Assembly: GCF_018860245.1 (NCBI RefSeq)
Contig: NZ_JAHKPD010000013.1
Span: forward strand, 1-64,000
From: Pseudotamlana agarivorans
GTDB lineage: Bacteria > Bacteroidota > Bacteroidia > Flavobacteriales > Flavobacteriaceae
Reading direction: 5' to 3'
Length of the DNA stretch: 64,000 nt
The position numbers were made by a program, and so were the translations under genes. This document shows positions 1 through 64,000 of this stretch, piece after piece (the stretch's first letter is position 1; each line of letters begins with the position of its first letter). The notes under the pieces are model-generated. The model was not told where the DNA came from, did no database searches, and saw only the letters and a program-made list of their open reading frames with translations.

Positions 1-60
1 CCCATCAAGATGAAGAGTGATAGTTTGTTTTAAGTCCATTGGATCAAGTGTATTGGCCAT
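1..60 (-). CDS. istA: IS21-family transposase IstA, N-terminal fragment cut by the window edge
   Basis: Reading the minus strand from an ATG at position 60 gives 20 open codons beginning MANTLDPMDLKQ and continuing to the window edge. From memory this resembles the N-terminus of IstA transposases of Bacteroidota IS21 elements. Only the first 20 residues are visible, so the helix-turn-helix and DDE catalytic core cannot be checked. Terminal-type repeats lie just upstream at 125-194, as expected for an IS21 end. Whether the element is intact, and whether istB follows, cannot be seen here. Confidence 0.6.
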   Translation of the reverse strand, partial: MANTLDPMDLKQTITLHLDG

Positions 61-124
61 ATCGCTAGTTTTTAAGCGACAAGGTATTATTAACTTAATC
101 TTTCAAATCAGTTCAATCTGTCTT

Positions 125-194
125 GTGGCACAAAACGAACCGAAATGCTTGGCACTAACAAACCGAAATCAGTGGCACAAAACGATCCGATGTA
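125..194. repeat. Multiple terminal repeats of an IS21-type element
   Basis: Three related units of about 20 bp follow one another at 125-147, 149-169 and 172-194. Each carries a GGCAC...AAAC(G)A(A/T)CCGA core. IS21-family elements have several such repeats at each end, and these lie directly upstream of the istA start at position 60. The outer boundary of the element is probably between about 190 and 215. I cannot identify a target-site duplication because the other end is outside the window. Confidence 0.6.
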
Positions 195-214
195 TCCAAT
201 GTGCTATAAGTCAC

Positions 215-674
215 ATCGTTTCCTGTTCTATAATGTGTTTATCTTAATTTCTAGATTTTAATTTTTTAAATTAGAGCTCAGTAGATAAATACTTTTAATT
301 TAAGCTCAGGAAAAATTTGAATATTAGAAAGCAGCATGTAGTACTATTGTCCCTTCAATCGCAATTGGGAACTTATCTGTGTTAAAAATCGGATCGCGAC
401 TGCGCTCGATTTGACATTCGGATAAAAATCAACTTAAAAATATATAACTAAATACTCACCTCTAAAAGTTTATATGGTAAATAAGCGAAATAAAAAAATG
501 GTGAAATTGTAGTTAAGTTTGAATTGCAAGACTATCGAATTGGTTCTGTCAAGTATAGCATGGTTTTCCTAGAAATTCGAAGTATGTTTTTAATGATCTA
601 AACCTTAAGTGGGCTCTTTTAGGTTAATAATCAAATCCTTAGTAATTGAAAAAAATGATAAGCTGTAAAAAAAA
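215..674. other. Intergenic region with no recognisable gene
   Basis: This AT-rich stretch lies between the IS21 end and the first chromosomal gene. I see no credible reading frame. A short GC-richer patch at about 388-420 (core CGCGACTGCGCTCGA followed by TTTGACAT) resembles small dispersed REP-like sequences common in flavobacterial genomes. Nothing else stands out. Confidence 0.4.
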
Positions 675-694
675 GAGGGGCTATATAGCCCCTC
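675..694 (-). terminator. Rho-independent terminator of the 729-1439 gene
   Basis: A perfect 10-bp palindrome (GAGGGGCTAT/ATAGCCCCTC) lies 35 bases past the stop codon of the minus-strand gene. On the minus strand it is followed by a run of nine T, so it fits an intrinsic terminator for that gene. Confidence 0.85.
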
Positions 695-728
695 ACAAAA
701 GAATATTATTTAAATTGTTGCACTAAAA

Positions 729-1439
729 TTAATTAGGACAATTTTCAGAATTAGATTTGAAAATTTTAGCGATTTTCTTGTGTTTGCTTTCAGTTTTGAT
801 ACATAAATCAGAACCATTATGATACCACAATCTGTAAGTCGTATCTCCTTCAGAGAATTTTTTAACTTCTTTAAACCCACGTTCCTTTAATACAGCATAA
901 GCAGAGGTTGCAACCCATCCATTTAAATCTGTATACTTTGGTGTTTTACTATGGTGACCGTTATTATGGTGATTACCATGGCTATTATTACTTGAATTGA
1001 ATCCTCTATCGTAAGCGTTAATTAATACTTGAGAACTATAAGCATTTGGAGTCTTGAAACCACGTTTTGCATCTTTTACACCTCTTTTATAGGCTTCATC
1101 TTGGCTATCGTTACTGTGGTTGTTGCTTGAATGTGAATTATCAGATGTTTTTCCACAATCAAAAGGCATAGTGTTTACTATAGATTTTACTTTCGCATCT
1201 GTAACTCGTGATGTTACACACTTATTTCTGTTACTATTCCACCAGTATGCATAAGCGCTCGTACCGCTTTTTTCAGTTTTGATGTGCTTGTAACCATGCT
1301 TTTGCATTTCTTGTTCTAAATAATTAGATTTCATGTTGAGCAGACTAGATAACTCTCTTGTATTGTCCTGTGCCTGCATAGTTAAAGAACCTAAAAATAT
1401 AGATGCGATTACTAAAAATGTTTTTTTGAATAATTTCAT
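729..1439 (-). CDS. Secreted hypothetical protein with an internal duplication
   Basis: The 236-residue product starts with a signal peptide (hydrophobic core to about residue 22, ending MQAQ). Two similar modules of about 55-60 residues follow, one near 38-95 and one near 175-234. Each has a helix with a YL/YAVL pattern, a (G/R)Y/F-K-x-(I/V)KK element, an aromatic Y-x-W/Y-x-(N/H)-x-x-x-x-x-C strand, and a final cysteine (DC or NC). The linker is rich in Ser, Asn, His and Gly. The paired cysteines suggest a disulfide in each module in the periplasm or outside the cell. I do not recognise the family. The gene stands alone, with its own terminator at 675-694. Confidence 0.75.
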   Translation of the reverse strand: MKLFKKTFLVIASIFLGSLTMQAQDNTRELSSLLNMKSNYLEQEMQKHGYKHIKTEKSGTSAYAYWWNSNRNKCVTSRVTDAKVKSIVNTMPFDCGKTSDNSHSSNNHSNDSQDEAYKRGVKDAKRGFKTPNAYSSQVLINAYDRGFNSSNNSHGNHHNNGHHSKTPKYTDLNGWVATSAYAVLKERGFKEVKKFSEGDTTYRLWYHNGSDLCIKTESKHKKIAKIFKSNSENCPN

Positions 1440-1786
1440 TGTTAAGGGTTTTAAAGTAAATATAATTAAAGATATATTAAATTTCAGTTCTAAACTACTT
1501 TTTTAAAATAAAAAGAGAAGCAATGCCCCTTAAGGTATGCCCATAAATCAAGAATTCTAGTAAAGAAAATCTCCTTTAAAAGGTTCATTTCATATGCATT
1601 AATCTATATAGGCTATTTTAATTAGTTTCTGGACAAAATGTTTATGGTTTTAATTGATTTGTAGTTGTTTAAAATTTTAATAAATTTTTAAGAAGCCATT
1701 GGAAGTCATTTTTTCATGCCTTTTAGTATTTACCAGACAAACTATTTGTACGCCTTATTTCATTGAATTTTTAATTAAAAAAATTA
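1440..1786. other. Intergenic region, nothing recognised
   Basis: About 350 AT-rich bases between two minus-strand genes. No open frame, tRNA-like fold or strong hairpin is visible. It should contain the promoter of the 729-1439 gene, but I cannot place boxes with confidence. Confidence 0.3.
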
Positions 1787-2599
1787 CTATAATCGACTTA
1801 ATAGTTCCGTTTTTTTATTGGTAAATTCATCATCAGAAAGAATGCCTTTATCTTTTAAGCTGGCTAATTTCTCAATTTTAGAAAAAATATCCTCTTCTAA
1901 ATCTGTATGCGTATCGGTTTGTAGCTCTTGTTCTTGGTTTACTTCATGAAATGAAGGCTGATCGAAATTCTGTATTTCTTCTGGCTGAGCGGATTCCGTC
2001 ACGTTATTTAAAATACTTTGATTATTGGGGTTGGCTGAAACAATAGGAAGGACTCCTAAATTTACTGGACCATATTGGCTACTAAAACTGACAGAGTAAT
2101 TGCCGCCTTGTTGTTGACCAACACCTCCTATTTGATGATCTAGGGTATCAAAAATTGTTACTTTTCCATTTTCTTGAATTGCCAAACGGTTAATACCGTT
2201 AAAAATCGCATAACTTGTGCCGTTTTGGCTTCCCGTAGAATTGGGAAAACCTAGATCGCCCCACCAATTTGTTCCCTGAGACAGCGACCCATCTGGATTT
2301 TTGAATTTTGGTAAAGGTTTATATTGTATAGCACCTTGCCCTATTAGATTTGATAAATCATAACAAATTCCATCTACAAGTGATTTTAGTTGATTATTAA
2401 ACATGTCTCCAACCATAGTCATACCACCTTGCATCCATTGGCCTCCACCACCAAGTTCGGGAAGATAAAATTGAGCCATAGTACCATTTGTAGTCATCAA
2501 TGTGTGCGTTAATTCTGTTGTTGTTTCAACACTTATATTGTAACGATTTGCTACATTGGTAATGTTTTGAAAACTGGAATCTGTAAATAATTGGCTCAT
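1787..2599 (-). CDS. SHOCT-domain protein
   Basis: The 270-residue protein has no signal peptide or membrane segment. The last 35 residues (about 236-270) form a SHOCT domain: a short helical hairpin with the pattern K-L-x-x-L-K-D-x-G-(I/L)-L-x-D-x-E-F-x-x-K-K-x-x-L-L. SHOCT modules usually act as C-terminal oligomerisation or targeting tags. The first 190 residues contain glycine- and glutamine-rich stretches (for example GGGGQW and GQQQGG) and match no family I know. The region around 195-235 is acidic and probably disordered. No neighbour gives a functional clue. Confidence 0.7.
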   Translation of the reverse strand: MSQLFTDSSFQNITNVANRYNISVETTTELTHTLMTTNGTMAQFYLPELGGGGQWMQGGMTMVGDMFNNQLKSLVDGICYDLSNLIGQGAIQYKPLPKFKNPDGSLSQGTNWWGDLGFPNSTGSQNGTSYAIFNGINRLAIQENGKVTIFDTLDHQIGGVGQQQGGNYSVSFSSQYGPVNLGVLPIVSANPNNQSILNNVTESAQPEEIQNFDQPSFHEVNQEQELQTDTHTDLEEDIFSKIEKLASLKDKGILSDDEFTNKKTELLSRL

Positions 2600-2842
2600 A
2601 TCATCCTTCTTTTATAGTGGAAATTTTAAATATCAATTGCTTAACAAAGGTAGGATTAACTCTATTCATTAATTGCAATACAAGCGAGAAGTTTTATAAA
2701 TATAGCATTATTAACAATTATGTAACATGTTGATTGATAATTGGTTTTATGATATGAAAAGCAATCGTTGATTGTATATTTGTAGATAAATAGGAATGTT
2801 TTGGTTTGTGTAGAATTGAAATATTGTTGATATAATTAGACA

Positions 2843-3373
2843 TTAATTGTTAACCATTGCAGAAACTTGTACTGTTACATCTTTCGACATAAGAAAACTG
2901 CTGCCTCCAACATTAAAGTCCTGTCGGTTTAATTTGAAATTAATCTGGATTTTTTTAGTAGTAGCTGTCGATTTTAATTGTAATGTACCAGGTATATTTT
3001 TTAGAACACCTTTTATGGTTACACGTAATGAAATGTCTTTTTGATAGTTTCCACTTAATTCAAATGCGCTGGTTTCGACAGTTATTTGAGGATATTCAGT
3101 TTCGTTAAAATATTTGTCTTCCTGTAAATCGGAGTCTCTCTGATGGTTTCCTGTATTTATACTTTTAGTAAATGCCTGACCAGACAATGAAACATGTGAT
3201 GCCTTAGTATCTTTTACAATTTTTACAACTGTCTTATTAAAGGTGCCATTTACAGTAAAACCTAGGTTTCTAATTTCAAAATCGACGGCGACCTGTTTTA
3301 TGTCTTCCTGTGCACTGGAAATAGCTGGTAAAAGAAAAACTAATAGTAGTGTCATTAACTTTTTCATAGTCAT
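2843..3373 (-). CDS. YceI-like periplasmic protein
   Basis: This 176-residue protein has an N-terminal signal peptide ending near ISSAQ at residue 22. The body fits the YceI lipocalin-like beta-barrel: an early F-x-I-R-N-L-G-F-T-V-x-G strand, a central S-x-x-x-G-N-x-x-R-D-x-x-L segment, and an I-x-x-x-F-x-L-N-R-x-D-F-N-V-G-G motif near the end. YceI proteins bind isoprenoid-like lipids, and the ligand here is unknown. The start is either the ATG at 3373 or the in-frame ATG two codons later, which gives the more usual MKK opening. It is not obviously connected to the agar locus. Confidence 0.8.
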   Translation of the reverse strand: MTMKKLMTLLLVFLLPAISSAQEDIKQVAVDFEIRNLGFTVNGTFNKTVVKIVKDTKASHVSLSGQAFTKSINTGNHQRDSDLQEDKYFNETEYPQITVETSAFELSGNYQKDISLRVTIKGVLKNIPGTLQLKSTATTKKIQINFKLNRQDFNVGGSSFLMSKDVTVQVSAMVNN

Positions 3374-3667
3374 GAGTTTATAAATTGAAATAGAAAACAG
3401 GCTTGTACACTGTTCGGTGTGTTTTATGAAGATAAGTAAATTTAATTAGAAAAGTAACAAGGATACCTGACTAACGAATTTTAATTTTACTAGGTGTTTA
3501 CTTGGTAACTTTATTAACCGAATTCATTGGTGTTAGTTAACTTTCTATTCAAGTTTTTTTATAAGTTAAAAGGCGATGTTTAGTTATTATCTAGTTCTCA
3601 TATATTAATTTATAGAGCGGTATTTTTAAATTTGAAATTAATTCAATTTATAATTTTATTTAATAAA

Positions 3668-4930
3668 ATGCGACAAACAAAGAAATTAAGCGAACTTACA
3701 CGATTAACTTTATTATTTATTTTTTGTATTAGTTTATACAGCTGTAGTGATTCCGATACTACAGATAGCACCCTGTTGGCCTTAGATAACACCTTGGTAG
3801 TATTACAAGATAGTAAAGCGGGAGAAGAAAATCAGGTAGATGTATCTCAAAATGATAATATAGGTGCCAATGGAGGGGATAATGATAATTATAGCTTATT
3901 TACAAAGGCCGAAAACGGTGTTGTTACTGAAATCAAAGATGGTGTTTTTCAATATATCCCAAAACTTGATTTTTTTGGTTCGGATAAATTCTCTTACATA
4001 CTAGAAGATGTTGAAGGTAATAAAGCCATAGCAGATGTTGTTGTGACTGTTATTGAACAGGATGGACCAACAGCAGAAGATTTTAAAAATATAGATCCCA
4101 ATTTCCCCTCGTTCGTTTCTTTAGAAAATACGACTCCAGATGATCACAATTGGGTTAAATTAGAGTCGATGTCCGATGAATTCGATGCTTGGGATTCTAG
4201 TAAATGGTTTAAATCTATTTGGAATTATGGAGTACCAGTTTATATGTCTACTTCTGCATCAAATTCGGGTGTGGCCGACGGTAATTTGTGGATAAGAGCA
4301 ACTTTAAACGAGAATAACCCTGAAGGACGATGGTTTCAAACTGCTAGAATTCATTCTAAAGCTGAAACGAGCTACCCGATGTACACTGAAGCAAGAATAA
4401 AAGCTTCTTTTATATCAGCTTATAACACCTATTGGTTAAATAATGGGAATTCTACCGACCGAGATGAAATTGATATAATCGAAAATAATGCTAAGCCATC
4501 TTGTGGTTGTCAACCTGACTTTCCTTTGCAAATGAACTCTCAATATTTTCATGCAGATGCAAATTTGAACCCAGTGGTTATTAGAGATGAAGATAATTAT
4601 AATCAGAGTAACTTATTAGATGTTAACCCAAATAAAGGCGTAAAATGGCATGAAAATTATCATACTTTTGGGGTGTGGTGGAAAGATTCTAAACACATTC
4701 AGTTTTATCTCGATGGTGAACCAGCAGGGCAGGTTGTTGTTGGACATGATCGTTCTGGTGGCGAATATCCAGATCGTGAATTTACAAGGGACCTAGAAAT
4801 TATTTTTGATTTATGGACCTCGGATGATAATTGGTTAGGAGGTCTTCCTCCTAAAACAGACCTGAAGGACGATTCGATAAATACAATGAAAATTGACTGG
4901 GTTAGAACCTGGAAGTTAGTTAAGAAGTAG
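3668..4930 (+). CDS. GH16 endo-galactanase lipoprotein, porphyranase/agarase-like
   Basis: This is a secreted hydrolase of sulfated or neutral agar-type galactan. I chose the ATG at 3668 rather than 3632 because it gives a basic n-region, a hydrophobic core and a lipobox (LYSC), whereas the longer form adds an odd hydrophobic leader. A cadherin/Big-like beta-sandwich covers about residues 36-130. The GH16 catalytic domain covers about 162-420, with the retaining motif E267-I-D269-I-I-E272, where the two Glu are nucleophile and acid/base. The end (SINTMKIDWVRTW) is typical of the agarase/porphyranase/carrageenase branch of GH16. Exact specificity cannot be read from the sequence, but P450-linked porphyran use nearby makes porphyranase plausible. 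It is monocistronic and sits outside the main operon. Confidence 0.8.
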   Translation: MRQTKKLSELTRLTLLFIFCISLYSCSDSDTTDSTLLALDNTLVVLQDSKAGEENQVDVSQNDNIGANGGDNDNYSLFTKAENGVVTEIKDGVFQYIPKLDFFGSDKFSYILEDVEGNKAIADVVVTVIEQDGPTAEDFKNIDPNFPSFVSLENTTPDDHNWVKLESMSDEFDAWDSSKWFKSIWNYGVPVYMSTSASNSGVADGNLWIRATLNENNPEGRWFQTARIHSKAETSYPMYTEARIKASFISAYNTYWLNNGNSTDRDEIDIIENNAKPSCGCQPDFPLQMNSQYFHADANLNPVVIRDEDNYNQSNLLDVNPNKGVKWHENYHTFGVWWKDSKHIQFYLDGEPAGQVVVGHDRSGGEYPDREFTRDLEIIFDLWTSDDNWLGGLPPKTDLKDDSINTMKIDWVRTWKLVKK

Positions 4931-5065
4931 GGGGTACAATACAATTAGACTAGCTGAAATTGGACTCGAAATGTTTTCCTTTAATAAGTCATGGTACTTA
5001 ATTCCTGTTTTTAAATAAATAAGTGTTTTTTAAGCATACATATTATAGTGCGGTATTATTACATC

Positions 5066-5200
5066 AAGAGGCTGCAGAAAAAGTATTAAAGTTACGTCAT
5101 TTTGAATTTATTTTAGAATCGCATCATATTGATAACCAGTTTTTATGAGCCCTAAATCAAGTTCGGGTTGACAAAAATTATACTTTTTACACAGCCTCTT
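5066..5200. repeat. Palindromic MITE/REP-like element, copy A
   Basis: The ends form an inverted repeat: AAGAGGCTG at 5066-5074 with CAGCCTCTT at 5192-5200, then, after three unpaired bases, AAAAAGTAT (5078-5086) with ATACTTTTT (5180-5188). The interior (from ACGTCAT at 5094 through TCAAGTTCGGGTTGAC) is closely related to the interior of a second element at 44249-44379. It carries no gene. It lies downstream of both the GH16 gene and the LuxR-type regulator, so it may also act as a bidirectional terminator. Confidence 0.7.
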
Positions 5201-5209
5201 TATTATTAA

Positions 5210-6820
5210 TTAAAATTCATTTATAAAATCAGTTAAATTATCATTACGTTCTAAGCCTAGTTTTTTACGCAAACGATAACGGGAGGTATGTACACTTTCT
5301 ACACTAATACCAAGGATAGAAGCCATTTCTTTACTTGAAAAGTTAAGTTTAATTAAAGCACATAATTTTTGATCAGTTTGGCTTAGTTTTGGAAATTTTT
5401 CAGTGATATTGGCATAGAAGCTTTGATTTATATTGGTAAAGCGTGCTTCAAACTCTTTCCAGTTACTACTTGTGTTTCCTTGTATGCTTTTTACCATACG
5501 TTTAATAACATTAGTGTCTATTTGACTATTTTGCTTTGATAATTTTGAGTTTATCGCTTCTAAAAACTCGTCCTTTTCAATAAGTTGTAAAGCAGAAGAT
5601 GCCAGTTGTTTGTTTTTCAACTCTATAATATCACTTTGAGTTTTACGTTCAATTTCTTGTTGCTTTTTTAAATTAAGTTTTTCCGATTTATGTTTTATCC
5701 TAAGGTTTCTAATAAAAAGTAAAGCGAAAAGTGAAACAAATAAGACTACGACAAATAAAAGTATGGTTTTAAGTAACCAAACTTTATCTTCATGCTCCAA
5801 TTCAGCCAATCGTTTTTCTTTAATCAACGCATCTTGTTTTTGCTTTTCGACCCTAAAATCATCTTTGATTTCTAGCAAGTGTTGATTGTTTTCACTGCGA
5901 CCTCCAAAAATATTATTATTTAATTCGTTAGCTTTTAAAAGCGCTTGATAAGCTTCCTTGTATTTGTGGTTAGATTGATATAGATCTGATAAAGCCTGGT
6001 AGTTTCTTGGGGCATAATTACTGTGCGTATGGTATTTGTCTCCATAGATTAGCGATTTTTGTAAATAAGCTTCACTCAATTTAAAGTTATTCATATCGCG
6101 ATATACCTCGCCTAACAAATAATAAATAATGGTAAGGTATGAAGGGTCCGTTTCTTCAAAATAAGCTTCAGCATCCTTTAATTTACCTATGCCTTCAATA
6201 GAATTTCCTTCTTTGCTTTGTATAAAACCCAATTCAGATTGTGCAAAATAGGGGGGTTTATCGGTTATTTTTTCATGATATAGATTACTGCTGTCAAGAT
6301 ATTTACGAGCTAGTTTGTAGTTTTCTTTATTTCGATAGAAAACGGCGATAGAAAAATAATCACTCCTTAAATTGGTATTATAATCAACAGGATCAATTTT
6401 TAATTTTTTATCAATCGCTATCGATTTGTTGAAGTATTTTAAAGCCTCATTTTCTCTCTTATAGTAACTGTATAACCACCCCAATTGATTATATATACTA
6501 GCAATGGATATCGAATCTTGAGATTTGTCTGCTAAAAGCAAGGCATTCCAGTAGCCATCGTATGATTTACCATAATTTACGTTGTGTGCGTATAAAAATG
6601 ATAATTCTTTCAAGCTTTTTATGGCTGATAAGGTGTCTTTTTTCTGAAGTTGAAAATTTACACTCTTTTCAAAATACCCCGCAGCTTTATTAGGCTGGTC
6701 ATATTTTAAAATTTCAGCTTTTAGGTAAAAGGAGTCATTTTCTATTTCCGTTTGACTAAATATTTCCTGAACATGAAAATATGATAATGCAATGCACAAG
6801 ATAAATTTTAATGGTTTCAT
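5210..6820 (-). CDS. TPR-containing LuxR-type transcriptional regulator with a membrane anchor
   Basis: The 536-residue protein has a signal peptide (1-22), a periplasmic tetratricopeptide-repeat region (about 40-320), a short coiled coil, one membrane segment near 349-371, a second basic coiled coil, and a C-terminal LuxR/GerE helix-turn-helix (about 470-530; F-S-S-K-E-M-A-S-I-L-G-I-S-x-E-S-V). This one-component architecture, sensing across the membrane without a kinase, is common in Flavobacteriia. It is divergently transcribed from the agar operon that starts at 7912, with 1.1 kb between them. It is therefore the best local candidate regulator, since no hybrid two-component or ECF sigma/anti-sigma system is present. 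The ligand is unknown. Confidence 0.85.
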   Translation of the reverse strand: MKPLKFILCIALSYFHVQEIFSQTEIENDSFYLKAEILKYDQPNKAAGYFEKSVNFQLQKKDTLSAIKSLKELSFLYAHNVNYGKSYDGYWNALLLADKSQDSISIASIYNQLGWLYSYYKRENEALKYFNKSIAIDKKLKIDPVDYNTNLRSDYFSIAVFYRNKENYKLARKYLDSSNLYHEKITDKPPYFAQSELGFIQSKEGNSIEGIGKLKDAEAYFEETDPSYLTIIYYLLGEVYRDMNNFKLSEAYLQKSLIYGDKYHTHSNYAPRNYQALSDLYQSNHKYKEAYQALLKANELNNNIFGGRSENNQHLLEIKDDFRVEKQKQDALIKEKRLAELEHEDKVWLLKTILLFVVVLFVSLFALLFIRNLRIKHKSEKLNLKKQQEIERKTQSDIIELKNKQLASSALQLIEKDEFLEAINSKLSKQNSQIDTNVIKRMVKSIQGNTSSNWKEFEARFTNINQSFYANITEKFPKLSQTDQKLCALIKLNFSSKEMASILGISVESVHTSRYRLRKKLGLERNDNLTDFINEF

Positions 6821-7911
6821 AAGGTTTAGTTGTTAGTTAGTTTGTCTCGTAAATTTGTGGTGGGGACTCGTTTTTTCAAATTTATGTAAAAAAACGACTG
6901 TAATACATGTGATTATCTAGGTAGTTATGTTCTGAGGTCTAGTTGTGTCTAGTTAATGTTGGTTGTGTTTTTTCTTAAAATAGACTATAATGACCTGTAA
7001 ATAAGTTTGTTAGTTGTTTTTTTTGTTTCGCTGTGTCGTTGTGTTGTTGAGTAAGTTGTTTTTTATAAATGTTCAGTTGTTGTCTAGTGTGTATCATGAT
7101 TTTTAGCTTATTAGCAAGCAGGGAATTCCTATAATTTAATAGAAGAGAAAGTGGAATTCTCAATTTTAATCATGAAAACTATTGATTATTCAATCTTGAT
7201 AAATGTCTTTATAGTACACTATTGTTTGTCATGTTCAGTTGCTTTTTGGGTTAAAGGAATTGAATATATTATTTTAATGTCGTGAAGGCTTTTTTCTAAT
7301 TGCGTATTACAAAAGTAAATCTAGATTTAATATATAATCGGGAATTTATTTCTTGATCTCTTGTCTGTCATTAATGGGTAGCGTTAACTGTAATAATTAA
7401 ACAGGTGCTGTCTAGCATTCTTAATACTGGACAATCTATACTTATTTATTTTCTAGCGTTGTAAATGCTACTGCTCCTTTATGTGGTATCCATATCATTG
7501 GGGTGGTATTCACTTCAGTGGTGGTTATGTCAATCATGCGCCTTCAATTACTATAATGTTTTAGTGATAGGTATTTCGTTTGTGGCTAACCGCTTGATCT
7601 ATTTTTAAGTAAATTTTTCAATTCATTGTTTTATTTCCATTATTCGCTGAAGGTTGGTTCTGCCTATAATAATTTCTATGTCATTGTCTGCCTAAAAATA
7701 AGATTCACGAATTTTTGAGATTCTTCAAAATGAAATATTGAAAGTTTTTGGTTATTCTTTTTATGGAAAAAACATCTGACGTTTTTGTTATGTTGAGTGT
7801 TTTTGCAGATAAAATCGAGGTGAAATTTAATTTGTACAGTTATAGTCTAGTCTTTATACATTGATGTTGAGCCATATTCAGCCAAATTTGTAATCTAATA
7901 AATTATTAAAA
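6821..7911. promoter_or_regulatory. Long divergent regulatory region upstream of the agar operon
   Basis: About 1.1 kb without a convincing gene separates the LuxR-type regulator from the GH2 gene. It holds TCTAGT repeats at 6938-6953 and AGTCTAGTCT at 7844-7853. It also holds TGTACAGTTA at 7833-7842, a 10-mer that recurs twice upstream of susC. A 31-codon open frame lies on the minus strand at 7442-7537 and may be chance or the remnant of a gene. The length is well beyond what a simple promoter needs, so it could hold several promoters or a long leader RNA. Confidence 0.45.
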
Positions 7912-10449
7912 ATGAAGAATGTTTTCTGTGTTGTTTTTATTTTATCCGCTCAATTTTTGTGTTATTCTCAAAACCTAGAGAAAATTGAAAGAGAATTGGA
8001 TTTTAATTTGGATTGGAGATTCTATTTAAGTGACGAAGATGTAGATGAAAAACGTATAAAGGCATCAAGTTATAAAAAAGTTAATCTGCCCCACGACTGG
8101 GTTGTTGAGCATGATTTTGATGAATCTTTAGGTAATGATGCTAAAGCCACTGGTTTTATTCCGAGTGCAGGTTATGGCTATTATAAGAAAACGTTTAACC
8201 TTGTTCCTTCTACAAATACGAAAACCTATATTCTTTTTGATGGTGTTTATAATAATTCTGAAACTTATTTAAACGGACATAAATTAGGATTCCATCCTTA
8301 TGGTTATTCTCCATTTTACTATGACATCACAGCTTATTTAAATACTGAAAATGGAAGTAATGAAATTCTAGTTAAGGTGGATCATAGTAGGTTTGCCGAT
8401 AGTCGTTGGTATACCGGTGCAGGTATTTATAGAAATGTTGCTTTAATCACAACAAATAAATTGCATATACCAGTTTGGGGAACTTTTGTTACAACACCCG
8501 AAATATCAGAAAAAAAGGCTACAGTTAATTCAAAAGTTAAAATTAAAAATGATTTTCAATCTTTAAAAAAAGGAGATTTAAAAATAGAAATATTCAATGC
8601 ATCTGGAAAGTTGATTGCCGAAAGTTTATCTAGTATAAAACTGAAAGGTGGATCATCTTTAGAAATCTCAAAAACATTACAGGTTAGTAACCCTAAACTT
8701 TGGAGTGTTGATTCTCCTTATTTATATACTATAGTTCATTCAATTGTTCAAGAAAATAAAGTTATAGATCAGACCAGAAGTAAACTTGGAATTCGATCTA
8801 TAAAATTCGATGCGAATACTGGTTTTTTTCTAAATGGTAAAAACATGAAAATAAAGGGGGTTTGTTTACATCATGACGGTGGGTTAGTTGGATCGGCCGT
8901 ACCAGAAGGTGTTTGGGAAAGACGTCTTAAAATTTTAAAAGAGGGTGGCGTAAATGCCGTTAGAATCTCACATAACCCAGGGTCTAATGAATTTTTAGAC
9001 TTGTGTGACGAAATGGGGTTTCTAGTTCAAGATGAGTTTTTTGATGAATGGGATAACCCAAAAGATAAGCGTTTAAATACGAATGAGAAGAGTGTAGATT
9101 ATGTGACCAGAGGTTATCAGGAACATTTCCAAGAATGGGCAGAAAAAGATTTAACAAATGTAATGTTAAGCCATCGTAACCATCCTTCAATTTTTCAGTG
9201 GAGTATTGGGAATGAAATAGAGTGGACTTACCCGAGAAATGCGGATGCTACTGGTTTTTTTGGAAACATGAATTGGGATGGTAATTACTTTTGGTCTGCA
9301 CCACCATATTCAATAGATAAAATAAAAGAACAGCTCAAAACCTTGCCTAAAGGTAAGTATGATATAGGTGAAACTGCAGCAAAATTATCAAAATGGACTA
9401 AAGCCTTAGATACAACACGCCCAGTGACAGCAAACATGATTTTGCCTTCGGTAAGTCATTTATCTGGTTATGCAGATGCTTTAGATGTTATAGGTTATAG
9501 CTACCGTCGTGTATTATACGATTACGGTCATGAAAATTACCCCGAAAAGCCCATCATGGGAACTGAAAATCTGGCCCAATACCACGAATGGAAAGCCATA
9601 ATGGAGCGTCCGTTTATTTCTGGAACTTTCCTTTGGACAGGTATTGATTATATGGGTGAAATTAGAGCCCCTTGGCCAATGCGAGTGCAGCCTTCTGGTT
9701 TGCTAAATACCGCAGGTTTTAGAAAGGGTTCCTATTTTATGATGCAGTCTCTTTGGACAGAAAAACCTATGATACATATTGCTACTCAAAACATTGAGAA
9801 ATCACTTAATAAAATTAATGAAAAAGGTGAGATTGTAGCCAAAAACCCTAAAAAGTGGCAAAATGCTTTATGGGAATGGCAGGATGTTAATACGCATTGG
9901 AATTATAAAGAAAACGAGATAATTGCTATTGAAATGTATTCCAACTGTGATGAGATTGAATTGTTTTTAAATGATAAATCTTTAGGGGTAAAGTACTTAA
10001 AAGATTTTCAAGATCATATTTATAAATGGGGTGTTCCATTTGCTTCAGGAACCTTATTAGCTAAAGGATCAAAAAATGGGGTTCAAACGGAATCTAGGCT
10101 GGTCACGGCTACTAAATCTTCTGAAATACAATTAACAGCCGATGACCTTACTCTGGAAGCAAATCACTACGACGTTTCAAATATTGTAATACAATTAAAA
10201 GACAATCAAGGCAACCCAGTTGTTACCGATGATCGTGAGATTACGTTTGAAGTTACTGGTCCAGCGAAATTATTAGGTGTTGATAATGGATGGAACAAGA
10301 GTGTGCAACCTTTTCAATCTCATGTAAATACCACGTTTAACGGAAAAACATTAGTGGTTCTTCAAGCAACAGGAGATTCTGGAACGATTAAACTTAAAGC
10401 TAAAGGAAAAGGCTTGAAAACAGAATTGATTTCAATAAAAAGCAATTAA
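7912..10449 (+). CDS. GH2 beta-galactosidase, probably acting on agar/porphyran oligosaccharides
   Basis: The 845-residue protein has a signal peptide ending near YSQ (residue 20), so it is exported to the periplasm. The order is GH2 sugar-binding jelly roll (about 25-185), immunoglobulin-like domain (190-295), TIM-barrel (300-600), then C-terminal beta-sandwich domains of the kind seen in Bacteroidota BgaA-type enzymes. The acid/base is E435 in WSIGNE and the nucleophile is E552 in MGTEN. GH2 galactosidases in agar loci remove the non-reducing beta-D-galactose from agaro-oligosaccharides, alternating with GH117. It is the first gene of the operon, 66 bp after an AGTCTAGTCT motif. The next gene starts 13 bases after it ends. 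Activity on sulfated or methylated galactose is possible but not visible. Confidence 0.88.
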
Positions 10450-10462
10450 AAAAATAAAAAGT

Positions 10463-11479
10463 ATGAAAGCAACACATTATGAGGGGAATAAAACCTTCAC
10501 TGTAATTGAAAAACAAATTGTAGAGCCAGCTGCTGGCGAAGTACGAATTAAAGTGGCTTATGTTGGTGTTTGTGGTACAGATGTTCATATATATCATGGA
10601 ATGATGGATAAAAGAGTAAACATTCCTGTAACAATCGGACACGAAATGTCTGGTGTTATTGATGCTGTTGGAGCAGATGTAACGAATTATGCTGTAGGTG
10701 ATAAAGTAGTCGTACGTCCATTGGATGATAGAAAAGTAAAAGCTTCAGATAAAGGATTTAATCATATTTGCGAAGAATTAAAATTTATTGGCATTGATAG
10801 TGAAGGTGCGATGCAACAATATTGGAATGTCCCAACATTTACTCTTCATAAATTAAAGGAAACAACCGACTTAAAGTTGGCTGCATTAATTGAGCCACTA
10901 TCGGTTGCAACTCATGATGTGCGTAGAAGTGGATTGAAAAAAGGAGAAACCGCTGTCGTATTGGGTGGAGGACCAATTGGTTTATTAGTAGCGATGGTTG
11001 CCAAAGAAGTTGGGGCTCAGGTAATTATTTCTGAAGTTAACCCTAAACGTATTGAGAAGGCAAAAGCCTTAGGCTTTGACGCTGTTAGCCCAATTGATGT
11101 AGATTTAGTTGAATATGTAAAAGGCAAAACGGACAACCGTAGAGCCGATGTGGTTTTTGAAGTTGCCGGGGTACAACCTGCCTTGGATATTATGTGTGAA
11201 GTAGCTGGAATTAGGGGGCGTATTGTTATGGTCGCTATTCATGGTGTTAAAAAAGAGGTTGATCTATTTAAATTTTTCTGGAAAGAATTATCATTAATCG
11301 GTGCGAGAGTTTACGAAAAAGTAGATTATGAAAAGTCGATTGAATTGATAACTGCAAACGAATTGCCATTCGAAGATATGATTACCGATGTACAACCACT
11401 AAGTAACATTCAACAGGTATTTGAAAATATAGACAATAACCCCGATGGCTTGAAAGTCTTAATGGATTGTCAATTGTAA
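10463..11479 (+). CDS. Zinc-type MDR dehydrogenase, probable L-KDGal dehydrogenase
   Basis: This 338-residue cytoplasmic medium-chain dehydrogenase/reductase has the catalytic zinc site (CGTDVHIYHG and GHEMSGVIDAVG) and an NAD(P)-binding GGGPIG motif near residue 170. It lacks the four-cysteine structural-zinc lobe of classical alcohol dehydrogenases, since only one Cys is seen in that region. In the known L-AHG pathway an enzyme of this type oxidises 2-keto-3-deoxy-L-galactonate to the 2,5-diketo acid. It overlaps no gene and is followed after 20 bases by the SDR that would carry out the next reduction, which supports this role. A general polyol or threonine dehydrogenase is the alternative. 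Confidence 0.75.
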   Translation: MKATHYEGNKTFTVIEKQIVEPAAGEVRIKVAYVGVCGTDVHIYHGMMDKRVNIPVTIGHEMSGVIDAVGADVTNYAVGDKVVVRPLDDRKVKASDKGFNHICEELKFIGIDSEGAMQQYWNVPTFTLHKLKETTDLKLAALIEPLSVATHDVRRSGLKKGETAVVLGGGPIGLLVAMVAKEVGAQVIISEVNPKRIEKAKALGFDAVSPIDVDLVEYVKGKTDNRRADVVFEVAGVQPALDIMCEVAGIRGRIVMVAIHGVKKEVDLFKFFWKELSLIGARVYEKVDYEKSIELITANELPFEDMITDVQPLSNIQQVFENIDNNPDGLKVLMDCQL

Positions 11480-11499
11480 TAACAAAAAAAATTAAAGAC

Positions 11500-12270
11500 A
11501 TGAGTATTTTAAAAACATTCAGTTTAGAAGGAAAAACAGCTTTAGTTACCGGTTGTAAAAGAGGAATTGGTAAAGCTATGGCTATTGGTTTGGCTGAGGC
11601 TGGAGCTAACATTATTGGTGTTTCGGCTTCTTTAGAGTTAAACGGTAGCCAAGTTGAAAAAGAGGTTCAAGCGGTAGGTAAAAATTTCAGCGCATACCAG
11701 TGTGATTTTTCAGACAGAAAATCATTATACACTTTTATTGAAGCCGTTAAAAATGATCATCCACAAATTGACATTTTAGTAAACAATGCAGGAACAATTT
11801 TAAGAACTCCTGCAGCGGAACATCCAGATGAAATGTGGGATAAAGTAATTGAAGTCAATCAAAATGCACAGTTTATCTTAACGCGTGAGTTTGGTAGAGA
11901 TATGGTGGCAAGGGGATCAGGTAAGGTGATTTTCACAGCCTCATTATTAACTTTTCAAGGAGGTATTACTGTACCAGGATATGCAGCAAGTAAAGGAGCT
12001 ATAGGTCAATTAACCATGGCTTTTGCTAACGAATGGGCTGGTAAAGGTGTTAATGTAAATGCTATTGCTCCAGGGTATATTGCAACAGATAATACAGAAG
12101 CATTAAGAAATGATGCAGTAAGATCAGAGTCTATTTTATCACGTATTCCAGCAGGACGTTGGGGTGAGGCAAAAGATTTTGCTGGACCAACAGTATTCCT
12201 TGCTTCAGAAGCGGCTGCTTATATGCACGGTTCTATCGTTTTAGTAGACGGTGGCTGGATGGGAAGATAA
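11500..12270 (+). CDS. KduD-like short-chain dehydrogenase, probable 2,5-diketo-3-deoxygalactonate reductase
   Basis: The product is a 256-residue classical SDR. The chosen ATG at 11500 matches the KduD N-terminus (L-x-T-F-S-L-E-G-K-T-A-L-V-T-G); an upstream in-frame ATG at 11467 would overlap the previous gene and adds an unrelated 11 residues. The cofactor motif is TGCKRGIG, the NAG motif is NNAGT, and the catalytic Ser/Tyr-x-x-x-Lys is seen as S-L-L-x15-Y-A-A-S-K. KduD reduces 5-keto-4-deoxyuronate to KDG, and the homologous step in L-AHG catabolism reduces the 2,5-diketo acid to D-KDG. Its position after the zinc dehydrogenase makes the second role more likely. It is cytoplasmic. Confidence 0.8.
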   Translation: MSILKTFSLEGKTALVTGCKRGIGKAMAIGLAEAGANIIGVSASLELNGSQVEKEVQAVGKNFSAYQCDFSDRKSLYTFIEAVKNDHPQIDILVNNAGTILRTPAAEHPDEMWDKVIEVNQNAQFILTREFGRDMVARGSGKVIFTASLLTFQGGITVPGYAASKGAIGQLTMAFANEWAGKGVNVNAIAPGYIATDNTEALRNDAVRSESILSRIPAGRWGEAKDFAGPTVFLASEAAAYMHGSIVLVDGGWMGR

Positions 12271-12303
12271 TTCAGAATCAATAATTATAATTTAGGTTAA
12301 AAA

Positions 12304-13704
12304 ATGAATAACATAAAAGTATCGATACTTGTAATGTGTTTTATGCTTTTGGGTGTGTGCCATAAGGTTTATGCTCAAAAGCAACCTAATATTGTATTTA
12401 TTTTGGCTGATGATGCTGGTTATGCCGATTTTGGGTTTCAAGGCAGTAAAGCGTTTAAAACTCCGCAATTAGATAAATTAGCTTCACAGAGTATTCGCTT
12501 TACTCAAGCATATGTGTCGGCAGCAGTATGCGGGCCTTCTCGTGCAGGTATTTTAACAGGAAAATATCAACAACGTTTTGGTTATGAGGAAAATAATGTC
12601 CCTGGTTATATGAGTGCTTCTGGTACCACTGGAGACGATATGGGGCTACCTCTTGATCAGAAACTAATGTCCGAATATTTAAAAGAACAAGGTTATAAAA
12701 CTGCTATATTCGGGAAATGGCACATGGGAAATGCAGATAAATTTCACCCAACAAAGCGTGGTTTTGATACTTTTTATGGTTTTAGAGGTGGTGCTAGAAG
12801 TTATTATGAATTTGATAAAAATAACACCAATAACCGAAAAGAAGATCGCATGGAGCACGGTTTTGGCAAATACGAAGAATCAAAATTATATTTAACAGAT
12901 GCTTTGGCAGATGCCACTATCGATTTTATTGAAGAAAATAAAAGTCAACCCTTTTTTGTGTACCTATCCTTTAACGCAGTACATACTCCTATGGAGGCAC
13001 GTCGTGACGATTTAAAACAATTTCCAAATCTAGAAGGGAAAAGAAAAACCTTAGCAGCTATGGCGCTAGGTCTAGACCGTGCCTGTGGAAAAGTCTTAGA
13101 GAAATTGGATGAACTGGGTTTAAGAGAAAACACGCTTATTGTTTTTACCAACGATAATGGCGGTCCAACGGACACCAATGCATCGTCAAATAAACCTTTA
13201 GGAGGCACAAAAGCAAATCATCTTGAAGGCGGTATTCGTGTTCCATTTTTAATGTCCTTACCGGAACAAGTAAAGAAAAACACGCTGTATACTAATCCAA
13301 TTAGTACATTAGATTTATTACCAACGTTTTACCAAATAGCAGGTGGTGACGAAAAAAATATGACCGATTTAGATGGAGTAAACTTGCTGCCATTTATTAG
13401 CGGAGAAAATAAAGCAAGACCACACGAAACCTTGTTTTGGAAAAAAGAAGTACGTGGTGCAATACGTTATAAAGATTTGAAATTAATTCGGTATCCTGAT
13501 AGACCGGCAGAGTTATACAATTTAGCTGAAGATGAAGCTGAAGTGAACAACATAGCAAGTGCCAATCCTACATTAGTAAACGAATTATACAAACGCTTTT
13601 TTGAATGGGAAGTTTCTTTAGAACGCCCACACTGGATGCTTAAACACCTTTATGAAGGAAAAGCTATAGAACGATTAGATAGATATAGAAATACAACGAA
13701 TTAA
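12304..13704 (+). CDS. S1 formylglycine sulfatase, exported
   Basis: The 466-residue enzyme has a signal peptide (to about VYAQ, residue 25). The sulfatase active site is C76-G-P-S-R, where the Cys is converted to formylglycine, followed by A-G-I-L-T-G. Metal-binding Asp residues are at D36-D37 ([10 protein letters not shown]) and in the later F-T-N-D-N-G-G motif. It would remove sulfate esters from galactan oligosaccharides in the periplasm; L-galactose-6-sulfate of porphyran is the obvious candidate, but the position specificity cannot be read. A formylglycine-generating or maturation enzyme is not encoded in the window. The gene lies within the operon, 11 bases ahead of the aldehyde dehydrogenase. 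Confidence 0.9.
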
Positions 13705-13715
13705 AATTAATTATT

Positions 13716-15170
13716 ATGGCAGAAATAAAAGATTATCAGTTATTTATAAATGGTGAATGGAGAACATCAACTTCGGGAGAAACCATTGATATCGTAAGTC
13801 CGTCTACAGAAGAAGTTGTCGCACGTGTACAAAACGGAACAGCTGAAGAAGCTAACGAAGCTTTAGAAGCTGCCGATAAAGCTCAAAAAGAATGGAAGAA
13901 ATTGCCTGCTCGCGAACGTGCAGATTTGTTATATAAATTAGCTGATGAAATTGAAGCAAATACAGAATATTTAGCTCAATTATTGACTAAAGAACAAGGG
14001 AAGTTATTAAAAGTAGCTCGTTTTGAGGTTGCTGTTACTGCTTCATTTATTAGATACGCATGTGAAGGTGCAAGAAGAATTGAAGGTGATATTATTCCTT
14101 CCGATAATCCGAATGAGCAAATTTGGATTCAAAAAATCCCTCGTGGTGTAGTAGTGGCTATTACCGCATGGAACTTCCCATTAGCTTTAGCCGGTCGTAA
14201 ATTAGGTCCAGCTTTAGTAGCAGGTAATACGATTGTAATTAAACCAACTTCTGAAACGCCATTGGCAACTTTAGAGTTAGGAAATTTAGCCAATAAAGTA
14301 GGAATTCCTGCAGGTGTTATTAATATCCTTACAGGGCCAGGCCGTGTGATGGGGAATACCTTAGTAGAGAGCCCAATAACCAAAATGGTAACAATGACAG
14401 GTTCTACACCTGTGGGACAGCAAATTGCAAGAATTGCTGCCGATAACCTAACCCATGTTCAGTTAGAATTAGGGGGTAAAGCGCCGTTTATTGTGTTTGA
14501 AGATGCTGATATTGATGCGGCTGTAGCTAGTGCACTGCATTCTCGTTTTGATAATTGCGGACAAGTTTGTACTTGTAACGAGCGTATGTATGTGCACGAG
14601 GCTATTTATGACACGTTCATGGAGAAGTTTATCGCGGCAACCAAAGCCATTAAAGTGGGTGACCCAATGCTAGAGGATACCGATATGGGGCCAAAGGTAA
14701 ATGCTTCAGAATTAAAACACATGGAGCATTTAGTGAAAGTGAGTATTGATGAAGGAGCAACGGTTGCGACTGGAGGAAAACGTCCAGAAGGTGCTCAGTT
14801 TGAAAAAGGCTACTGGTTTGAACCAACGGTGCTTACAAACGTAACCCAAGACATGACTATTGTGCATGAAGAATCTTTCGGACCAATTTTACCAGTATTA
14901 AAATTTAGCTCATTTGATGAAGTTATAGGATATGCTAATGACTGTGAATACGGTTTAGCCGCTATGGTATTTACTAACGATATGAACACGATCATGAAGT
15001 GTAATGATGAGTTAGAATATGGAGAAATCTATGTGAATAGAGGTCATGGTGAGCAGCATCAAGGTTTTCATAACGGATATAAGTTATCGGGTTCTGGAGG
15101 TGAAGATGGTAAATATGGTTTCGAACAATATTTAGAAAAGAAGACATTTTATATTAAACATAAAGCCTAA
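13716..15170 (+). CDS. Aldehyde dehydrogenase, probable 3,6-anhydro-L-galactose dehydrogenase
   Basis: This 484-residue cytoplasmic NAD(P)-dependent ALDH has the E-L-G-G-K-A-P-F motif carrying the catalytic Glu and the nucleophile Cys in NCGQVCTC. The closest named families are AldA-type lactaldehyde/glycolaldehyde dehydrogenases. In agarolytic bacteria such an enzyme oxidises L-AHG to 3,6-anhydro-L-galactonate, the first step of the pathway. Its presence in the same operon as a cycloisomerase and GH117 supports that assignment. A paralogue with the same motifs lies at 38205-39656 and a third ALDH starts at 63780, so specificity should be tested separately for each. Confidence 0.8.
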   Translation: MAEIKDYQLFINGEWRTSTSGETIDIVSPSTEEVVARVQNGTAEEANEALEAADKAQKEWKKLPARERADLLYKLADEIEANTEYLAQLLTKEQGKLLKVARFEVAVTASFIRYACEGARRIEGDIIPSDNPNEQIWIQKIPRGVVVAITAWNFPLALAGRKLGPALVAGNTIVIKPTSETPLATLELGNLANKVGIPAGVINILTGPGRVMGNTLVESPITKMVTMTGSTPVGQQIARIAADNLTHVQLELGGKAPFIVFEDADIDAAVASALHSRFDNCGQVCTCNERMYVHEAIYDTFMEKFIAATKAIKVGDPMLEDTDMGPKVNASELKHMEHLVKVSIDEGATVATGGKRPEGAQFEKGYWFEPTVLTNVTQDMTIVHEESFGPILPVLKFSSFDEVIGYANDCEYGLAAMVFTNDMNTIMKCNDELEYGEIYVNRGHGEQHQGFHNGYKLSGSGGEDGKYGFEQYLEKKTFYIKHKA

Positions 15171-15179
15171 TTTTTTGCT

Positions 15180-16763
15180 ATGGAGAACCCTTTGATTAAA
15201 ATAGCACTGCGCACGATGCTGGTTGTTTTTTGTGTCTTTATTGTTAGCTGTAAGGATGATAAGAATTCGGTTAAGTTAGCGGCTAATACTGACGAAACAC
15301 AAACAAAACCAAATGTTGTTGTTATATATTTAGATGATTTAGGGTATGGCGATTTAAGTAGCTACGGAGCTACTGAAATACAAACACCAAATATTGATAA
15401 CATCGTAAACGGCGGGGTACGGTTTACCAATGGCTATGCCACTTCGGCAACTTGTACACCTAGTCGCTATGCTATTTTAACGGGGAGTTACCCATGGCGA
15501 AATAAAGATGCCAAAATATTACCAGGAACGGCGCCATTACTTATATCCACAAATCAAGAAACGCTACCAAAAGTTTTTAAATCAAAAGGCTATACAACGG
15601 CTGTGGTTGGTAAATGGCATTTGGGGCTAGGTAATGGGCATACCAATTGGAATGAACATATTTCTCCTGGACCTAATGAAGTGGGCTTTGATTATTCTTA
15701 TATCATGGCTGCTACACAAGACCGCGTGCCTACGGTATATATTCAAGATGGCAATGTGGTTGGTTTAGACCCAAACGATCCTATTGAAGTTAATTATCAA
15801 AAGAATTTTGAAGGAGAACCAACAGCCATTTCTAATCCGGAGTTGTTGAAAATGACTTGGCATCACGGGCATAATAACAGTATTGTAAACGGTATTCCAA
15901 GAATTGGTTATATGAAGGGTGGCGAAGCTGCAAAGTGGAGCGATGAAGATATGGCCGATCACTTTTTAGTAAAGGCTCAAAATTATGTAAAAAATCACAA
16001 GGATGAACCGTTCTTTTTGTACTACGCTTTACAGCAACCACACGTACCTAGAACACCACATCCACGCTTTGTGGGTAAATCAGGAATGGGGCCTCGTGGT
16101 GATGTGATTTTAGAGGCTGACTGGGTCATAGGTGAATTCATGAAAACTTTAAAAGAAGAAGGTGTTTTAGAAAATACCTTAATCGTTTTTTCTAGTGATA
16201 ATGGTCCTGTATTAAACGATGGCTACAATGATGATGCTGTTGAAAAAATAGGAAACCATGATCCTAAAGGCGGTCTACGTGGTGGAAAATACAGTTTGTA
16301 TGAAGCTGGAAGCCGTGTGCCGTTTGCTACCTATTGGAAAGGAAAAATTACTCCAAAAACATCTTCAGCTCTTGTAAGTCAAATTGATTTATTGGCCTCT
16401 TTAGCTAACTTAATTGATGCAGAGGTTACAGATCAAAATGATAGTCAGAACCTGTTACCTGTTTTTATGGGTAATACTGAAAACGGTAGAAATGCTTTAA
16501 TCATTGAAGCCAATACTAAAACAGCCTTACGCTCAGGTGATTGGTTGCTTATACCACCTTATGAAGGGCGTTCTTTTTATGAAGACGTGCAAATTGAGAT
16601 AGGTTTGTCTACAGATTTTCAACTGTATAATTTGTTAACAGACCCAGGACAAAAATTTAATGTAGCCCAATCTCATCCTTCAAAACTTAAAAATATGATT
16701 ACACAGTTTAAAAAGTTACGAGGAGATGCCTATTCAAGTTTAGACGAATTAGAACTTAAATAA
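15180..16763 (+). CDS. S1 formylglycine sulfatase, lipoprotein
   Basis: This 527-residue sulfatase is probably a lipoprotein: a hydrophobic core is followed by IVSC24. The formylglycine motif is C92-T-P-S-R-Y-A-I-L-T-G, with metal ligands in YLDDLGYGDL (around residue 52) and F-S-S-D-N-G-P. It differs markedly from the sulfatase at 12304 in length and in the active-site residue after Cys (T instead of G), so the two probably attack different sulfate positions or chain contexts. It is translationally close to the aldehyde dehydrogenase (9 bases) and the GH3 gene (15 bases). Confidence 0.9.
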   Translation: MENPLIKIALRTMLVVFCVFIVSCKDDKNSVKLAANTDETQTKPNVVVIYLDDLGYGDLSSYGATEIQTPNIDNIVNGGVRFTNGYATSATCTPSRYAILTGSYPWRNKDAKILPGTAPLLISTNQETLPKVFKSKGYTTAVVGKWHLGLGNGHTNWNEHISPGPNEVGFDYSYIMAATQDRVPTVYIQDGNVVGLDPNDPIEVNYQKNFEGEPTAISNPELLKMTWHHGHNNSIVNGIPRIGYMKGGEAAKWSDEDMADHFLVKAQNYVKNHKDEPFFLYYALQQPHVPRTPHPRFVGKSGMGPRGDVILEADWVIGEFMKTLKEEGVLENTLIVFSSDNGPVLNDGYNDDAVEKIGNHDPKGGLRGGKYSLYEAGSRVPFATYWKGKITPKTSSALVSQIDLLASLANLIDAEVTDQNDSQNLLPVFMGNTENGRNALIIEANTKTALRSGDWLLIPPYEGRSFYEDVQIEIGLSTDFQLYNLLTDPGQKFNVAQSHPSKLKNMITQFKKLRGDAYSSLDELELK

Positions 16764-16778
16764 ATTATAGAAAATTAA

Positions 16779-18977
16779 ATGGTTCATTTAAACACATATA
16801 GCCTTAAGTGTTTATGGCTTGGTTTGCTGTGCACAATTCAGTTTGTAAACGGACAAAATCAACCGTGGTTTCAAACCGATTTACCTTTTGAGGAACGGGT
16901 AGATTTACTATTGGACGCCATGACCTTGGAGGAAAAATGTAGTCAGTTTATGTCTGATTCTCCAGCGATTGATCGCTTAGGAGTGCCAGAATATAACTGG
17001 TGGAATGAAGCCTTACATGGTATTGCACGAAATGGTAAGGCGACTATTTTTCCGCAAGGTATTGCCATGGGCGCAACGTTTAACCCAGACTTAATACAAG
17101 AGGTTGCCAATGCCATATCTGATGAAGGACGCGCTAAATTTGAGGTGTCTAAATCCATAGGAAATCGAGGTATGTACGCAGGGTTAACCTATTGGTCGCC
17201 TAATGTTAATATTTTTAGAGATCCACGCTGGGGTCGTGGCCAAGAAACCTATGGTGAAGATCCTTTTTTAACGTCTCAAATTGGAGTAGCTTTTGTTAAA
17301 GGGCTACAAGGTGACCATCCTAAATATTTTAAATCTACAGCCTGTGCCAAGCATTTTGCGGTACATTCTGGCCCTGAAGCCTTACGACATAGTTTTAATG
17401 CGAGTCCGTCAAAATTAGATTTTCACGAAACCTATTTACCTGCTTTTGAATCTTTGGTTAAAGAAGGCCAAGTTCAAGGGGTTATGGGCGCTTATAATGC
17501 GGTGTATGGCGAACCGTCAACGAGTAGTACCTTTCTTTTAGATGATATTTTGAAAAAAGAATGGGGCTTTGATGGCTATATCGTTTCAGATTGCGGTGCT
17601 TTAGGAGATATTCTAAAAGGACATAAAAAAGCCAAAACACAAGAAGAAGCTGCTGCCTTAGCCATGATGGCGGGCGTTAATTTAAACTGTGGTTGGGTGT
17701 ATGGTAAATTGTTCTCAGCAGTAGAGCAGGGTCTGATTTCAGAAAAAATGATTGATGAGCGCCTAAAGACCTTATTTCTAACGCGTTTTAAATTGGGCTT
17801 CTTTGATGCTGATGCTCAAAACCCATATACCAAAATTGGCACCGATGTAATCAATTCTGAGAAACATCAAGCCATAGCTCGAAAAGCTGCACAGCAGTCT
17901 ATCGTATTATTGAAAAATGAGGGCGACGTATTGCCTTTAAAAAAAGATATAAAATCACTGTATGTGACCGGTTCTTTTGCGGCTTCTACAGAAATATTAA
18001 TAGCAAATTATTATGGTATGTCACCAAATATGGTGACCGTCCTTGAGGGGGTTATAGACAAGGTGTCTTTAGGAACTTCTGTGGAATACCGTTTAGGTGT
18101 TTTACCTTTTCAGCAGAACTTAAACCCTTTAAACTGGGCCCCTCAGGTGGCAAAAACGACTACGGCAACAATTCTGGTAGCCGGAATTTCTAATGAAATT
18201 GAAGGCGAAGAGGTTGATGCCATTGCATCAGAGCATAAAGGAGATCGCAAAGATTTAAAATTACCACAAAGTCAGATTGACTACATCAAAGAAATTAGTG
18301 AAAATAAGGTCGGCCCTTTAATTTTAGTCATTGGTACTGGAAGTCCGGTGGCCTTAGATGAAATAGAGCCTTATGTTGATGGCATTGTATTAATGTGGTA
18401 TCCAGGAGAGCAAGGTGGAAATGCAGTTGCCGATGTTATTTTTGGAGACGTTTCGCCTTCAGGGCATCTACCCATTACTTTTCCTAAAAACGTGTCGCAA
18501 TTGCCTCCTTTTGATGATTACAGCATGAAAGGACGCACTTATAAATACATGGATGAAGTGCCTATGTACCCTTTCGGATTCGGATTGGGTTACGGTGAAA
18601 TTTCATTAAAAAATGCTAAAACCACAACAAAAAACATTAAAAAAGGCGATGCTTTAAGCTTTTCAGTCACTGTAAAAAATGAAAGCGCTATAGACTTGGA
18701 AGATGTGATTCAGGTTTATTTAATTCCTGAAGATGATTTAGGTTTTCTACCAAAATACGCTTTAAAAGCCTTTAAAAGAATTCAACTGAAATCAGGAGAA
18801 ACGCAAGATTTAAAATTTACGTTAACCGATCAAGATTTTTATCAAACCAATTTAGAAGGAAAAAAAGCGTGGCTAAAAGGCAACTACAAGTTAGCCATAT
18901 CCAATGCCTTACCCAGCAAGCGTAGTGCTGATCTAGGGGCAGCAAAACCCTCTGAATTGGCTATTAAATTGCAATAA
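16779..18977 (+). CDS. GH3 beta-glycosidase
   Basis: The 732-residue protein has a signal peptide (to about NGQ, residue 26) and is probably periplasmic. The catalytic (alpha/beta)8 domain contains the nucleophile D271 in IVSDCGALGD. The second alpha/beta domain follows, then a C-terminal fibronectin III-like domain (about 610-720). The N-terminal region (WWNEALHGIARNG) is typical of the GH3 beta-xylosidase/glucosidase branch. Its substrate in an agar locus is not obvious. It may trim beta-linked galactose or a decorating sugar. Confidence 0.85.
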   Translation: MVHLNTYSLKCLWLGLLCTIQFVNGQNQPWFQTDLPFEERVDLLLDAMTLEEKCSQFMSDSPAIDRLGVPEYNWWNEALHGIARNGKATIFPQGIAMGATFNPDLIQEVANAISDEGRAKFEVSKSIGNRGMYAGLTYWSPNVNIFRDPRWGRGQETYGEDPFLTSQIGVAFVKGLQGDHPKYFKSTACAKHFAVHSGPEALRHSFNASPSKLDFHETYLPAFESLVKEGQVQGVMGAYNAVYGEPSTSSTFLLDDILKKEWGFDGYIVSDCGALGDILKGHKKAKTQEEAAALAMMAGVNLNCGWVYGKLFSAVEQGLISEKMIDERLKTLFLTRFKLGFFDADAQNPYTKIGTDVINSEKHQAIARKAAQQSIVLLKNEGDVLPLKKDIKSLYVTGSFAASTEILIANYYGMSPNMVTVLEGVIDKVSLGTSVEYRLGVLPFQQNLNPLNWAPQVAKTTTATILVAGISNEIEGEEVDAIASEHKGDRKDLKLPQSQIDYIKEISENKVGPLILVIGTGSPVALDEIEPYVDGIVLMWYPGEQGGNAVADVIFGDVSPSGHLPITFPKNVSQLPPFDDYSMKGRTYKYMDEVPMYPFGFGLGYGEISLKNAKTTTKNIKKGDALSFSVTVKNESAIDLEDVIQVYLIPEDDLGFLPKYALKAFKRIQLKSGETQDLKFTLTDQDFYQTNLEGKKAWLKGNYKLAISNALPSKRSADLGAAKPSELAIKLQ

Positions 18978-18989
18978 AAATTAAAAAAT

Positions 18990-20084
18990 ATGAGTACAAA
19001 AATATCAAACATAAAAACCCAATTATTTACCGTGCCATTGCCAGAAGTGATGTCTGACGCCAAACACGGTGATCATTATCATTTTGAATTAGTTACGGTT
19101 ACAATAACCTTAGAAGACGGTAGTGAAGGAACAGGTTATACTTATACTGGTGGAAAGGGCGGATTTGCCATTAAAGCTATGGTAGAGCACGACTTTACTG
19201 AAGCTTTAATTGGTAAAGACGGCACAGATGTAGAAGGCATTTATGATTTTCTAGAGTGGCATATTCACTATGTAGGTCGTGGTGGAATTGCCTCATTCGC
19301 GATTTCAGCGGTAGATATTGCCCTTTGGGATATTCGTTGTAAAAAAGCAGGTCAACCGCTTTGGAAAATGGCTGGAGGCGCAGGAAATACTTGTAAAGCC
19401 TATTGTGGTGGTATCGATTTAATGTTTCCTATTGAAAAACTTTTAGGAAATATGAAAGGTTACCTAGAAAGCGGATTTAACGCTGTGAAAATTAAAATAG
19501 GCCGTGATAATTTGGAAGAAGACTTAGAACGTATAAAAGCGGTTCGTGAATATATTGGCCCAGATGTGACCTTTATGGTAGATGCTAATTATTCCATGAC
19601 TGTTGAGCAGGCTATTAAAGCTATTGAAGGCTTCAAAGACCAAAACATTACTTGGTTTGAAGAACCTATAATTCCAGATCACTACAAAGGCTATGCTGAA
19701 ATCGTTGAAGCAACAGGTTTTCCTTTAGCAATGGGTGAAAATTTACATACCATACATGAATTTGAATATGCTTTTGAGCTGTCTAAATTATCTTTTATTC
19801 AACCTGATGCTTCCAATTGTGGTGGGGTGACTGGTTGGTTAGCAGCGGCACGATTAGCCGATAAACACGGTATCCCAGCTTGTTCTCACGGCATGCAAGA
19901 GCTGCATGTGAGTTTAGTCTCTGCTCAACCCAATTCAGGGTGGTTAGAGGTGCATAGTTTTCCTATCGATCAATATACAACGCGTCCATTAGTGGTGGAG
20001 AATTACAGGGCAGTTGCTCCAGATTGCCCAGGAATAGGTGTTATTTTCAATTGGGAAAAATTAAGTCCGTACGAACAACAATAA
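18990..20084 (+). CDS. Enolase-superfamily enzyme, probable 3,6-anhydro-L-galactonate cycloisomerase
   Basis: The 364-residue cytoplasmic enzyme has the enolase-superfamily capping domain and barrel. The KxK base motif is seen in VKIKIG. Metal ligands are in MVDANYSM (Asp), WFEEP (Glu) and MGENL (Glu). A late His in CSHGMQELH is another possible acid/base. In known agar catabolism a member of this superfamily opens and isomerises 3,6-anhydro-L-galactonate to 2-keto-3-deoxy-L-galactonate. Co-localisation with GH117 and the ALDH makes this the best assignment. Galactonate or rhamnonate dehydratase activity is the main alternative. Confidence 0.8.
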
Positions 20085-20093
20085 ACAGAAGTT

Positions 20094-21140
20094 ATGAAGA
20101 CAACAAAAAAGAATTTTGGTCAGTTAGATGGACAAGGTATAGAACTGTTTACACTTACAAATGATAACGGTGTTGAAGTGAAAATCACCAATTATGGGGC
20201 TACTATAACTTCGATTAGTATTCCGGATGCCAATGGAAATCCAGAAATAATTACCTGTGGTTTTAATACCCTAGAAGGTTATTTTTCTGATGAATATGTT
20301 AGCAACTCACCTTATTTTGGAGGTACCGTTGGACGGTATTCTTCACAAATTAAAAATGCTGAGTTTCCTTTAAACGGAAAGATATTTAAATTGTCTAAAA
20401 ACGCAGGAGAAAATAATTTGCATGGGGGAGTTAACGGTTTCGATAAAAAAATATGGAAATCTTTTGATGTTGATATTAAAAATGCTTCAGCCGTTGGAAT
20501 GGTATTGTTAAGTGAAGATTTAGAAGAAGGTTTTCCTGGTAATGTTGAAGTTTGTGTTGAATTCATTTTAGATAATGATAATGAATTACACCTTAACTAT
20601 AATGCTGTGCCAGATCAAGACACCCCTTTGTCTTTAACAAATCATACGTATTTTAACTTATCCGGTTTTTCAGAATCTATAGAGGACCACACTGCAAAGG
20701 TGAATTCAAATCGACGGTTAGAAACCGATGAAACTGGTGCGGCCACAGGAAGGGTTTTAAATGTTGCAGGAAAGGCAGATGATTTAACAACAGCAAAACA
20801 AATTAGAAGTGTTCATAATGAAATGAACGACGGTTTTGAGCATTTTTACATTTTCGATAACGAGAATTCAGAATTAAATCACGTGGCTACCATTGGCGAT
20901 CCTAAAACTAATAGAAGTTTAGATGTATACACCACAGAGCCTTGTATGCTATTATATACGGGTAAATATACATCTGATGCTCTGCTACGTGAAAATGGTC
21001 AAAAATTTGGGAAGTTTCGCGGATTCTGTTGTGAAACACACCGATATCCAAACGGACCAAATATAGATGGATCACCAAGGTCTATTACCAAAGCTGAAGA
21101 CGTTTTTAATAGCACAACAGTGTTTAAATTCAATTTTTAA
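20094..21140 (+). CDS. galM: Aldose 1-epimerase (galactose mutarotase)
   Basis: This 348-residue protein belongs to the GalM family. It has the sugar-binding E-N-N-L-H-G-G motif, the catalytic His in LTNHTYFNLSG, and a late E-T-H-R-Y-P-N-G-P-N motif supplying the catalytic Glu. It lacks an obvious signal peptide and should act in the cytoplasm on D-galactose or the other aldoses released from agar, equilibrating their anomers for kinases or isomerases. It lies between the cycloisomerase and the symporter, 9 bases after the former. Confidence 0.9.
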   Translation: MKTTKKNFGQLDGQGIELFTLTNDNGVEVKITNYGATITSISIPDANGNPEIITCGFNTLEGYFSDEYVSNSPYFGGTVGRYSSQIKNAEFPLNGKIFKLSKNAGENNLHGGVNGFDKKIWKSFDVDIKNASAVGMVLLSEDLEEGFPGNVEVCVEFILDNDNELHLNYNAVPDQDTPLSLTNHTYFNLSGFSESIEDHTAKVNSNRRLETDETGAATGRVLNVAGKADDLTTAKQIRSVHNEMNDGFEHFYIFDNENSELNHVATIGDPKTNRSLDVYTTEPCMLLYTGKYTSDALLRENGQKFGKFRGFCCETHRYPNGPNIDGSPRSITKAEDVFNSTTVFKFNF

Positions 21141-21177
21141 AACAAAAAAACTAAATCTAACTTAAACTAATAAAATT

Positions 21178-22188
21178 ATGATAGGAATTCTTTTAGCCGT
21201 ATCGGCAGGGATTATGCTCGGTTTTTGGGCCATGCCAGAAAAGTATATTAAAAATTATGCTTTCGAGAATGCATGGGGACTGTGTTATTTATTTATGCTA
21301 TGGATAATACCTTTTATTGTAGCTTTTACAATGATTGATAATTTTGGTCAGGTTTTGGTCGATATAGGTAGTCCTGTGTTAATGCGTATGCTTATTCCTG
21401 GGTTTTTATGGGGTGTAGGTATGATGTTATGGGGTAAAGCCATTGATCACATTGGCTTGTCTTTAGGGTTTTCCTTGTTTATAGGAACCATTATCTGTGT
21501 GGGCTCGATGCTGCCATGGTTTTTTCACGGAATACCTGAGTGGAATACTTTAGCTTCGATTTTATTAGGTATTGCCATTATTTTATGTGGTATTATCTTT
21601 AATGGTAGAGCTGGTATGTTACGCCAAGAGGAAGAGAATAAATCTGAAACGACAAAAAACACATCAATGGTTTCAGGAATCTTAATCGCTGTTATCGGTG
21701 GTGTTCTTGCAACAGGTTTTAATGTGGCTTTAGAGATTAGTATTGATGGGCAAGCTGCCAAAAATATTATTGGTGAAATGGTTGTTAATAATGGTAACTC
21801 TAGCTGGTTGTCATCGGTAGCTTCTATGTTTATCGTCTATGTGTCTGGAGGATTATTTGTAATTCCTTACTTTATCATCATGCTAACCAAAAAGAAATTA
21901 TGGGGAAGTTTTAAAGTGCCAGGTGCAGGAAAAAATGTATCGTTAACCTTGCTAATGGCGGTGTTAAACTTTACGGCTTCTATAATTTTTGCATATTCGT
22001 CTTTTGTTTTAGGTGAGCATGGCGGTTCTATAGGTTATGCTATCTTTAATACACTATCGGTTGTAGTTGCAGTTGTTGCGGGAATTGTTACCAACGAATG
22101 GACTCTAGCTCCTATAAAAGCAAAAACATCGCTGTATCTTGGCCTATCATCTATGATTATAGGTGTTTTAGTAACCGCATTTTTATAA
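21178..22188 (+). CDS. RhaT-family sugar:proton symporter
   Basis: The 336-residue integral membrane protein has about ten hydrophobic segments. Its N-terminus (G-I-L-L-A-V-S-A-G-I-M-L-G-F-W-A-M-P-E-K-Y) fits the L-rhamnose:H+ symporter family RhaT. In this locus rhamnose is not the expected sugar. L-AHG, L-galactose or D-galactose are better candidates, since the cytoplasmic pathway needs an inner-membrane importer and no other one is encoded in the operon. The family assignment is firm and the substrate is inferred. Confidence 0.85.
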   Translation: MIGILLAVSAGIMLGFWAMPEKYIKNYAFENAWGLCYLFMLWIIPFIVAFTMIDNFGQVLVDIGSPVLMRMLIPGFLWGVGMMLWGKAIDHIGLSLGFSLFIGTIICVGSMLPWFFHGIPEWNTLASILLGIAIILCGIIFNGRAGMLRQEEENKSETTKNTSMVSGILIAVIGGVLATGFNVALEISIDGQAAKNIIGEMVVNNGNSSWLSSVASMFIVYVSGGLFVIPYFIIMLTKKKLWGSFKVPGAGKNVSLTLLMAVLNFTASIIFAYSSFVLGEHGGSIGYAIFNTLSVVVAVVAGIVTNEWTLAPIKAKTSLYLGLSSMIIGVLVTAFL

Positions 22189-22219
22189 TTATAATCCAAC
22201 AAATTAAAATATAAAGACA

Positions 22220-23443
22220 ATGAAATACATATCTAGTTTATCGACATTATTAATCCTCCTTATTATGAGTTCTTGCCAAAAACAGGCTGAAAAAACGGTG
22301 GTTTCTGAAACTTCCAATAAAGAAAAAGCACCAACTGCCGAACAAATTGATTTTTTAGGAATTACCGATGTTAATCACTTGAGTGCTGCATCAAAACGCG
22401 CTTTAGAGTGGCCAACAGATTTAGGTAATGACTGGTTTATTGAATTCTCCAATTTGCAACCACTAAAAGGAGATTTAGCCTATGAGGAAGGCGTTGTGCG
22501 TCGTGACCCAAGTGCTATGATTAAACATGATGGCAAGTACTACGTATGGTACTCTAAATCTGTAGGCAAAACTGATGGGTTTGCTGGTGATATTGAAAAT
22601 GACAAAGTTTTCCCATGGGACCGTTGTGATATTTGGTATGCCACTTCAGAGGATGGATGGACATGGAAAGAAGAAGGCATCGCTGTAGCTCGTGGTGAAA
22701 AAGGGGCTTACGATGACCGCTCGGTGTTTACTGTTGAAATAATGGAGCATGACGGCATGTATTATTTAAGCTACCAAACCGTAAAATCACCTTATAACGT
22801 GCGTGTTAAGAATCAAATAGGTTTGGCTTGGTCTGAGTCACCAAACGGACCTTGGACTAAAAGTGCTGAACCTATTTTAAGTCCTGCTGATAATGGGGTT
22901 TGGAAAGGCGATTCAGATAACCGCTTTAAAGTCGAAAAGAAAGGCGATTTTGATAGCCATAAGGTACATGACCCATGTATTATTCCTTATAATGGGAAGT
23001 TTTACTTGTATTACAAAGGCGAACAAATGGGTGAAGCCATTACCTTTGGTGGTCGCCAAATTCGTCATGGTGTTGCTATTGCTGATAGCCCTAAAGGACC
23101 ATATGTGAAATCACCATACAATCCAATAAGTAATAGCGGACATGAAATTTGTGTTTGGCCGTATAACGGTGGTGTAGCTTCTTTAATCACTACCGATGGT
23201 CCTGAAAAAAATACGATTCAGTGGGCTCCAGATGGTGTCAACTTTGAAATTATGTCTGTAATTCCAGGTGTTAGCGCTCACGCGATTGGATTAAATAGAA
23301 CGGCTGATGTAGAAAAAGAACCAACCGAAATTTTACGTTGGGGATTATCACATATTTATAATTCTTATGATTATCAGAGTATTATGCGTTTTGAGTCACA
23401 CAGGAAAACAACACATGTAGCCAAAGGAGAAAATAGTCAGTAG
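22220..23443 (+). CDS. GH117 alpha-1,3-(3,6-anhydro)-L-galactosidase
   Basis: The 407-residue lipoprotein (lipobox MSSC near residue 19) is a five-bladed beta-propeller of family GH117. The family's catalytic-base region is seen as V-V-R-R-D96-P-S-A-M. Other family features are [18 protein letters not shown] and [14 protein letters not shown]117 enzymes remove L-AHG from the non-reducing end of neoagaro-oligosaccharides. This is the strongest marker that the locus targets agar/porphyran. It is the last gene of the operon, with a strong terminator 19 bases beyond the stop. Confidence 0.92.
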
Positions 23444-23461
23444 TACATTTCTCAACTTTAT

Positions 23462-23497
23462 AAAAAAACCTTCTAATTAATTTTAGAAGGTTTTTTT
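23462..23497 (+). terminator. Intrinsic terminator after GH117
   Basis: Fifteen-base perfect arms (AAAAAAACCTTCTAA at 23462-23476 and its complement at 23483-23497) enclose a six-base loop, and the right arm ends in seven T. It closes the operon that starts at 7912. Confidence 0.92.
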
Positions 23498-24326
23498 GTT
23501 TTAAAAATGGATAGAATCACTATTAAAGTATTCGTTTTCTGTCTGTTTCTTAGCTTTTTATTCCAAAATATAGCTTGTATTTACTATCATAGATTTAAAC
23601 TGGCGTTTTTTAGAAGTTTAAAGTTCATGTTTAGCGTTGGTTCGCATTCAAAATTTGAATATTTCTGTTTAAGGAATAGACTTAAGGTTTACCCTAATCT
23701 ATTGTTACACTTGGAAATTTCATTATAATCCATTATTAAAGGGACGAATCGTAAGAATTTTAAGAGTAATCACAATAAGAATAGAGTAATCTATTAAAAT
23801 AACTTATAATTTTTAACTGTACACCCCATTGTGACTATTTAACGGTTGCATCCTGTCATCTTTTCTTCCGTAGCATGTATTTATCATCAGTATTTCAAAC
23901 TTAAATGGCTTGAATTTATTAAATTGATAAAAAAACAGATTCTATTTTGATTTTTTAGTTAAAATTATGTTGTGTTTTAAGCGAAATGGCAAATGCAATA
24001 AAAATAAAGTGTATGGAAATAGTGATTGTATTCGCGAAAAGTTGGACTAAGTTCTAGTTTTTCTGTTGTTATAAATAGATTTTCACTCAATTTAACTGTA
24101 CATAATAGATTAATTGCGGTTTGTAATTGCTTGTATTTCAGTGTTTTTTAGGTGTGTCTAGTTTAAGTCTAGTATCAATTTGGGGTGTGGTGTTGTTGTA
24201 TTTATAAATTAGCATCAGTTAACTTGAAGAATTGTTAATAAACTACTTCTGTAAGTGTCAAATAGATAATTACTGTATTTCGATTTAATTCAAGATGACT
24301 AAACTAACTATTCTAATTAATTAAAT
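23498..24326 (+). promoter_or_regulatory. Regulatory region upstream of susC
   Basis: About 830 bases without a convincing gene. TAACTGTACA occurs at 23814-23823 and at 24093-24102; its reverse complement stands upstream of the GH2 gene at 7833-7842. Two TCTAGT hexamers 11 bases apart occur at 24157-24162 and 24168-24173, about 155 bases before susC, and another TTCTAGTTT lies near 24052. The shared motifs suggest common control of the two operons. The promoter itself cannot be placed with confidence. Confidence 0.5.
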
Positions 24327-27300
24327 ATGAAACAAAAGCTAAAATTATGGAGGAACAGGTTTTTACTGGTTTGTTCTTTCTTACTACTAACAATGACTAA
24401 TGCGTATGCTCAAACGGGCATTAAAGGAAAAGTATTAGATGAAAATGGAATCCCTTTGCCAGGAGTTTCCATATTGATTAAAGGTACAAGTACGGGATCT
24501 GTTACAGATTTTGATGGAGAATTTTCAATTGAAGCTAAAACTGGAGATAACCTTGAGTTTTCATTTTTAGGTTACCAGAAACAATCAATTAAAATTGCAG
24601 ATCAAACTTTTTTAAATGTAAGTCTGCAAGCCGATACAGAAAGCCTTGAGGAGGTTGTTGTTGTGGGTTACGGTACTCAAAAGAAGAAAGAAGTCACGGG
24701 TGCTGTAGGGATAGTGACCTCAGATGTCATCGCGAAAGCGCCAGTAGCCGATTTAGGTGAGTCTATTCAAGGACAAGTAGCTGGTGTGAATGTACAGTCT
24801 AGTAGCGGTAGACCAGGTGAGGCTGCAAATATTCAAATTAGAGGTTTGGGATCTGTGAGTGCAGGTGCACTAGGTCCTTTATATGTTGTAGATGGTATAC
24901 CGTTTCAAGGGAATCCAAACATTCCAACAGAACAAATTGAAAAACTTGACATCTTAAAAGATGGTGCGGCAGCTGCTGTATATGGTACACGTGCTTCTAA
25001 CGGGGTTATCCTTATTACTACTAAAAAAGGTAAAGCAGGAACATTTAATGTGAACTTTAGTACTTATGGTGGTGTGCAAAACATTACCTCTGGAACGCCT
25101 TTAATGAATACACAACAGCAAATGTATGCCGAGGAAGTGAAACTGGATGCTTTAGGTAGAGATCCTTTAATCTTCTTCTTTAATCCAGATGCTTTAGATT
25201 ATGATAGCGATTTTGTAGGTGATGTTCAAAATAACAACGCGGGCATGCAAAATTATGATTTAGGAATTTCAGGAGGGTCTGAAAACTTAACCTTAAACTT
25301 AAGTGCTAATTATTTCAATCAAGATGGGATTTTAATTAATTCAGGATTCGATCGTTTAAGTACGCGTTTAAATGGTGAGTTTAAAAAGGGAAAATTTAGA
25401 GCCTTCGCTAGTCTTGCGCTAACACAAGAAAATAGACAACAAGAGCCATGGGCGCTTTATGAGTATGCTATTGCTCAAAACCCTTGGCAACCTGCGCTTA
25501 ATCAAATTCAGAGCAATGGTGAGAATTCTGTTCAAATCCCTGTAAGAAATTCAATTCAATACAGTTATTTATCTAGAGAGTTAGAAAATGAAGATGATCG
25601 TGAAGTAAATACTTCAAATGTAGCTATTAACTTAGAGTATGAATTTCTAGATGGTTTAAGCTACCAATTAAACTTAGGTCGTAATACTTATGATTATGCT
25701 AGAAAATTCTTTAGACCACAATACCTGGTTTATGATTACCAGGGAGATTTTAATCCTACAGCTTCAAGAGTAGATGCGCAGTTAAATGAAGATTTTATTT
25801 CATCTGAGCGTCGTATTATAGAAAACTTATTCAAATATAATAAGAGTTTTGGTAAGCATAATTTGAACTTACTAGGGGTGCTTTCTTATGAAGAATTTTC
25901 ATCAAAAACACTAAGCACAGGCGTTATTGGTTTATTGAGTAATGACACACCTGTATTAGGAGCGGGTACAGATGCCTTAAAACCTAGTAGCTACGATTAT
26001 GTAAACACACTATCTGGTAAATTATTTAGAGTGCAATATAACTATGATGAACGTTATCTGTTTTCAGCAAGTTATAGACGAGATGGGTCTTCTAATTTTG
26101 GTGAAGATTTCAGATATGGAGATTTCTTAGGGTTCTCAGGAGGTTGGAACATTAGTGAAGAAAATTTCTTTAATGTTGATGCTATCAATAGCTTGAAATT
26201 AAGAGCAAGTTGGGCAGAGGTTGGAAACCAAAATATTCCAGCATATTCATTTTCTTCTCAAATAGAAAGTGGTATGAACTATCCATTTGGTCCTAATGAG
26301 GAAATAAACGTAGGTGCTATCCAACGTCGTTATGCCGATCCTAACATCAAATGGGAAACAAGTATTTCTAAAAATATAGGTATTGATTTAGGGATGTTTA
26401 GAAATAAATTAAACTTTTCTGCAGATTTTTATCAAACCGATAAAGAAGATATGTTAATTCAAGAGCGTTTGCCTGCTTCTTCAGGAACATACCATCCAAG
26501 AGCACTCGGTGTTTACGATGTACGTGTTACCAATGCTGGAAATATGACCAATAAAGGTGTAGAACTTGGCATGTCCTTTAAAGGTAAAATTGGTCAAGAC
26601 TTAAATTATTCGTTAGCAGGAACCTTTACTAAAAATGTTAATGAGGTTACTAATCTAAATGGTGTTGAACGTGGTTATGCAAACGGACGACCTGTAGTGT
26701 CTTTAGGAGAAAATGTTGATTATACGACTTTCCTTGCAGAAGGTTATGAAGCTGGTGCTTTTTTCCTAGTTCAACATGACGGTATTATTAAAACTCAGGC
26801 AGAGTTAGATGATTACAGGTTAATTGAACCAAGTGCTGCAATGGGAGATATGAGGTACATTGATGAAAATAACGATGGTAAAATTGATGATAGTGACCGT
26901 GTATACGCTGGTTCTGGTCAAGCCGATTATGAAGCAGGTTTAAGTTTGAATTTAGACTATCGAGGATTCGATTTATACGTGCAAACCTATTATTCGCATG
27001 GTGCCGAAATTTATAATGGAGCACGTTTATATGCTTATACGCAAGGTAGACATGAGGAACAATACTATATGTGGTCTCCACAGAACTCTAATTCTGGTGT
27101 GCCAACATTTAGAGAAAATGCCTTTGATAACAGCATTAGAGCACGTTCTGATTATTTCTTAGAAGATGGAACCTATTTGAGAATTCGAAACATATCTCTT
27201 GGTTATACTATTCCTATGGTAGATACATCAATTCTTAAAAAAGCAAGATTATATTTTACTGCTATGAACCCATTCACTTTTACAGATTATAATGGTTATG

Positions 27301-27401
27301 ATCCAGAGGTTGGAGGAGACGGAATTTTTACACGTGGTGTAGATCGTGGAAACTACCCTGTATCGCGTCGATTTATTGTTGGAGTACAACTAAATTTCTA
27401 A
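24327..27401 (+). CDS. susC: SusC-like TonB-dependent outer-membrane transporter
   Basis: The 1024-residue protein has a signal peptide ending near AYAQ (residue 29). It is followed by the CarboxypepD_reg-like beta domain (G-I-K-G-K-V-L-D-E-N-G), the TonB-box-like EEVVVVGYGTQKK segment near 108-121, a plug domain, and a 22-strand barrel ending in F. It imports oligosaccharides through the outer membrane with SusD as the lid. Its place next to agar/porphyran enzymes predicts agaro- or porphyran-oligosaccharides. SusD starts 20 bases later. Confidence 0.95.
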   Translation: MKQKLKLWRNRFLLVCSFLLLTMTNAYAQTGIKGKVLDENGIPLPGVSILIKGTSTGSVTDFDGEFSIEAKTGDNLEFSFLGYQKQSIKIADQTFLNVSLQADTESLEEVVVVGYGTQKKKEVTGAVGIVTSDVIAKAPVADLGESIQGQVAGVNVQSSSGRPGEAANIQIRGLGSVSAGALGPLYVVDGIPFQGNPNIPTEQIEKLDILKDGAAAAVYGTRASNGVILITTKKGKAGTFNVNFSTYGGVQNITSGTPLMNTQQQMYAEEVKLDALGRDPLIFFFNPDALDYDSDFVGDVQNNNAGMQNYDLGISGGSENLTLNLSANYFNQDGILINSGFDRLSTRLNGEFKKGKFRAFASLALTQENRQQEPWALYEYAIAQNPWQPALNQIQSNGENSVQIPVRNSIQYSYLSRELENEDDREVNTSNVAINLEYEFLDGLSYQLNLGRNTYDYARKFFRPQYLVYDYQGDFNPTASRVDAQLNEDFISSERRIIENLFKYNKSFGKHNLNLLGVLSYEEFSSKTLSTGVIGLLSNDTPVLGAGTDALKPSSYDYVNTLSGKLFRVQYNYDERYLFSASYRRDGSSNFGEDFRYGDFLGFSGGWNISEENFFNVDAINSLKLRASWAEVGNQNIPAYSFSSQIESGMNYPFGPNEEINVGAIQRRYADPNIKWETSISKNIGIDLGMFRNKLNFSADFYQTDKEDMLIQERLPASSGTYHPRALGVYDVRVTNAGNMTNKGVELGMSFKGKIGQDLNYSLAGTFTKNVNEVTNLNGVERGYANGRPVVSLGENVDYTTFLAEGYEAGAFFLVQHDGIIKTQAELDDYRLIEPSAAMGDMRYIDENNDGKIDDSDRVYAGSGQADYEAGLSLNLDYRGFDLYVQTYYSHGAEIYNGARLYAYTQGRHEEQYYMWSPQNSNSGVPTFRENAFDNSIRARSDYFLEDGTYLRIRNISLGYTIPMVDTSILKKARLYFTAMNPFTFTDYNGYDPEVGGDGIFTRGVDRGNYPVSRRFIVGVQLNF

Positions 27402-27421
27402 TTTATTAAGTAAGAAGAAAC

Positions 27422-29149
27422 ATGAAAAATAAAATAAAAAAATATATAATACTTCCTGTTATAGGCGCCTTTTTGCTTACAGGTTGTGATGAAGATTCAT
27501 TTCTAGATCAAACCAATCCCAATACGATAACAACAGATACTTTTTGGAATACTTCAAGTCAATTTCAAACGGGCCTGAACACTGTTTATGGAGCCTTACA
27601 GTTTCAGAATATTAGTGGTGGCGGGCTTGTTTATGAAATGATTATGGGAGATATTGGAGGTACAGAATCTTGGTACCGTCCGTTAACTTTCAGAAATTTA
27701 ACGTATAATGACGGTACCTATTATGTAACAGATAAATGGAACGAATTATACATAGGTATCTTTAGGGCCAATCAAGTAATCGAAAACTTAAAAACAACAC
27801 AAGTTACTTTTGAAGCTGGAGAAAGAGAAAGTATTGAAGCGCAAGCTCGTTTTTTAAGAGCATTCTTCTATTTCCAAGTGGTACACACTTATGGTGGTGC
27901 GGTAATACATACAACAGTCGCAAAAAATAAAGATGATTTTTCTAAACCTTTTAGTTCTATGGATGAGGTAACATCGACCATTATTATTCCAGATTTAGAG
28001 TATGCTGAGGTAAACCTACCACTATCTTGGAGTTCTAATAATTTAGGACGTGTTACAGTAGGGGCTGCTAAAAGTATGTTAGGAAAGGCTTATTTATTTG
28101 ATGAAAATTACGCTGAAGCAGCAAAATTATTTAAAGAGGTTATCGATTCTGGTGTGTATAGTCTGGTTCCTAATATTATGGACAACTTTACCGATGAAAA
28201 TGAACTTAATTCGGAATCTATTTTTGAAGTCGCATATAATGCAGAAGTAAATCCTGGAGCTAACGGTGCCATTGTAGATGATAATGTAAATGAAACAGGT
28301 GCAGAAGCAACCACTATGGCAACTGCAGTAGGACAATTAAATTATGGCGGATATAACACTTTATTATGTTCATATTATTTACATGAATTGTATACTAGTG
28401 ATGAAATAGATCCAACAAATTCAATAAACCAAGGAAATTTACACTCACAGCGTTTAACCGCTACCATTGTACCAATAAACGGAGAGAGTGAGTATTATTT
28501 ATTACCAATTGGTGAACGTGGAGGTTGGGCTTTTGGGCAAAGTGCTTACATTAAAAAGCATTCTAACTGGTACCATTTGAAGCAGGAAGATGCTAACAGT
28601 CGTTCCGGAATTAATTTCCGTCACATCCGTTTAGCCGATGTCTATTTAATGTACGCTGAGGCTGTTCTAGAAAGTACTGGTAATGTGTCTGAAGCCATTA
28701 AATATATCGATATGGTACGTGAGCGTGCAGCTGTAGTAACTTTAGACCAATACATGACGAACAACGGCGGATCGTTTCCTCAATTACATGTAAGTAAACA
28801 AGTGCATGGAGCTCATCCAATGGTAGCACCTAGTAAAGAATCTGTATTGACTCATATTCAACGTGTTGAACGACCTTTAGAATTGGCCTTCGAGGGACAC
28901 CGTTGGAAAGATTTAGTACGTTGGGGTATTGTAAAAGAAGTGTTTGATGAATTACGTGCAGATGAAGTTTGGAGAGAAAACAATCAAGATGTTTTAGAAA
29001 TATCAGGTGATGGTATAGCCCCATTGTTTATTAAGGAACGTGTACGACCAGATTTTAATTTATCTAGTGCCAATTACCAATCTGCAGCGCATGATTATTT
29101 ACCAATTCCTGTGCAAGAGCAACAGACTAACGATCAGTTAAACAACTAA
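27422..29149 (+). CDS. susD: SusD-like surface glycan-binding lipoprotein
   Basis: The 575-residue lipoprotein has a lipobox near LLTGC. The family order is visible: an N-terminal SusD-like region (FLDQTNPNTITTDTFW), TPR-type helices, and the C-terminal RagB/SusD domain with E-R-P-L-E-L-A-F-E-G-H-R-W-K-D-L-V-R-W. It caps the SusC barrel and binds the incoming glycan. The internal N-x-R-x-x-x-I-R-L-A-D-V-Y-L-M-Y-A-E motif is typical. It is co-transcribed with susC and the next gene. Confidence 0.95.
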   Translation: MKNKIKKYIILPVIGAFLLTGCDEDSFLDQTNPNTITTDTFWNTSSQFQTGLNTVYGALQFQNISGGGLVYEMIMGDIGGTESWYRPLTFRNLTYNDGTYYVTDKWNELYIGIFRANQVIENLKTTQVTFEAGERESIEAQARFLRAFFYFQVVHTYGGAVIHTTVAKNKDDFSKPFSSMDEVTSTIIIPDLEYAEVNLPLSWSSNNLGRVTVGAAKSMLGKAYLFDENYAEAAKLFKEVIDSGVYSLVPNIMDNFTDENELNSESIFEVAYNAEVNPGANGAIVDDNVNETGAEATTMATAVGQLNYGGYNTLLCSYYLHELYTSDEIDPTNSINQGNLHSQRLTATIVPINGESEYYLLPIGERGGWAFGQSAYIKKHSNWYHLKQEDANSRSGINFRHIRLADVYLMYAEAVLESTGNVSEAIKYIDMVRERAAVVTLDQYMTNNGGSFPQLHVSKQVHGAHPMVAPSKESVLTHIQRVERPLELAFEGHRWKDLVRWGIVKEVFDELRADEVWRENNQDVLEISGDGIAPLFIKERVRPDFNLSSANYQSAAHDYLPIPVQEQQTNDQLNN

Positions 29150-29160
29150 AAAAAAGACCA

Positions 29161-30726
29161 ATGAATACATATAAAAACATAGTTAAATATCTGTGTATAG
29201 CCGCCTTAACGTTTACGGCGTGTAGCGATGACAATGATTTGCAACTTGTAGAACCTAGTCATCGAGTAATCTATACGAGTCAGATGGATTTTGAAAATCA
29301 AATTGAAGTAGGGAACTACATCACTTTCGGAGATGTGTCTCCAGGGGTAACCGCTAGAACATGGAGCTTTCCTGAAAATGTAACCAGTGTTGAAGGCAAT
29401 CAGTCAAGTGATGGTGTCGTTAAGGCTTACTTCAATACACCTGGGGACTATGATGTAAAATTACACCAAGTCTTTAAAGGTGATGCTTATGTTGACGACC
29501 AATTAAGGGGTAAGGAATTAGATACAACCATTGCGGTTCGTGTTTTGGGTCCTGTTAAATTATCGGTTTCAGCGCAGTATATTAACCCAGATGGTACGTT
29601 AGGGGCTGATTTAAATTTAGCTGATAACGCCCAAAATGAATTACAAGCAGGGCGTTCTATTAGATATTCTTATGCGGTAGCAGGAGAACCTGCCAATTCG
29701 ACTTGGACTTTTGAAGGAGGTAAGCCAGGTACGATTGATAACACAGAAATCGTTGATGTGAAATATAGTAGAATGGGGACCTATGGGGTGGAGTTATTAG
29801 CTGGACGTGATCGCCCTTTTGGTGAAGATATGATAGCTTTTGAAAATTTAGTTACCGTTATCGCTTCTACAGATCCAGTGACTTTAGATGCGGCTTATAA
29901 TCGTGATAGTTCAGGAGGTGTATTAAATGTAGAATTTAGTAGAGAAATTGATGCAGCAACTTTAAATGCTTCAGCTTTTACTGTGACAGCAACCAATGGT
30001 GGCACTGTTTATACGTCTACAATAGCTTCTGCTAGTGTAGATTCAAATGAAGGTAACATTGTTATTTTAGAATTAGCAGGTGTTGTTTACAATGATGATC
30101 TAGTGACTATAACTTATACACCAGGTACTTTAAAAACATTAGATCAAGTGGCTGTAGGTCAGATTACAGATGCGCCAATGGTATTTGTTGGTGATAATTT
30201 CTTCGATAATGGTACCTATGATTTCGGATTTGAAAACTCTATGGATAGTAATTGGGCCTACCAATGGTGGGGAGCACCATGGGATGATTATACCTTTAGT
30301 GTTTCTTCAACGCAAGCTTATGAAGGAGACTATAGTGGTTATGTAGTTGTTAACCCAGGAGGAGGAATGATTGTAGGTCAGGTAGATGATGCTGGTAATG
30401 CAGCTACTTTTCAAGTTGTTGCAGGACAATCTTACGAATTAGGTGTTTGGATTTATGTGGAATCTTTAGGACAAATTTTACCAGGAGTGAATCCGCCAGA
30501 TGTACGTTTTTTTTGGGCTCCAGCTACTAATTGGGGGGTTTCAGGTAATCCAACCTTTGATACGGCTTACCCTGTTGGAGAGTGGGTGTACAGTTCTCAA
30601 ATTGTAACCTTTGCTGAATCAGGACCAACAACGATTAGCATTCGAGCAGATAACCAAAACAATCCAGAAGCACTTAAGTTTTACATGGATAATTTAACGC
30701 TATTAGAAGCGAATTTAAGACCTTAA
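29161..30726 (+). CDS. PKD-type surface glycan-binding lipoprotein
   Basis: The 521-residue lipoprotein (lipobox TFTAC) has no catalytic domain I recognise. PKD-like beta-sandwich domains occupy about residues 30-235 (for example T-W-S-F-P-E-N-V and T-W-T-F-E-G-G-K-P-G). A Big/SwmB-like domain lies near 238-340. A C-terminal jelly roll (about 350-515) resembles CBM4/CBM9-type carbohydrate-binding modules, with many exposed aromatics (NWAYQWWGAPWDDY). It is immediately downstream of susD and followed by a terminator, the usual place for a third surface glycan-binding protein. The exact ligand is inferred from context. Confidence 0.8.
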   Translation: MNTYKNIVKYLCIAALTFTACSDDNDLQLVEPSHRVIYTSQMDFENQIEVGNYITFGDVSPGVTARTWSFPENVTSVEGNQSSDGVVKAYFNTPGDYDVKLHQVFKGDAYVDDQLRGKELDTTIAVRVLGPVKLSVSAQYINPDGTLGADLNLADNAQNELQAGRSIRYSYAVAGEPANSTWTFEGGKPGTIDNTEIVDVKYSRMGTYGVELLAGRDRPFGEDMIAFENLVTVIASTDPVTLDAAYNRDSSGGVLNVEFSREIDAATLNASAFTVTATNGGTVYTSTIASASVDSNEGNIVILELAGVVYNDDLVTITYTPGTLKTLDQVAVGQITDAPMVFVGDNFFDNGTYDFGFENSMDSNWAYQWWGAPWDDYTFSVSSTQAYEGDYSGYVVVNPGGGMIVGQVDDAGNAATFQVVAGQSYELGVWIYVESLGQILPGVNPPDVRFFWAPATNWGVSGNPTFDTAYPVGEWVYSSQIVTFAESGPTTISIRADNQNNPEALKFYMDNLTLLEANLRP

Positions 30727-30757
30727 TTTAGTTTAGTTTATTAAGACGGTTTGTTTT

Positions 30758-30791
30758 AAAACCCCATATGATGTCAAATCTTTGGGGTTTT
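30758..30791 (+). terminator. Intrinsic terminator after the SusCD operon
   Basis: A GC-core stem (AAAACCCCA at 30758-30766 with TGGGGTTTT at 30783-30791) is followed by further T residues. It separates the susC-susD-PKD transcript from the GH16 gene. Confidence 0.85.
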
Positions 30792-30874
30792 TTTACAATC
30801 TATTTTAAGCTGAAACTGCTCTTTTGAACAATATATTCAGTTGATTAACTGAGTTTTATAAAAAATAGTATATA

Positions 30875-31882
30875 ATGAAAAATCTAAAAATTAATAGCAT
30901 GAAGTACACCAGATTAAGAGTTGGTATGAAATTAATACCACTATGTTTTTTAGTGTTTGTAATGACTTCAATATCAGGATGTGATTCAGATTCAAATTCT
31001 GATGATGATATGGGAGTTGAAACTCCAGAGACTCCTGAAAACCCTGAAACTCCCGAAAACCCGGAGCCACCTGAAGTAGAAAATGACCTGCCTTTTTTAC
31101 CAGACCCTGGAGCGGGGAAATCTTGGACGATTCAGCCAAAAGTCTCTAATGAGTTTGACTTTGAAGGCGGGAAGGACGCTCCAGAATTCGCCAACGATTG
31201 GCAAGATGTATTTTTCAATGGTTGGACAGGTCCTGGCATAACACGTTACACGCCAGAACAATCTAAAATTGAAAACGGCGAACTTATTTATCAAGCTAAT
31301 GTGGTGGGGAACACCATTCAAACAGGTTGTGTGACTTCTAAAGAAAAAGCGGTGTACCCTTTGTATATGGAGGTTAAAGTAAAACTGAGTAACTCCGTGT
31401 TATCTTCTGCCGTTTGGATGCTAAGTGAGGATTCTACACAGGAAATTGATAACCTCGAAGCTTTTGGAGAAAAGGAGAATGAGTATTTCTCTAAACGATT
31501 GCACCTAAGCCATCACGTGTTTATTCGTGAACCTTTTCAAGATTATCAACCGCTAGGCCAAGAAACCTGGTATACTGATGGTAAAGGCACACAATGGGGA
31601 GACGATTATCATAATTATGGGGTGCTTTGGTTAGATCCTTGGACTTTAAAATACTATGTTGACGGAGAACTGGTTCGTGAAACACCTGTAGATGAAATTG
31701 ACCCTGAAGGTTATACCGGTGGTACAGGTTTAGTAAAACCTATGCACATGATTATTTCAGCGGCGGCTCAATCTTGGAGAGAAGGTAATAGCGGTATTGA
31801 TTTCTTAACCGATCCATCGGTAACAAAAACCGAGCGTACTATTATGCGGGTCGATTGGATTCGTGTTTATAAACCAGAATAA
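30875..31882 (+). CDS. GH16 beta-agarase lipoprotein
   Basis: The 335-residue lipoprotein has a lipobox near ISGC36 and a Pro/Glu-rich linker of PE(T/N)PENPE repeats (about 49-70). A GH16 domain follows with the motif Q-E190-I-D192-N-L-E195. The segments F-N-G-W-T-G-P-G, H-L-S-H-H-V-F-I-R and D-W-I-R-V-Y-K-P match characterised beta-agarases of the AgaA/AgaB type. It should cut beta-1,4 linkages of agarose at the cell surface. An alternative start at 30899 would shorten the n-region by eight residues, and both give a signal peptide. It is the first gene after the SusCD terminator. Confidence 0.87.
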   Translation: MKNLKINSMKYTRLRVGMKLIPLCFLVFVMTSISGCDSDSNSDDDMGVETPETPENPETPENPEPPEVENDLPFLPDPGAGKSWTIQPKVSNEFDFEGGKDAPEFANDWQDVFFNGWTGPGITRYTPEQSKIENGELIYQANVVGNTIQTGCVTSKEKAVYPLYMEVKVKLSNSVLSSAVWMLSEDSTQEIDNLEAFGEKENEYFSKRLHLSHHVFIREPFQDYQPLGQETWYTDGKGTQWGDDYHNYGVLWLDPWTLKYYVDGELVRETPVDEIDPEGYTGGTGLVKPMHMIISAAAQSWREGNSGIDFLTDPSVTKTERTIMRVDWIRVYKPE

Positions 31883-31894
31883 TTCAACACTTGT

Positions 31895-34800
31895 ATGTTT
31901 AACAAAAATCAATTTTGCAATACATTTAAAACCATGCTAATAGTCCTTATTAGCATTGTTTTTATACAATCCTGTCAGGAGCAAAATACAGAAGCGCGTG
32001 TTTTGCTATTAAGTGACTCACATGTGGTTACAGATTTAAAACCGCTTAATTTTTCTTCGGAAATAAAAGGAAGCAGGGTAAAAAAGGTGATTTTCGATTT
32101 AGAAAATAAAAACACCTACGGAAGCATCAGTTTATTGGCTAACAATCAATTACTGGCTGATAATTTAAATATCCCTAAGCAAGGTCCTCAAAAGATAGCC
32201 GTGCTGGTTAATTTTAAAGCCTTAGGAGCGTTAGATTTTAAAGTGGCTGTTCGTGATGCCGAAATTACTCTAAATACGATCACCCTTCAAGATGTAGAAG
32301 CTTTATCGGTACCTCATTTTGAAGATATTAGCGTTAAAGCGGGATTAGATAAGGTAAATTCTATTAAGTACGGTGGGCCTACCATCGCAGATATCAATCA
32401 GGATGGTTATTATGATTTCATAGTAAACAATCATAACATAGAATCCAGTAAATTATATTGGAATAATGGCGATGGTACGGTCGCAAAACACAGTCAGGAT
32501 CTCGCAAGATGGTACATGCATGATTTGCACGGTACGGCCTTGGGCGATTACGACAACGATGGTGATTTAGATTTGGTAGTTACCCAAGGTGGTGGTAATG
32601 GTGCCAATCCTTCCAAAGCCAATTTCTATAAAAATGACGATTCAAAATTTATAAGATATACTGGTGATGTGGGCATCAATCGTGGTGGTAGAGGTCGCGG
32701 AGCCCGTTGGGGTGATTTCGATTTAGATGGTGATTTAGATCTCATGCTGGTCAACGAAGAAGGCTTAAAAAAAGAGAAACCTCAACATTTCTTTTATGAA
32801 AATTTAGGTGATGGCACTTTTCAGTTTAAAACCGTTCCCGGAATTCAAGATGTACACCCTTCAAGAGCCTTGGTAACCGATATTAATGGCGATCAAATTG
32901 ATGATATCATTCTTTACGGGCCTTTATCTATTTGGCAAGGGCATGGTGATTTTACTTTTACCAATGTAACAGATAAAATGCTTAAAGATCTCCCTGAATA
33001 TATGCAGGTCATGGCCATAGCCGATGTTGATATTGATAATGATGGCGATTTGGATTTATACCTAGCTAGAGGAAAGGCTTTTGAAGGCGGAAAAGGGGAG
33101 GCACCAATGCTTGATAGTGATCCTAATAATAAAAAAATAGCCGTAAAATCTAGAGGCTTTGAAGGGGTTGATACCTTTGAGTTTATTGGTGAAGATACCA
33201 TTAAACTGCAGGAATATTATTACTTAGCTCAAGGCGCTTACCGCGGAAAAACCTATCCTATTTTCTTAGGAAAAAATAAAGAAAAACATTTGGTGGCTTC
33301 GGGGGAAGATTTTCAGTTTGAAGCTGATAATGCGCAAGGATGGCCTGAAGATATTTCAGAAAACGGACTCTATATTGGAGCTATTGGAAAAAATCGCTGG
33401 AAAGCCGTATTGGTTCGAGATAATGATTTGTTTTGGTCCTATAAATTCAGTTTATCAGGTGTCACCGAGGTGTTTCCTGAATTTGTGCCCTTAAATAGAA
33501 ACGAACAAGATGTATTGTTGAAAAACGATAACGGTGTGTTTGTTGATGCTTCTGAAGCTTGGAATATTCCAAAAGGTGGTAATGCGTTAGGGGTTACTGT
33601 TGGCGATTTTAACAATGACAGTCATCAAGATATTTTTGTATACCGCTGGGGTTTTATTGATTCTAGAACTTCAGATTATATGTTGCTAAACACAGGTAAC
33701 GGGCATTTTGAAACCTTAACCATGCACGGGGCTAATGATGTTGACGGACCCGGGAATGGTGATATGGGGCAGGCTTTTGATTTTGATAACGACGGGGATC
33801 TCGATTTGCTTAATGGTAGTGAGGGCGGACAATGGTATTTGTATGCAAACAACGCCTCAAGTCAAGGGAATTTCCTAACGGTGCGTGTAGGATATGCGCC
33901 TAAATCTCATGTAGATGCTATCTCGGCTGAGGTTTTTGTTAAAACCGAAAATCAAACCTATAGAAAGCGTGTAGGATCTGCCGGTGAAGTGTTTTCTCAA
34001 AGTTTGATGCATATGCTGCATTTTGGTTTAGGTGATACAAAAACAGTTCAAGAGGTTGTGGTGCGTTGGAGAAATGGGGAGCAGGTGGTGTTTAAAAATA
34101 AATTAACCAATAGGCTTTTAGATACCAATAAGCTTGATCCAGAATCTATGCGTTTAACTTCCGATGTTAAAACCATAAGAGCCAAGTCTTCCATAGCGCT
34201 TTCAATTGAAACGCAACCAAAAAATGCTAATAAAAACGTGACCTGGGAATCTAGTGATAGCCATATTTTAAAGGTTGATAAAGACGGTGTTGTATCCGCA
34301 GTCGGTAAACCAGGCGAAAAAGCACGTATTACAGCGTCTAGTCAGGCTAATGGTGTGTTGGTTTCTAAAGAAATTGAAATCGTTGATTGGCATGCAATTC
34401 CTATAGAAACGGTTCAAATCGTAGAAGATGCCATGTCATTGTTTGAAAGCGACAGCATCACTTTGCAGGTGAAACAATCGCCTCGCCTTGCTGATGATAC
34501 AGCACTGTTATGGCGTAGCAGTCAACCGCAGGTGGCTCAGGTCAATAAAAATGGAGTAGTTAAGGCTTTAAAGGCTGGAAAAACCACCATTACTGTTGTG
34601 TCAGAGTCTAACCCTAAGGCTTCAGACCAGTTGGTTTTAGAGGTAAAGGCTTTTATAATGCCATCTATTACAATTTTGAATAAAAACAAATTCAAAACTT
34701 TAAAAGTAGGCGAGAACTTGAGCGTTTCTGCAGCCTATCAAGCGGGGTCTGGTAATAAAGTGATTAGTGCAGATGAAGGTGGTGTGCGCATTTGGATACG

Positions 34801-35023
34801 TCATTTTAAAAACGAATGGATTCCTATAAAAGATGCCATTTTGGTAGATGAAACCGCACTTTACAAAACCTCAGGAACAATTAAGAAAACATTTTCTCTA
34901 AAAGGCTATACGCCAACTAAAGACTTACCTGAAGGTCAGTTCTATATGATAAGAGCATCCTTTACTACTAGTGATGGTGTCACCTATGATGATAACTTGT
35001 ATCCTTTAGATATTGTTGAATAA
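31895..35023 (+). CDS. Large FG-GAP/UnbV-ASPIC lipoprotein with Big_2-like domains
   Basis: The 1042-residue lipoprotein (lipobox near IQSC) contains repeated FG-GAP/VCBS calcium-binding motifs (D-x-D-x-D-G-D-L-D) between about residues 160 and 640, forming a beta-propeller. An UnbV/ASPIC module follows (about 665-750; R-V-G-S-A-G-E-V-F-S-Q and H-F-G-L-G). Two Big_2-like immunoglobulin domains lie at about 760-930, and a C-terminal beta domain ends the protein. No known catalytic motif is visible. It begins 12 bases after the GH16 gene and precedes the FAD oxidoreductase by 40 bases. It may bind polysaccharide or hold the next proteins at the surface. Confidence 0.75.
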   Translation: MFNKNQFCNTFKTMLIVLISIVFIQSCQEQNTEARVLLLSDSHVVTDLKPLNFSSEIKGSRVKKVIFDLENKNTYGSISLLANNQLLADNLNIPKQGPQKIAVLVNFKALGALDFKVAVRDAEITLNTITLQDVEALSVPHFEDISVKAGLDKVNSIKYGGPTIADINQDGYYDFIVNNHNIESSKLYWNNGDGTVAKHSQDLARWYMHDLHGTALGDYDNDGDLDLVVTQGGGNGANPSKANFYKNDDSKFIRYTGDVGINRGGRGRGARWGDFDLDGDLDLMLVNEEGLKKEKPQHFFYENLGDGTFQFKTVPGIQDVHPSRALVTDINGDQIDDIILYGPLSIWQGHGDFTFTNVTDKMLKDLPEYMQVMAIADVDIDNDGDLDLYLARGKAFEGGKGEAPMLDSDPNNKKIAVKSRGFEGVDTFEFIGEDTIKLQEYYYLAQGAYRGKTYPIFLGKNKEKHLVASGEDFQFEADNAQGWPEDISENGLYIGAIGKNRWKAVLVRDNDLFWSYKFSLSGVTEVFPEFVPLNRNEQDVLLKNDNGVFVDASEAWNIPKGGNALGVTVGDFNNDSHQDIFVYRWGFIDSRTSDYMLLNTGNGHFETLTMHGANDVDGPGNGDMGQAFDFDNDGDLDLLNGSEGGQWYLYANNASSQGNFLTVRVGYAPKSHVDAISAEVFVKTENQTYRKRVGSAGEVFSQSLMHMLHFGLGDTKTVQEVVVRWRNGEQVVFKNKLTNRLLDTNKLDPESMRLTSDVKTIRAKSSIALSIETQPKNANKNVTWESSDSHILKVDKDGVVSAVGKPGEKARITASSQANGVLVSKEIEIVDWHAIPIETVQIVEDAMSLFESDSITLQVKQSPRLADDTALLWRSSQPQVAQVNKNGVVKALKAGKTTITVVSESNPKASDQLVLEVKAFIMPSITILNKNKFKTLKVGENLSVSAAYQAGSGNKVISADEGGVRIWIRHFKNEWIPIKDAILVDETALYKTSGTIKKTFSLKGYTPTKDLPEGQFYMIRASFTTSDGVTYDDNLYPLDIVE

Positions 35024-35063
35024 GGTTTGGTGAGAAATCCAAATAATTAAAAATAATATAGTC

Positions 35064-37025
35064 ATGAAACGAAGAAATTTTTTTAAAAACACTGTAAAAG
35101 GTGCTTTGGGGGCGACATTAATTCCAATGACTAATTTGTCTTGTTCATCTTCAAGTACCGCTAGTGTCCTACCTAATTCTGAACAAGAGAAACCCTATGG
35201 CAACACCAATCCTGAACAATGGCATCAAATGGGCACGGGTAAAAAACGGCGTCCTAATCGAGCAACAACGCTCACCTACGATGTTGCAGTAATAGGTGGT
35301 GGGGCAGCGGGTATGTGCGCTGCTGTTGCAGCTGCGCGTAATGGTATGCAGGTGGTTCTTATACAAGACCGACCTGTTTTGGGAGGTAATTCGTCTAGTG
35401 AAATCAGAGTGCATTTAAATGGGGTTAATCAATTAAAAGATGGTTTGCCAGAACGTGAAACAGGGATTATAGAAGAAATGTTATTGCATAACCGTTTTCA
35501 TAATCCGCAAGACGCTTACCCGGTTTGGGATCATGTGCTTTTTGATTTTATTACGCGTGAAACCAATATTGACTTGAAGTTAAACACCTCGGCCATGCGC
35601 GCCATTATGAATGGTGATACTATAGAAGCAGCTTACTGTTGGCAAATGACTACCGAAACTGAATTTACCATTAAGGCCAAACAATTTATCGATTGTTCTG
35701 GAGATGGTTTATTAGCAGCTACTGCTGGGGCTTTATACAGAACAGGCCGGGAAGCAGCATCAGAATTTAATGAGAAGTTTGCGCCAAAAGAAGCCGATGG
35801 TTGGCAAATGGGATCTACCGTGTTATTGGGGGCTAAAGATATGGGGCGCCCAATGCCCTTTGAACCGCCACATTTTACTATTAAATATGATGCTGAAAAA
35901 TCGCATAAGGGGCGTAATTTAATCCCTTTTGAATTAGGCTTTTGGTGGGTTGAAATGGGAAGTGATGATGATATTATTGGGGAATATGAAGACATAAAAG
36001 AAACACTTATGGGCCATGCCTATGGTGTTTGGGATTATTTGAAAAACTCAGGAAAATTTCCTGAAACCGAAAATTATGCTTTAGACTGGGTGTCTTCTTT
36101 ACCCGGAAAGCGTGAAAGTCGCCGTTTTATAGGGGATTATATTTTAAGTGAGCCCGATTTGCTGTCTAATAAACAGTTTCCTGATGCGGTGGCTTTTGGT
36201 GGATGGTCTTTAGATGAACACAACCCTGGAGGTATTGAGAATTTAAGTGAACCGCCAAGTTATTTTCATGAAGATTTTGAGGAACCTTACCAGATTCCGT
36301 TTCGTAGTTTGTATTCTAAAAATGTTTCCAACTTACTTTTTGCAGGTAGAAATATCAGCCAGACGCACATGGCTTTGTCTTCGTCACGTATTATGGCAAC
36401 CTGTGCCTTAGAAGGGCAAGCTGTTGGAACTGCAACTGCCCTGTGTGTGAAACACAATGTTCTACCTCGAACTTTAGGTGAAAATTATATTAATGATTTA
36501 CAAGAACAGCTTTTACGAGATGATGCTTTTATTCCTAATCGACCAGCAGTCGATAATACAGATATAGCTAAACAAGCACAACTTATTTTTGCTTCGAGTA
36601 CATCGTCTGGAGCAGCAAATTTATTGACCGATGGTTGGTCAAGAGATTATAATAACACTGTTCATCACTGGGAATCGGAGGGCTTACCAGCTAAAGTGCA
36701 AATGGAATGGAATGAGAACGTGAAAATTTCTAAAATTGAAATAAAATGTGATACCAATGTTAAGCGAAATATCATGCTACGTCGTGATAGTTTAGAAAAT
36801 GATTTTTATACCACTGGCATTCCTAAAGAATTGTTGAAGGCTTTAGATGTAGAAGTACGTGTTAAAGGGACTTGGCAGAAGGTTGGTAGTTTGGACAAAA
36901 ACCGAACACGATTAATTAAATTTGATTTTGACCCTGTACAAGCTACAGCTATTCGATTAAATTTGAAGGAAACTTACGGTGCTGAAAACGTGAAATTATT
37001 TGAGCTGAGGTGCTATGCTAGCTAG
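35064..37025 (+). CDS. Exported FAD-dependent oxidoreductase with a Tat-like signal
   Basis: The 653-residue protein opens with a twin-arginine motif (MKRRNFFKNT) and a hydrophobic core ending at a possible lipobox (TNLSC), so it may be exported folded with its cofactor. The FAD_oxidored domain begins near residue 74 with V-A-V-I-G-G-G-A-A-G-M and continues with V-L-I-Q-D-R-P-V-L-G-G-N-S-S-S-E. A late F-A-G-R-N-I-S-Q-T-H motif belongs to the same family. Residues about 510-650 form a separate beta domain resembling F5/8 (discoidin) modules. Members are common in polysaccharide loci but mostly have no known substrate. It overlaps the following gene by 11 bases. Confidence 0.8.
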   Translation: MKRRNFFKNTVKGALGATLIPMTNLSCSSSSTASVLPNSEQEKPYGNTNPEQWHQMGTGKKRRPNRATTLTYDVAVIGGGAAGMCAAVAAARNGMQVVLIQDRPVLGGNSSSEIRVHLNGVNQLKDGLPERETGIIEEMLLHNRFHNPQDAYPVWDHVLFDFITRETNIDLKLNTSAMRAIMNGDTIEAAYCWQMTTETEFTIKAKQFIDCSGDGLLAATAGALYRTGREAASEFNEKFAPKEADGWQMGSTVLLGAKDMGRPMPFEPPHFTIKYDAEKSHKGRNLIPFELGFWWVEMGSDDDIIGEYEDIKETLMGHAYGVWDYLKNSGKFPETENYALDWVSSLPGKRESRRFIGDYILSEPDLLSNKQFPDAVAFGGWSLDEHNPGGIENLSEPPSYFHEDFEEPYQIPFRSLYSKNVSNLLFAGRNISQTHMALSSSRIMATCALEGQAVGTATALCVKHNVLPRTLGENYINDLQEQLLRDDAFIPNRPAVDNTDIAKQAQLIFASSTSSGAANLLTDGWSRDYNNTVHHWESEGLPAKVQMEWNENVKISKIEIKCDTNVKRNIMLRRDSLENDFYTTGIPKELLKALDVEVRVKGTWQKVGSLDKNRTRLIKFDFDPVQATAIRLNLKETYGAENVKLFELRCYAS

Positions 37026-38133
37026 GCCTATAAATATTGTTTGTCACGCGATGTTATTAAGTGTTTTGGTGCTGTGGTATCACGATTTTAAAGCAGTACA
37101 AAAGACCAAAACCCACGCCGTGAATATTATTCATAAGGGCATTAGTTTAACCCAACCAGTAAACACAGTGTTGGTTGAAGTTAAAGATGCTAAAAATCAC
37201 GCCCTTTCTTATTATATGGATGTAGAGTCAGTGACCTGTGGTGATAGTCAGTGTCGTGTAGACCGCGTTAGAATGTATTGGGATGATTTAGGTCGTTTTA
37301 ATCGTATAGAATTGCCTCACGGGGTACATTTAGAAAAGGCTCAGGGCCTTCAGTTTTCTACAGCAGATTATTTAAAATTAGAGATGATTTTAAAAGATGA
37401 AAATTCAGGATTAAAGGATTTTTATAAGCATGAATTAGTTAGTACCGTTGGAGGAGAAGGCGTAGATGCCTTGTCTGGAGCAACTGTGTTTATAGAAAAA
37501 TCAGCTTATGTGGAAGGTGCTGTTTGGACCTGTTATACCCTTTGGCATTGGGCTCATAATGATATTAACGACATCATTCGGATTATAACTGGTGATGACT
37601 ATTCTAATTTAGCCTTAGAACAACTATTAGAACAAGAGGGTTATCAAAAGTTTGCTATAGAACAGCTATCACGCCGTCACGTTTATAATGAAGGTTTATT
37701 GAATGCTATTATTGAGGTAAACCAAGTACGGCCAGAACTTTTAAGAACCAGTTTAGCTTATCTAGAAACCCTACCAAAACAAGACTTTGATACAGCGATT
37801 AAACGCTTTTACCAAGGTTTGCCAGAATGTAATCATTTGGAGTTTTTTAAATCGATGATTCAATCTGAACAGGTTTATCCTGCTGATTTTTTTAGTGTCG
37901 TTAAAATAAAGGTGTCTGATTTATCTTTTCAGGAAATTCATTTACTGTTAGAAGTGTTCCGCAGCAAAATAGAGATTGACAGCGTTGCGATGGAACAATT
38001 AGTACAACTATTACATCAGAATGATTTTTTAAAAGCACGTGAAGTGTATTATTTTTTAAAAACACAAGACCTTACCGAAAATCAAGGTAAGGTCTTGTTA
38101 GCTTTTTATGAAGCTAATAAAACGCGACTTTAA
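37015..38133 (+). CDS. Membrane-anchored protein with an FMN-binding-like SGAT motif
   Basis: The 372-residue product has an N-terminal hydrophobic segment (about 6-22) and no lipobox. Residues near 147-158 read GGEGVDALSGATV, with S154-G-A-T157 resembling the flavinylation motif of RnfG/NqrC-type FMN-binding domains. There, ApbE attaches FMN to the Thr. A pair of cysteines (C75, C80) precedes it. The C-terminal half (about 190-370) is a helical repeat region of HEAT type. Its start overlaps the end of the FAD oxidoreductase gene, which implies translational coupling and perhaps a redox pair. The family is otherwise unknown to me. A 13-base-arm hairpin lies inside its 3' end. Confidence 0.65.
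   Translation: MLARPINIVCHAMLLSVLVLWYHDFKAVQKTKTHAVNIIHKGISLTQPVNTVLVEVKDAKNHALSYYMDVESVTCGDSQCRVDRVRMYWDDLGRFNRIELPHGVHLEKAQGLQFSTADYLKLEMILKDENSGLKDFYKHELVSTVGGEGVDALSGATVFIEKSAYVEGAVWTCYTLWHWAHNDINDIIRIITGDDYSNLALEQLLEQEGYQKFAIEQLSRRHVYNEGLLNAIIEVNQVRPELLRTSLAYLETLPKQDFDTAIKRFYQGLPECNHLEFFKSMIQSEQVYPADFFSVVKIKVSDLSFQEIHLLLEVFRSKIEIDSVAMEQLVQLLHQNDFLKAREVYYFLKTQDLTENQGKVLLAFYEANKTRL
38064..38098 (+). terminator. Strong hairpin inside the 3' end of the preceding gene
   Basis: ACAAGACCTTACC at 38064-38076 pairs perfectly with 38086-38098 across a nine-base loop. It lies 35 bases before the stop codon at 38133. The right arm is followed by TTAGCTTTTTATG, a weak T-tract, so it may act as a terminator or an mRNA-end stabiliser embedded in coding sequence. 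Confidence 0.45.
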
Positions 38134-38204
38134 ATAGAATAAGTAGGCGTTTATTAAATTTAAGATGGCGCGTTTTTTTTGCTGTTGAAGGCCTTTAAAG
38201 TAGA

Positions 38205-39656
38205 TTAATAATCTAAGTAAATGGTCTTCTTTTGTAAATGTTGGTCTATACCGTATACACCATCTTCGCCACCAAGACCAGCGGTTTTGTGTCCAGAATG
38301 ATAGCCTTGAATATAGCCAGTAATTTGTTTATTAATAAAGATGGTTCCTATTTGTAATTGATCAATTGCTTTTTGGTGAATTTTATAATCATTGGTAAAT
38401 AAATAAGCCGATAAAGCTTCTTCACGACTGTTATTAATCGCTAAGGCTTCATCAAAACCATCAATCTTAACAATAGGGAGTACCGGGGCAAATAACTCTT
38501 GAGTCGTTGTTGCGCCATCATGTTTTACGTTAGTTAAAATGGTTGGAGCATACCAGTTTCCTTTTTCAAAAGCAGCGCCTTCTGGACGGCGACCACCCAT
38601 AACCAATTCAGCTCCGTTTGCGATATCTTGTTTTACCAAACTATCAACACGGTCTAAACCTGGTGCACTTACATTTGGCCCCATATTCACCGAGGTATCA
38701 AAGGGATTACCTACTTTAATTTGTTGAACACGTTTAATTAATTTTTCGGTGAACTCATCAGCAATTTTACCATCAACAAACACCATTTCGTTGCAAATAC
38801 ATACTTGTCCGCAATTGGCATATCTAGAGATTGCAGCAGCTTCTACGGCTTTATCAATATCGGCATCTTCTAAGACGATAAAAGGCGCTTTGCCTCCTAA
38901 TTCTAAAATCAACCCCGTGATATTATTTGCCGCAGCTCGGTACATGGCTCTTCCGGCATTGGTACTTCCCGTTAAGCTAATTAATCTCGTTATCGGACTC
39001 TCAACCAATAAACTTGCGGCTTGAGCATTGGTCGTAGCTACCATGTTTACAACCCCGTTTGGAATCCCTACGGCTTCTACGAGTTTACAGAATTCAGAGC
39101 AGGTTGTAGGGGTGAGTTCGTGTGGTTTTAAAATAACCGTATTTCCGGTCACTAAAGCAGGGCCGAGTTTTCTTCCGATTAAAGCTAGAGGGTAATTGTA
39201 AGCGCATAAGGCTACAGTCACGCCAAAAGGCACTTTGTGAATTTCTAGTCTTTCGTTAGGATTTTCAGAAGGAAAAATAGCACCTTGAATACGGCGTCCT
39301 GCTTCTGCAGCATACTGCATGTAACGCACGGTATCATCAACCTCCGCTAGGGCTTCGGCATAGGTTTTTCCTTGTTCTTTTACTAAAAGGGTAGCAAAGT
39401 GTTCTTTTTGTTCCTTTAGTTTATCACATAAAGCAAAAATGTAATTGGCTCGAGTTTGTGCTGGAGTTAAATGCCAAGCAAACTGTGCTTTTTCTGAAGT
39501 TTCTAATGCGTATTGCACGTCATCGGCTGTACAGGCCGTAACCGTGGCATAGGTTTCATTATTAGCGGGGTCTTGCACTTCAAAACGTTCTCTTTTAGAA
39601 GCATCTAACCATTCGCCATTTATATAAACCGGGTAATGTGTCATGTCTTGTGCCAT
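38205..39656 (-). CDS. Aldehyde dehydrogenase of the CoA operon
   Basis: The 483-residue NAD(P)-dependent ALDH has the E-L-G-G-K-A-P-F motif and nucleophile Cys in NCGQVCICN. It is a paralogue of the enzyme at 13716, with similar length and motifs but a different tail. It lies at the downstream end of a minus-strand set with two CoA-transferases and an enoyl-CoA hydratase. It is separated from the hydratase by a 162-bp inverted-repeat element, so co-transcription is likely but not certain. Its substrate may be a semialdehyde or sugar aldehyde formed by that pathway. Confidence 0.82.
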   Translation of the reverse strand: MAQDMTHYPVYINGEWLDASKRERFEVQDPANNETYATVTACTADDVQYALETSEKAQFAWHLTPAQTRANYIFALCDKLKEQKEHFATLLVKEQGKTYAEALAEVDDTVRYMQYAAEAGRRIQGAIFPSENPNERLEIHKVPFGVTVALCAYNYPLALIGRKLGPALVTGNTVILKPHELTPTTCSEFCKLVEAVGIPNGVVNMVATTNAQAASLLVESPITRLISLTGSTNAGRAMYRAAANNITGLILELGGKAPFIVLEDADIDKAVEAAAISRYANCGQVCICNEMVFVDGKIADEFTEKLIKRVQQIKVGNPFDTSVNMGPNVSAPGLDRVDSLVKQDIANGAELVMGGRRPEGAAFEKGNWYAPTILTNVKHDGATTTQELFAPVLPIVKIDGFDEALAINNSREEALSAYLFTNDYKIHQKAIDQLQIGTIFINKQITGYIQGYHSGHKTAGLGGEDGVYGIDQHLQKKTIYLDY

Positions 39657-39677
39657 AATGGATGTGTTTTTTTAGTT

Positions 39678-39839
39678 ATACCAATTTAATTGTATAATGT
39701 TGTGTTTTTAATTTGAATTAATTTTTGTTCAGATGAAATAGAAAATTCAAGCATAGCTATAGCTACGGTTTTATTTTATATTGAAATATGAGCGAAAAGG
39801 AAACAAATTATATGCGACATTGTACGGTTAAAATGGTAT
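39678..39839. repeat. MITE-like element with terminal inverted repeats
   Basis: The 162-bp unit starts ATACCAATTTAATTGTATAA at 39678 and ends with the imperfect complement (TTAAAATGGTAT ending at 39839). The interior contains AGCATAGCTATAGCT and no gene. The right end touches the stop codon of the enoyl-CoA hydratase gene. Short AT-rich elements with similar ends are dispersed in flavobacterial genomes, from memory. Confidence 0.6.
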
Positions 39840-40621
39840 TATTTATAGTTCGGTTTTCTTTTTTCAACAAAGGCTAAAAAGCCTTCTTTGGCGTCATGCG
39901 TATCGTAAAGCGCATGGACAGAGTCGGTTTCAAAATCTAACGACTCTTGCAAGGTCATGCCTTTATGCATTTGCACATATTTTTTTATTGCCGCCATGGC
40001 TTCTCCGGCTCCAAGTGTTAATTCATGAATATATTCAGCCACTTTTGCTTCAAAGGCATTTGCTGGATATAATTGATTGAATAAACCAAAGTCGTAAGCT
40101 TTTTGAGGAGATATGTTATTCCCGGTTACCAATAATTCCATGGCTCTACTAGCGCCAAGTAAATCAATCATTCTTGGTGTTCCGCCGTTTCCAGGCATCA
40201 GGCCTAGTTTCACTTCTGGTAATCCGATGAGGTAGTTGCCTTCGGCACCCAAACGTATATCGCAAGCCATAATAAGTTCTAAACCACCGCCTAAACAATG
40301 TCCGCTCACCGCTGCAATGACAATTTTCGGACTCCTGGAAATGGCTTCAGAGACGGCTCGTGCAGCTAATACCATTTCGGCATTTTCTTCCGTAGTGTTT
40401 TGACTAAATATTTTGATGTCTGCACCCGCGCAGAAGAATTTTTCCGAAGTACTGTTTATCAATATCACTTTAACAGCATCGTCTGCACTGGCTCGGTTCA
40501 CTGTTGCGCTAATTTGCTCTAAAAAGCCTTTGTAATAACTATTGGCTTTAGGTCTATTTAGACTAATCGTGACTAAACCAAGTGTTTTTTTTACAATTAA
40601 ATATGATGGATTACTGCTCAT
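39839..40621 (-). CDS. Enoyl-CoA hydratase/isomerase family protein
   Basis: The 260-residue crotonase-fold enzyme keeps both usual catalytic glutamates: one in S-G-H-C-L-G-G-G-L-E-L and one in L-P-E-V-K-L-G-L-M-P-G. The oxyanion-hole segment C-A-G-A-D-I is present. Crotonases may hydrate, isomerise, cleave (retro-aldol) or decarboxylate acyl-CoA thioesters, so the exact reaction cannot be read. It is 11 bases downstream of the second CoA-transferase gene, which would supply its CoA thioester substrate. Confidence 0.85.
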   Translation of the reverse strand: MSSNPSYLIVKKTLGLVTISLNRPKANSYYKGFLEQISATVNRASADDAVKVILINSTSEKFFCAGADIKIFSQNTTEENAEMVLAARAVSEAISRSPKIVIAAVSGHCLGGGLELIMACDIRLGAEGNYLIGLPEVKLGLMPGNGGTPRMIDLLGASRAMELLVTGNNISPQKAYDFGLFNQLYPANAFEAKVAEYIHELTLGAGEAMAAIKKYVQMHKGMTLQESLDFETDSVHALYDTHDAKEGFLAFVEKRKPNYK

Positions 40622-40632
40622 GTGCGTATTGT

Positions 40633-41778
40633 TTAATTTACCAATTCTTCGTTAATCGCTTCGGTGTGTTCTCCTAAAATAGGACTGCCAATTTCTGAAG
40701 TTAACCAGTCACCATTAATTTGAATCGGGCAGCGGGTGGTTTTATATGTATAGCCGTTGGTTCTATTTACTTCTTGAACCATTTCTAAGATTTTAAAGGC
40801 TTCTTGGTCAAACAATGTTTTCCAATCCATGACTTCGGCACACCAAATATCAGCAAGCTCTAAAACCGCCAACCAATCTTTAGTCTTTTTTGTTTTCAGG
40901 TGTTGTGCTAAAATGCCTTTTATTTCATCACGCTTAGTAAACCAACTTTCTGGTTCTGGGTAATTACTTAAAGCTTCACAGCCAATTAATTCTCCAATAA
41001 ATGGAATAGACCCCATAGCCAAGGCAATCGCGCCATTTTTGGTAGCATAAATCCCGTAAGGTGCGCCTAAATAAGCGTGTGCCGAATTACTTTTAGGTCT
41101 AAGTGTTGGCTGCCCACCATCTCTAAAGAAACAGGTAATCGATTCAAACTGATATTCAATAGCAGATTCTAGCATACTCACTTCTACTTTAGCCCCAACA
41201 TGCTGTGATTGTTTTTGATACAGACTTGCCAAAATGCCTTGTGCGAGATGCGCACCTGATAAAATATCAACAACGGCCAATCCAATAGGGACGGGGCCAG
41301 CACCATCGTTTCCGTTTAAAGTGGTTAAGCCTGTTAGCGATTGAATGAGTAAGTCTAAACCTGGTTTGTCTTTCCAAACCCCTTCTTTACCATAGCCCGT
41401 TAGTTCAGCGTAGATAATTTGGGGGTTAAGTGCTTTTATTTTATCATAATCAATACCTAACCGATTTGCAACACCAGGTCTGAAATTATGAATTAAAACA
41501 TCTGCTTTTTCAATGATTTTATAAACTTTTTGCCGTTCAACATCATTCTTCAAGTCAGCAGCATAACTTTCTTTATTTCTATTGATCGCATGAAACATAG
41601 ACGATTCGTCATCTAAAACAAGATTTGAGAAATATAAGTCTCGACACAAATCACCCGTTTCTGGTTTTTCTATTTTTATAACCCGGGCTCCTAAATCAGC
41701 CAATCTTAAACTTGCTGAAGGACCAGATAAATACTGACTAAAATCGACAACTAATATGCCTTCCAATGGTTTACTCAT
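40633..41778 (-). CDS. Class III CoA-transferase, second of a tandem pair
   Basis: The 381-residue protein belongs to the CaiB/BaiF (formyl-CoA transferase) family. The CoA-binding N-terminus (LSGPSASLRLADLGARVIKIE) and H-N-F-R-P-G-V motif are clear. The likely catalytic aspartate is D171 in V-V-D-I-L-S-G, which in this family carries the acyl-CoA anhydride intermediate. Its start overlaps the end of the paralogous gene by four bases. The pair could form a heteromer or act on two different acids. Substrate unknown. Confidence 0.85.
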   Translation of the reverse strand: MSKPLEGILVVDFSQYLSGPSASLRLADLGARVIKIEKPETGDLCRDLYFSNLVLDDESSMFHAINRNKESYAADLKNDVERQKVYKIIEKADVLIHNFRPGVANRLGIDYDKIKALNPQIIYAELTGYGKEGVWKDKPGLDLLIQSLTGLTTLNGNDGAGPVPIGLAVVDILSGAHLAQGILASLYQKQSQHVGAKVEVSMLESAIEYQFESITCFFRDGGQPTLRPKSNSAHAYLGAPYGIYATKNGAIALAMGSIPFIGELIGCEALSNYPEPESWFTKRDEIKGILAQHLKTKKTKDWLAVLELADIWCAEVMDWKTLFDQEAFKILEMVQEVNRTNGYTYKTTRCPIQINGDWLTSEIGSPILGEHTEAINEELVN

Positions 41779-42926
41779 AACGCGTTTAGATTAAATTCAT
41801 TATCAATACTTCGATTATCTTCTCCTACTTTTGGCGCCGATTTTTTATTAAAAATTCGTTTGCCGTCAATACGAATCGGGCAACGTGTCGTTTTCATGGT
41901 GATACCATCAGAAGTAAGGACGTCTTGGTCCATTTGAAGGGCTTGATAGCCTTCGTGAGCTAAAAATTCTTTGTAATTATAAACATCGGAAACTCTAAAA
42001 TCCATAGGCTCAAAAATCGATAACCAATGTGCTGTGGTTTCTTTGACTAATTCAGCAGCTAAGAAATTCATGATGTCATCACGCTTGTCAAACCAAGTTG
42101 TTTGGTCTACAAATTCAGCTGGTAACGAAACACCAATGGCTTTGGCTAATTGGTCTAAAGGCGTTAAAGCTATTGAGATGTAACGGTCCTTGGTTTTGTA
42201 AACGCCGTATGGTGCATCAATGTAAGCATGAGCATTTCCTTGTTTTGCTCGTTTAGGTAATTGTTTACCATTATTTAAAAAGGCGGTGAGCATTTCAAAT
42301 TGAATATCTAAGGTCGATTCTAATAAACTGACTTCAATTTTAGCGCCTTTGCCGGTTTTGTTTCTTTCGATAAGGGCGGCTAAAATGCCTTGTACCAAAT
42401 GGACACCTGTAAAAATATCAGATGTTGCTAAGCCCGAAGCTGTAGGTTCGTCTGCTTCATTTCCGCTGAGGTTTACAAAACCTGACAAGGACTGAATTAA
42501 CAAATCTTGTCCTGGTTTTTTAGCCCAAGGTCCTACAGGGCCGTAACCGGATACCACGCCATAAATTAATTTCGGGTTGATAGCCGCTACGGTGTTATAG
42601 TCTAAGCCAATTTTTTCCATAACGCCAGGGCGGAAGTTATGCGTCATCACATCGGCCTGAGCAATCAATTTTTTGATACGCTCTAAATCTTTGGGGTCTT
42701 TAAGGTTCGCTGCATACGATTGTTTGTTTCTATTGGCGGTATGAAAAACCATACTGCTTTCGTCAATAAAAATATTTTTAAGCGCAATGCCTCGGCCAGC
42801 TTCACCAGTTCCTGGGCGTTCAATTTTGATGACACGTGCCCCTAAATCGGCCATTTTTAAGCCTGCTGAAGGCCCTGCCATAAACTGCGCAAATTCAAGA
42901 ACTGTTATTCCTTCTAATGGTAACAT
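41775..42926 (-). CDS. Class III CoA-transferase, first of a tandem pair
   Basis: The 383-residue CaiB/BaiF-family protein has the same N-terminal CoA-binding pattern (MAGPSAGLKMADLGARVIKIE), the H-N-F-R-P-G-V motif, and the probable catalytic D170 in T-S-D-I-F-T-G. The two paralogues look related along the whole length. Their four-base overlap (ATGA-type) indicates translational coupling. DddD, a DMSP-cleaving enzyme, also combines two such domains, but in one chain; a split version is only one possibility. A repeat-containing gap of 158 bases lies upstream, before the solute-binding-like gene. Confidence 0.85.
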   Translation of the reverse strand: MLPLEGITVLEFAQFMAGPSAGLKMADLGARVIKIERPGTGEAGRGIALKNIFIDESSMVFHTANRNKQSYAANLKDPKDLERIKKLIAQADVMTHNFRPGVMEKIGLDYNTVAAINPKLIYGVVSGYGPVGPWAKKPGQDLLIQSLSGFVNLSGNEADEPTASGLATSDIFTGVHLVQGILAALIERNKTGKGAKIEVSLLESTLDIQFEMLTAFLNNGKQLPKRAKQGNAHAYIDAPYGVYKTKDRYISIALTPLDQLAKAIGVSLPAEFVDQTTWFDKRDDIMNFLAAELVKETTAHWLSIFEPMDFRVSDVYNYKEFLAHEGYQALQMDQDVLTSDGITMKTTRCPIRIDGKRIFNKKSAPKVGEDNRSIDNEFNLNAL

Positions 42927-42980
42927 TTATAGTGTTTTATTATTGTTTTTCTGATTCACTGTATAGTGTTTAATATTTTA

Positions 42981-43047
42981 TGTCACCCCAAGGAAACGAC
43001 GAACCTCTATGATAATTAAAAGATTCTTCACTTCCTTCTGAATGACA
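42981..43047. repeat. Degenerate REP-like palindrome
   Basis: The 67-bp sequence starts TGTCACCCCAAGGAAACGAC and ends in an imperfect inverted copy (CTTCCTTCTGAATGACA). Palindromes of this TGTCA...TGACA type recur between genes in many Bacteroidota genomes, from memory. It sits between the solute-binding-like gene and the first CoA-transferase gene and may affect mRNA stability. Confidence 0.5.
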
Positions 43048-43084
43048 ATCACAGTAGCAACTGGTATACTTACATCGATTTAGT

Positions 43085-44236
43085 TTATTTTTGAAGAGAT
43101 TCCATGTATAAGCTATTTAAACCTTCTAAAACGTGTTTTGCATTACCTCCATCTTTCATAAAGGCACGAATTGGTGCTCCAGCACGATCTTGGAAAAACA
43201 TATGCCCGTGATAACGCGGTCTTAAAAAAGCTCTGTCTAAAGTAGGTAGGGTGTCCTTAAAGTAATCTAGCGCCACAAAATTATTTGTGGTGTCTAACCA
43301 AGCTTCTCGGTGCCCTGGTTGTCCGCCATAATCAAAAAATACGGTTTTTTGTACTTCTGGAGAGGCGACGTATTCAGCATATTGTAATGCCATGTCTTTG
43401 TTTTCTGAACTCGAAGAAATGGCCAAGCCTGTACCACCTAAAGTTGTGATTAAGTGTTGCCTCTCTAAAGTTACCGTATCGTGAAATTTCAAGATATGAT
43501 TGGCATAACCACGTTTTGAATAATTGGTATAACCGTAAGCAAAAGGGGAGTAGGCGAACTTATCGGTACGTGTCATGGCTTCATAAACTTTAATGGGGTT
43601 CATGTCGTAGCATGATGGATCGATATACTTTCCTAGTTCACCGAGAATTTCTAAAGATTTTAACCCGATTTTTTCAGAAACAAAATATTGTTTTGTTAAA
43701 GCCACATCTTCACCTAAAGTAGAGCAAATCATATAAAAACTCATTAAAGTATCTTGCGGAATTCCAGGAATAGCAACCAAACCTTGTTTGGCTAAATCCA
43801 TCACGTCTTCCCAGGTTTTTGGTGTTTCTCTTCCAATTTTTTCTAATAAATCTGGACGAGATGCAGCAACAGGCGTAGCCGCATCAATAGCCAAAGCACT
43901 TTGATAACCGTCAAAGCAGTAGCTCTCGTGTGATTTTCCCACTGAATTCGCCGCTTGGTTGTCTAAAAAAGCTTTAGGCAGGTGCTCGTTTAGAGGAATG
44001 ATAACACCTGTACGTGCTGCAAAACCCGCCCAAGGGTGGTCTATAATTAATAAATCGTAACGTTTAGCTAATTGGTCAATCGGTTCATCAGCAAAAGCCT
44101 GTAGCGAACGTTTTTCCCAAGTGATTTCTACGTGTGGGTTTAATTCGTGGAAGCGTTGAGCAGTTGCCACCGCAGAGGTAAATCCGCGACTGTGATCCCA
44201 AGTAATGCCTTTTAATTGAATATTTTTTTGTGACAT
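43085..44236 (-). CDS. Solute-binding-protein-like protein without a signal peptide
   Basis: The 383-residue protein has the fold signature of family 1 extracellular solute-binding proteins: a lobe beginning I-Q-L-K-G-I-T-W-D-H-S-R-G-F, the D-L-L-I-I-D-H-P-W hinge region, and late G-L-A-I-S-S-S-S-E-N-K-D-M-A-L-Q. It begins MSQKNIQLKG with no hydrophobic signal and no lipobox. No ABC permease or ATPase genes are nearby. As annotated it would be cytoplasmic. It could therefore be a soluble ligand-binding or enzyme partner of the CoA-transferases. An upstream start that adds a signal is unlikely, because a repeat element precedes it. Confidence 0.7.
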   Translation of the reverse strand: MSQKNIQLKGITWDHSRGFTSAVATAQRFHELNPHVEITWEKRSLQAFADEPIDQLAKRYDLLIIDHPWAGFAARTGVIIPLNEHLPKAFLDNQAANSVGKSHESYCFDGYQSALAIDAATPVAASRPDLLEKIGRETPKTWEDVMDLAKQGLVAIPGIPQDTLMSFYMICSTLGEDVALTKQYFVSEKIGLKSLEILGELGKYIDPSCYDMNPIKVYEAMTRTDKFAYSPFAYGYTNYSKRGYANHILKFHDTVTLERQHLITTLGGTGLAISSSSENKDMALQYAEYVASPEVQKTVFFDYGGQPGHREAWLDTTNNFVALDYFKDTLPTLDRAFLRPRYHGHMFFQDRAGAPIRAFMKDGGNAKHVLEGLNSLYMESLQK

Positions 44237-44248
44237 GTTTATATGATA

Positions 44249-44379
44249 GAAGCGGTCTCAAAAACGCTTCGATACGTCATTCTGAACTTGTTTCAGAATC
44301 TCATCAAACTGATTTTTAGTAGTTGTGAGAACCTGAATCAAGTTCAGGTTGACGACAGGTTTGTTTTTGAGACCGTTTC
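44249..44379. repeat. Palindromic MITE/REP-like element, copy B
   Basis: The ends GAAGCGGTCTCAAAAAC (44249-44265) and the complement of GAAACGGTCTCAAAAAC (44363-44379) match at 16 of 17 positions. The interior (ACGTCATTCTGAACTTG...TCAAGTTCAGGTTGAC) is related to copy A at 5066-5200. It lies between the GH2 and solute-binding-like genes. Confidence 0.7.
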
Positions 44380-44402
44380 ATAGTTTTTAAATTAATACAT
44401 TT

Positions 44403-46952
44403 TTATTCTTCAAATCCTCTAGCTCTAGGCGTTTGGGTACCACTTTCGTACTTTTTGCCGTTCTGTCCGGTAAATTCATCAAAGAAGAAGTAATACGAAC
44501 CGTATCCGCCACGGCCTTCAGCATTTTCTTGCTCTAAGCGTTTCTCTTTCCATGCTTGGAAATGTGCTGTGGCTTCAGCTTGATCACCAATTAAAAAGAA
44601 GTAGTCGTTATGCGAAATCTGATTGCCTTTTTTGTCTAGTAACTCTAATTCTACATAGAATTTTTCATCAACTTTACCTAAAACATCTTCGTTAATAGCG
44701 AAGAATTGTTTGGCGCTATTTTCTTCAATTTCAGAAACTTTGTAGCTTTCCTTGAATAAAACCTTTTTAGAATCATTTAAGATTTTAAAATTGATTTTAC
44801 AGTTTTTATAAGTTTCATAGAAATCGTTAACCACCCAAATGTTTCCTGTAAAAGGTTCATCGGTATGCCATCTACGCTTTTTGAATTCAAAGTTGACCAA
44901 TAAAGGTTGGTAGGCTTTTTGAACAAAATAGTAGGAGTTTTTAGGTTTTTGGTAATTATCAACAATACCCCATTTCATATCAGGCCAGTAGGTGATGTAG
45001 TGACATAAAGCGATGGCGCTTAAACTTGGTTTATCTCTTCGGAAATGCTCAATACCATTTTGGAAAATAATTCCTTGGGCATCTTGAGTAGCGTTCACAA
45101 ATTCTTCTAACGAACCTTTCATTTCACTACCAAATACATCCCAGTTCTGCATACGTAAACGGGTTAAATCGGCCCAGTGGTGTCCCCAACTTAAACCTGG
45201 TGTCCATAGTTCTTCTTCAGGAATAAATTTCTTTAAACTTTCTACGGAAGGCACCGAGGTAATAGCAAACTCCGGAACAATAGGGTAGCCATCGGCTTTG
45301 GTTTGGTACCAGTCTTCGTGTAGCCATTCGCCCATATCGTAGAAATAACGTAAGGCATGAACCGCTTCTCTAGGTTTAAAACCAGCTTCTTGAGCCACAT
45401 GGTCGGTCATTGGTGAATCAGGCACATAAGGAAGTGGTGCATAAGCCTGTAAAGAATCACCTAAACGCTCAAGGAATTCTCTACCAGCAATAGGGTCACG
45501 TGTACGGAACATCATTTCTTCACCACCTTCCATCATGATAAGCGATGGGTGGTTACGACGTTCTTTTATCACTTTAACACCTTCATTAAAAATGGCTGAA
45601 ACGTTTTCTTCTTCCATAGGAATATTTCCTGTTCCTAACGGAATCATATCTTGCCAGATGGTCATTCCCATTTCATCAGCATACTGATAGAATTCTGGGA
45701 TTTCTGGTGGGTGCCATCCAAAAATTCGGATGTTATTCATGTTCATTTCTTTCGCTAAACGAATCAGCTCAAAGTATTCTTCTTTACTCGTTCTTCCTGT
45801 GAAAATATCTGGTGGGCCACCCCAACACGCCGAACGGATAAAGTGAAATTTCCCGTTGATATAAGTTGAACGCGGGAAGGTCACATCAACATCTTTTTTA
45901 AAGCCAGGATTCCATTTAGAGGTCACTTCACGAATACCAAAAGTAGTTTCGTTAACATCTTGATTAACATCACCATCTTTTAAGGAGATTTTCATTTGGT
46001 ATAAATTAGGATCACCTAAGTCCCAAGGCCACCATAATTTTGGTTCATCTAAATGAATGGTATGTTTTACAAGGTGTTTTCCAGGGGCAACATTTTTAGA
46101 AAACTTCATGTTTATCTTTTTAGATTCGAAGTTTTTACCTTCTAAAGACACTACAAAGTCCATGTTTTTGGTTGCTCCCGATTTGTTTTCAACCGTTAAT
46201 TCTAAGTTCACGTCTGCCGAACCATCGTCGTTTATTTTATTGTTGGCATACACATCATCAAAACGCACTTTGCCGCTGCGTACCATTTTTACAGGACGCC
46301 AGATGCCCATAGGGGCTACATCACGCCAGTAATCACCAAACCATGGTGTTTTCTTACCAGCCACGAATGCATTGACCTGTGGAGCAGGGTTAATCTTAAC
46401 AATTAGCATGTTTTGAGCCTTAAGGTAATCGTGCCCACTAACACGTAAAAATTCATTAACATTGAATGAGAAGCCTGAAAAGGCTCCTTCGTTTTTACCT
46501 AAATAATGGCCGTTTAGCCAAACTTCACAGCTGTAATCAACGCCTTCAAAAACGAGGTCTACCAATTGGTTTTCTACACCTTCTTTGACTTGAAACTGAT
46601 AAGCATACCACCATTCGTACTGTTGTACCCATTGAGCTTTGACGCTGTTTCTTCCAAAATACGGGTCTTCAATTACGCCGGCTTTCCATAAATCGGTGTA
46701 CACGTCGCCCGGTACTTGTGCGTTGTTCCATACTAATGTTTCAATGTCTTCTGAAGGGAGTTTGTGTAAGCCACGTTTCACGCCTTCGCCAGGAAGCATC
46801 ATTTTAAAGCGCCACTTCATACCACTAAAGTCTCTAACCGATTGACTGTTTTCGTCGTGAGAAAATGTCGTGTTTGGTTGGGCGAATGTTATCATGGAGC
46901 TCCCGAAGAGGCATAAACAGCACCATATAACTTTTAAGAGTTTTGTATTCAT
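44403..46952 (-). CDS. GH2 glycosidase of the mannosidase-like type with altered catalytic surroundings
   Basis: The 849-residue protein has a signal peptide (to about TFAQ, residue 25). It has the GH2 jelly roll (about 40-230), Ig-like domain, TIM-barrel (about 350-640) and C-terminal beta domains. The likely acid/base is E478 or E479 in MMEGGEEMM, where mannosidase- and glucosaminidase-type GH2 proteins usually have a W-x-G-N-N-E-like motif. The nucleophile is probably E561 in I-V-P-E-F-A. The substrate is unclear; it is not close to the GH2 at 7912. It is first in the minus-strand set and faces the IclR gene across 114 bases. Confidence 0.8.
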   Translation of the reverse strand: MNTKLLKVIWCCLCLFGSSMITFAQPNTTFSHDENSQSVRDFSGMKWRFKMMLPGEGVKRGLHKLPSEDIETLVWNNAQVPGDVYTDLWKAGVIEDPYFGRNSVKAQWVQQYEWWYAYQFQVKEGVENQLVDLVFEGVDYSCEVWLNGHYLGKNEGAFSGFSFNVNEFLRVSGHDYLKAQNMLIVKINPAPQVNAFVAGKKTPWFGDYWRDVAPMGIWRPVKMVRSGKVRFDDVYANNKINDDGSADVNLELTVENKSGATKNMDFVVSLEGKNFESKKINMKFSKNVAPGKHLVKHTIHLDEPKLWWPWDLGDPNLYQMKISLKDGDVNQDVNETTFGIREVTSKWNPGFKKDVDVTFPRSTYINGKFHFIRSACWGGPPDIFTGRTSKEEYFELIRLAKEMNMNNIRIFGWHPPEIPEFYQYADEMGMTIWQDMIPLGTGNIPMEEENVSAIFNEGVKVIKERRNHPSLIMMEGGEEMMFRTRDPIAGREFLERLGDSLQAYAPLPYVPDSPMTDHVAQEAGFKPREAVHALRYFYDMGEWLHEDWYQTKADGYPIVPEFAITSVPSVESLKKFIPEEELWTPGLSWGHHWADLTRLRMQNWDVFGSEMKGSLEEFVNATQDAQGIIFQNGIEHFRRDKPSLSAIALCHYITYWPDMKWGIVDNYQKPKNSYYFVQKAYQPLLVNFEFKKRRWHTDEPFTGNIWVVNDFYETYKNCKINFKILNDSKKVLFKESYKVSEIEENSAKQFFAINEDVLGKVDEKFYVELELLDKKGNQISHNDYFFLIGDQAEATAHFQAWKEKRLEQENAEGRGGYGSYYFFFDEFTGQNGKKYESGTQTPRARGFEE

Positions 46953-47066
46953 AGTTAGTTTAATTGTTATTCATTGGTAAATATAATATTTATATTTGAA
47001 TTAATTTGTTAAAAATAGTATCTTTACTTCAAGAATCTTAATTTAGCCACCAATTAAAAAGATACT

Positions 47067-47825
47067 ATGAGCAAATATGTAGCACCGGCCTTAGATAAAG
47101 GATTGGATATTTTAGAATATTTATCTGAGATAAAAATTCCACAATCCCAAGGGGAAATCGCACAAGGACTTAATAAGTCGCCTAACGAATTGTACCGTAT
47201 GCTGGTTTGTTTAGAGCAAAGAGGTTATTTAATTAAAAGTCTGAGCTCGGGTAAATATGCTTTATCTTTAAAATTATATCAATTGTCTCATAGGCACAGT
47301 CCTATTGATGGTTTATTAAAATCGGCCAAACCTGTAATTGAAGAATTGGCCAATGTGACCAACCAATCGTGTCATTTAAGTATGATTTACCATGGTAAAC
47401 TCATGGTGATTTCTCAAATGAGAAGTCCTGGTCCTGTTTCTTTATCTATAGAAGAAGGAAGTTTATTCCCTCTAACAAAAACGGCTTCTGGCCGGGTGTT
47501 GTTAGCTTTTTTGGATTCGGATAAAACCCAGCATCTTTTAAAGAGTGACGCTGAATTTTCTGCTTTATCCAAAAAGGATCAGAAGCTATTTTTGATGCAA
47601 TTAGAAACCATAAAAAAAACTGGTCATGAAATTTCCGAAAGTGATCTCACTATGGGAGTGACCGATATAGCGGTTCCTGTTGGTAATCCAGATTTAGTTA
47701 CTTACTGCGCTTTAGCAATTTCATCGTTAACTTCTATCAATGAAAAAAACAAATCTGGAGCTAATTTCGTAGATAAATTATTCGAAGCTTCAAATGCGAT
47801 AAAATCGCTCATTGGCGAACAGTAA
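47067..47825 (+). CDS. IclR-family transcriptional regulator
   Basis: The 252-residue protein has an N-terminal winged helix (about 1-75; G-L-D-I-L-E-Y-L-S and S-x-G-E-I-A-Q-G-L-N-K-S-P-N-E-L-Y-R) and the C-terminal IclR effector domain (about 85-250), which binds small organic acids or sugar derivatives. It is divergent from the GH2/CoA gene set and should control it. The effector may be a catabolic intermediate of that pathway. Confidence 0.9.
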   Translation: MSKYVAPALDKGLDILEYLSEIKIPQSQGEIAQGLNKSPNELYRMLVCLEQRGYLIKSLSSGKYALSLKLYQLSHRHSPIDGLLKSAKPVIEELANVTNQSCHLSMIYHGKLMVISQMRSPGPVSLSIEEGSLFPLTKTASGRVLLAFLDSDKTQHLLKSDAEFSALSKKDQKLFLMQLETIKKTGHEISESDLTMGVTDIAVPVGNPDLVTYCALAISSLTSINEKNKSGANFVDKLFEASNAIKSLIGEQ

Positions 47826-47835
47826 TTATTTTTTT

Positions 47836-47874
47836 GAATATCCGTAAACACCTTTGAGGTGTTTACGGATATTC
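47836..47874. terminator. Bidirectional terminator between iclR-type and GH16 genes
   Basis: Perfect 18-base arms (47836-47853 and 47857-47874) enclose a three-base loop. T-rich sequence lies on the right, and A/T-rich sequence on the left provides T for the other strand. It lies between two converging genes. Confidence 0.92.
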
Positions 47875-47880
47875 AGTTTT

Positions 47881-49725
47881 TTAATGTTTCACTATGATGT
47901 GCTTAGTGATACTACTGTTTTGAGCAATTAATTTCATAAAATAACTACCACTTTTTAAATGTTCAATAGAAACCGTTTTCATGTTGTTCTGTTGTTCTAA
48001 AACTTTAGCCCCTAAAATATTGTAAATCTCAATCCTTGTCAATGCTGTCTCACTTTGAATATGTATTACATTATTAGCAGGGTTAGGAAATATTTTTACT
48101 TGTTTTATTTCTGCATGATCTGCACTTAAAGAGTTTAAAGATCCAAACTCAATTTTGTCCATATTCCATTGCCAATCGTTTGATCCGGAAGCAACGATCT
48201 TTATGTCGTGGGTTCCAGCCGGGAGCGTTATGGTTGTGCTTGCGGTGAGTTCTTGGTAGCTGTCCCATCCACCGTTATTAGGTACGGCATCTTCACTAAT
48301 TAATACGCCGTTTAAATATATAGAAACAGCAGCGTTATCTGCAGGAGTAGAAATTTGGTAATTAATTTCATATTCTCCAGCTTCTGCTGTGGTAACATCT
48401 AATTTGTATTCGGCGTAATCTTCCTTGTTTACATAGTTAATAGTGGTTGTGTTATTGTTTACTCCAAAAGGAACAAAACCATCATCAAAAGTTCCTCCGG
48501 TATTATGAAAATCTTCTGCTTCTATAATTAAAGAGTGGGAGTTAGAACCTCCAGATCCACCACCTGATGCAGGGTCGCTTACTGGTTTATACACACGTAC
48601 CCAGTCTACTTTCATTTGGTTTTTTGCAGGGTTGTTTAAATCTGCTTGAGTAGGTGTAGAACCAGTCAACCAACTTTGAGATTCCATGTTGATGATAATG
48701 TCCATTTCTTTGGTAAAACCTCTTGCTTCCACAGTAACACCATTTCCGTCTTCATCATTATCATCACCGCCTTGAAACCAAGCAGGGTCAATTACATTAT
48801 AGCCGTTAGACGCGTTTGATGTTGCTTTTAATGTGTCAAAATTATACGTACTAGATGTTGTATGTACTGTAACATCGGTATATCCAGAACCATTGTTTGT
48901 CGGTAACTTATAACCGTTTACATCCCAATTCATAGAATTGAAATAGGTGTACTGCCAAGTGCCATTATAATTTGTAGCGATGGCGTTGTAGTACATAACA
49001 CGAACGAGTTCGCCGTCTATATAATATTCAAAGTGTTTAGGGCTAATCCAATTTACGCCCATGCGCATATAACGACGATCTCCGCCATTATTGTAACACC
49101 AGTCTCCCCATCCGTAACTTGTAGACACTCTACTGTCTGGATACCAAGAATTCCTGTCTCTTGGTTGGTAATCGGTAAAAGGACTACGGACAAAAGAGTG
49201 ATGGCTAATGTGTGTTAAATGTTTCCAATTGGCAACACCACCATAGTTTTCAATAATGTCAATTTCTTCGGTATCGTCTGGACTTAACAGCCAAAAACAG
49301 GAAGCCAAAGAAATATTGGCCACACTAATAGCCGATTCTACATATACAGGGTACTGCACTTTATTGCTGGAAGTAACACATCCAGAAGCAACGCCGTAGC
49401 TGCCACCTTTACTGTTTTCGGTTGTATACCCAACGTTAATTACCAAATCGCTACCATCAACGGTAACGTTTCCATTTTTCCAATAAGTGTAGCCAGGGCC
49501 ATCCCAACCATTGTGGTAAAAGTTATACCATTTGTTATTGTCGCCAAAATTCGACCAAGAGGAAGCATTAAAGTTGTAATTGAAATCATCGGAAACATTG
49601 TCTTGGAGCTCCCAGATGTTTCCTGATCCTGCGTTTGCTGGTACCGGAATTCCCGACCAGTCTTGAGCTTGTGTGCTTAACACAAATAAAAATAATAGTT
49701 TTGTTAAATAGTTTAATTTAGTCAT
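47881..49725 (-). CDS. Secreted GH16 beta-agarase with CBM6 and T9SS sorting domain
   Basis: The 614-residue protein has a signal peptide (to about TQAQ, residue 21) and a GH16 domain (about 35-380) with E154-I-D156-I-I-E159. The beta-agarase landmarks F-Y-H-N-G-W-D-G-P-G and H-I-S-H-H-S-F-V-R are present. A Gly/Ser linker leads to a CBM6 module (about 398-530; I-I-E-A-E-D-F start), then a type A T9SS C-terminal sorting domain (about 540-614; V-K-I-F-P-N-P-A-N-N). It is thus secreted outside the cell by the type IX system, unlike the two lipoprotein GH16 enzymes. A loop of about 80 residues, including YFNSMNWDVNGYKLPTNN, is inserted between the H-F-E-Y-Y-I-D-G and D-I-I-I-N-M strands. Confidence 0.9.
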   Translation of the reverse strand: MTKLNYLTKLLFLFVLSTQAQDWSGIPVPANAGSGNIWELQDNVSDDFNYNFNASSWSNFGDNNKWYNFYHNGWDGPGYTYWKNGNVTVDGSDLVINVGYTTENSKGGSYGVASGCVTSSNKVQYPVYVESAISVANISLASCFWLLSPDDTEEIDIIENYGGVANWKHLTHISHHSFVRSPFTDYQPRDRNSWYPDSRVSTSYGWGDWCYNNGGDRRYMRMGVNWISPKHFEYYIDGELVRVMYYNAIATNYNGTWQYTYFNSMNWDVNGYKLPTNNGSGYTDVTVHTTSSTYNFDTLKATSNASNGYNVIDPAWFQGGDDNDEDGNGVTVEARGFTKEMDIIINMESQSWLTGSTPTQADLNNPAKNQMKVDWVRVYKPVSDPASGGGSGGSNSHSLIIEAEDFHNTGGTFDDGFVPFGVNNNTTTINYVNKEDYAEYKLDVTTAEAGEYEINYQISTPADNAAVSIYLNGVLISEDAVPNNGGWDSYQELTASTTITLPAGTHDIKIVASGSNDWQWNMDKIEFGSLNSLSADHAEIKQVKIFPNPANNVIHIQSETALTRIEIYNILGAKVLEQQNNMKTVSIEHLKSGSYFMKLIAQNSSITKHIIVKH

Positions 49726-49787
49726 GGTTAAATTTAAATAGATTGGTAAAGTTTAAAGGTTGAAAAAAAACGAGAACCAAATAAAAA

Positions 49788-49809
49788 ACTAGACTAGACT
49801 AAAACTAAA
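49788..49809 (-). promoter_or_regulatory. Tandem ACTAGA/ACTAAA repeat upstream of the secreted agarase
   Basis: On the plus strand ACTAGACTAGACTAAAACTAAA runs from 49788, about 60 bases before the agarase start at 49725. Read toward the gene it is a repeated TCTAGT/TTTAGT motif, as seen upstream of the GH2 gene and susC. It is a possible operator or promoter component. Confidence 0.4.
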
Positions 49810-49865
49810 CAAGACAGTAAAATCAGGGGTTATGATGCCGTAACTGCTTAAAAACAATACGGTTT

Positions 49866-50678
49866 TTAGGTTTGTTTCGAAATACATTTGTTGAAAAATA
49901 AAAGCGAATCTTTCACGTGCTCTTGCCAATAAGGCCATTCATGAGCGCCATTAAACTCTTCATAGCTATGCGGAATGTTTTTAGATACTAAATTTTGATG
50001 TAGACTACGGTTATATTCAATTAATAAATCATTTTTTCCGCAGTCAAACCGAAGGGGAGGTAGTTTTTTTTTATTCTGAAGGATCACTTGGAAAACATCT
50101 TCTAAGCTTCTATTATTTAGCTGATAATTGGAGTCGTCTTCCTCTACAAATAAATGCATTTGATTGCTGTTGGTTATGGAAGAATGTGCTGAAATTCCGC
50201 TGTATTTTTCGGCATATTTTGCACCCAATCTCAAAGCGCCATAGCCTCCCATGGATAAGCCTGAAATGAAAAGGGGAGAAGCTTTACTGGTACAATCTAT
50301 ATTTTCGGTAACGGCATCAAAAACATCGTTTACAATCCAAGATTCATAATTGGCATTTTGATGCGGTAGATAGCCCGAGCCATCACCCCAAAGGCCATCG
50401 GAAGGCATCGCGATAACCATGGGTTTTATCAATCCAGCTTCCATCATTTTTAAAGCCGTAAAGTGAACACCTGCTTTATGCGCCCAAATCCAAGCACTAC
50501 CATAAACCCCATGAAGTAAAGTAACTATTGGAATGTTTTTTAGATTCTTAAACGGGGGGACAAACACACAAATGTCTCCACGCCCCTTTAAATTTGGTGT
50601 TTTTACAGTAATGAACTTCAGGTTATTACTTTCAAATTCAGGGTTGGAAATTTCAGTGGTTTTAAATTTGGAATCCAT
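49866..50678 (-). CDS. Alpha/beta-hydrolase esterase of the P450 cluster
   Basis: The 270-residue protein has the putative-esterase fold (PF00756-like): H-G-V-Y-G-S-A-W oxyanion segment, nucleophile Ser in G-L-S-M-G-G-Y-G, a possible Asp in F-D-C-G-K-N-D and His in G-A-H-E-W-P-Y-W. It has no signal peptide, so it is cytoplasmic. The fold includes S-formylglutathione hydrolases, which matters because the P450 next door releases formaldehyde. The overall match to that subfamily is not strong, however, and a sugar-ester substrate is equally possible. It lies 21 bases downstream of the alcohol dehydrogenase. Confidence 0.8.
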   Translation of the reverse strand: MDSKFKTTEISNPEFESNNLKFITVKTPNLKGRGDICVFVPPFKNLKNIPIVTLLHGVYGSAWIWAHKAGVHFTALKMMEAGLIKPMVIAMPSDGLWGDGSGYLPHQNANYESWIVNDVFDAVTENIDCTSKASPLFISGLSMGGYGALRLGAKYAEKYSGISAHSSITNSNQMHLFVEEDDSNYQLNNRSLEDVFQVILQNKKKLPPLRFDCGKNDLLIEYNRSLHQNLVSKNIPHSYEEFNGAHEWPYWQEHVKDSLLFFNKCISKQT

Positions 50679-50698
50679 GGGGTTCGGTTTGGTTAATA

Positions 50699-51814
50699 TT
50701 AATCAAAAACAATTACGCCTTTAGCATTTTTTCCGGCCAGCATATCATCAAAAGCCTGTTGTAAATTTTCTAAAGGATAGGTTCTGGTTATCATTTCATC
50801 CAGCATCAAATCGCCTTTGTCGTACAGTGATACTAATTTCGGAAAATCAATTTGCGGACGGCATTTTCCGTAAAGCGGATTGATGTAAATTTTATCCCAT
50901 TCAAACAAATTCATGTCTATGGTAATTTCTTCTTCAATACCACTCACTTGAACTGCAGTTCCAGCATTTCGTATCATAGCCAATGGCGCTGCCCCTAGAG
51001 CAGGAACCGCGGTGCATTCAAAAGCATAATCGGCACCTCTTCCGTTGGTTAAATGTTTTACGGTTTCGGCAGCATTTTTTAAGCCAACATCATTTTTGTC
51101 GGCCAAAATAATGTCTGTTGCCCCAAATTTTTTGGCCATTTCCAAACGTTCTTGGTTAATATCTATCGCGATAATTTTAGCAGCTCCCGATATTTTGGCC
51201 CCTTGAATAACGTTGAGACCAACACCTCCTGTTCCTAGAATTACAGCGGAACTCCCTGCTTGTAGTTTTGCGGAATTTACCACAGAACCATAACCCGTCA
51301 TCACGCCACAACTGATAATACTTGCCGAAGTAAAAGGCATATCGCTTTCCATTTTCACGCAGGCAGAAGCTTTTACCAATGCATATTCGGCAATAGTACC
51401 AATGTTGAAAGAGCGTTCAATGGGCGCATCGTTCCAAAGGGTACCTTCTAAATGCGCGTGACCAGGGGTGTAGCCATTTCCGCCAGCGGTAACAGGTGAA
51501 TTGTTTTCGCAAATATGCTGGTTCCCTTCCTGGCACTGAAAACACTTCATACAAGGCGTTGCCCAGTTTAAAATTACGCGATCGTTTGGTTTGAAATCGG
51601 TAACGGCGCTACCTACTTGTTCAACAATTCCGGCACCTTCATGACCTAAAACAATGGGTTTTCCCCAGGTTAAAGAATCGTGATCGGTATGACATAAGCC
51701 TGCAGCCTTAATTTTTACAATAATTTCGTCAGCTTGTGGTTCTGAAATTTTTACGGTATCTATAATAAATTTTCCATCGCCAGTGGCGATAGCACTTTTA
51801 GAAAGTATGGACAT
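50699..51814 (-). CDS. Zinc-dependent alcohol dehydrogenase of the G6Me demethylation cluster
   Basis: The 371-residue MDR enzyme has both zinc sites. Catalytic ligands are in GLCHTDHD, GHEGAG and a later Cys (IISCGVMTG), and the structural lobe has C-x2-C-x2-C-x7-C (C-M-K-C-F-Q-C and H-I-C). The NAD motif is L-G-T-G-G-V-G. Related enzymes next to the porphyran P450 in Formosa agariphila and Zobellia were reported to favour aromatic aldehydes, not to detoxify formaldehyde, and yet to be needed for growth on 6-O-methyl-galactose. The physiological substrate is therefore open. It follows the ferredoxin reductase after 13 bases. Confidence 0.87.
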   Translation of the reverse strand: MSILSKSAIATGDGKFIIDTVKISEPQADEIIVKIKAAGLCHTDHDSLTWGKPIVLGHEGAGIVEQVGSAVTDFKPNDRVILNWATPCMKCFQCQEGNQHICENNSPVTAGGNGYTPGHAHLEGTLWNDAPIERSFNIGTIAEYALVKASACVKMESDMPFTSASIISCGVMTGYGSVVNSAKLQAGSSAVILGTGGVGLNVIQGAKISGAAKIIAIDINQERLEMAKKFGATDIILADKNDVGLKNAAETVKHLTNGRGADYAFECTAVPALGAAPLAMIRNAGTAVQVSGIEEEITIDMNLFEWDKIYINPLYGKCRPQIDFPKLVSLYDKGDLMLDEMITRTYPLENLQQAFDDMLAGKNAKGVIVFD

Positions 51815-51827
51815 AGGGTTCGTTTCG

Positions 51828-53087
51828 TTAGTTTTCGTTTTTTAGAAAATTATTAGGCTTAAAAGGAGTGGAGGCATCTTCAATTTTGGTTTTATCGAGA
51901 ATTTGTCCCGATTTTATAAATCGTGTTCCTAGAATATAAGCTTTAGCAAAATTTACAGCGTCTACTGCAAGTAGAGTTAGGTCTTTAAAATACCAAACTG
52001 AAAAACTGTTTTCAGAGGCTTCCTTACGGATAACCATATCGGTATATCCTGTAGAAAGGCCTACCATTTGTAGTTTGATATCAAACTGGTCGGACCAAAA
52101 CCAAGGAATGCTGTCGTAAATAATACTGGCATCGCCACAAATGGCTTGGGCTGCTGTTTTGGCTTGGTCGACGGCGTTTTGCACCGATTCTAAACGTACA
52201 TTTGTTTTGTAATGCGGATTATAATGAAAAGAACAATCACCAATGGCATAAATATTCGGGTCGTTGGTTTTCATGGATGCATCGACCTGAATGCCATTTT
52301 TTATGGTTAAACCAGCTTCGAGAGCCAATTCAGTGTTAACTATAATACCAACGCCAACCACGATGATATCGGCTTCCAAAGTTGTATTGTCATCACAGGT
52401 TACTACGTTGTAATCGCCTTTGTTTTCTACAGTAATGACAGTTTTTGAAGTGAGAATATGAACACCATTTTTTTGATGTAATTCAGTAAAAAAAGCAGAC
52501 ATTTCAGGAGTTGTTACCCGAGCCAAAACACGATTTTCTCGCTCAATTACGGTTACTTGTGCTCCTAGTTTTTTTAATGAGGCTGCAGTTTCTAGTCCGA
52601 TATAGCCACCACCAATGACTACCACACGTTTTTTTGCAGTTTGATTAAAAGCTTCTCTGATGTTTACCGCATCTAAAGCGGTGCGCATGGCAAAACAGTT
52701 TTTTGCTGTTTCAATGCCTTGTATTGGAGGAATAAACGGTCGTGCACCGGTTGCGATTACCAGTTTATCGTATGCCTGTGTCGTACCATCTTCCAAAGTG
52801 ATGTTTTGCTCTTTTCGGTCGATCGCGTTTACACGATGTCCGAGTTTTAAAGTGATGTCATCATCAATATAATTTTCCTTCGGAAATAATAAACTCTGTG
52901 GTGTATGGGGTTCGCTAGTGAGGTAGGCTTTAGACAGCGGCGGACGATGATACGGAAACTCCGGATCCCCATCATAAAGTATAATGTTGCCTTCCCAGCC
53001 ATCTTTCCGTAAGGAAAAAGCACAGTTTATACCCGCGTGACTGGCACCAATGATTACACAGGTTTGTTTGTTGTTTGCTGGGGTCAT
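51828..53087 (-). CDS. FAD-dependent ferredoxin reductase for the P450
   Basis: The 419-residue protein belongs to the putidaredoxin-reductase/rubredoxin-reductase family. The FAD site (V-I-I-G-A-S-H-A-G-I) and the NAD site (V-V-I-G-G-G-Y-I-G-L-E) are both visible. A late Y-A-I-G-D-C-S motif binds FAD. It passes electrons from NAD(P)H to the adjacent ferredoxin and on to the P450. The gene starts one base after the ferredoxin stop codon, so translation is tightly coupled. Confidence 0.93.
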   Translation of the reverse strand: MTPANNKQTCVIIGASHAGINCAFSLRKDGWEGNIILYDGDPEFPYHRPPLSKAYLTSEPHTPQSLLFPKENYIDDDITLKLGHRVNAIDRKEQNITLEDGTTQAYDKLVIATGARPFIPPIQGIETAKNCFAMRTALDAVNIREAFNQTAKKRVVVIGGGYIGLETAASLKKLGAQVTVIERENRVLARVTTPEMSAFFTELHQKNGVHILTSKTVITVENKGDYNVVTCDDNTTLEADIIVVGVGIIVNTELALEAGLTIKNGIQVDASMKTNDPNIYAIGDCSFHYNPHYKTNVRLESVQNAVDQAKTAAQAICGDASIIYDSIPWFWSDQFDIKLQMVGLSTGYTDMVIRKEASENSFSVWYFKDLTLLAVDAVNFAKAYILGTRFIKSGQILDKTKIEDASTPFKPNNFLKNEN

Positions 53088-53088
53088 T

Positions 53089-53397
53089 TTATTTCGCCAC
53101 CTTTAAAACTAAACCATCAGGAACTTCACTGACTTGTAACTGACAAGATAGTCGGCTAAATTCACTCACATGATCGTCGAACTCTAACATGTCGTTTTCC
53201 AATTCATCGGGTGCTCCTATGGCATTCCAAAATGATGGTTCTACATGGACATGACACGTTGCACAAGAGCAAACGCCTCCACAATCGCCATCAATACCTT
53301 TTACTTTATTTTTTACGGCTAACTCCATAATATTGCCGGAATTTGCTTCGGTTACAATGCTTTGATTATCACTTGTTATAAAAGTTATTTTTTTCAT
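53089..53397 (-). CDS. [2Fe-2S] ferredoxin, putidaredoxin type
   Basis: The 102-residue protein carries the cluster ligands C39, C45, C48 and C85 in the pattern G-D-C-x5-C-x2-C and L-S-C-Q-L. An additional cysteine, C43, sits in the loop (CGGVCSCATC). It is the electron carrier of the P450 and lies between P450 and reductase genes. The extra Cys is unlikely to be a ligand and is a point of difference from putidaredoxin. Confidence 0.93.
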   Translation of the reverse strand: MKKITFITSDNQSIVTEANSGNIMELAVKNKVKGIDGDCGGVCSCATCHVHVEPSFWNAIGAPDELENDMLEFDDHVSEFSRLSCQLQVSEVPDGLVLKVAK

Positions 53398-53426
53398 TGG
53401 TTTTGTTTTAAAATGTTGGTAATGCT

Positions 53427-54587
53427 TTATAAGCTATTAAATTTAACTCGAAGGCTATCAAATCCAACTTTACGTTTAAATTGGTCTAAGTCTTCAATAT
53501 TTTCTTTGGCTTCAATTATGTCCATAGAAGCTACCTTGTCGCTTAGGGTAGTTAATAAAATTTTCATGATTTGCCGGGCATGTGTTGCACCTAAACAATT
53601 GTGTGTACCAAAACCGAAGGCGACATGTGGATTTACTTTTCGGTCTAAAACGACTTCGTTAGCTTTTTCAAATACACGCTCATCGCGGTTGGCTGAAGCC
53701 CAGCACATCGAGATTCGACTTTGTGCTTTCACGGCATGTTCACAAACTTGTGTGTCTTCTGTTGATACACGTCCCATTTGGGTTAAGGGGGAGAAATAAC
53801 GTATCAATTCTTCAATGGCCGTATTTAGAATTTCGGGTTGTTCTCGTAAACGTTGTAAAGAATTTTGATGCTCTGCAAAATAGGCAATCGAATTGGTTAC
53901 TGCATTAATTACTGTATCACGACCACCCGCAAAAGTTAATATTAGAACACCCTTGACTTCTTCTTTAGTTAGTTTTCTACCGTCGATTTCAGAATTCAAT
54001 AATAAGGCATATAAACTGTCGTCGGGGTGAGCTATGGTTTTATCAATTTGCGCGTCAATATAATCGTATAAAATATTGGCTTTATCGCTATCTAAAGCCG
54101 TGTTTTCACTTCTAAAAACATGAGTGCCCCAAGAAATCCATAATTCCGAGGCTTCATAAGGAATATTTAGTAATAAAGTTAATGCTGTAGATTGTAGTTT
54201 TAAGGCAAATGCTTCAACAACTTCTACGCTGTCTTCTGCTATAGCTTCATCAACAATTTCTTTAATGATTTTTGTGAGCTCAGCTTGGTATTCCGCTTCT
54301 AGCGGTCGCTTAAACCAAGATTCAAGAAGATCGCGATAGGTTTTATGTTTTGGTGGATCTAATTCGAAAGGGATTTGTCGCGTGTTGCGAATATGAACTT
54401 CGGAAGGCACTACAATTCGACCAATTTCTTCGCCACCCGATTGAAAGGTTTTCCAGTTGTGCGCACATTTGCGAACATCTTTATGTCCCAAAATAATTTT
54501 TACAGGGTCATTTTGATCGTTCATTTCACCGAAACCTTGGTCTTGACGCGCCTCTTTAAACGGATCGTCGAATTTACTTTTTTCCAT
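53427..54587 (-). CDS. Cytochrome P450 of the CYP236 type, 6-O-methyl-D-galactose demethylase
   Basis: The 386-residue soluble P450 has the haem-binding motif F-G-F-G-T-H-N-C331-L-G, the K-helix E260-L-I-R263, and an I-helix A220-G-G-R-D224-T225. The AGGRDT reading differs from the usual A-G-x-D/E-T by one inserted residue. The gene order P450-ferredoxin-reductase-ADH is that of the oxidative demethylation cluster described in porphyran-using Flavobacteriia, which converts 6-O-methyl-D-galactose to D-galactose and formaldehyde. The assignment rests on context and overall resemblance. No alignment could be run. Confidence 0.88.
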   Translation of the reverse strand: MEKSKFDDPFKEARQDQGFGEMNDQNDPVKIILGHKDVRKCAHNWKTFQSGGEEIGRIVVPSEVHIRNTRQIPFELDPPKHKTYRDLLESWFKRPLEAEYQAELTKIIKEIVDEAIAEDSVEVVEAFALKLQSTALTLLLNIPYEASELWISWGTHVFRSENTALDSDKANILYDYIDAQIDKTIAHPDDSLYALLLNSEIDGRKLTKEEVKGVLILTFAGGRDTVINAVTNSIAYFAEHQNSLQRLREQPEILNTAIEELIRYFSPLTQMGRVSTEDTQVCEHAVKAQSRISMCWASANRDERVFEKANEVVLDRKVNPHVAFGFGTHNCLGATHARQIMKILLTTLSDKVASMDIIEAKENIEDLDQFKRKVGFDSLRVKFNSL

Positions 54588-54790
54588 TGGTAGTGGTTTT
54601 GTTTTAATATTTGGTAATGAAAAGCAAAATTGTGAAATTATTTTAGAGGAAAAGTGTCCATATTTAGCATAAAGAGTGCTTATTTTGATTTGTTTATTTT
54701 GTAATAGGATATTTTTTGTTAAAAAAGAGTGTTTTTTCGTAATATTGTAAATTTTAGTTGTTTAATTAAGTATCCTGTTATTTACAACCA

Positions 54791-55654
54791 TTGAAAGCAC
54801 AATTTGAAAAAATATCGGCACCCATTCATTCTTCGTTTAAAGCTTTTGTTTATGAAGGGGCCAGGTTTTCTGCGCCTTGGCATTTTCATCCAGAATTTGA
54901 GCTCGCATATATTGAAAAAGGAGAGGGCATTAGGTATGTAGCTAATAGCGTTCAGAAATTTAATGCTGGCGATTTGGTGTTATTGGGAAGTAATTTGCCA
55001 CATTGTTGGAAAAATTCACTGGATGTAACTAGTGGCGTGAAATCTTTAGTTTTTCAATGGGATGAACATGTACTAGGGGAAAATTGGATTAATAAATCTG
55101 AATTTGCCCCCATTAAAACTTTATTAGCGCAGTCTACTAGAGGTTTAAAATTTAGTGATGAAATAGGTTTAAAATATGCCGATGTGCTTAAAGATATCAT
55201 TAAAAAACCTGCTTTTGAGAAATTAATAGGTTTTATTCAACTTTTAAATAAATTGGCATTAATCGATGACTGTGAATTGCTGTCTTCGGAGCATTTTTCA
55301 AGTTCATTAAATATTAAAGCTAATGCTAGAATAGATAAAATTTACAATCATATTCACAGTAATTTTAATAAAAAAATAATGCTTCACGAGGTTGCATCAT
55401 TGGTGTCTATGGGAGATGAAGCATTTTGTCGTTTCTTTAAAAAAACACTAAACAAGTCCTTATTTACCTTTATTAATGAATACCGTATTAATGTGGCGAC
55501 CAAACAGCTTATAGAAACTAATAAACAAGTAAGTCAAATTGCTTACGAATGCGGGTTTGAAAGCCTACCATATTTTTACAAGCAGTTTCAAAAATTTATG
55601 AGTTGTTCTCCTCTGCAATTCAGAAAAAAATATTTAAATCAAATTTCAAATTGA
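54791..55654 (+). CDS. AraC-family regulator divergent from the P450 cluster
   Basis: The 287-residue protein has an N-terminal cupin-like sensor (W-H-F-H-P-E-F-E-L) and C-terminal AraC double HTH (about 185-283; L-H-E-V-A-S-L-V-S-M and A-Y-E-C-G-F-E-S-L-P-Y-F-Y-K-Q-F). The start codon is TTG: no in-frame ATG lies between the upstream stop (54767-54769) and the cupin motif. It stands 203 bases from the divergent P450 gene and should regulate it, perhaps responding to a methylated or free galactose. Confidence 0.85.
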   Translation: MKAQFEKISAPIHSSFKAFVYEGARFSAPWHFHPEFELAYIEKGEGIRYVANSVQKFNAGDLVLLGSNLPHCWKNSLDVTSGVKSLVFQWDEHVLGENWINKSEFAPIKTLLAQSTRGLKFSDEIGLKYADVLKDIIKKPAFEKLIGFIQLLNKLALIDDCELLSSEHFSSSLNIKANARIDKIYNHIHSNFNKKIMLHEVASLVSMGDEAFCRFFKKTLNKSLFTFINEYRINVATKQLIETNKQVSQIAYECGFESLPYFYKQFQKFMSCSPLQFRKKYLNQISN

Positions 55655-55958
55655 ATTTAGTTTAATCCCACAATACATATTCCATAATTTTATTAATCTG
55701 ACGGCGCACTTTATGGCCTTATAAATTTTTACTTTTTTATTTATGTTTGAGGGTGAGTGGCATAATGGCTGTGGAATCATTTTTCTATTACAAATTTCAA
55801 AATTATGAGATGAATTTTCATAATGTTAGAATAATACATTTTTATGTTTGAATTGAGTAAAACTAGTTGATAGCAGAATTGGTATTATTGTATGGAACCT
55901 GGGCTCATGTTTATTTTTTTATAAACACGAGAACCTCATGCAATAAAAGAAACCTTAA
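55655..55958. other. Intergenic region, nothing recognised
   Basis: About 300 AT-rich bases between the AraC gene and the following hypothetical gene. I see no gene or strong hairpin. It probably carries the promoter of the gene at 55959. Confidence 0.3.
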
Positions 55959-57164
55959 ATGGAAAAAGAAAACAATTCAGCAGACGCTATAAATAACACG
56001 CAAATAAACGAACAACCAGTAACATACGGCGACGATGTAAATTTCATGGCCGATTATATCGATTTAATCGAATTAACCGATGCCTCAAACCAATCGAAAG
56101 TAGCATTATCTGCAGCTTTGCAGGGCCGTGTTATGACGAGTAGTGCGTTTGGGACCAAGGGGCGAAGTTATGGTTGGATTAACCGCGAATTGTTTGCTTC
56201 TCGTAAAATACAAGAACATATTAATGTTTTTGGTGGAGAAGAGCGTTTTTGGTTGGGGCCAGAAGGTGGGCAATATTCAATTTTCTTTAAAAAAGGAGCA
56301 GAGTTTACTTTAGATGATTGGTATGCGCCTAAGCTTATCGATTTAGAACCTTTTGAGGTGAAAAGTGTATCTGCAGAAAAAGCAGTGTTTGTAAAGGAAG
56401 CTTCTTTGAAGAATTATTCTGGATTCGAATTCAAAATGGGAATCGAACGTGAAATCGCCATTTTGTCTTCAGAAAATATTCAAAAGGAATTGGGATTAGC
56501 GTCACTTTCGTCGGCTGTTAAAACGGTGGCCTATCAAACTACGAATTCGATGATTAATAGAGGTGATGCCGATTGGAAAAAGGAAACGGGATTGCTTTCT
56601 ATGTGGATGCTTGGGATGTTTAATCATTCACCACATACCACCGTTTTAGTGCCTTATATTCAGGGTGATGACGCCGAATTAGGTGAGGTGGTTAATGATA
56701 ATTATTTTGGAAAAGTGCCAGCAGACAGGTTAGTTGTGAAAGAAGGCGTAATTTACTTTAAAGGTGATGGACAATACCGAAGTAAAATAGGATTATCTCC
56801 TATGCGAGCTAAAAGCTTAGCAGGGTCTTACGATTCTGAAAACGGTATTTTAACCATAGTAAAATATAATAAACCAGAAGGGGTTACCGATTATGTGAAT
56901 TCCATGTGGGAAATGCAAGATAAACCTTTTGAAGGTGACGTGATCAATGCTTATAACGATGGGGCTCCCGAACCTGGAGAAAAACCTCTAGGACCTTTTT
57001 ACGAATTAGAAACATCATCGCCTGCTTTAGATTTAAAAGCAGGAGAAAAAGGTACTCATGTACAATTAACGTGTCATCTTGAAGGTGATGAAGCAAGTTT
57101 AAACCCGATTATCGAAGCTTTGTTTGGCGTAACAGTAGAAGCTATTAAACGCGCTTTTAACTAA
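55959..57164 (+). CDS. Conserved hypothetical protein (DUF6786-like)
   Basis: The 401-residue protein has no signal peptide or membrane segment. It begins with an acidic, polar region (1-25), then a beta-rich body. Features include V-T-Y-G-D-D-V-N-F-M, S-A-A-L-Q-G-R-V-M-T-S-S-A-F-G and G-P-E-G-G-Q-Y-S-I-F. These fit, from memory, a Bacteroidota family of unknown function (DUF6786), which may have a galactose-mutarotase-like fold. The gene is monocistronic, with its own promoter region and a strong terminator, between the porphyran and fucose blocks. A sugar-related role is possible but not shown. Confidence 0.6.
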   Translation: MEKENNSADAINNTQINEQPVTYGDDVNFMADYIDLIELTDASNQSKVALSAALQGRVMTSSAFGTKGRSYGWINRELFASRKIQEHINVFGGEERFWLGPEGGQYSIFFKKGAEFTLDDWYAPKLIDLEPFEVKSVSAEKAVFVKEASLKNYSGFEFKMGIEREIAILSSENIQKELGLASLSSAVKTVAYQTTNSMINRGDADWKKETGLLSMWMLGMFNHSPHTTVLVPYIQGDDAELGEVVNDNYFGKVPADRLVVKEGVIYFKGDGQYRSKIGLSPMRAKSLAGSYDSENGILTIVKYNKPEGVTDYVNSMWEMQDKPFEGDVINAYNDGAPEPGEKPLGPFYELETSSPALDLKAGEKGTHVQLTCHLEGDEASLNPIIEALFGVTVEAIKRAFN

Positions 57165-57200
57165 AATTAATAAAGTTAGTATACCTCGAAATAGTATATA

Positions 57201-57261
57201 AAAAAGCTTCTGTAAAACAAATGACTTATTAAATTAAGTGTTTGTTTTACAGAAGCTTTTT
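57201..57261. terminator. Bidirectional terminator between converging genes
   Basis: Perfect 21-base arms (57201-57221 and 57241-57261) enclose a 19-base loop, with AAAAA/TTTTT at the stem ends. It serves the hypothetical gene on the left and the fructose-bisphosphatase gene on the right. Confidence 0.92.
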
Positions 57262-57283
57262 AGTTAAAGTGTAAGTATTGAAA

Positions 57284-58276
57284 TTAAAGAAAGGATTCTA
57301 ATTTTTCAACCATATTTGAACTTCCACAAAATAATGGAATACGTTGATGGAGTTCTGTTGGAATAATATCTAGAATACGTTTATGACCATTGGTCGCCTT
57401 CCCTCCAGCTTGTTCGGCTATGAAGGCAATTGGGTTTGCTTCATATAACAATCTTAACTTCCCTGCTTTATTTTTTACACAATTTGGGTATAAATAAACG
57501 CCGCCTTTTATCATGTTTCTGTGAAAATCGGAAACTAGGGAGCCTATATATCTAGAGGTGTATGGGCGGTTTTCTTCTTCTTTTTGGCAATATTTAATGT
57601 AGTTTTTAACGCCTTGCGGAAAATGTGAATAATTGCCTTCATTTACCGAATAGATTTGGCCGTTTTCTGGTATTTGAATATTAGGGTGTGATAAATAAAA
57701 AGAGCCTGTTGCTGGGTTTAATGTAAAACCATTTACACCTTTACCTGTTGTATAAACCAACATGGTTGAAGTTCCATAAATAATATATCCGGCAGCGACT
57801 TGTGCGCTTCCAGGTTGCAAGAAATCTTTCAATTCAACGGGAGTCCCTACAGGGGTAATTCTTCTAAATATTGAAAAAATAGTTCCTACAGATACGTTAA
57901 CATCTATGTTAGATGAACCATCTAAAGGATCCATTAAAACCACATATTTACCATTGTTTGTGTTATCCGAACCGTGAAGGGAGATATAATCTTCAACTTC
58001 TTCTGAAACGATACCACAGGCGATGTCCCTATTTGTTATGGCTTGGATAAATTTTGTGTTGGCAAAAACATCTAATTTTTGTTGATTTTCACCTTGTACA
58101 TTTACATCACCAATCCCGCCAATAATGTCTACCAATCCCGCTTTATTTACTTCGTGATTCACCATTTTAGAAGCTAACTTAATACTATTAAGTAGTTTGG
58201 ATAGTTCTCCACTGGAATAAGGGAAATCGGATTGATTTTCAATTATATATTCACCTAAAGTTGTGATGTTTTCCAT
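57284..58276 (-). CDS. fbp: Class I fructose-1,6-bisphosphatase
   Basis: The 330-residue cytoplasmic enzyme has the metal-binding motif [11 protein letters not shown], the upstream V-S-E-E-V-E-D segment, and the C-terminal [12 protein letters not shown] sugar-phosphate motif. It removes the 1-phosphate of fructose-1,6-bisphosphate in gluconeogenesis. Next to aldolase-generating sugar pathways that feed DHAP, it would let cells grown on fucose- or galactose-type sugars rebuild hexoses. It has its own terminator at 57201-57261 and is separated from the kinase gene by another. Confidence 0.94.
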
Positions 58277-58401
58277 AATATTGATTGTGCTTAGTGGGTT
58301 AGAGAAATAATGTTTTATAAAAAATGATAACTACGTTTTGGGAAACTGGTTCATCAGTCTACATAAATATAGTTATCATTCGATGTGTATTGACTAAAAA
58401 G

Positions 58402-58429
58402 AAAAACTACCATGGGATTGGTAGTTTTT
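58402..58429 (-). terminator. Intrinsic terminator after the FGGY kinase gene
   Basis: AAAAACTACCA (58402-58412) pairs with TGGTAGTTTTT (58419-58429). Read on the minus strand the stem ends in a T run, nine bases beyond the kinase stop codon. It ends the fucose-type operon. Confidence 0.85.
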
Positions 58430-58437
58430 TAATAATT

Positions 58438-59757
58438 TTAATCGTTGATATAGCTTTTCATTAATAATGCAGCGCCTAAAGCACTTGCGTTTTTCCCCTT
58501 AGGGAATTGAATTTTCTGTTCTGGCATAAGTTGTTGAAGGTATTCAACAAAAATGTCGTTTCTATTAAATCCTCCAGATATGTAAACATCTTTAAGGTTA
58601 TTATCGGCATCTAATATGCGGCTAATACCTTGGTGTACACGCTGTACAATTTCGTATATAATTTGATAGTAAGCGAGTTCGTAACTTTCAAAAGTACTAA
58701 GTTGTTTTAAATCGCCTTTAAAATCATCAGCAATAGTATCGGGAAAAAAGATAGATTCCCCTTTATTTAATATTTCTGAACACAAATCCTTATTAAGTTG
58801 TAATTCTAAATAGTGGTTTTTTTCAACCGAAAAATACTCACTAAGTGCAATCGCATTAACTTCATGAACGCGACCTAAAAACTGCATAGATGATTTAATC
58901 TGTTTTTTATCAGGCGTCATAAAACATAAACAGTCGCTCTTTAATTGTTCATCGGTTAAAGTTTCCTTGCTAAAAGGATTCATACAAATAATCCAGGTTC
59001 CTGTAGATAACAGAATAAACTCACGATTGGAATTTTCATGTTCTTCTAATAATGGAATAATGGAAGATGAGCTATCATGCAGGCCTTTACCTATAGCCAT
59101 TTCTTGGCCGTTTACAATTGAAAGTGCAGCATTCTTACCTGGTTTAGGTTGTGGTAACGAGATGTTTTCTTTTTCTAACCACTCGTGATATTGCATGTTG
59201 TCGAAGTCCCAAACAGCAGTATGTGCACCTACTGAAGTGAAATCTGAAGTTATTTTGTTTGAAAATAAATAACTTAAGTATTGTGGGTAGTGTAGTATGT
59301 TTTTTGCTTTGGAGTAGAAGTGAGGTTTACTTTGTTTTAACCAGTATATTTGTAAACCTGCATTTAGCATACCGTAAGCCGGTGATGCCGTTTTTCTAGA
59401 AAATTCTTCTACGCCACCATTGGCATCGTAAAAAGGTGTGAAATCAAGATCTAAAGGTTTTAAATAGTTGTATAATGGCGTAATCCTTTTGCCCGCTTCA
59501 TCTAAATAAACCAAGGTAGCTCCATGTGTGGAAAAGTTAATGGCTTTTATTGAAAACGCTTTATTGTCTTGAATGGTTTTTATTTCTTTTCGAATCCAAA
59601 TTTCGATCGCCTCAATATCATCACAAGGATAATTATCATCATCTACGCATTCTTCAAAACGAATTGAATTTGTATAAACTACATTGAAGTCTTTATCAAA
59701 TAAGAATATTTTTTTATTAGTTTTTCCAATGTCAAAAACAGCAATAACCTTTTTCAT
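58438..59757 (-). CDS. FGGY-family sugar kinase, probable L-fuculokinase
   Basis: The 439-residue ATP-dependent kinase has the phosphate-1 motif V-F-D-I-G-K-T-N-K-K and the phosphate-2 region L-L-S-T-G-T-W-I. The adenosine motif is I-S-G-G-F-N-R-N. It is shorter than typical E. coli FGGY kinases and belongs to a Bacteroidota type. Its place after a fucose isomerase and class II aldolase suggests L-fuculose as substrate; L-rhamnulose or another L-ketose (such as L-tagatose) is possible. It starts 143 bases after the isomerase stop, with a hairpin in between. Confidence 0.85.
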   Translation of the reverse strand: MKKVIAVFDIGKTNKKIFLFDKDFNVVYTNSIRFEECVDDDNYPCDDIEAIEIWIRKEIKTIQDNKAFSIKAINFSTHGATLVYLDEAGKRITPLYNYLKPLDLDFTPFYDANGGVEEFSRKTASPAYGMLNAGLQIYWLKQSKPHFYSKAKNILHYPQYLSYLFSNKITSDFTSVGAHTAVWDFDNMQYHEWLEKENISLPQPKPGKNAALSIVNGQEMAIGKGLHDSSSSIIPLLEEHENSNREFILLSTGTWIICMNPFSKETLTDEQLKSDCLCFMTPDKKQIKSSMQFLGRVHEVNAIALSEYFSVEKNHYLELQLNKDLCSEILNKGESIFFPDTIADDFKGDLKQLSTFESYELAYYQIIYEIVQRVHQGISRILDADNNLKDVYISGGFNRNDIFVEYLQQLMPEQKIQFPKGKNASALGAALLMKSYIND

Positions 59758-59783
59758 ATGTTAAATATTTATGTAGATAGTAT

Positions 59784-59822
59784 AAAACTTCCCCCTAGAA
59801 AGAGATTCCTAGGGGAAGTTTT
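59784..59822 (-). other. Hairpin between isomerase and kinase genes
   Basis: AAAACTTCCCCCTAG pairs with CCTAGGGGAAGTTTT with one bulged C. It lies 27 bases upstream of the kinase start. On the minus strand only four T follow directly, so it may be a weak terminator, an attenuator or an mRNA stabiliser that lowers kinase expression. Confidence 0.55.
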
Positions 59823-59900
59823 AATAAGTAGTTGTACTAGAAAAATGTTTATAAATTATGACCTTGGATAGCGTCAATATTTATATTTTCCAGTAGATTT

Positions 59901-61688
59901 TTATGATTTAAACCCGTATAAAGGGCCATAAGTTGCACAAGCATTATAATCTGCAGATTCTAAGTTTTCACCATATGCAGACCATGCACTTGGACGGAAA
60001 ACATCTTCATCGGCAACATTATGCATGTTCACAGGGATTCTTAGTAATGAAGCTAAAGAAATTAAATCTGCTCCAATATGCCCGTAAGAAATCGCACCAT
60101 GATTGGCACCCCATTTTGCCATTACAGTATAAGCATCTTTAAAGAAACCTTCTCCTGTAACTCTAGGAACGAACCATGTTGTTGGCCAAGTTGGGTTTGT
60201 TCTTTCATCTAAAACAGTATGGATATCTTCAGGTAATTCTACGCTCCATCCTTCAACAATTTGCAATACTGGACCAATACCTTTAACAAGGTTGATTCTA
60301 CACATGGTTAATGGCATTGTGCCTTTAGTTTTAAATTGAGAAGAGAAACCTCCTCCTCTAAAATATTCTGCAATTGCTGCAGGCCACTTTGTGTTATCTA
60401 AACATTTTTGAGCTTCTTCTTCAGAAATATCCCAAAATGGTTTCATTGTTGGATTACCATCGGCATCCGATTGTTGGGCTGTAGCATCTAACGTTGTAGA
60501 TCCAGAATTAATTAAGTGAATGATACCATCCTTGGCAATGCCAGTTAATTTTTTTCCTGTAACACGCTCTACCGATTCTGGACTCCAATACGTCCTTACA
60601 TCCGAGAATATTTGTGCCGTATTTGTTAATAAATGTCCAAACAACATAGAAACACCATTTAAACAATCGTTTTCTGTAGCAAAAACAAAAGCTTGACGAA
60701 TACCGTTCCAGTCGAATGACGAATTTAAAATAGATTCTGTGAAATCTGCATTTGGTTGGTAATCGGTCCATTGACGTTGGCCTTGGAATCCACCCATAAT
60801 AGCGTTTCTTCCTTTAGACTCTTCACCAAAACCTAGTGCTTTTAATTTCGGATTTCCTACCATTAAATCACGACAAATAAGGGTCATTTTAACAACTTTT
60901 TCCCATTCTTGTTCTTTAACCTCGGCAGATTTTTGAGCCTCAGGGCTGTTGTAATCTTTTCCTTCTTTACAGTTTTCTTTAGTCCAAGCTAGGGCTTTTT
61001 TGTATTCATCTTGATCGTAAATACCTTCGTCCATTCTACGAAGTAATTCAATAGATTCTACAAATTCAGCTCGTACACCTAGGTAGTCTTGTAAAAAGTT
61101 TACATCTACCATAGAACCTGCAATACCCATAGAACTGTATCCTATAGATAAATATGATTTACCATTCATTTGGGCTACAGCCAATCCAGCTTTAGCAAAA
61201 CGAAGTAGTTTTTCTTCAACATCTTTTGGTATGCTTAAATCTCCAGCATCTTGTACTTCTTTACCGTAAATTCCAAATGCAGGTAATCCTTTTTGTGAGT
61301 AACCTGCTAAGGCAGCTGCAAGGTACACAGCACCAGGGCGCTCGGTACCATTAAAGCCCCAAACAGCTTTAGGTATTAGTGGGTCGGTATCCATAACTTC
61401 GGTACCATAACACCAGCAAGGTGTAACAGTTAATGAAACTTCAACACCTTCTTGTTTAAATTTATCTGCACAAGCGGCAGCATCTGCAACACCACCAATG
61501 GTTGTGTCTGCAATAACACATTCTACTTGTTCGCCACTAGGGAAACGTAAATTACTTTCAATTAAATTAGCTGCAGCTTTCGCCATAGCCATACATTGGT
61601 CTTCTAGAGACTCTCTAACGCCAAGTTCGCGTCCATCAATAACTGGACGAATTCCTATTTTTGGTAATCTACCAATTAGTCTGCTCAT
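59901..61688 (-). CDS. fucI: L-fucose isomerase
   Basis: The 595-residue protein matches FucI along its length (E. coli FucI has 591). Characteristic segments are [10 protein letters not shown] at the start, T-P-C-W-C-Y-G, and A-T-E-N-D-C-L-N-G with the metal-binding Asp. It converts L-fucose to L-fuculose using Mn2+. FucI enzymes also accept D-arabinose, and L-galactose differs from L-fucose only by the 6-hydroxyl, so acceptance of porphyran-derived L-galactose is possible. It is 24 bases downstream of the aldolase gene. Confidence 0.93.
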
Positions 61689-61712
61689 TTATTTTGTGTT
61701 TAGGTTAGTGGT

Positions 61713-62516
61713 TTATGTGAATTGTTCTAATTCAGTTAATTGCTCATTAGATAACCCTGCTGGTTCAAAACCTGCAGCCCAACTCATTAATAAGAGTTTA
61801 GCACCTTTATTTGCAACATCTAAAAAGTCCCAAGCTTGCTCAACATCTGGAGCTGTTGCTGTGGCACCATGCTTTTCCCAAAGCGAAACGTTTCTAGTTT
61901 TAAAAGCATCGATAGTTACTTTAGCTAAAGCAGCAGTACTCGATAATGCATATGGTGTACAGTGAATTCCTTTAGGAACAAACACACGAACTTCAGGACA
62001 CATCATCCAAATTTGTCTGTTTAATTCTTCTTCGTTATCAAATAATGGGTGGTGACTCATTACGATAAGCTCTAAAGGATGCGTATGTACTACAGCTAAA
62101 TTTTCAGGGTGGTTTTCAGCGTTGAATAAATGAATACTCGCGTGCGAAATTAATTCACAAGTTGGTCTGAATCCTTCTCTTTTACCGCCCCATATAATGG
62201 TATATCCTGTGGCATCTTCGTTAATATAAAGAATACAAGCAGCTTCATCAATGTCGTCTATTAAGCTTCTTAAGTAACATCCTGTACCTGTAATAAACAA
62301 TATAAAGCCTTCAGTTCCTTTAGGGAATTCAAAAGGCGTAAATGTTTTTCCTTTCGTTTCTTTAATAATATCTTTTTTGTCGAAAAAAGATGTTAAGTTC
62401 ATTGAGATATTTCCAGCATTTCTTTCTGCCCATTCACGTTGCCATAAATAACCAGCAACTTTGGATATTTTTTTTAGCTCTTTTTTTACTTCTTTAGGAA
62501 GTTTTATATTGCTCAT
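61713..62516 (-). CDS. Class II aldolase, L-fuculose/rhamnulose-1-phosphate aldolase type
   Basis: The 267-residue protein has the class II aldolase/adducin fold. Zinc-binding histidines are seen in V-V-H-T-H-P-L-E and, later, W-E-K-H-G-A. The length is closer to RhaD-type rhamnulose-1-phosphate aldolases (about 275) than to FucA (about 215), yet the neighbour is fucose isomerase. It would cleave the ketose-1-phosphate to DHAP and L-lactaldehyde, or L-glyceraldehyde if a hexose is used. It is the first gene of the minus-strand operon. Confidence 0.87.
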   Translation of the reverse strand: MSNIKLPKEVKKELKKISKVAGYLWQREWAERNAGNISMNLTSFFDKKDIIKETKGKTFTPFEFPKGTEGFILFITGTGCYLRSLIDDIDEAACILYINEDATGYTIIWGGKREGFRPTCELISHASIHLFNAENHPENLAVVHTHPLELIVMSHHPLFDNEEELNRQIWMMCPEVRVFVPKGIHCTPYALSSTAALAKVTIDAFKTRNVSLWEKHGATATAPDVEQAWDFLDVANKGAKLLLMSWAAGFEPAGLSNEQLTELEQFT

Positions 62517-62593
62517 AATAATGATAGTTTATTAATTATTCTTGAATGGTAAAATTAGAATATGCCTTCAGGAAACAACATATTCAAAATTTG

Positions 62594-62601
62594 TATATTT
62601 G
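62594..62601 (+). promoter_or_regulatory. Flavobacterial -7 box candidate for the AraC gene
   Basis: TATATTTG matches the Bacteroidota -7 consensus TAnnTTTG and lies 22 bases before the AraC start at 62623. No clear -33 TTTG is seen at the usual distance, so it remains a candidate. Confidence 0.4.
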
Positions 62602-62622
62602 TGTATAATTTAAACATGAGAT

Positions 62623-63528
62623 ATGGCGAAGCTTGTAAATAAAATTGAATTAGGAGATCCTTCAACTAAAAATCAAAATTTTGTTGATGTTAATTTAAAG
62701 TTATTATGTTGCAGGTATTGGTATTTGGATTTGTGGGATTGTCATGATATGGTGTTTCCGTTTTGGCGTATATATTGGAATAAAAATGAAGGCGGCGAGC
62801 TTACGCTTCAGAATAAAGTCTATAAAATGGCCCCCGATTTTTTATACATTATATCTCCTTTTTCATCTTTTTCAACACGATATATAAAGCGTCATGAGTT
62901 CGATTCTGGGATTCATGTTTCAGGAAAAAATTTATCAGAAAGACATAATGAAGCTTATTTTGAGCGTAAATATTTAATACATTTTTTTGCACATTTTAAC
63001 CTGGGAACCCCTTTTGATAACGTGTATCCAGGTATATTTAGAGTGGCTTTAACCGATCACTTAAAAGAGCGATTAGTTTATTTAACTGAACGTTTAAAAA
63101 TAGAGAATCATGATTTTAAATTAACTTTTAATCTAAAACTACAAGCCTTTGTTAAGGAGGCGATATCTAATATCGGAGCCGAGTTGTGGAAAACGGTAAA
63201 TATTGATGATAGGGTATTAGCAGTACTCCGTTTTATTGAAGCTAATATTGGTGAGAAATTAAGTAATTCTGAATTGGCAGAAATTGTAAACATGGCACCC
63301 AATTCGTTCGCCAGATTGTTTAAAGATGAAATGCATATTACCTTACATAGCTTTATTCAGAATAGGAAAATAGCTAAAGCATGTGAGATTTTTGAACATA
63401 CTAATGATACTATAGAGAGTATTTCCTTTGCATTAGGTTTTTCAGATCGCTATCATTTTTCGAGAGTTTTTAAATCGATAACCGGGATATCCCCCGCGCT
63501 TTATAAGTCTGGGAGGTATACGTCTTGA
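62623..63528 (+). CDS. AraC-family regulator of the fucose-type operon
   Basis: The 301-residue protein has a poorly conserved N-terminal sensor (about 1-190) and an AraC HTH domain at the C-terminus (about 205-300; L-A-E-I-V-N-M-A-P-N-S-F-A-R-L-F and S-I-S-F-A-L-G-F-S-D-R-Y-H-F-S-R-V-F). It is divergent from the aldolase-isomerase-kinase operon across 106 bases, and an aldehyde dehydrogenase gene follows. It probably activates both in response to the sugar. Confidence 0.88.
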   Translation: MAKLVNKIELGDPSTKNQNFVDVNLKLLCCRYWYLDLWDCHDMVFPFWRIYWNKNEGGELTLQNKVYKMAPDFLYIISPFSSFSTRYIKRHEFDSGIHVSGKNLSERHNEAYFERKYLIHFFAHFNLGTPFDNVYPGIFRVALTDHLKERLVYLTERLKIENHDFKLTFNLKLQAFVKEAISNIGAELWKTVNIDDRVLAVLRFIEANIGEKLSNSELAEIVNMAPNSFARLFKDEMHITLHSFIQNRKIAKACEIFEHTNDTIESISFALGFSDRYHFSRVFKSITGISPALYKSGRYTS

Positions 63529-63779
63529 TTTTTGTAGGTAAAATATTCTCTTTTTCGAGGCTTGGTTTTATCGATGTTTAAATTATACATAAAGTAGTTT
63601 GATATGGATAAATGTTTAACTCGATTGCTTGTCTAAATTTGTGATTCCGCAAAGGTTCTATTTTATGCATGTGTTTAACTAAGCATTCAAAAGTTTACTA
63701 GAACTTTAAGGGAGAACCACTAATTATTAAGTTTTATATTTAAACACTAATTAAACTAACAGTAATAAAACATACTATT

Positions 63780-64000
63780 ATGAAAGAATTTAAGCAGTAC
63801 ATAAACGGGAAGTTTGTAAAATCTACGTCACCTGAAATGACAGAAGTTTTAAACCCATGTACAGAAGAGGTTTTGTCAATTATTCCACAAGGATCTATAA
63901 CCGATGCTAATAACGCCTTAGAAGCAGCACATGCATCACAACATGGTTGGAGATCTTTAACGGCTATTGAAAGAGCGGGGTATTTACATAAAATGGCTGA
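63780..64000 (+). CDS. Aldehyde dehydrogenase N-terminus, cut by the window edge
   Basis: An ATG at 63780 opens a frame that stays open to the window end (73 codons), with the ALDH N-terminal pattern Y-I-N-G-K-F-V, V-L-N-P-C-T-E-E-V-L and R-A-G-Y-L-H-K-M-A. The catalytic Cys and Glu lie beyond the edge. In a fucose operon an AldA-type enzyme would oxidise L-lactaldehyde to lactate; it could equally take L-glyceraldehyde. It is the third ALDH of the window. Confidence 0.85.
   Translation, partial: MKEFKQYINGKFVKSTSPEMTEVLNPCTEEVLSIIPQGSITDANNALEAAHASQHGWRSLTAIERAGYLHKMA

Follow-up and report, generated by a model that had tools for sequence, protein, structure and literature searches.

How a glycosidase, a solute-binding-like protein, two CoA-transferases, a crotonase and an aldehyde dehydrogenase could serve one pathway is the question raised by a locus in Pseudotamlana agarivorans (assembly GCF_018860245.1, contig NZ_JAHKPD010000013.1). 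The stretch of DNA analysed, referred to here as the window, comprises positions 1–64,000 of the forward strand of that contig. The answer favored, at somewhat short of an even chance, is a conserved operon for CoA-dependent sugar-acid catabolism, found mainly in users of red-algal galactans, with the steps, product and substrate proposed below.

The seven-gene locus

Six of the genes are on the minus strand: a secreted-type, β-mannosidase-like GH2 glycosidase (44403..46952); a solute-binding-protein-like gene without a signal peptide (SBP; 43085..44236; SBP_bac_8, 51 bits and SBP_bac_1, 45 bits); two class III CoA-transferases, CoT1 (41775..42926; CoA_transf_3, 323 bits) and CoT2 (40633..41778; 300 bits), which overlap by 4 bp; an enoyl-CoA hydratase/dehydratase-type crotonase (ECH; 39839..40621; ECH_1, 184 bits); and a non-acylating-type aldehyde dehydrogenase (ALDH; 38205..39656; Aldedh, 474 bits). 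They face a divergent, IclR-family regulator on the plus strand (47067..47825) which, like GH2, was assigned by Pfam. All seven are open frames at these coordinates, with family matches exceeding the Pfam cut-offs. This confirms the gene set of the initial annotation: the locus is real, correctly placed and conserved. The grouping is not due to chance, as the entire 3.73-Mb genome has only two class III CoA-transferases, both of which are here, and five ECH_1 matches.

The putative operon is not compact in P. agarivorans, since two of its gaps hold insertions that are missing from a relative (L009) with operon proteins 95–99% identical. The ECH–ALDH gap is 182 bp here versus 20 bp in L009, which has an empty site where a MITE-like palindromic repeat (39678..39839) sits in the window. 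This repeat has imperfect ends (ATACCAATTTAA/TTAAATTGGTAT) and 11 further near-full-length copies in the genome, with 82–92% identity. The SBP–CoT1 gap (42927..43084) contains an insertion of approximately 140 bp, being 158 bp here versus 16, 10 and 10 bp in L009, L010 and L011, by alignment. The GH2–SBP intergenic region (44237..44402) is palindromic and, in the alignment, differs in L009. Scans returned 21 predicted sigma-70 promoters versus 26.8 expected, and 13 terminator-like sites versus 8.4; the reading given here draws on neither.

A conserved core with exchangeable parts

Relatives comprised 80 loci from Bacteroidota, Pseudomonadota and one Actinomycetota. A class III CoA-transferase directly follows SBP in 79 of these (in the exception, L013, the transferases lie elsewhere on the contig, at a distance of approximately 11 kb), and two transferases are present in 77. 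The core is SBP–CoT1–CoT2. The initial annotation proposed a search for this gene order in other marine Bacteroidota and Proteobacteria, and it does recur. For the plasmid loci, the deposited annotation was used because the frame caller is unreliable in GC-rich DNA, and these loci were left out of the part counts. Of the 15 plasmid loci with annotation, 12 have CoT adjoining SBP, and in 10 of those the gene ends overlap. SBP can also be separate from CoT, as some distant loci have SBP and no CoT within 18 kb (L132, L133, L134 and L136); in L095 there is none within 9 kb.

Around the core, two sets of genes substitute for one another: ECH and ALDH (variant A, as here), and SBP2 and Gfo/Idh, with or without MaoC (variant B, the sister clusters). 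An oxidoreductase of the ALDH/3,6-anhydro-L-galactose (AHG) dehydrogenase type is found in 40 of the 80 loci and one of the Gfo type in 39; either is present in 74, both in 5 and neither in 6. ECH is found in 43 and MaoC in 26, with either in 64 and a recognised ECH or MaoC absent from the examined stretch in 16. ECH goes with ALDH (38 loci with both) and MaoC goes with Gfo (26 of 26). The MaoC gene of one locus (L045) sits between CoT1 and CoT2, and four others (L040, L049, L059 and L064) have 167-aa frames there. Parts of the module occur in marine agar degraders, rhizobia, Streptomyces and soil Bacteroidota. It had initially been called undescribed, and no description of such a module was found in the literature, as judged by titles or the first lines of abstracts.

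A single unit from GH2 to ALDH had also been suggested. The joining of the CoA-transferases to crotonase and ALDH is conserved, while GH2 as a defining part was rejected: it is present in 31 of the 80 loci, absent from 49, and is an optional accessory. Its N-terminus is signal-peptide-like (best 10-residue hydrophobicity, 2.53), so that the enzyme is predicted to be secreted as originally proposed, and its best solved relative is the β-mannosidase 5N6U.

The proposal of IclR control fared less well. In 41 of the 80 loci, counting gaps of 40–400 bp only, an IclR gene is the immediate divergent neighbor of GH2, SBP or RhaT; no specific shared IclR operator was found in 59 intergenic regions, and any direct control is putative. 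The dyad TATAT-N3-ATATA is present in 12 of the 59 (shuffled maximum, 6). With two mismatches allowed, an extended site is found in 20 of the 59, against 13 on average and at most 21 after shuffling. At all nine spacings, mean palindrome scores exceed the highest of 15 crude shuffles by 0.03–0.2, in AT-rich, related sequences.

Predicted roles of the proteins

CoT1 and CoT2 cover the CoA_transf_3 profile in full and are 44% identical. In a tree built from 86 of the 201 transferases, with CoT1 and CoT2 labels assigned by best BLAST match, a single branch (97/96) splits all CoT1 from all CoT2 rows, which come from Bacteroidota, Pseudomonadota and Demequina. As one branch separates them across phyla, the two appear to be an old duplication retained as a pair. 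CoT1 D170 and CoT2 D171 are among the positions conserved at 95% or more. Residue-level alignment with solved chains concerns CoT1 alone, where D170 aligns with the Asp of SUGCT and formyl-CoA transferase chains; Asp169 of the latter is the catalytic aspartate of class III transferases. The pair probably forms a heteromer. Here, the likeness is to the heteromeric class III benzylsuccinate CoA-transferase (9FN0), which also has two related transferase subunits; unlike that enzyme, the putative CoT1/CoT2 heteromer has no benzylsuccinate context.

SBP is remotely related, over part of its length, to the sugar-binding proteins of ABC transporters (SmoF, Lin1841), and SBP_bac families are otherwise known as transport proteins. 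In contrast to ABC sugar-binding proteins, SBP has no signal peptide and its constant genetic partner is a CoA-transferase. The best 10-residue hydrophobicity of its N-terminus is 0.63, versus 2.15–2.44 for four ABC solute-binding proteins and 1.59 for a fifth, whose start is uncertain; the cytosolic ECH and CoT1 of the window score 1.54 and 1.41. The highest value among 81 SBPs is 1.35, with starts taken as the Met closest to the conserved motif, and a plasmid relative (L097) scores 1.69. A periplasmic ABC solute-binding protein was rejected for lack of this signal, and the cytoplasmic location initially proposed is also the one predicted here. The window has 45 frames of at least 120 aa, and none of the 30 assigned by Pfam is a permease or ATPase gene. 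Several alphaproteobacterial relatives have sugar ABC transporters nearby, mostly with their own SBP. Residues H15, R17, R28, K42, R43, H67, R339 and R341 are invariant in 43 sequences. The protein may act as a cytosolic binder of an anionic sugar acid, serving the transferases.

ECH residues E115 and E136, presumably both catalytic glutamates of the crotonase, are conserved at 95% or more and align with Glu of 5ZAI, a 3-hydroxypropionyl-CoA dehydratase. In ALDH, the same level of conservation applies to N154, E252 and C286, which we take to have ALDH catalytic-type roles. Its best NCBIfam model is PRK10090 (447 bits, under the cut-off of 500), presumably of the AldA/lactaldehyde dehydrogenase type. 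The best solved relative of ALDH is 6J75 (444 bits), which PMC10163077 tabulates as AHG dehydrogenase. ALDH is not taken as a true AHG dehydrogenase, since the AHG dehydrogenase of the window (13716..15170, plus strand) matches 6J75 with 760 bits; ALDH is a paralogue, 47% identical to it. This paralogy and the replacement of ALDH by Gfo/Idh in the sister clusters are consistent with a role at the start of the pathway, oxidising a sugar, and make the initially assigned last step, on a cleavage product, unlikely.

Galactan setting and proposed pathway

Further genes of the window belong to a red-algal galactan setting. An MR_MLE enzyme (18990..20084, plus strand) has MR_MLE domains and is a putative AHG cycloisomerase from its context beside the AHG dehydrogenase. 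Another gene (22220–23443) is assigned to GH43 by Pfam, and we take it to be GH117-like; a neighboring P450 set presumably serves methyl-galactose demethylation. A Zn-ADH and KduD-like SDR pair (10463..12270, plus strand) probably converts L-KDGal to KDG; such a pair is given with EC numbers for an agarolytic Aquimarina in PMC10163077. Relatives of the pair, 70–91% identical, lie within some SBP–CoT clusters.

Most marine carriers are, judging from their genes, red-alga galactan users. Among 299 genomes of the family, 11 have SBP at 56% identity or more, of which nine have a GH117-like gene (27 of 299 overall; Fisher p = 5e-9, shared ancestry ignored) and nine have P450 (22 of 299 overall; p = 5e-10, shared ancestry ignored); two of the 11 are without GH117-like and P450 genes. 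Matches at 33–53% identity, left out of this set, occur in 11 more genomes, two of which have a GH117-like gene. Sugar genes surround 12 of the 15 annotated plasmid relatives, the other three (L090, L102 and L104) being mixed or unclear. Of the substrates first suggested, a sugar-derived acid is supported by these neighbors, which speak against phenylpropanoid or DMSP-like compounds.

A 3,6-anhydrogalactonate cycloisomerase is found in 43 of 47 tested carrier genomes (42 at 52–96% identity and Demequina at 40%) and is missing in four terrestrial carriers. Replacement of this enzyme by the module was rejected on these counts; as the cycloisomerase is present too, the module would be an extra branch beside the AHG pathway. 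The two share habitat, a related ALDH and, in some sister clusters, the end enzymes; unlike the module, the AHG pathway has no CoA step in the portions of PMC5943477 and PMC10163077 consulted. For bacteria, a 2024 KDGal review names the AHG pathway as the route to L-KDGal (PMC11219438).

L-KDGal ADH lies inside 14 of the 80 loci. Where both genes were searched, all four two-copy genomes combine one ADH copy matching the SBP cluster with another lying no more than 5 kb from the cycloisomerase; in G023, the latter is just 52% identical to the query. In 14 of 21 genomes there is a single ADH copy, the ADH half of the pair being the one searched. G352, G353, G357 and G024, which the cycloisomerase search left out, have their sole copy in the SBP cluster. 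These enzymes are located in variant B loci and not in operons like that of P. agarivorans. As L-KDGal-to-KDG enzymes are part of some sister clusters, in four tested genomes in addition to an ADH copy near the cycloisomerase, L-KDGal is the most likely product and L-galactonate, from porphyran L-galactose, the likeliest acid.

In the carnitine CaiB/CaiD cycle, a class III CoA-transferase and a crotonase dehydrate a β-hydroxy acid and CoA is recycled. Here, ALDH (or Gfo/Idh in sister clusters) would oxidise an aldose towards the acid, which CoT1/CoT2 would charge with CoA, using either a donor or the product as its source. ECH (or MaoC) would then take the acidified C2 proton and β-eliminate the C3 oxygen, giving an enol and from it a 2-keto-3-deoxy acyl-CoA. 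Finally, CoA would be passed to the next acid, CaiB/CaiD-like, freeing the 2-keto-3-deoxy acid. As in the carnitine system, a CoA-transferase and a hydratase/dehydratase share one putative operon, with a recognised hydratase in 64 of the 80 loci; CoA recycling is a proposal here. Unlike it, the module has a pair of transferase paralogues, includes an SBP-like protein and ALDH, and lies in a sugar setting.

Several points count against this scheme, among them the loci with no recognised hydratase or oxidoreductase, those where SBP is apart from CoT, the placement of the KDGal enzymes in variant B, the genomes with a single ADH copy and the carriers lacking cycloisomerase, GH117-like or P450 genes. 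As many relatives carry ordinary sugar-acid dehydratase families (MR_MLE, ManD-like) beside the module, CoA-dependent dehydration would seem redundant. In addition, ALDHs work best on free aldehydes, which favors AHG-like sugars over L-galactose. The same CoA logic could act, in variant A, on a sugar acid that is methylated or holds an ether, for instance 2-O-methyl-3,6-anhydro-L-galactonate, with ECH eliminating the C3 ether. That the closest solved protein to ALDH is an AHG dehydrogenase suits this idea, as does the P450 set next door, P450 being present in all nine close-SBP genomes that have a GH117-like gene. We consider it unlikely, however, as the P450–SBP link is not significant within the 27 GH117-like genomes (p = 0.14) and variant B, which relies on Gfo/Idh and sugar symporters, is also found in terrestrial genomes that lack the cycloisomerase.

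Quite unlikely is a downstream role for the CoA part, in which an aldolase product (glyceraldehyde or lactaldehyde) would be oxidised by ALDH to a C3 acid, activated and dehydrated by ECH. The PRK10090 match and RraA-like aldolases in some loci point that way, whereas the ALDH–Gfo/Idh exchange and the KDGal enzymes of sister clusters better suit a six-carbon acid. SBP might instead be a sensor or a stray transporter relic outside the chemistry, with the CoTs, ECH and ALDH in general acid metabolism. The presumed transport function of its families and the few loci with no nearby CoT are in favor, but the near-constant SBP–CoT adjacency, also on most of the annotated plasmid loci, and the invariant basic residues make this improbable. 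That GH2 releases a phenylpropanoid or DMSP-like aglycone which is then activated is very improbable: class III CoA-transferases, crotonases and ALDHs do occur in such pathways, but most loci lack GH2 and the neighbors are mainly sugar genes.

The favored reading, L-galactonate dehydrated as a CoA thioester, has a partial counterpart in the L-glucose/L-galactose pathway of Luteolibacter LG18, which is likewise a bacterial route from L-galactose via L-galactonate to KDG (PMC12632266). That pathway differs in using oxidation to a 5-keto acid and altronate dehydration, and the term CoA is absent from the portion of its text that was searched. A wider claim is put forward more tentatively, as possible: sugar catabolism across phyla via CoA-thioester dehydration, in which a cytosolic SBP would be the dedicated carrier for the paired CoTs and which, in red-alga degraders, would supply the missing L-galactose branch from L-galactonate to L-KDGal. 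Sugar acids are normally dehydrated without CoA by enolase-superfamily or IlvD-type enzymes. If true, a CoA-dependent route with a transport-derived, cytosolic binding protein would be an added mode of carbohydrate catabolism, and the module could fill a gap in how porphyran L-galactose is used.

The operon and its setting

On its minus strand the window carries, in order, genes for a GH2 glycosidase, a solute-binding-protein-like protein (SBP), two class III CoA-transferases (CoT1 and CoT2), a crotonase (ECH) and a non-acylating aldehyde dehydrogenase (ALDH). An IclR gene is oriented divergently to GH2. Reading frames and Pfam matches bear out the position and family that the initial annotation gave to each of the seven. 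The two transferases are the only class III CoA-transferases in the genome, which has five ECH_1 matches. Alignments show two conserved glutamates in ECH, an aspartate in the transferases, and a cysteine and glutamate in ALDH. We take these to be catalytic-type residues, the ALDH glutamate being the one typical of non-acylating enzymes.

As a whole, the window forms a red-alga galactan locus, in which a profile search found sulfatases, GH2, GH3, GH16 and SusC/D. It also encodes a 3,6-anhydro-L-galactose (AHG) dehydrogenase (AHGD; 760 bits to 6J75), an MR_MLE enzyme taken as the 3,6-anhydrogalactonate cycloisomerase, and a GH43-type enzyme that we take to be GH117. A P450/reductase/ADH/esterase set is present, and in our view resembles the methyl-galactose demethylation set. 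Between an FAD oxidoreductase and ALDH lies a 372-aa protein (37015–38133) with no Pfam or NCBIfam match.

Alignment to L009, a relative's locus with 95–99% identical operon proteins, showed insertions in the SBP–CoT1 and ECH–ALDH gaps of the window. The latter (39678–39839) is an AT-rich, palindromic, MITE-like repeat of ~162 bp with imperfect 12-nt inverted ends; the genome holds 11 further near-full-length copies at 82–92% identity, and L009 has a clean empty site between ECH and ALDH. The insertion within the SBP–CoT1 gap (42927–43084) and a palindromic sequence at a further operon junction (44237–44402) are different or absent in L009.

A conserved core with exchangeable enzymes

An SBP scan of genome contigs gave 234 relatives, the closest in Tamlana strains, which is probably also the genus of this strain, and 80 were kept. 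A class III CoA-transferase directly follows SBP in 79 of the 80 loci, the exception being Flavobacterium sp. UMI-01, whose contig carries both transferases ~11 kb from SBP; 77 loci have two transferases. Carriers include Flavobacteriaceae, Flammeovirga, Hymenobacter, Pedobacter, Gilvimarinus, Microbulbifer, Neiella, Agaribacter, Vibrio, Hirschia and Demequina. In a tree of 86 of the 201 transferases, one branch (support 97/96) splits CoT1 from CoT2; the single rhizobial transferase falls outside CoT1+CoT2, and the pair is then more weakly supported (91/75). Because an old duplication was retained as a pair, the tree suggests that CoT1 and CoT2 may form a heteromer. One family genome has a 770-aa frame between the two (L127:11271–13583).

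To count the enzymes around this core, the 80 loci were compared with reference genes, with Fisher tests of co-occurrence that ignore relatedness. ECH is present in 43 loci and MaoC in 26, at least one of these hydratases in 64, and the matching recognised no hydratase in 16. ALDH (or AHGD) is found in 40 and Gfo/Idh types in 39; the two tend to be mutually exclusive (both in five, neither in six), and at least one oxidoreductase occurs in 74. A second SBP-like family, SBP2, is present in 38 loci, GH2 in 31 and IclR in 51. Thirty-eight loci have both ECH and ALDH, as does the window (variant A), and 37 of the 38 with SBP2 also have Gfo (variant B), in which MaoC may be added; MaoC is accompanied by Gfo in 26 of 26. 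In L045 the MaoC gene lies between CoT1 and CoT2, and L040, L049, L059 and L064 have frames of the same length in the same place. From this interchange of oxidoreductases and hydratases, the module would combine one sugar-oxidising enzyme, a CoA-transferase unit, one type of enoyl-CoA hydratase and SBP. SBP2, exemplified by L041:13451–14683, lacks a signal peptide in three members checked.

More distant settings were also inspected. SBP occurs in 146 of 72,556 plasmid records, and 16 plasmid regions, 15 of them annotated, were inspected. A transferase adjoins SBP in 12 of the 15 (ends overlapping in 10 of the 12) and is one or two genes away in L102 and L104; none was seen in the inspected region of L095. 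Sugar genes surround 12 of the 15, with L090, L102 and L104 mixed or unclear. L096 has the order Gfo–isomerase–aldose epimerase–SDR–CoT–SBP–ECH–FAH, L097 has CoT–SBP–ECH–FAH facing an epimerase and SDR, and L093, L098 and L100 have MaoC–CoT–SBP, with genes for an amidohydrolase, a sugar ABC transporter, MR_MLE and RhaM close by. These five loci are read as probable sugar-acid pathways; the L098 amidohydrolase resembles L-fucono-1,5-lactonase, scoring 103 bits where the cut-off is 400. Fifteen family loci were fetched by place. Among them, the more distant SBPs of Flavobacteriaceae (L131–L136) neighbour SDR and ManD-like proteins; L131 was confirmed to have a 7-bladed lactonase and, like L136, GH38. 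Four of the six (L132, L133, L134 and L136) have no transferase within 18 kb of SBP.

Association with galactan use

The cycloisomerase was found in 43 of 47 hand-picked carriers among the 80, at 52–96% identity in 42 and at 40% in Demequina; it was not found in two Hymenobacter, Pedobacter and Pontibacter. That the CoA module substitutes for the cycloisomerase is ruled out, because carriers possess both. At E 1e-30, 40 of 49 genomes have GH117-like matches (G021 and G024 at 40–44% identity only); those without are four Microbulbifer, Hirschia and the four terrestrial carriers just named. Across 299 family genomes, SBP at ≥56% identity is present in 11; nine of these are among the 27 with a GH117-like gene, nine among the 22 with P450 and eight among the 24 with the cycloisomerase.

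Proposed chemistry, product and substrate

The acid made by ALDH would be loaded onto CoA, and the thioester would acidify C2, making beta-elimination at C3 possible. N-terminal hydrophobicity revealed no signal peptide in 81 SBP sequences, and eight basic residues are invariant in 43 of them (the window and 42 of the 80), as might be expected for an anionic ligand.

In the window, a Zn-ADH and a KduD-like SDR (10463–12270) look like a pair that would convert L-2-keto-3-deoxygalactonate (L-KDGal) to KDG, a pathway described in PMC5943477, with EC assignments in PMC10163077. Relatives at 70–91% identity lie inside some SBP–CoT clusters (ADH in 14 and SDR in 15 of the 80 loci). A genome-wide search for the ADH half of the pair in 21 genomes found two copies in seven and one in 14. 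In the four two-copy genomes also searched for the cycloisomerase (G021, G022, G023 and G047), one copy corresponds in coordinates and identity to that of the SBP cluster and the second sits <5 kb from the cycloisomerase, that of G023 being only 52% identical to the query. The sole copy of G352, G353, G357 and G024, genomes outside the cycloisomerase search, is in the SBP cluster. From these relatives and separate copies, the SBP–CoT cluster appears to come with an exit route for L-KDGal of its own. The KDGal enzymes are found in variant B clusters and not in window-type operons.

According to a KDGal review (PMC11219438), bacteria reach L-KDGal by way of AHG. L-galactonate would yield L-KDGal on loss of its C3 oxygen, and porphyran contains L-galactose-6-sulfate (PMC5943477). 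Galactonate dehydratase-like genes near the module in Gilvimarinus and Microbulbifer, and a galactonate transporter-like gene in Gilvimarinus, match below cut-offs. Together this supports, and does not prove, that the module serves a further galactan sugar. Searches of open-licence PMC papers listed none whose title or opening of the abstract describes a comparable module. The words ‘IclR’ and ‘solute-binding’ are absent from the main text of the Zobellia carrageenan paper, and ‘CoA’ from the searched text of the Luteolibacter L-galactose paper (PMC12632266).

The initial annotation had proposed CoA activation of a glycoside-derived acid, then hydration or cleavage to an aldehyde that ALDH oxidises. 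It was partly right: CoA activation is kept, with ALDH now placed before it, and what merits pursuit is SBP–CoT1–CoT2 with its exchangeable oxidoreductase and hydratase. Our tentative reading, held at somewhat under even odds and tempered by a genome-wide search that covered only the ADH half of the KDGal pair and by one distant sequence among the four second copies, is an operon for CoA-dependent sugar-acid catabolism, with L-KDGal the likeliest product and L-galactonate the likeliest substrate. More speculatively, such operons may represent a cross-phylum dehydration of sugar acids as CoA thioesters, in which SBP would act as a cytosolic carrier and which, in red-alga degraders, would supply the missing L-galactose branch.
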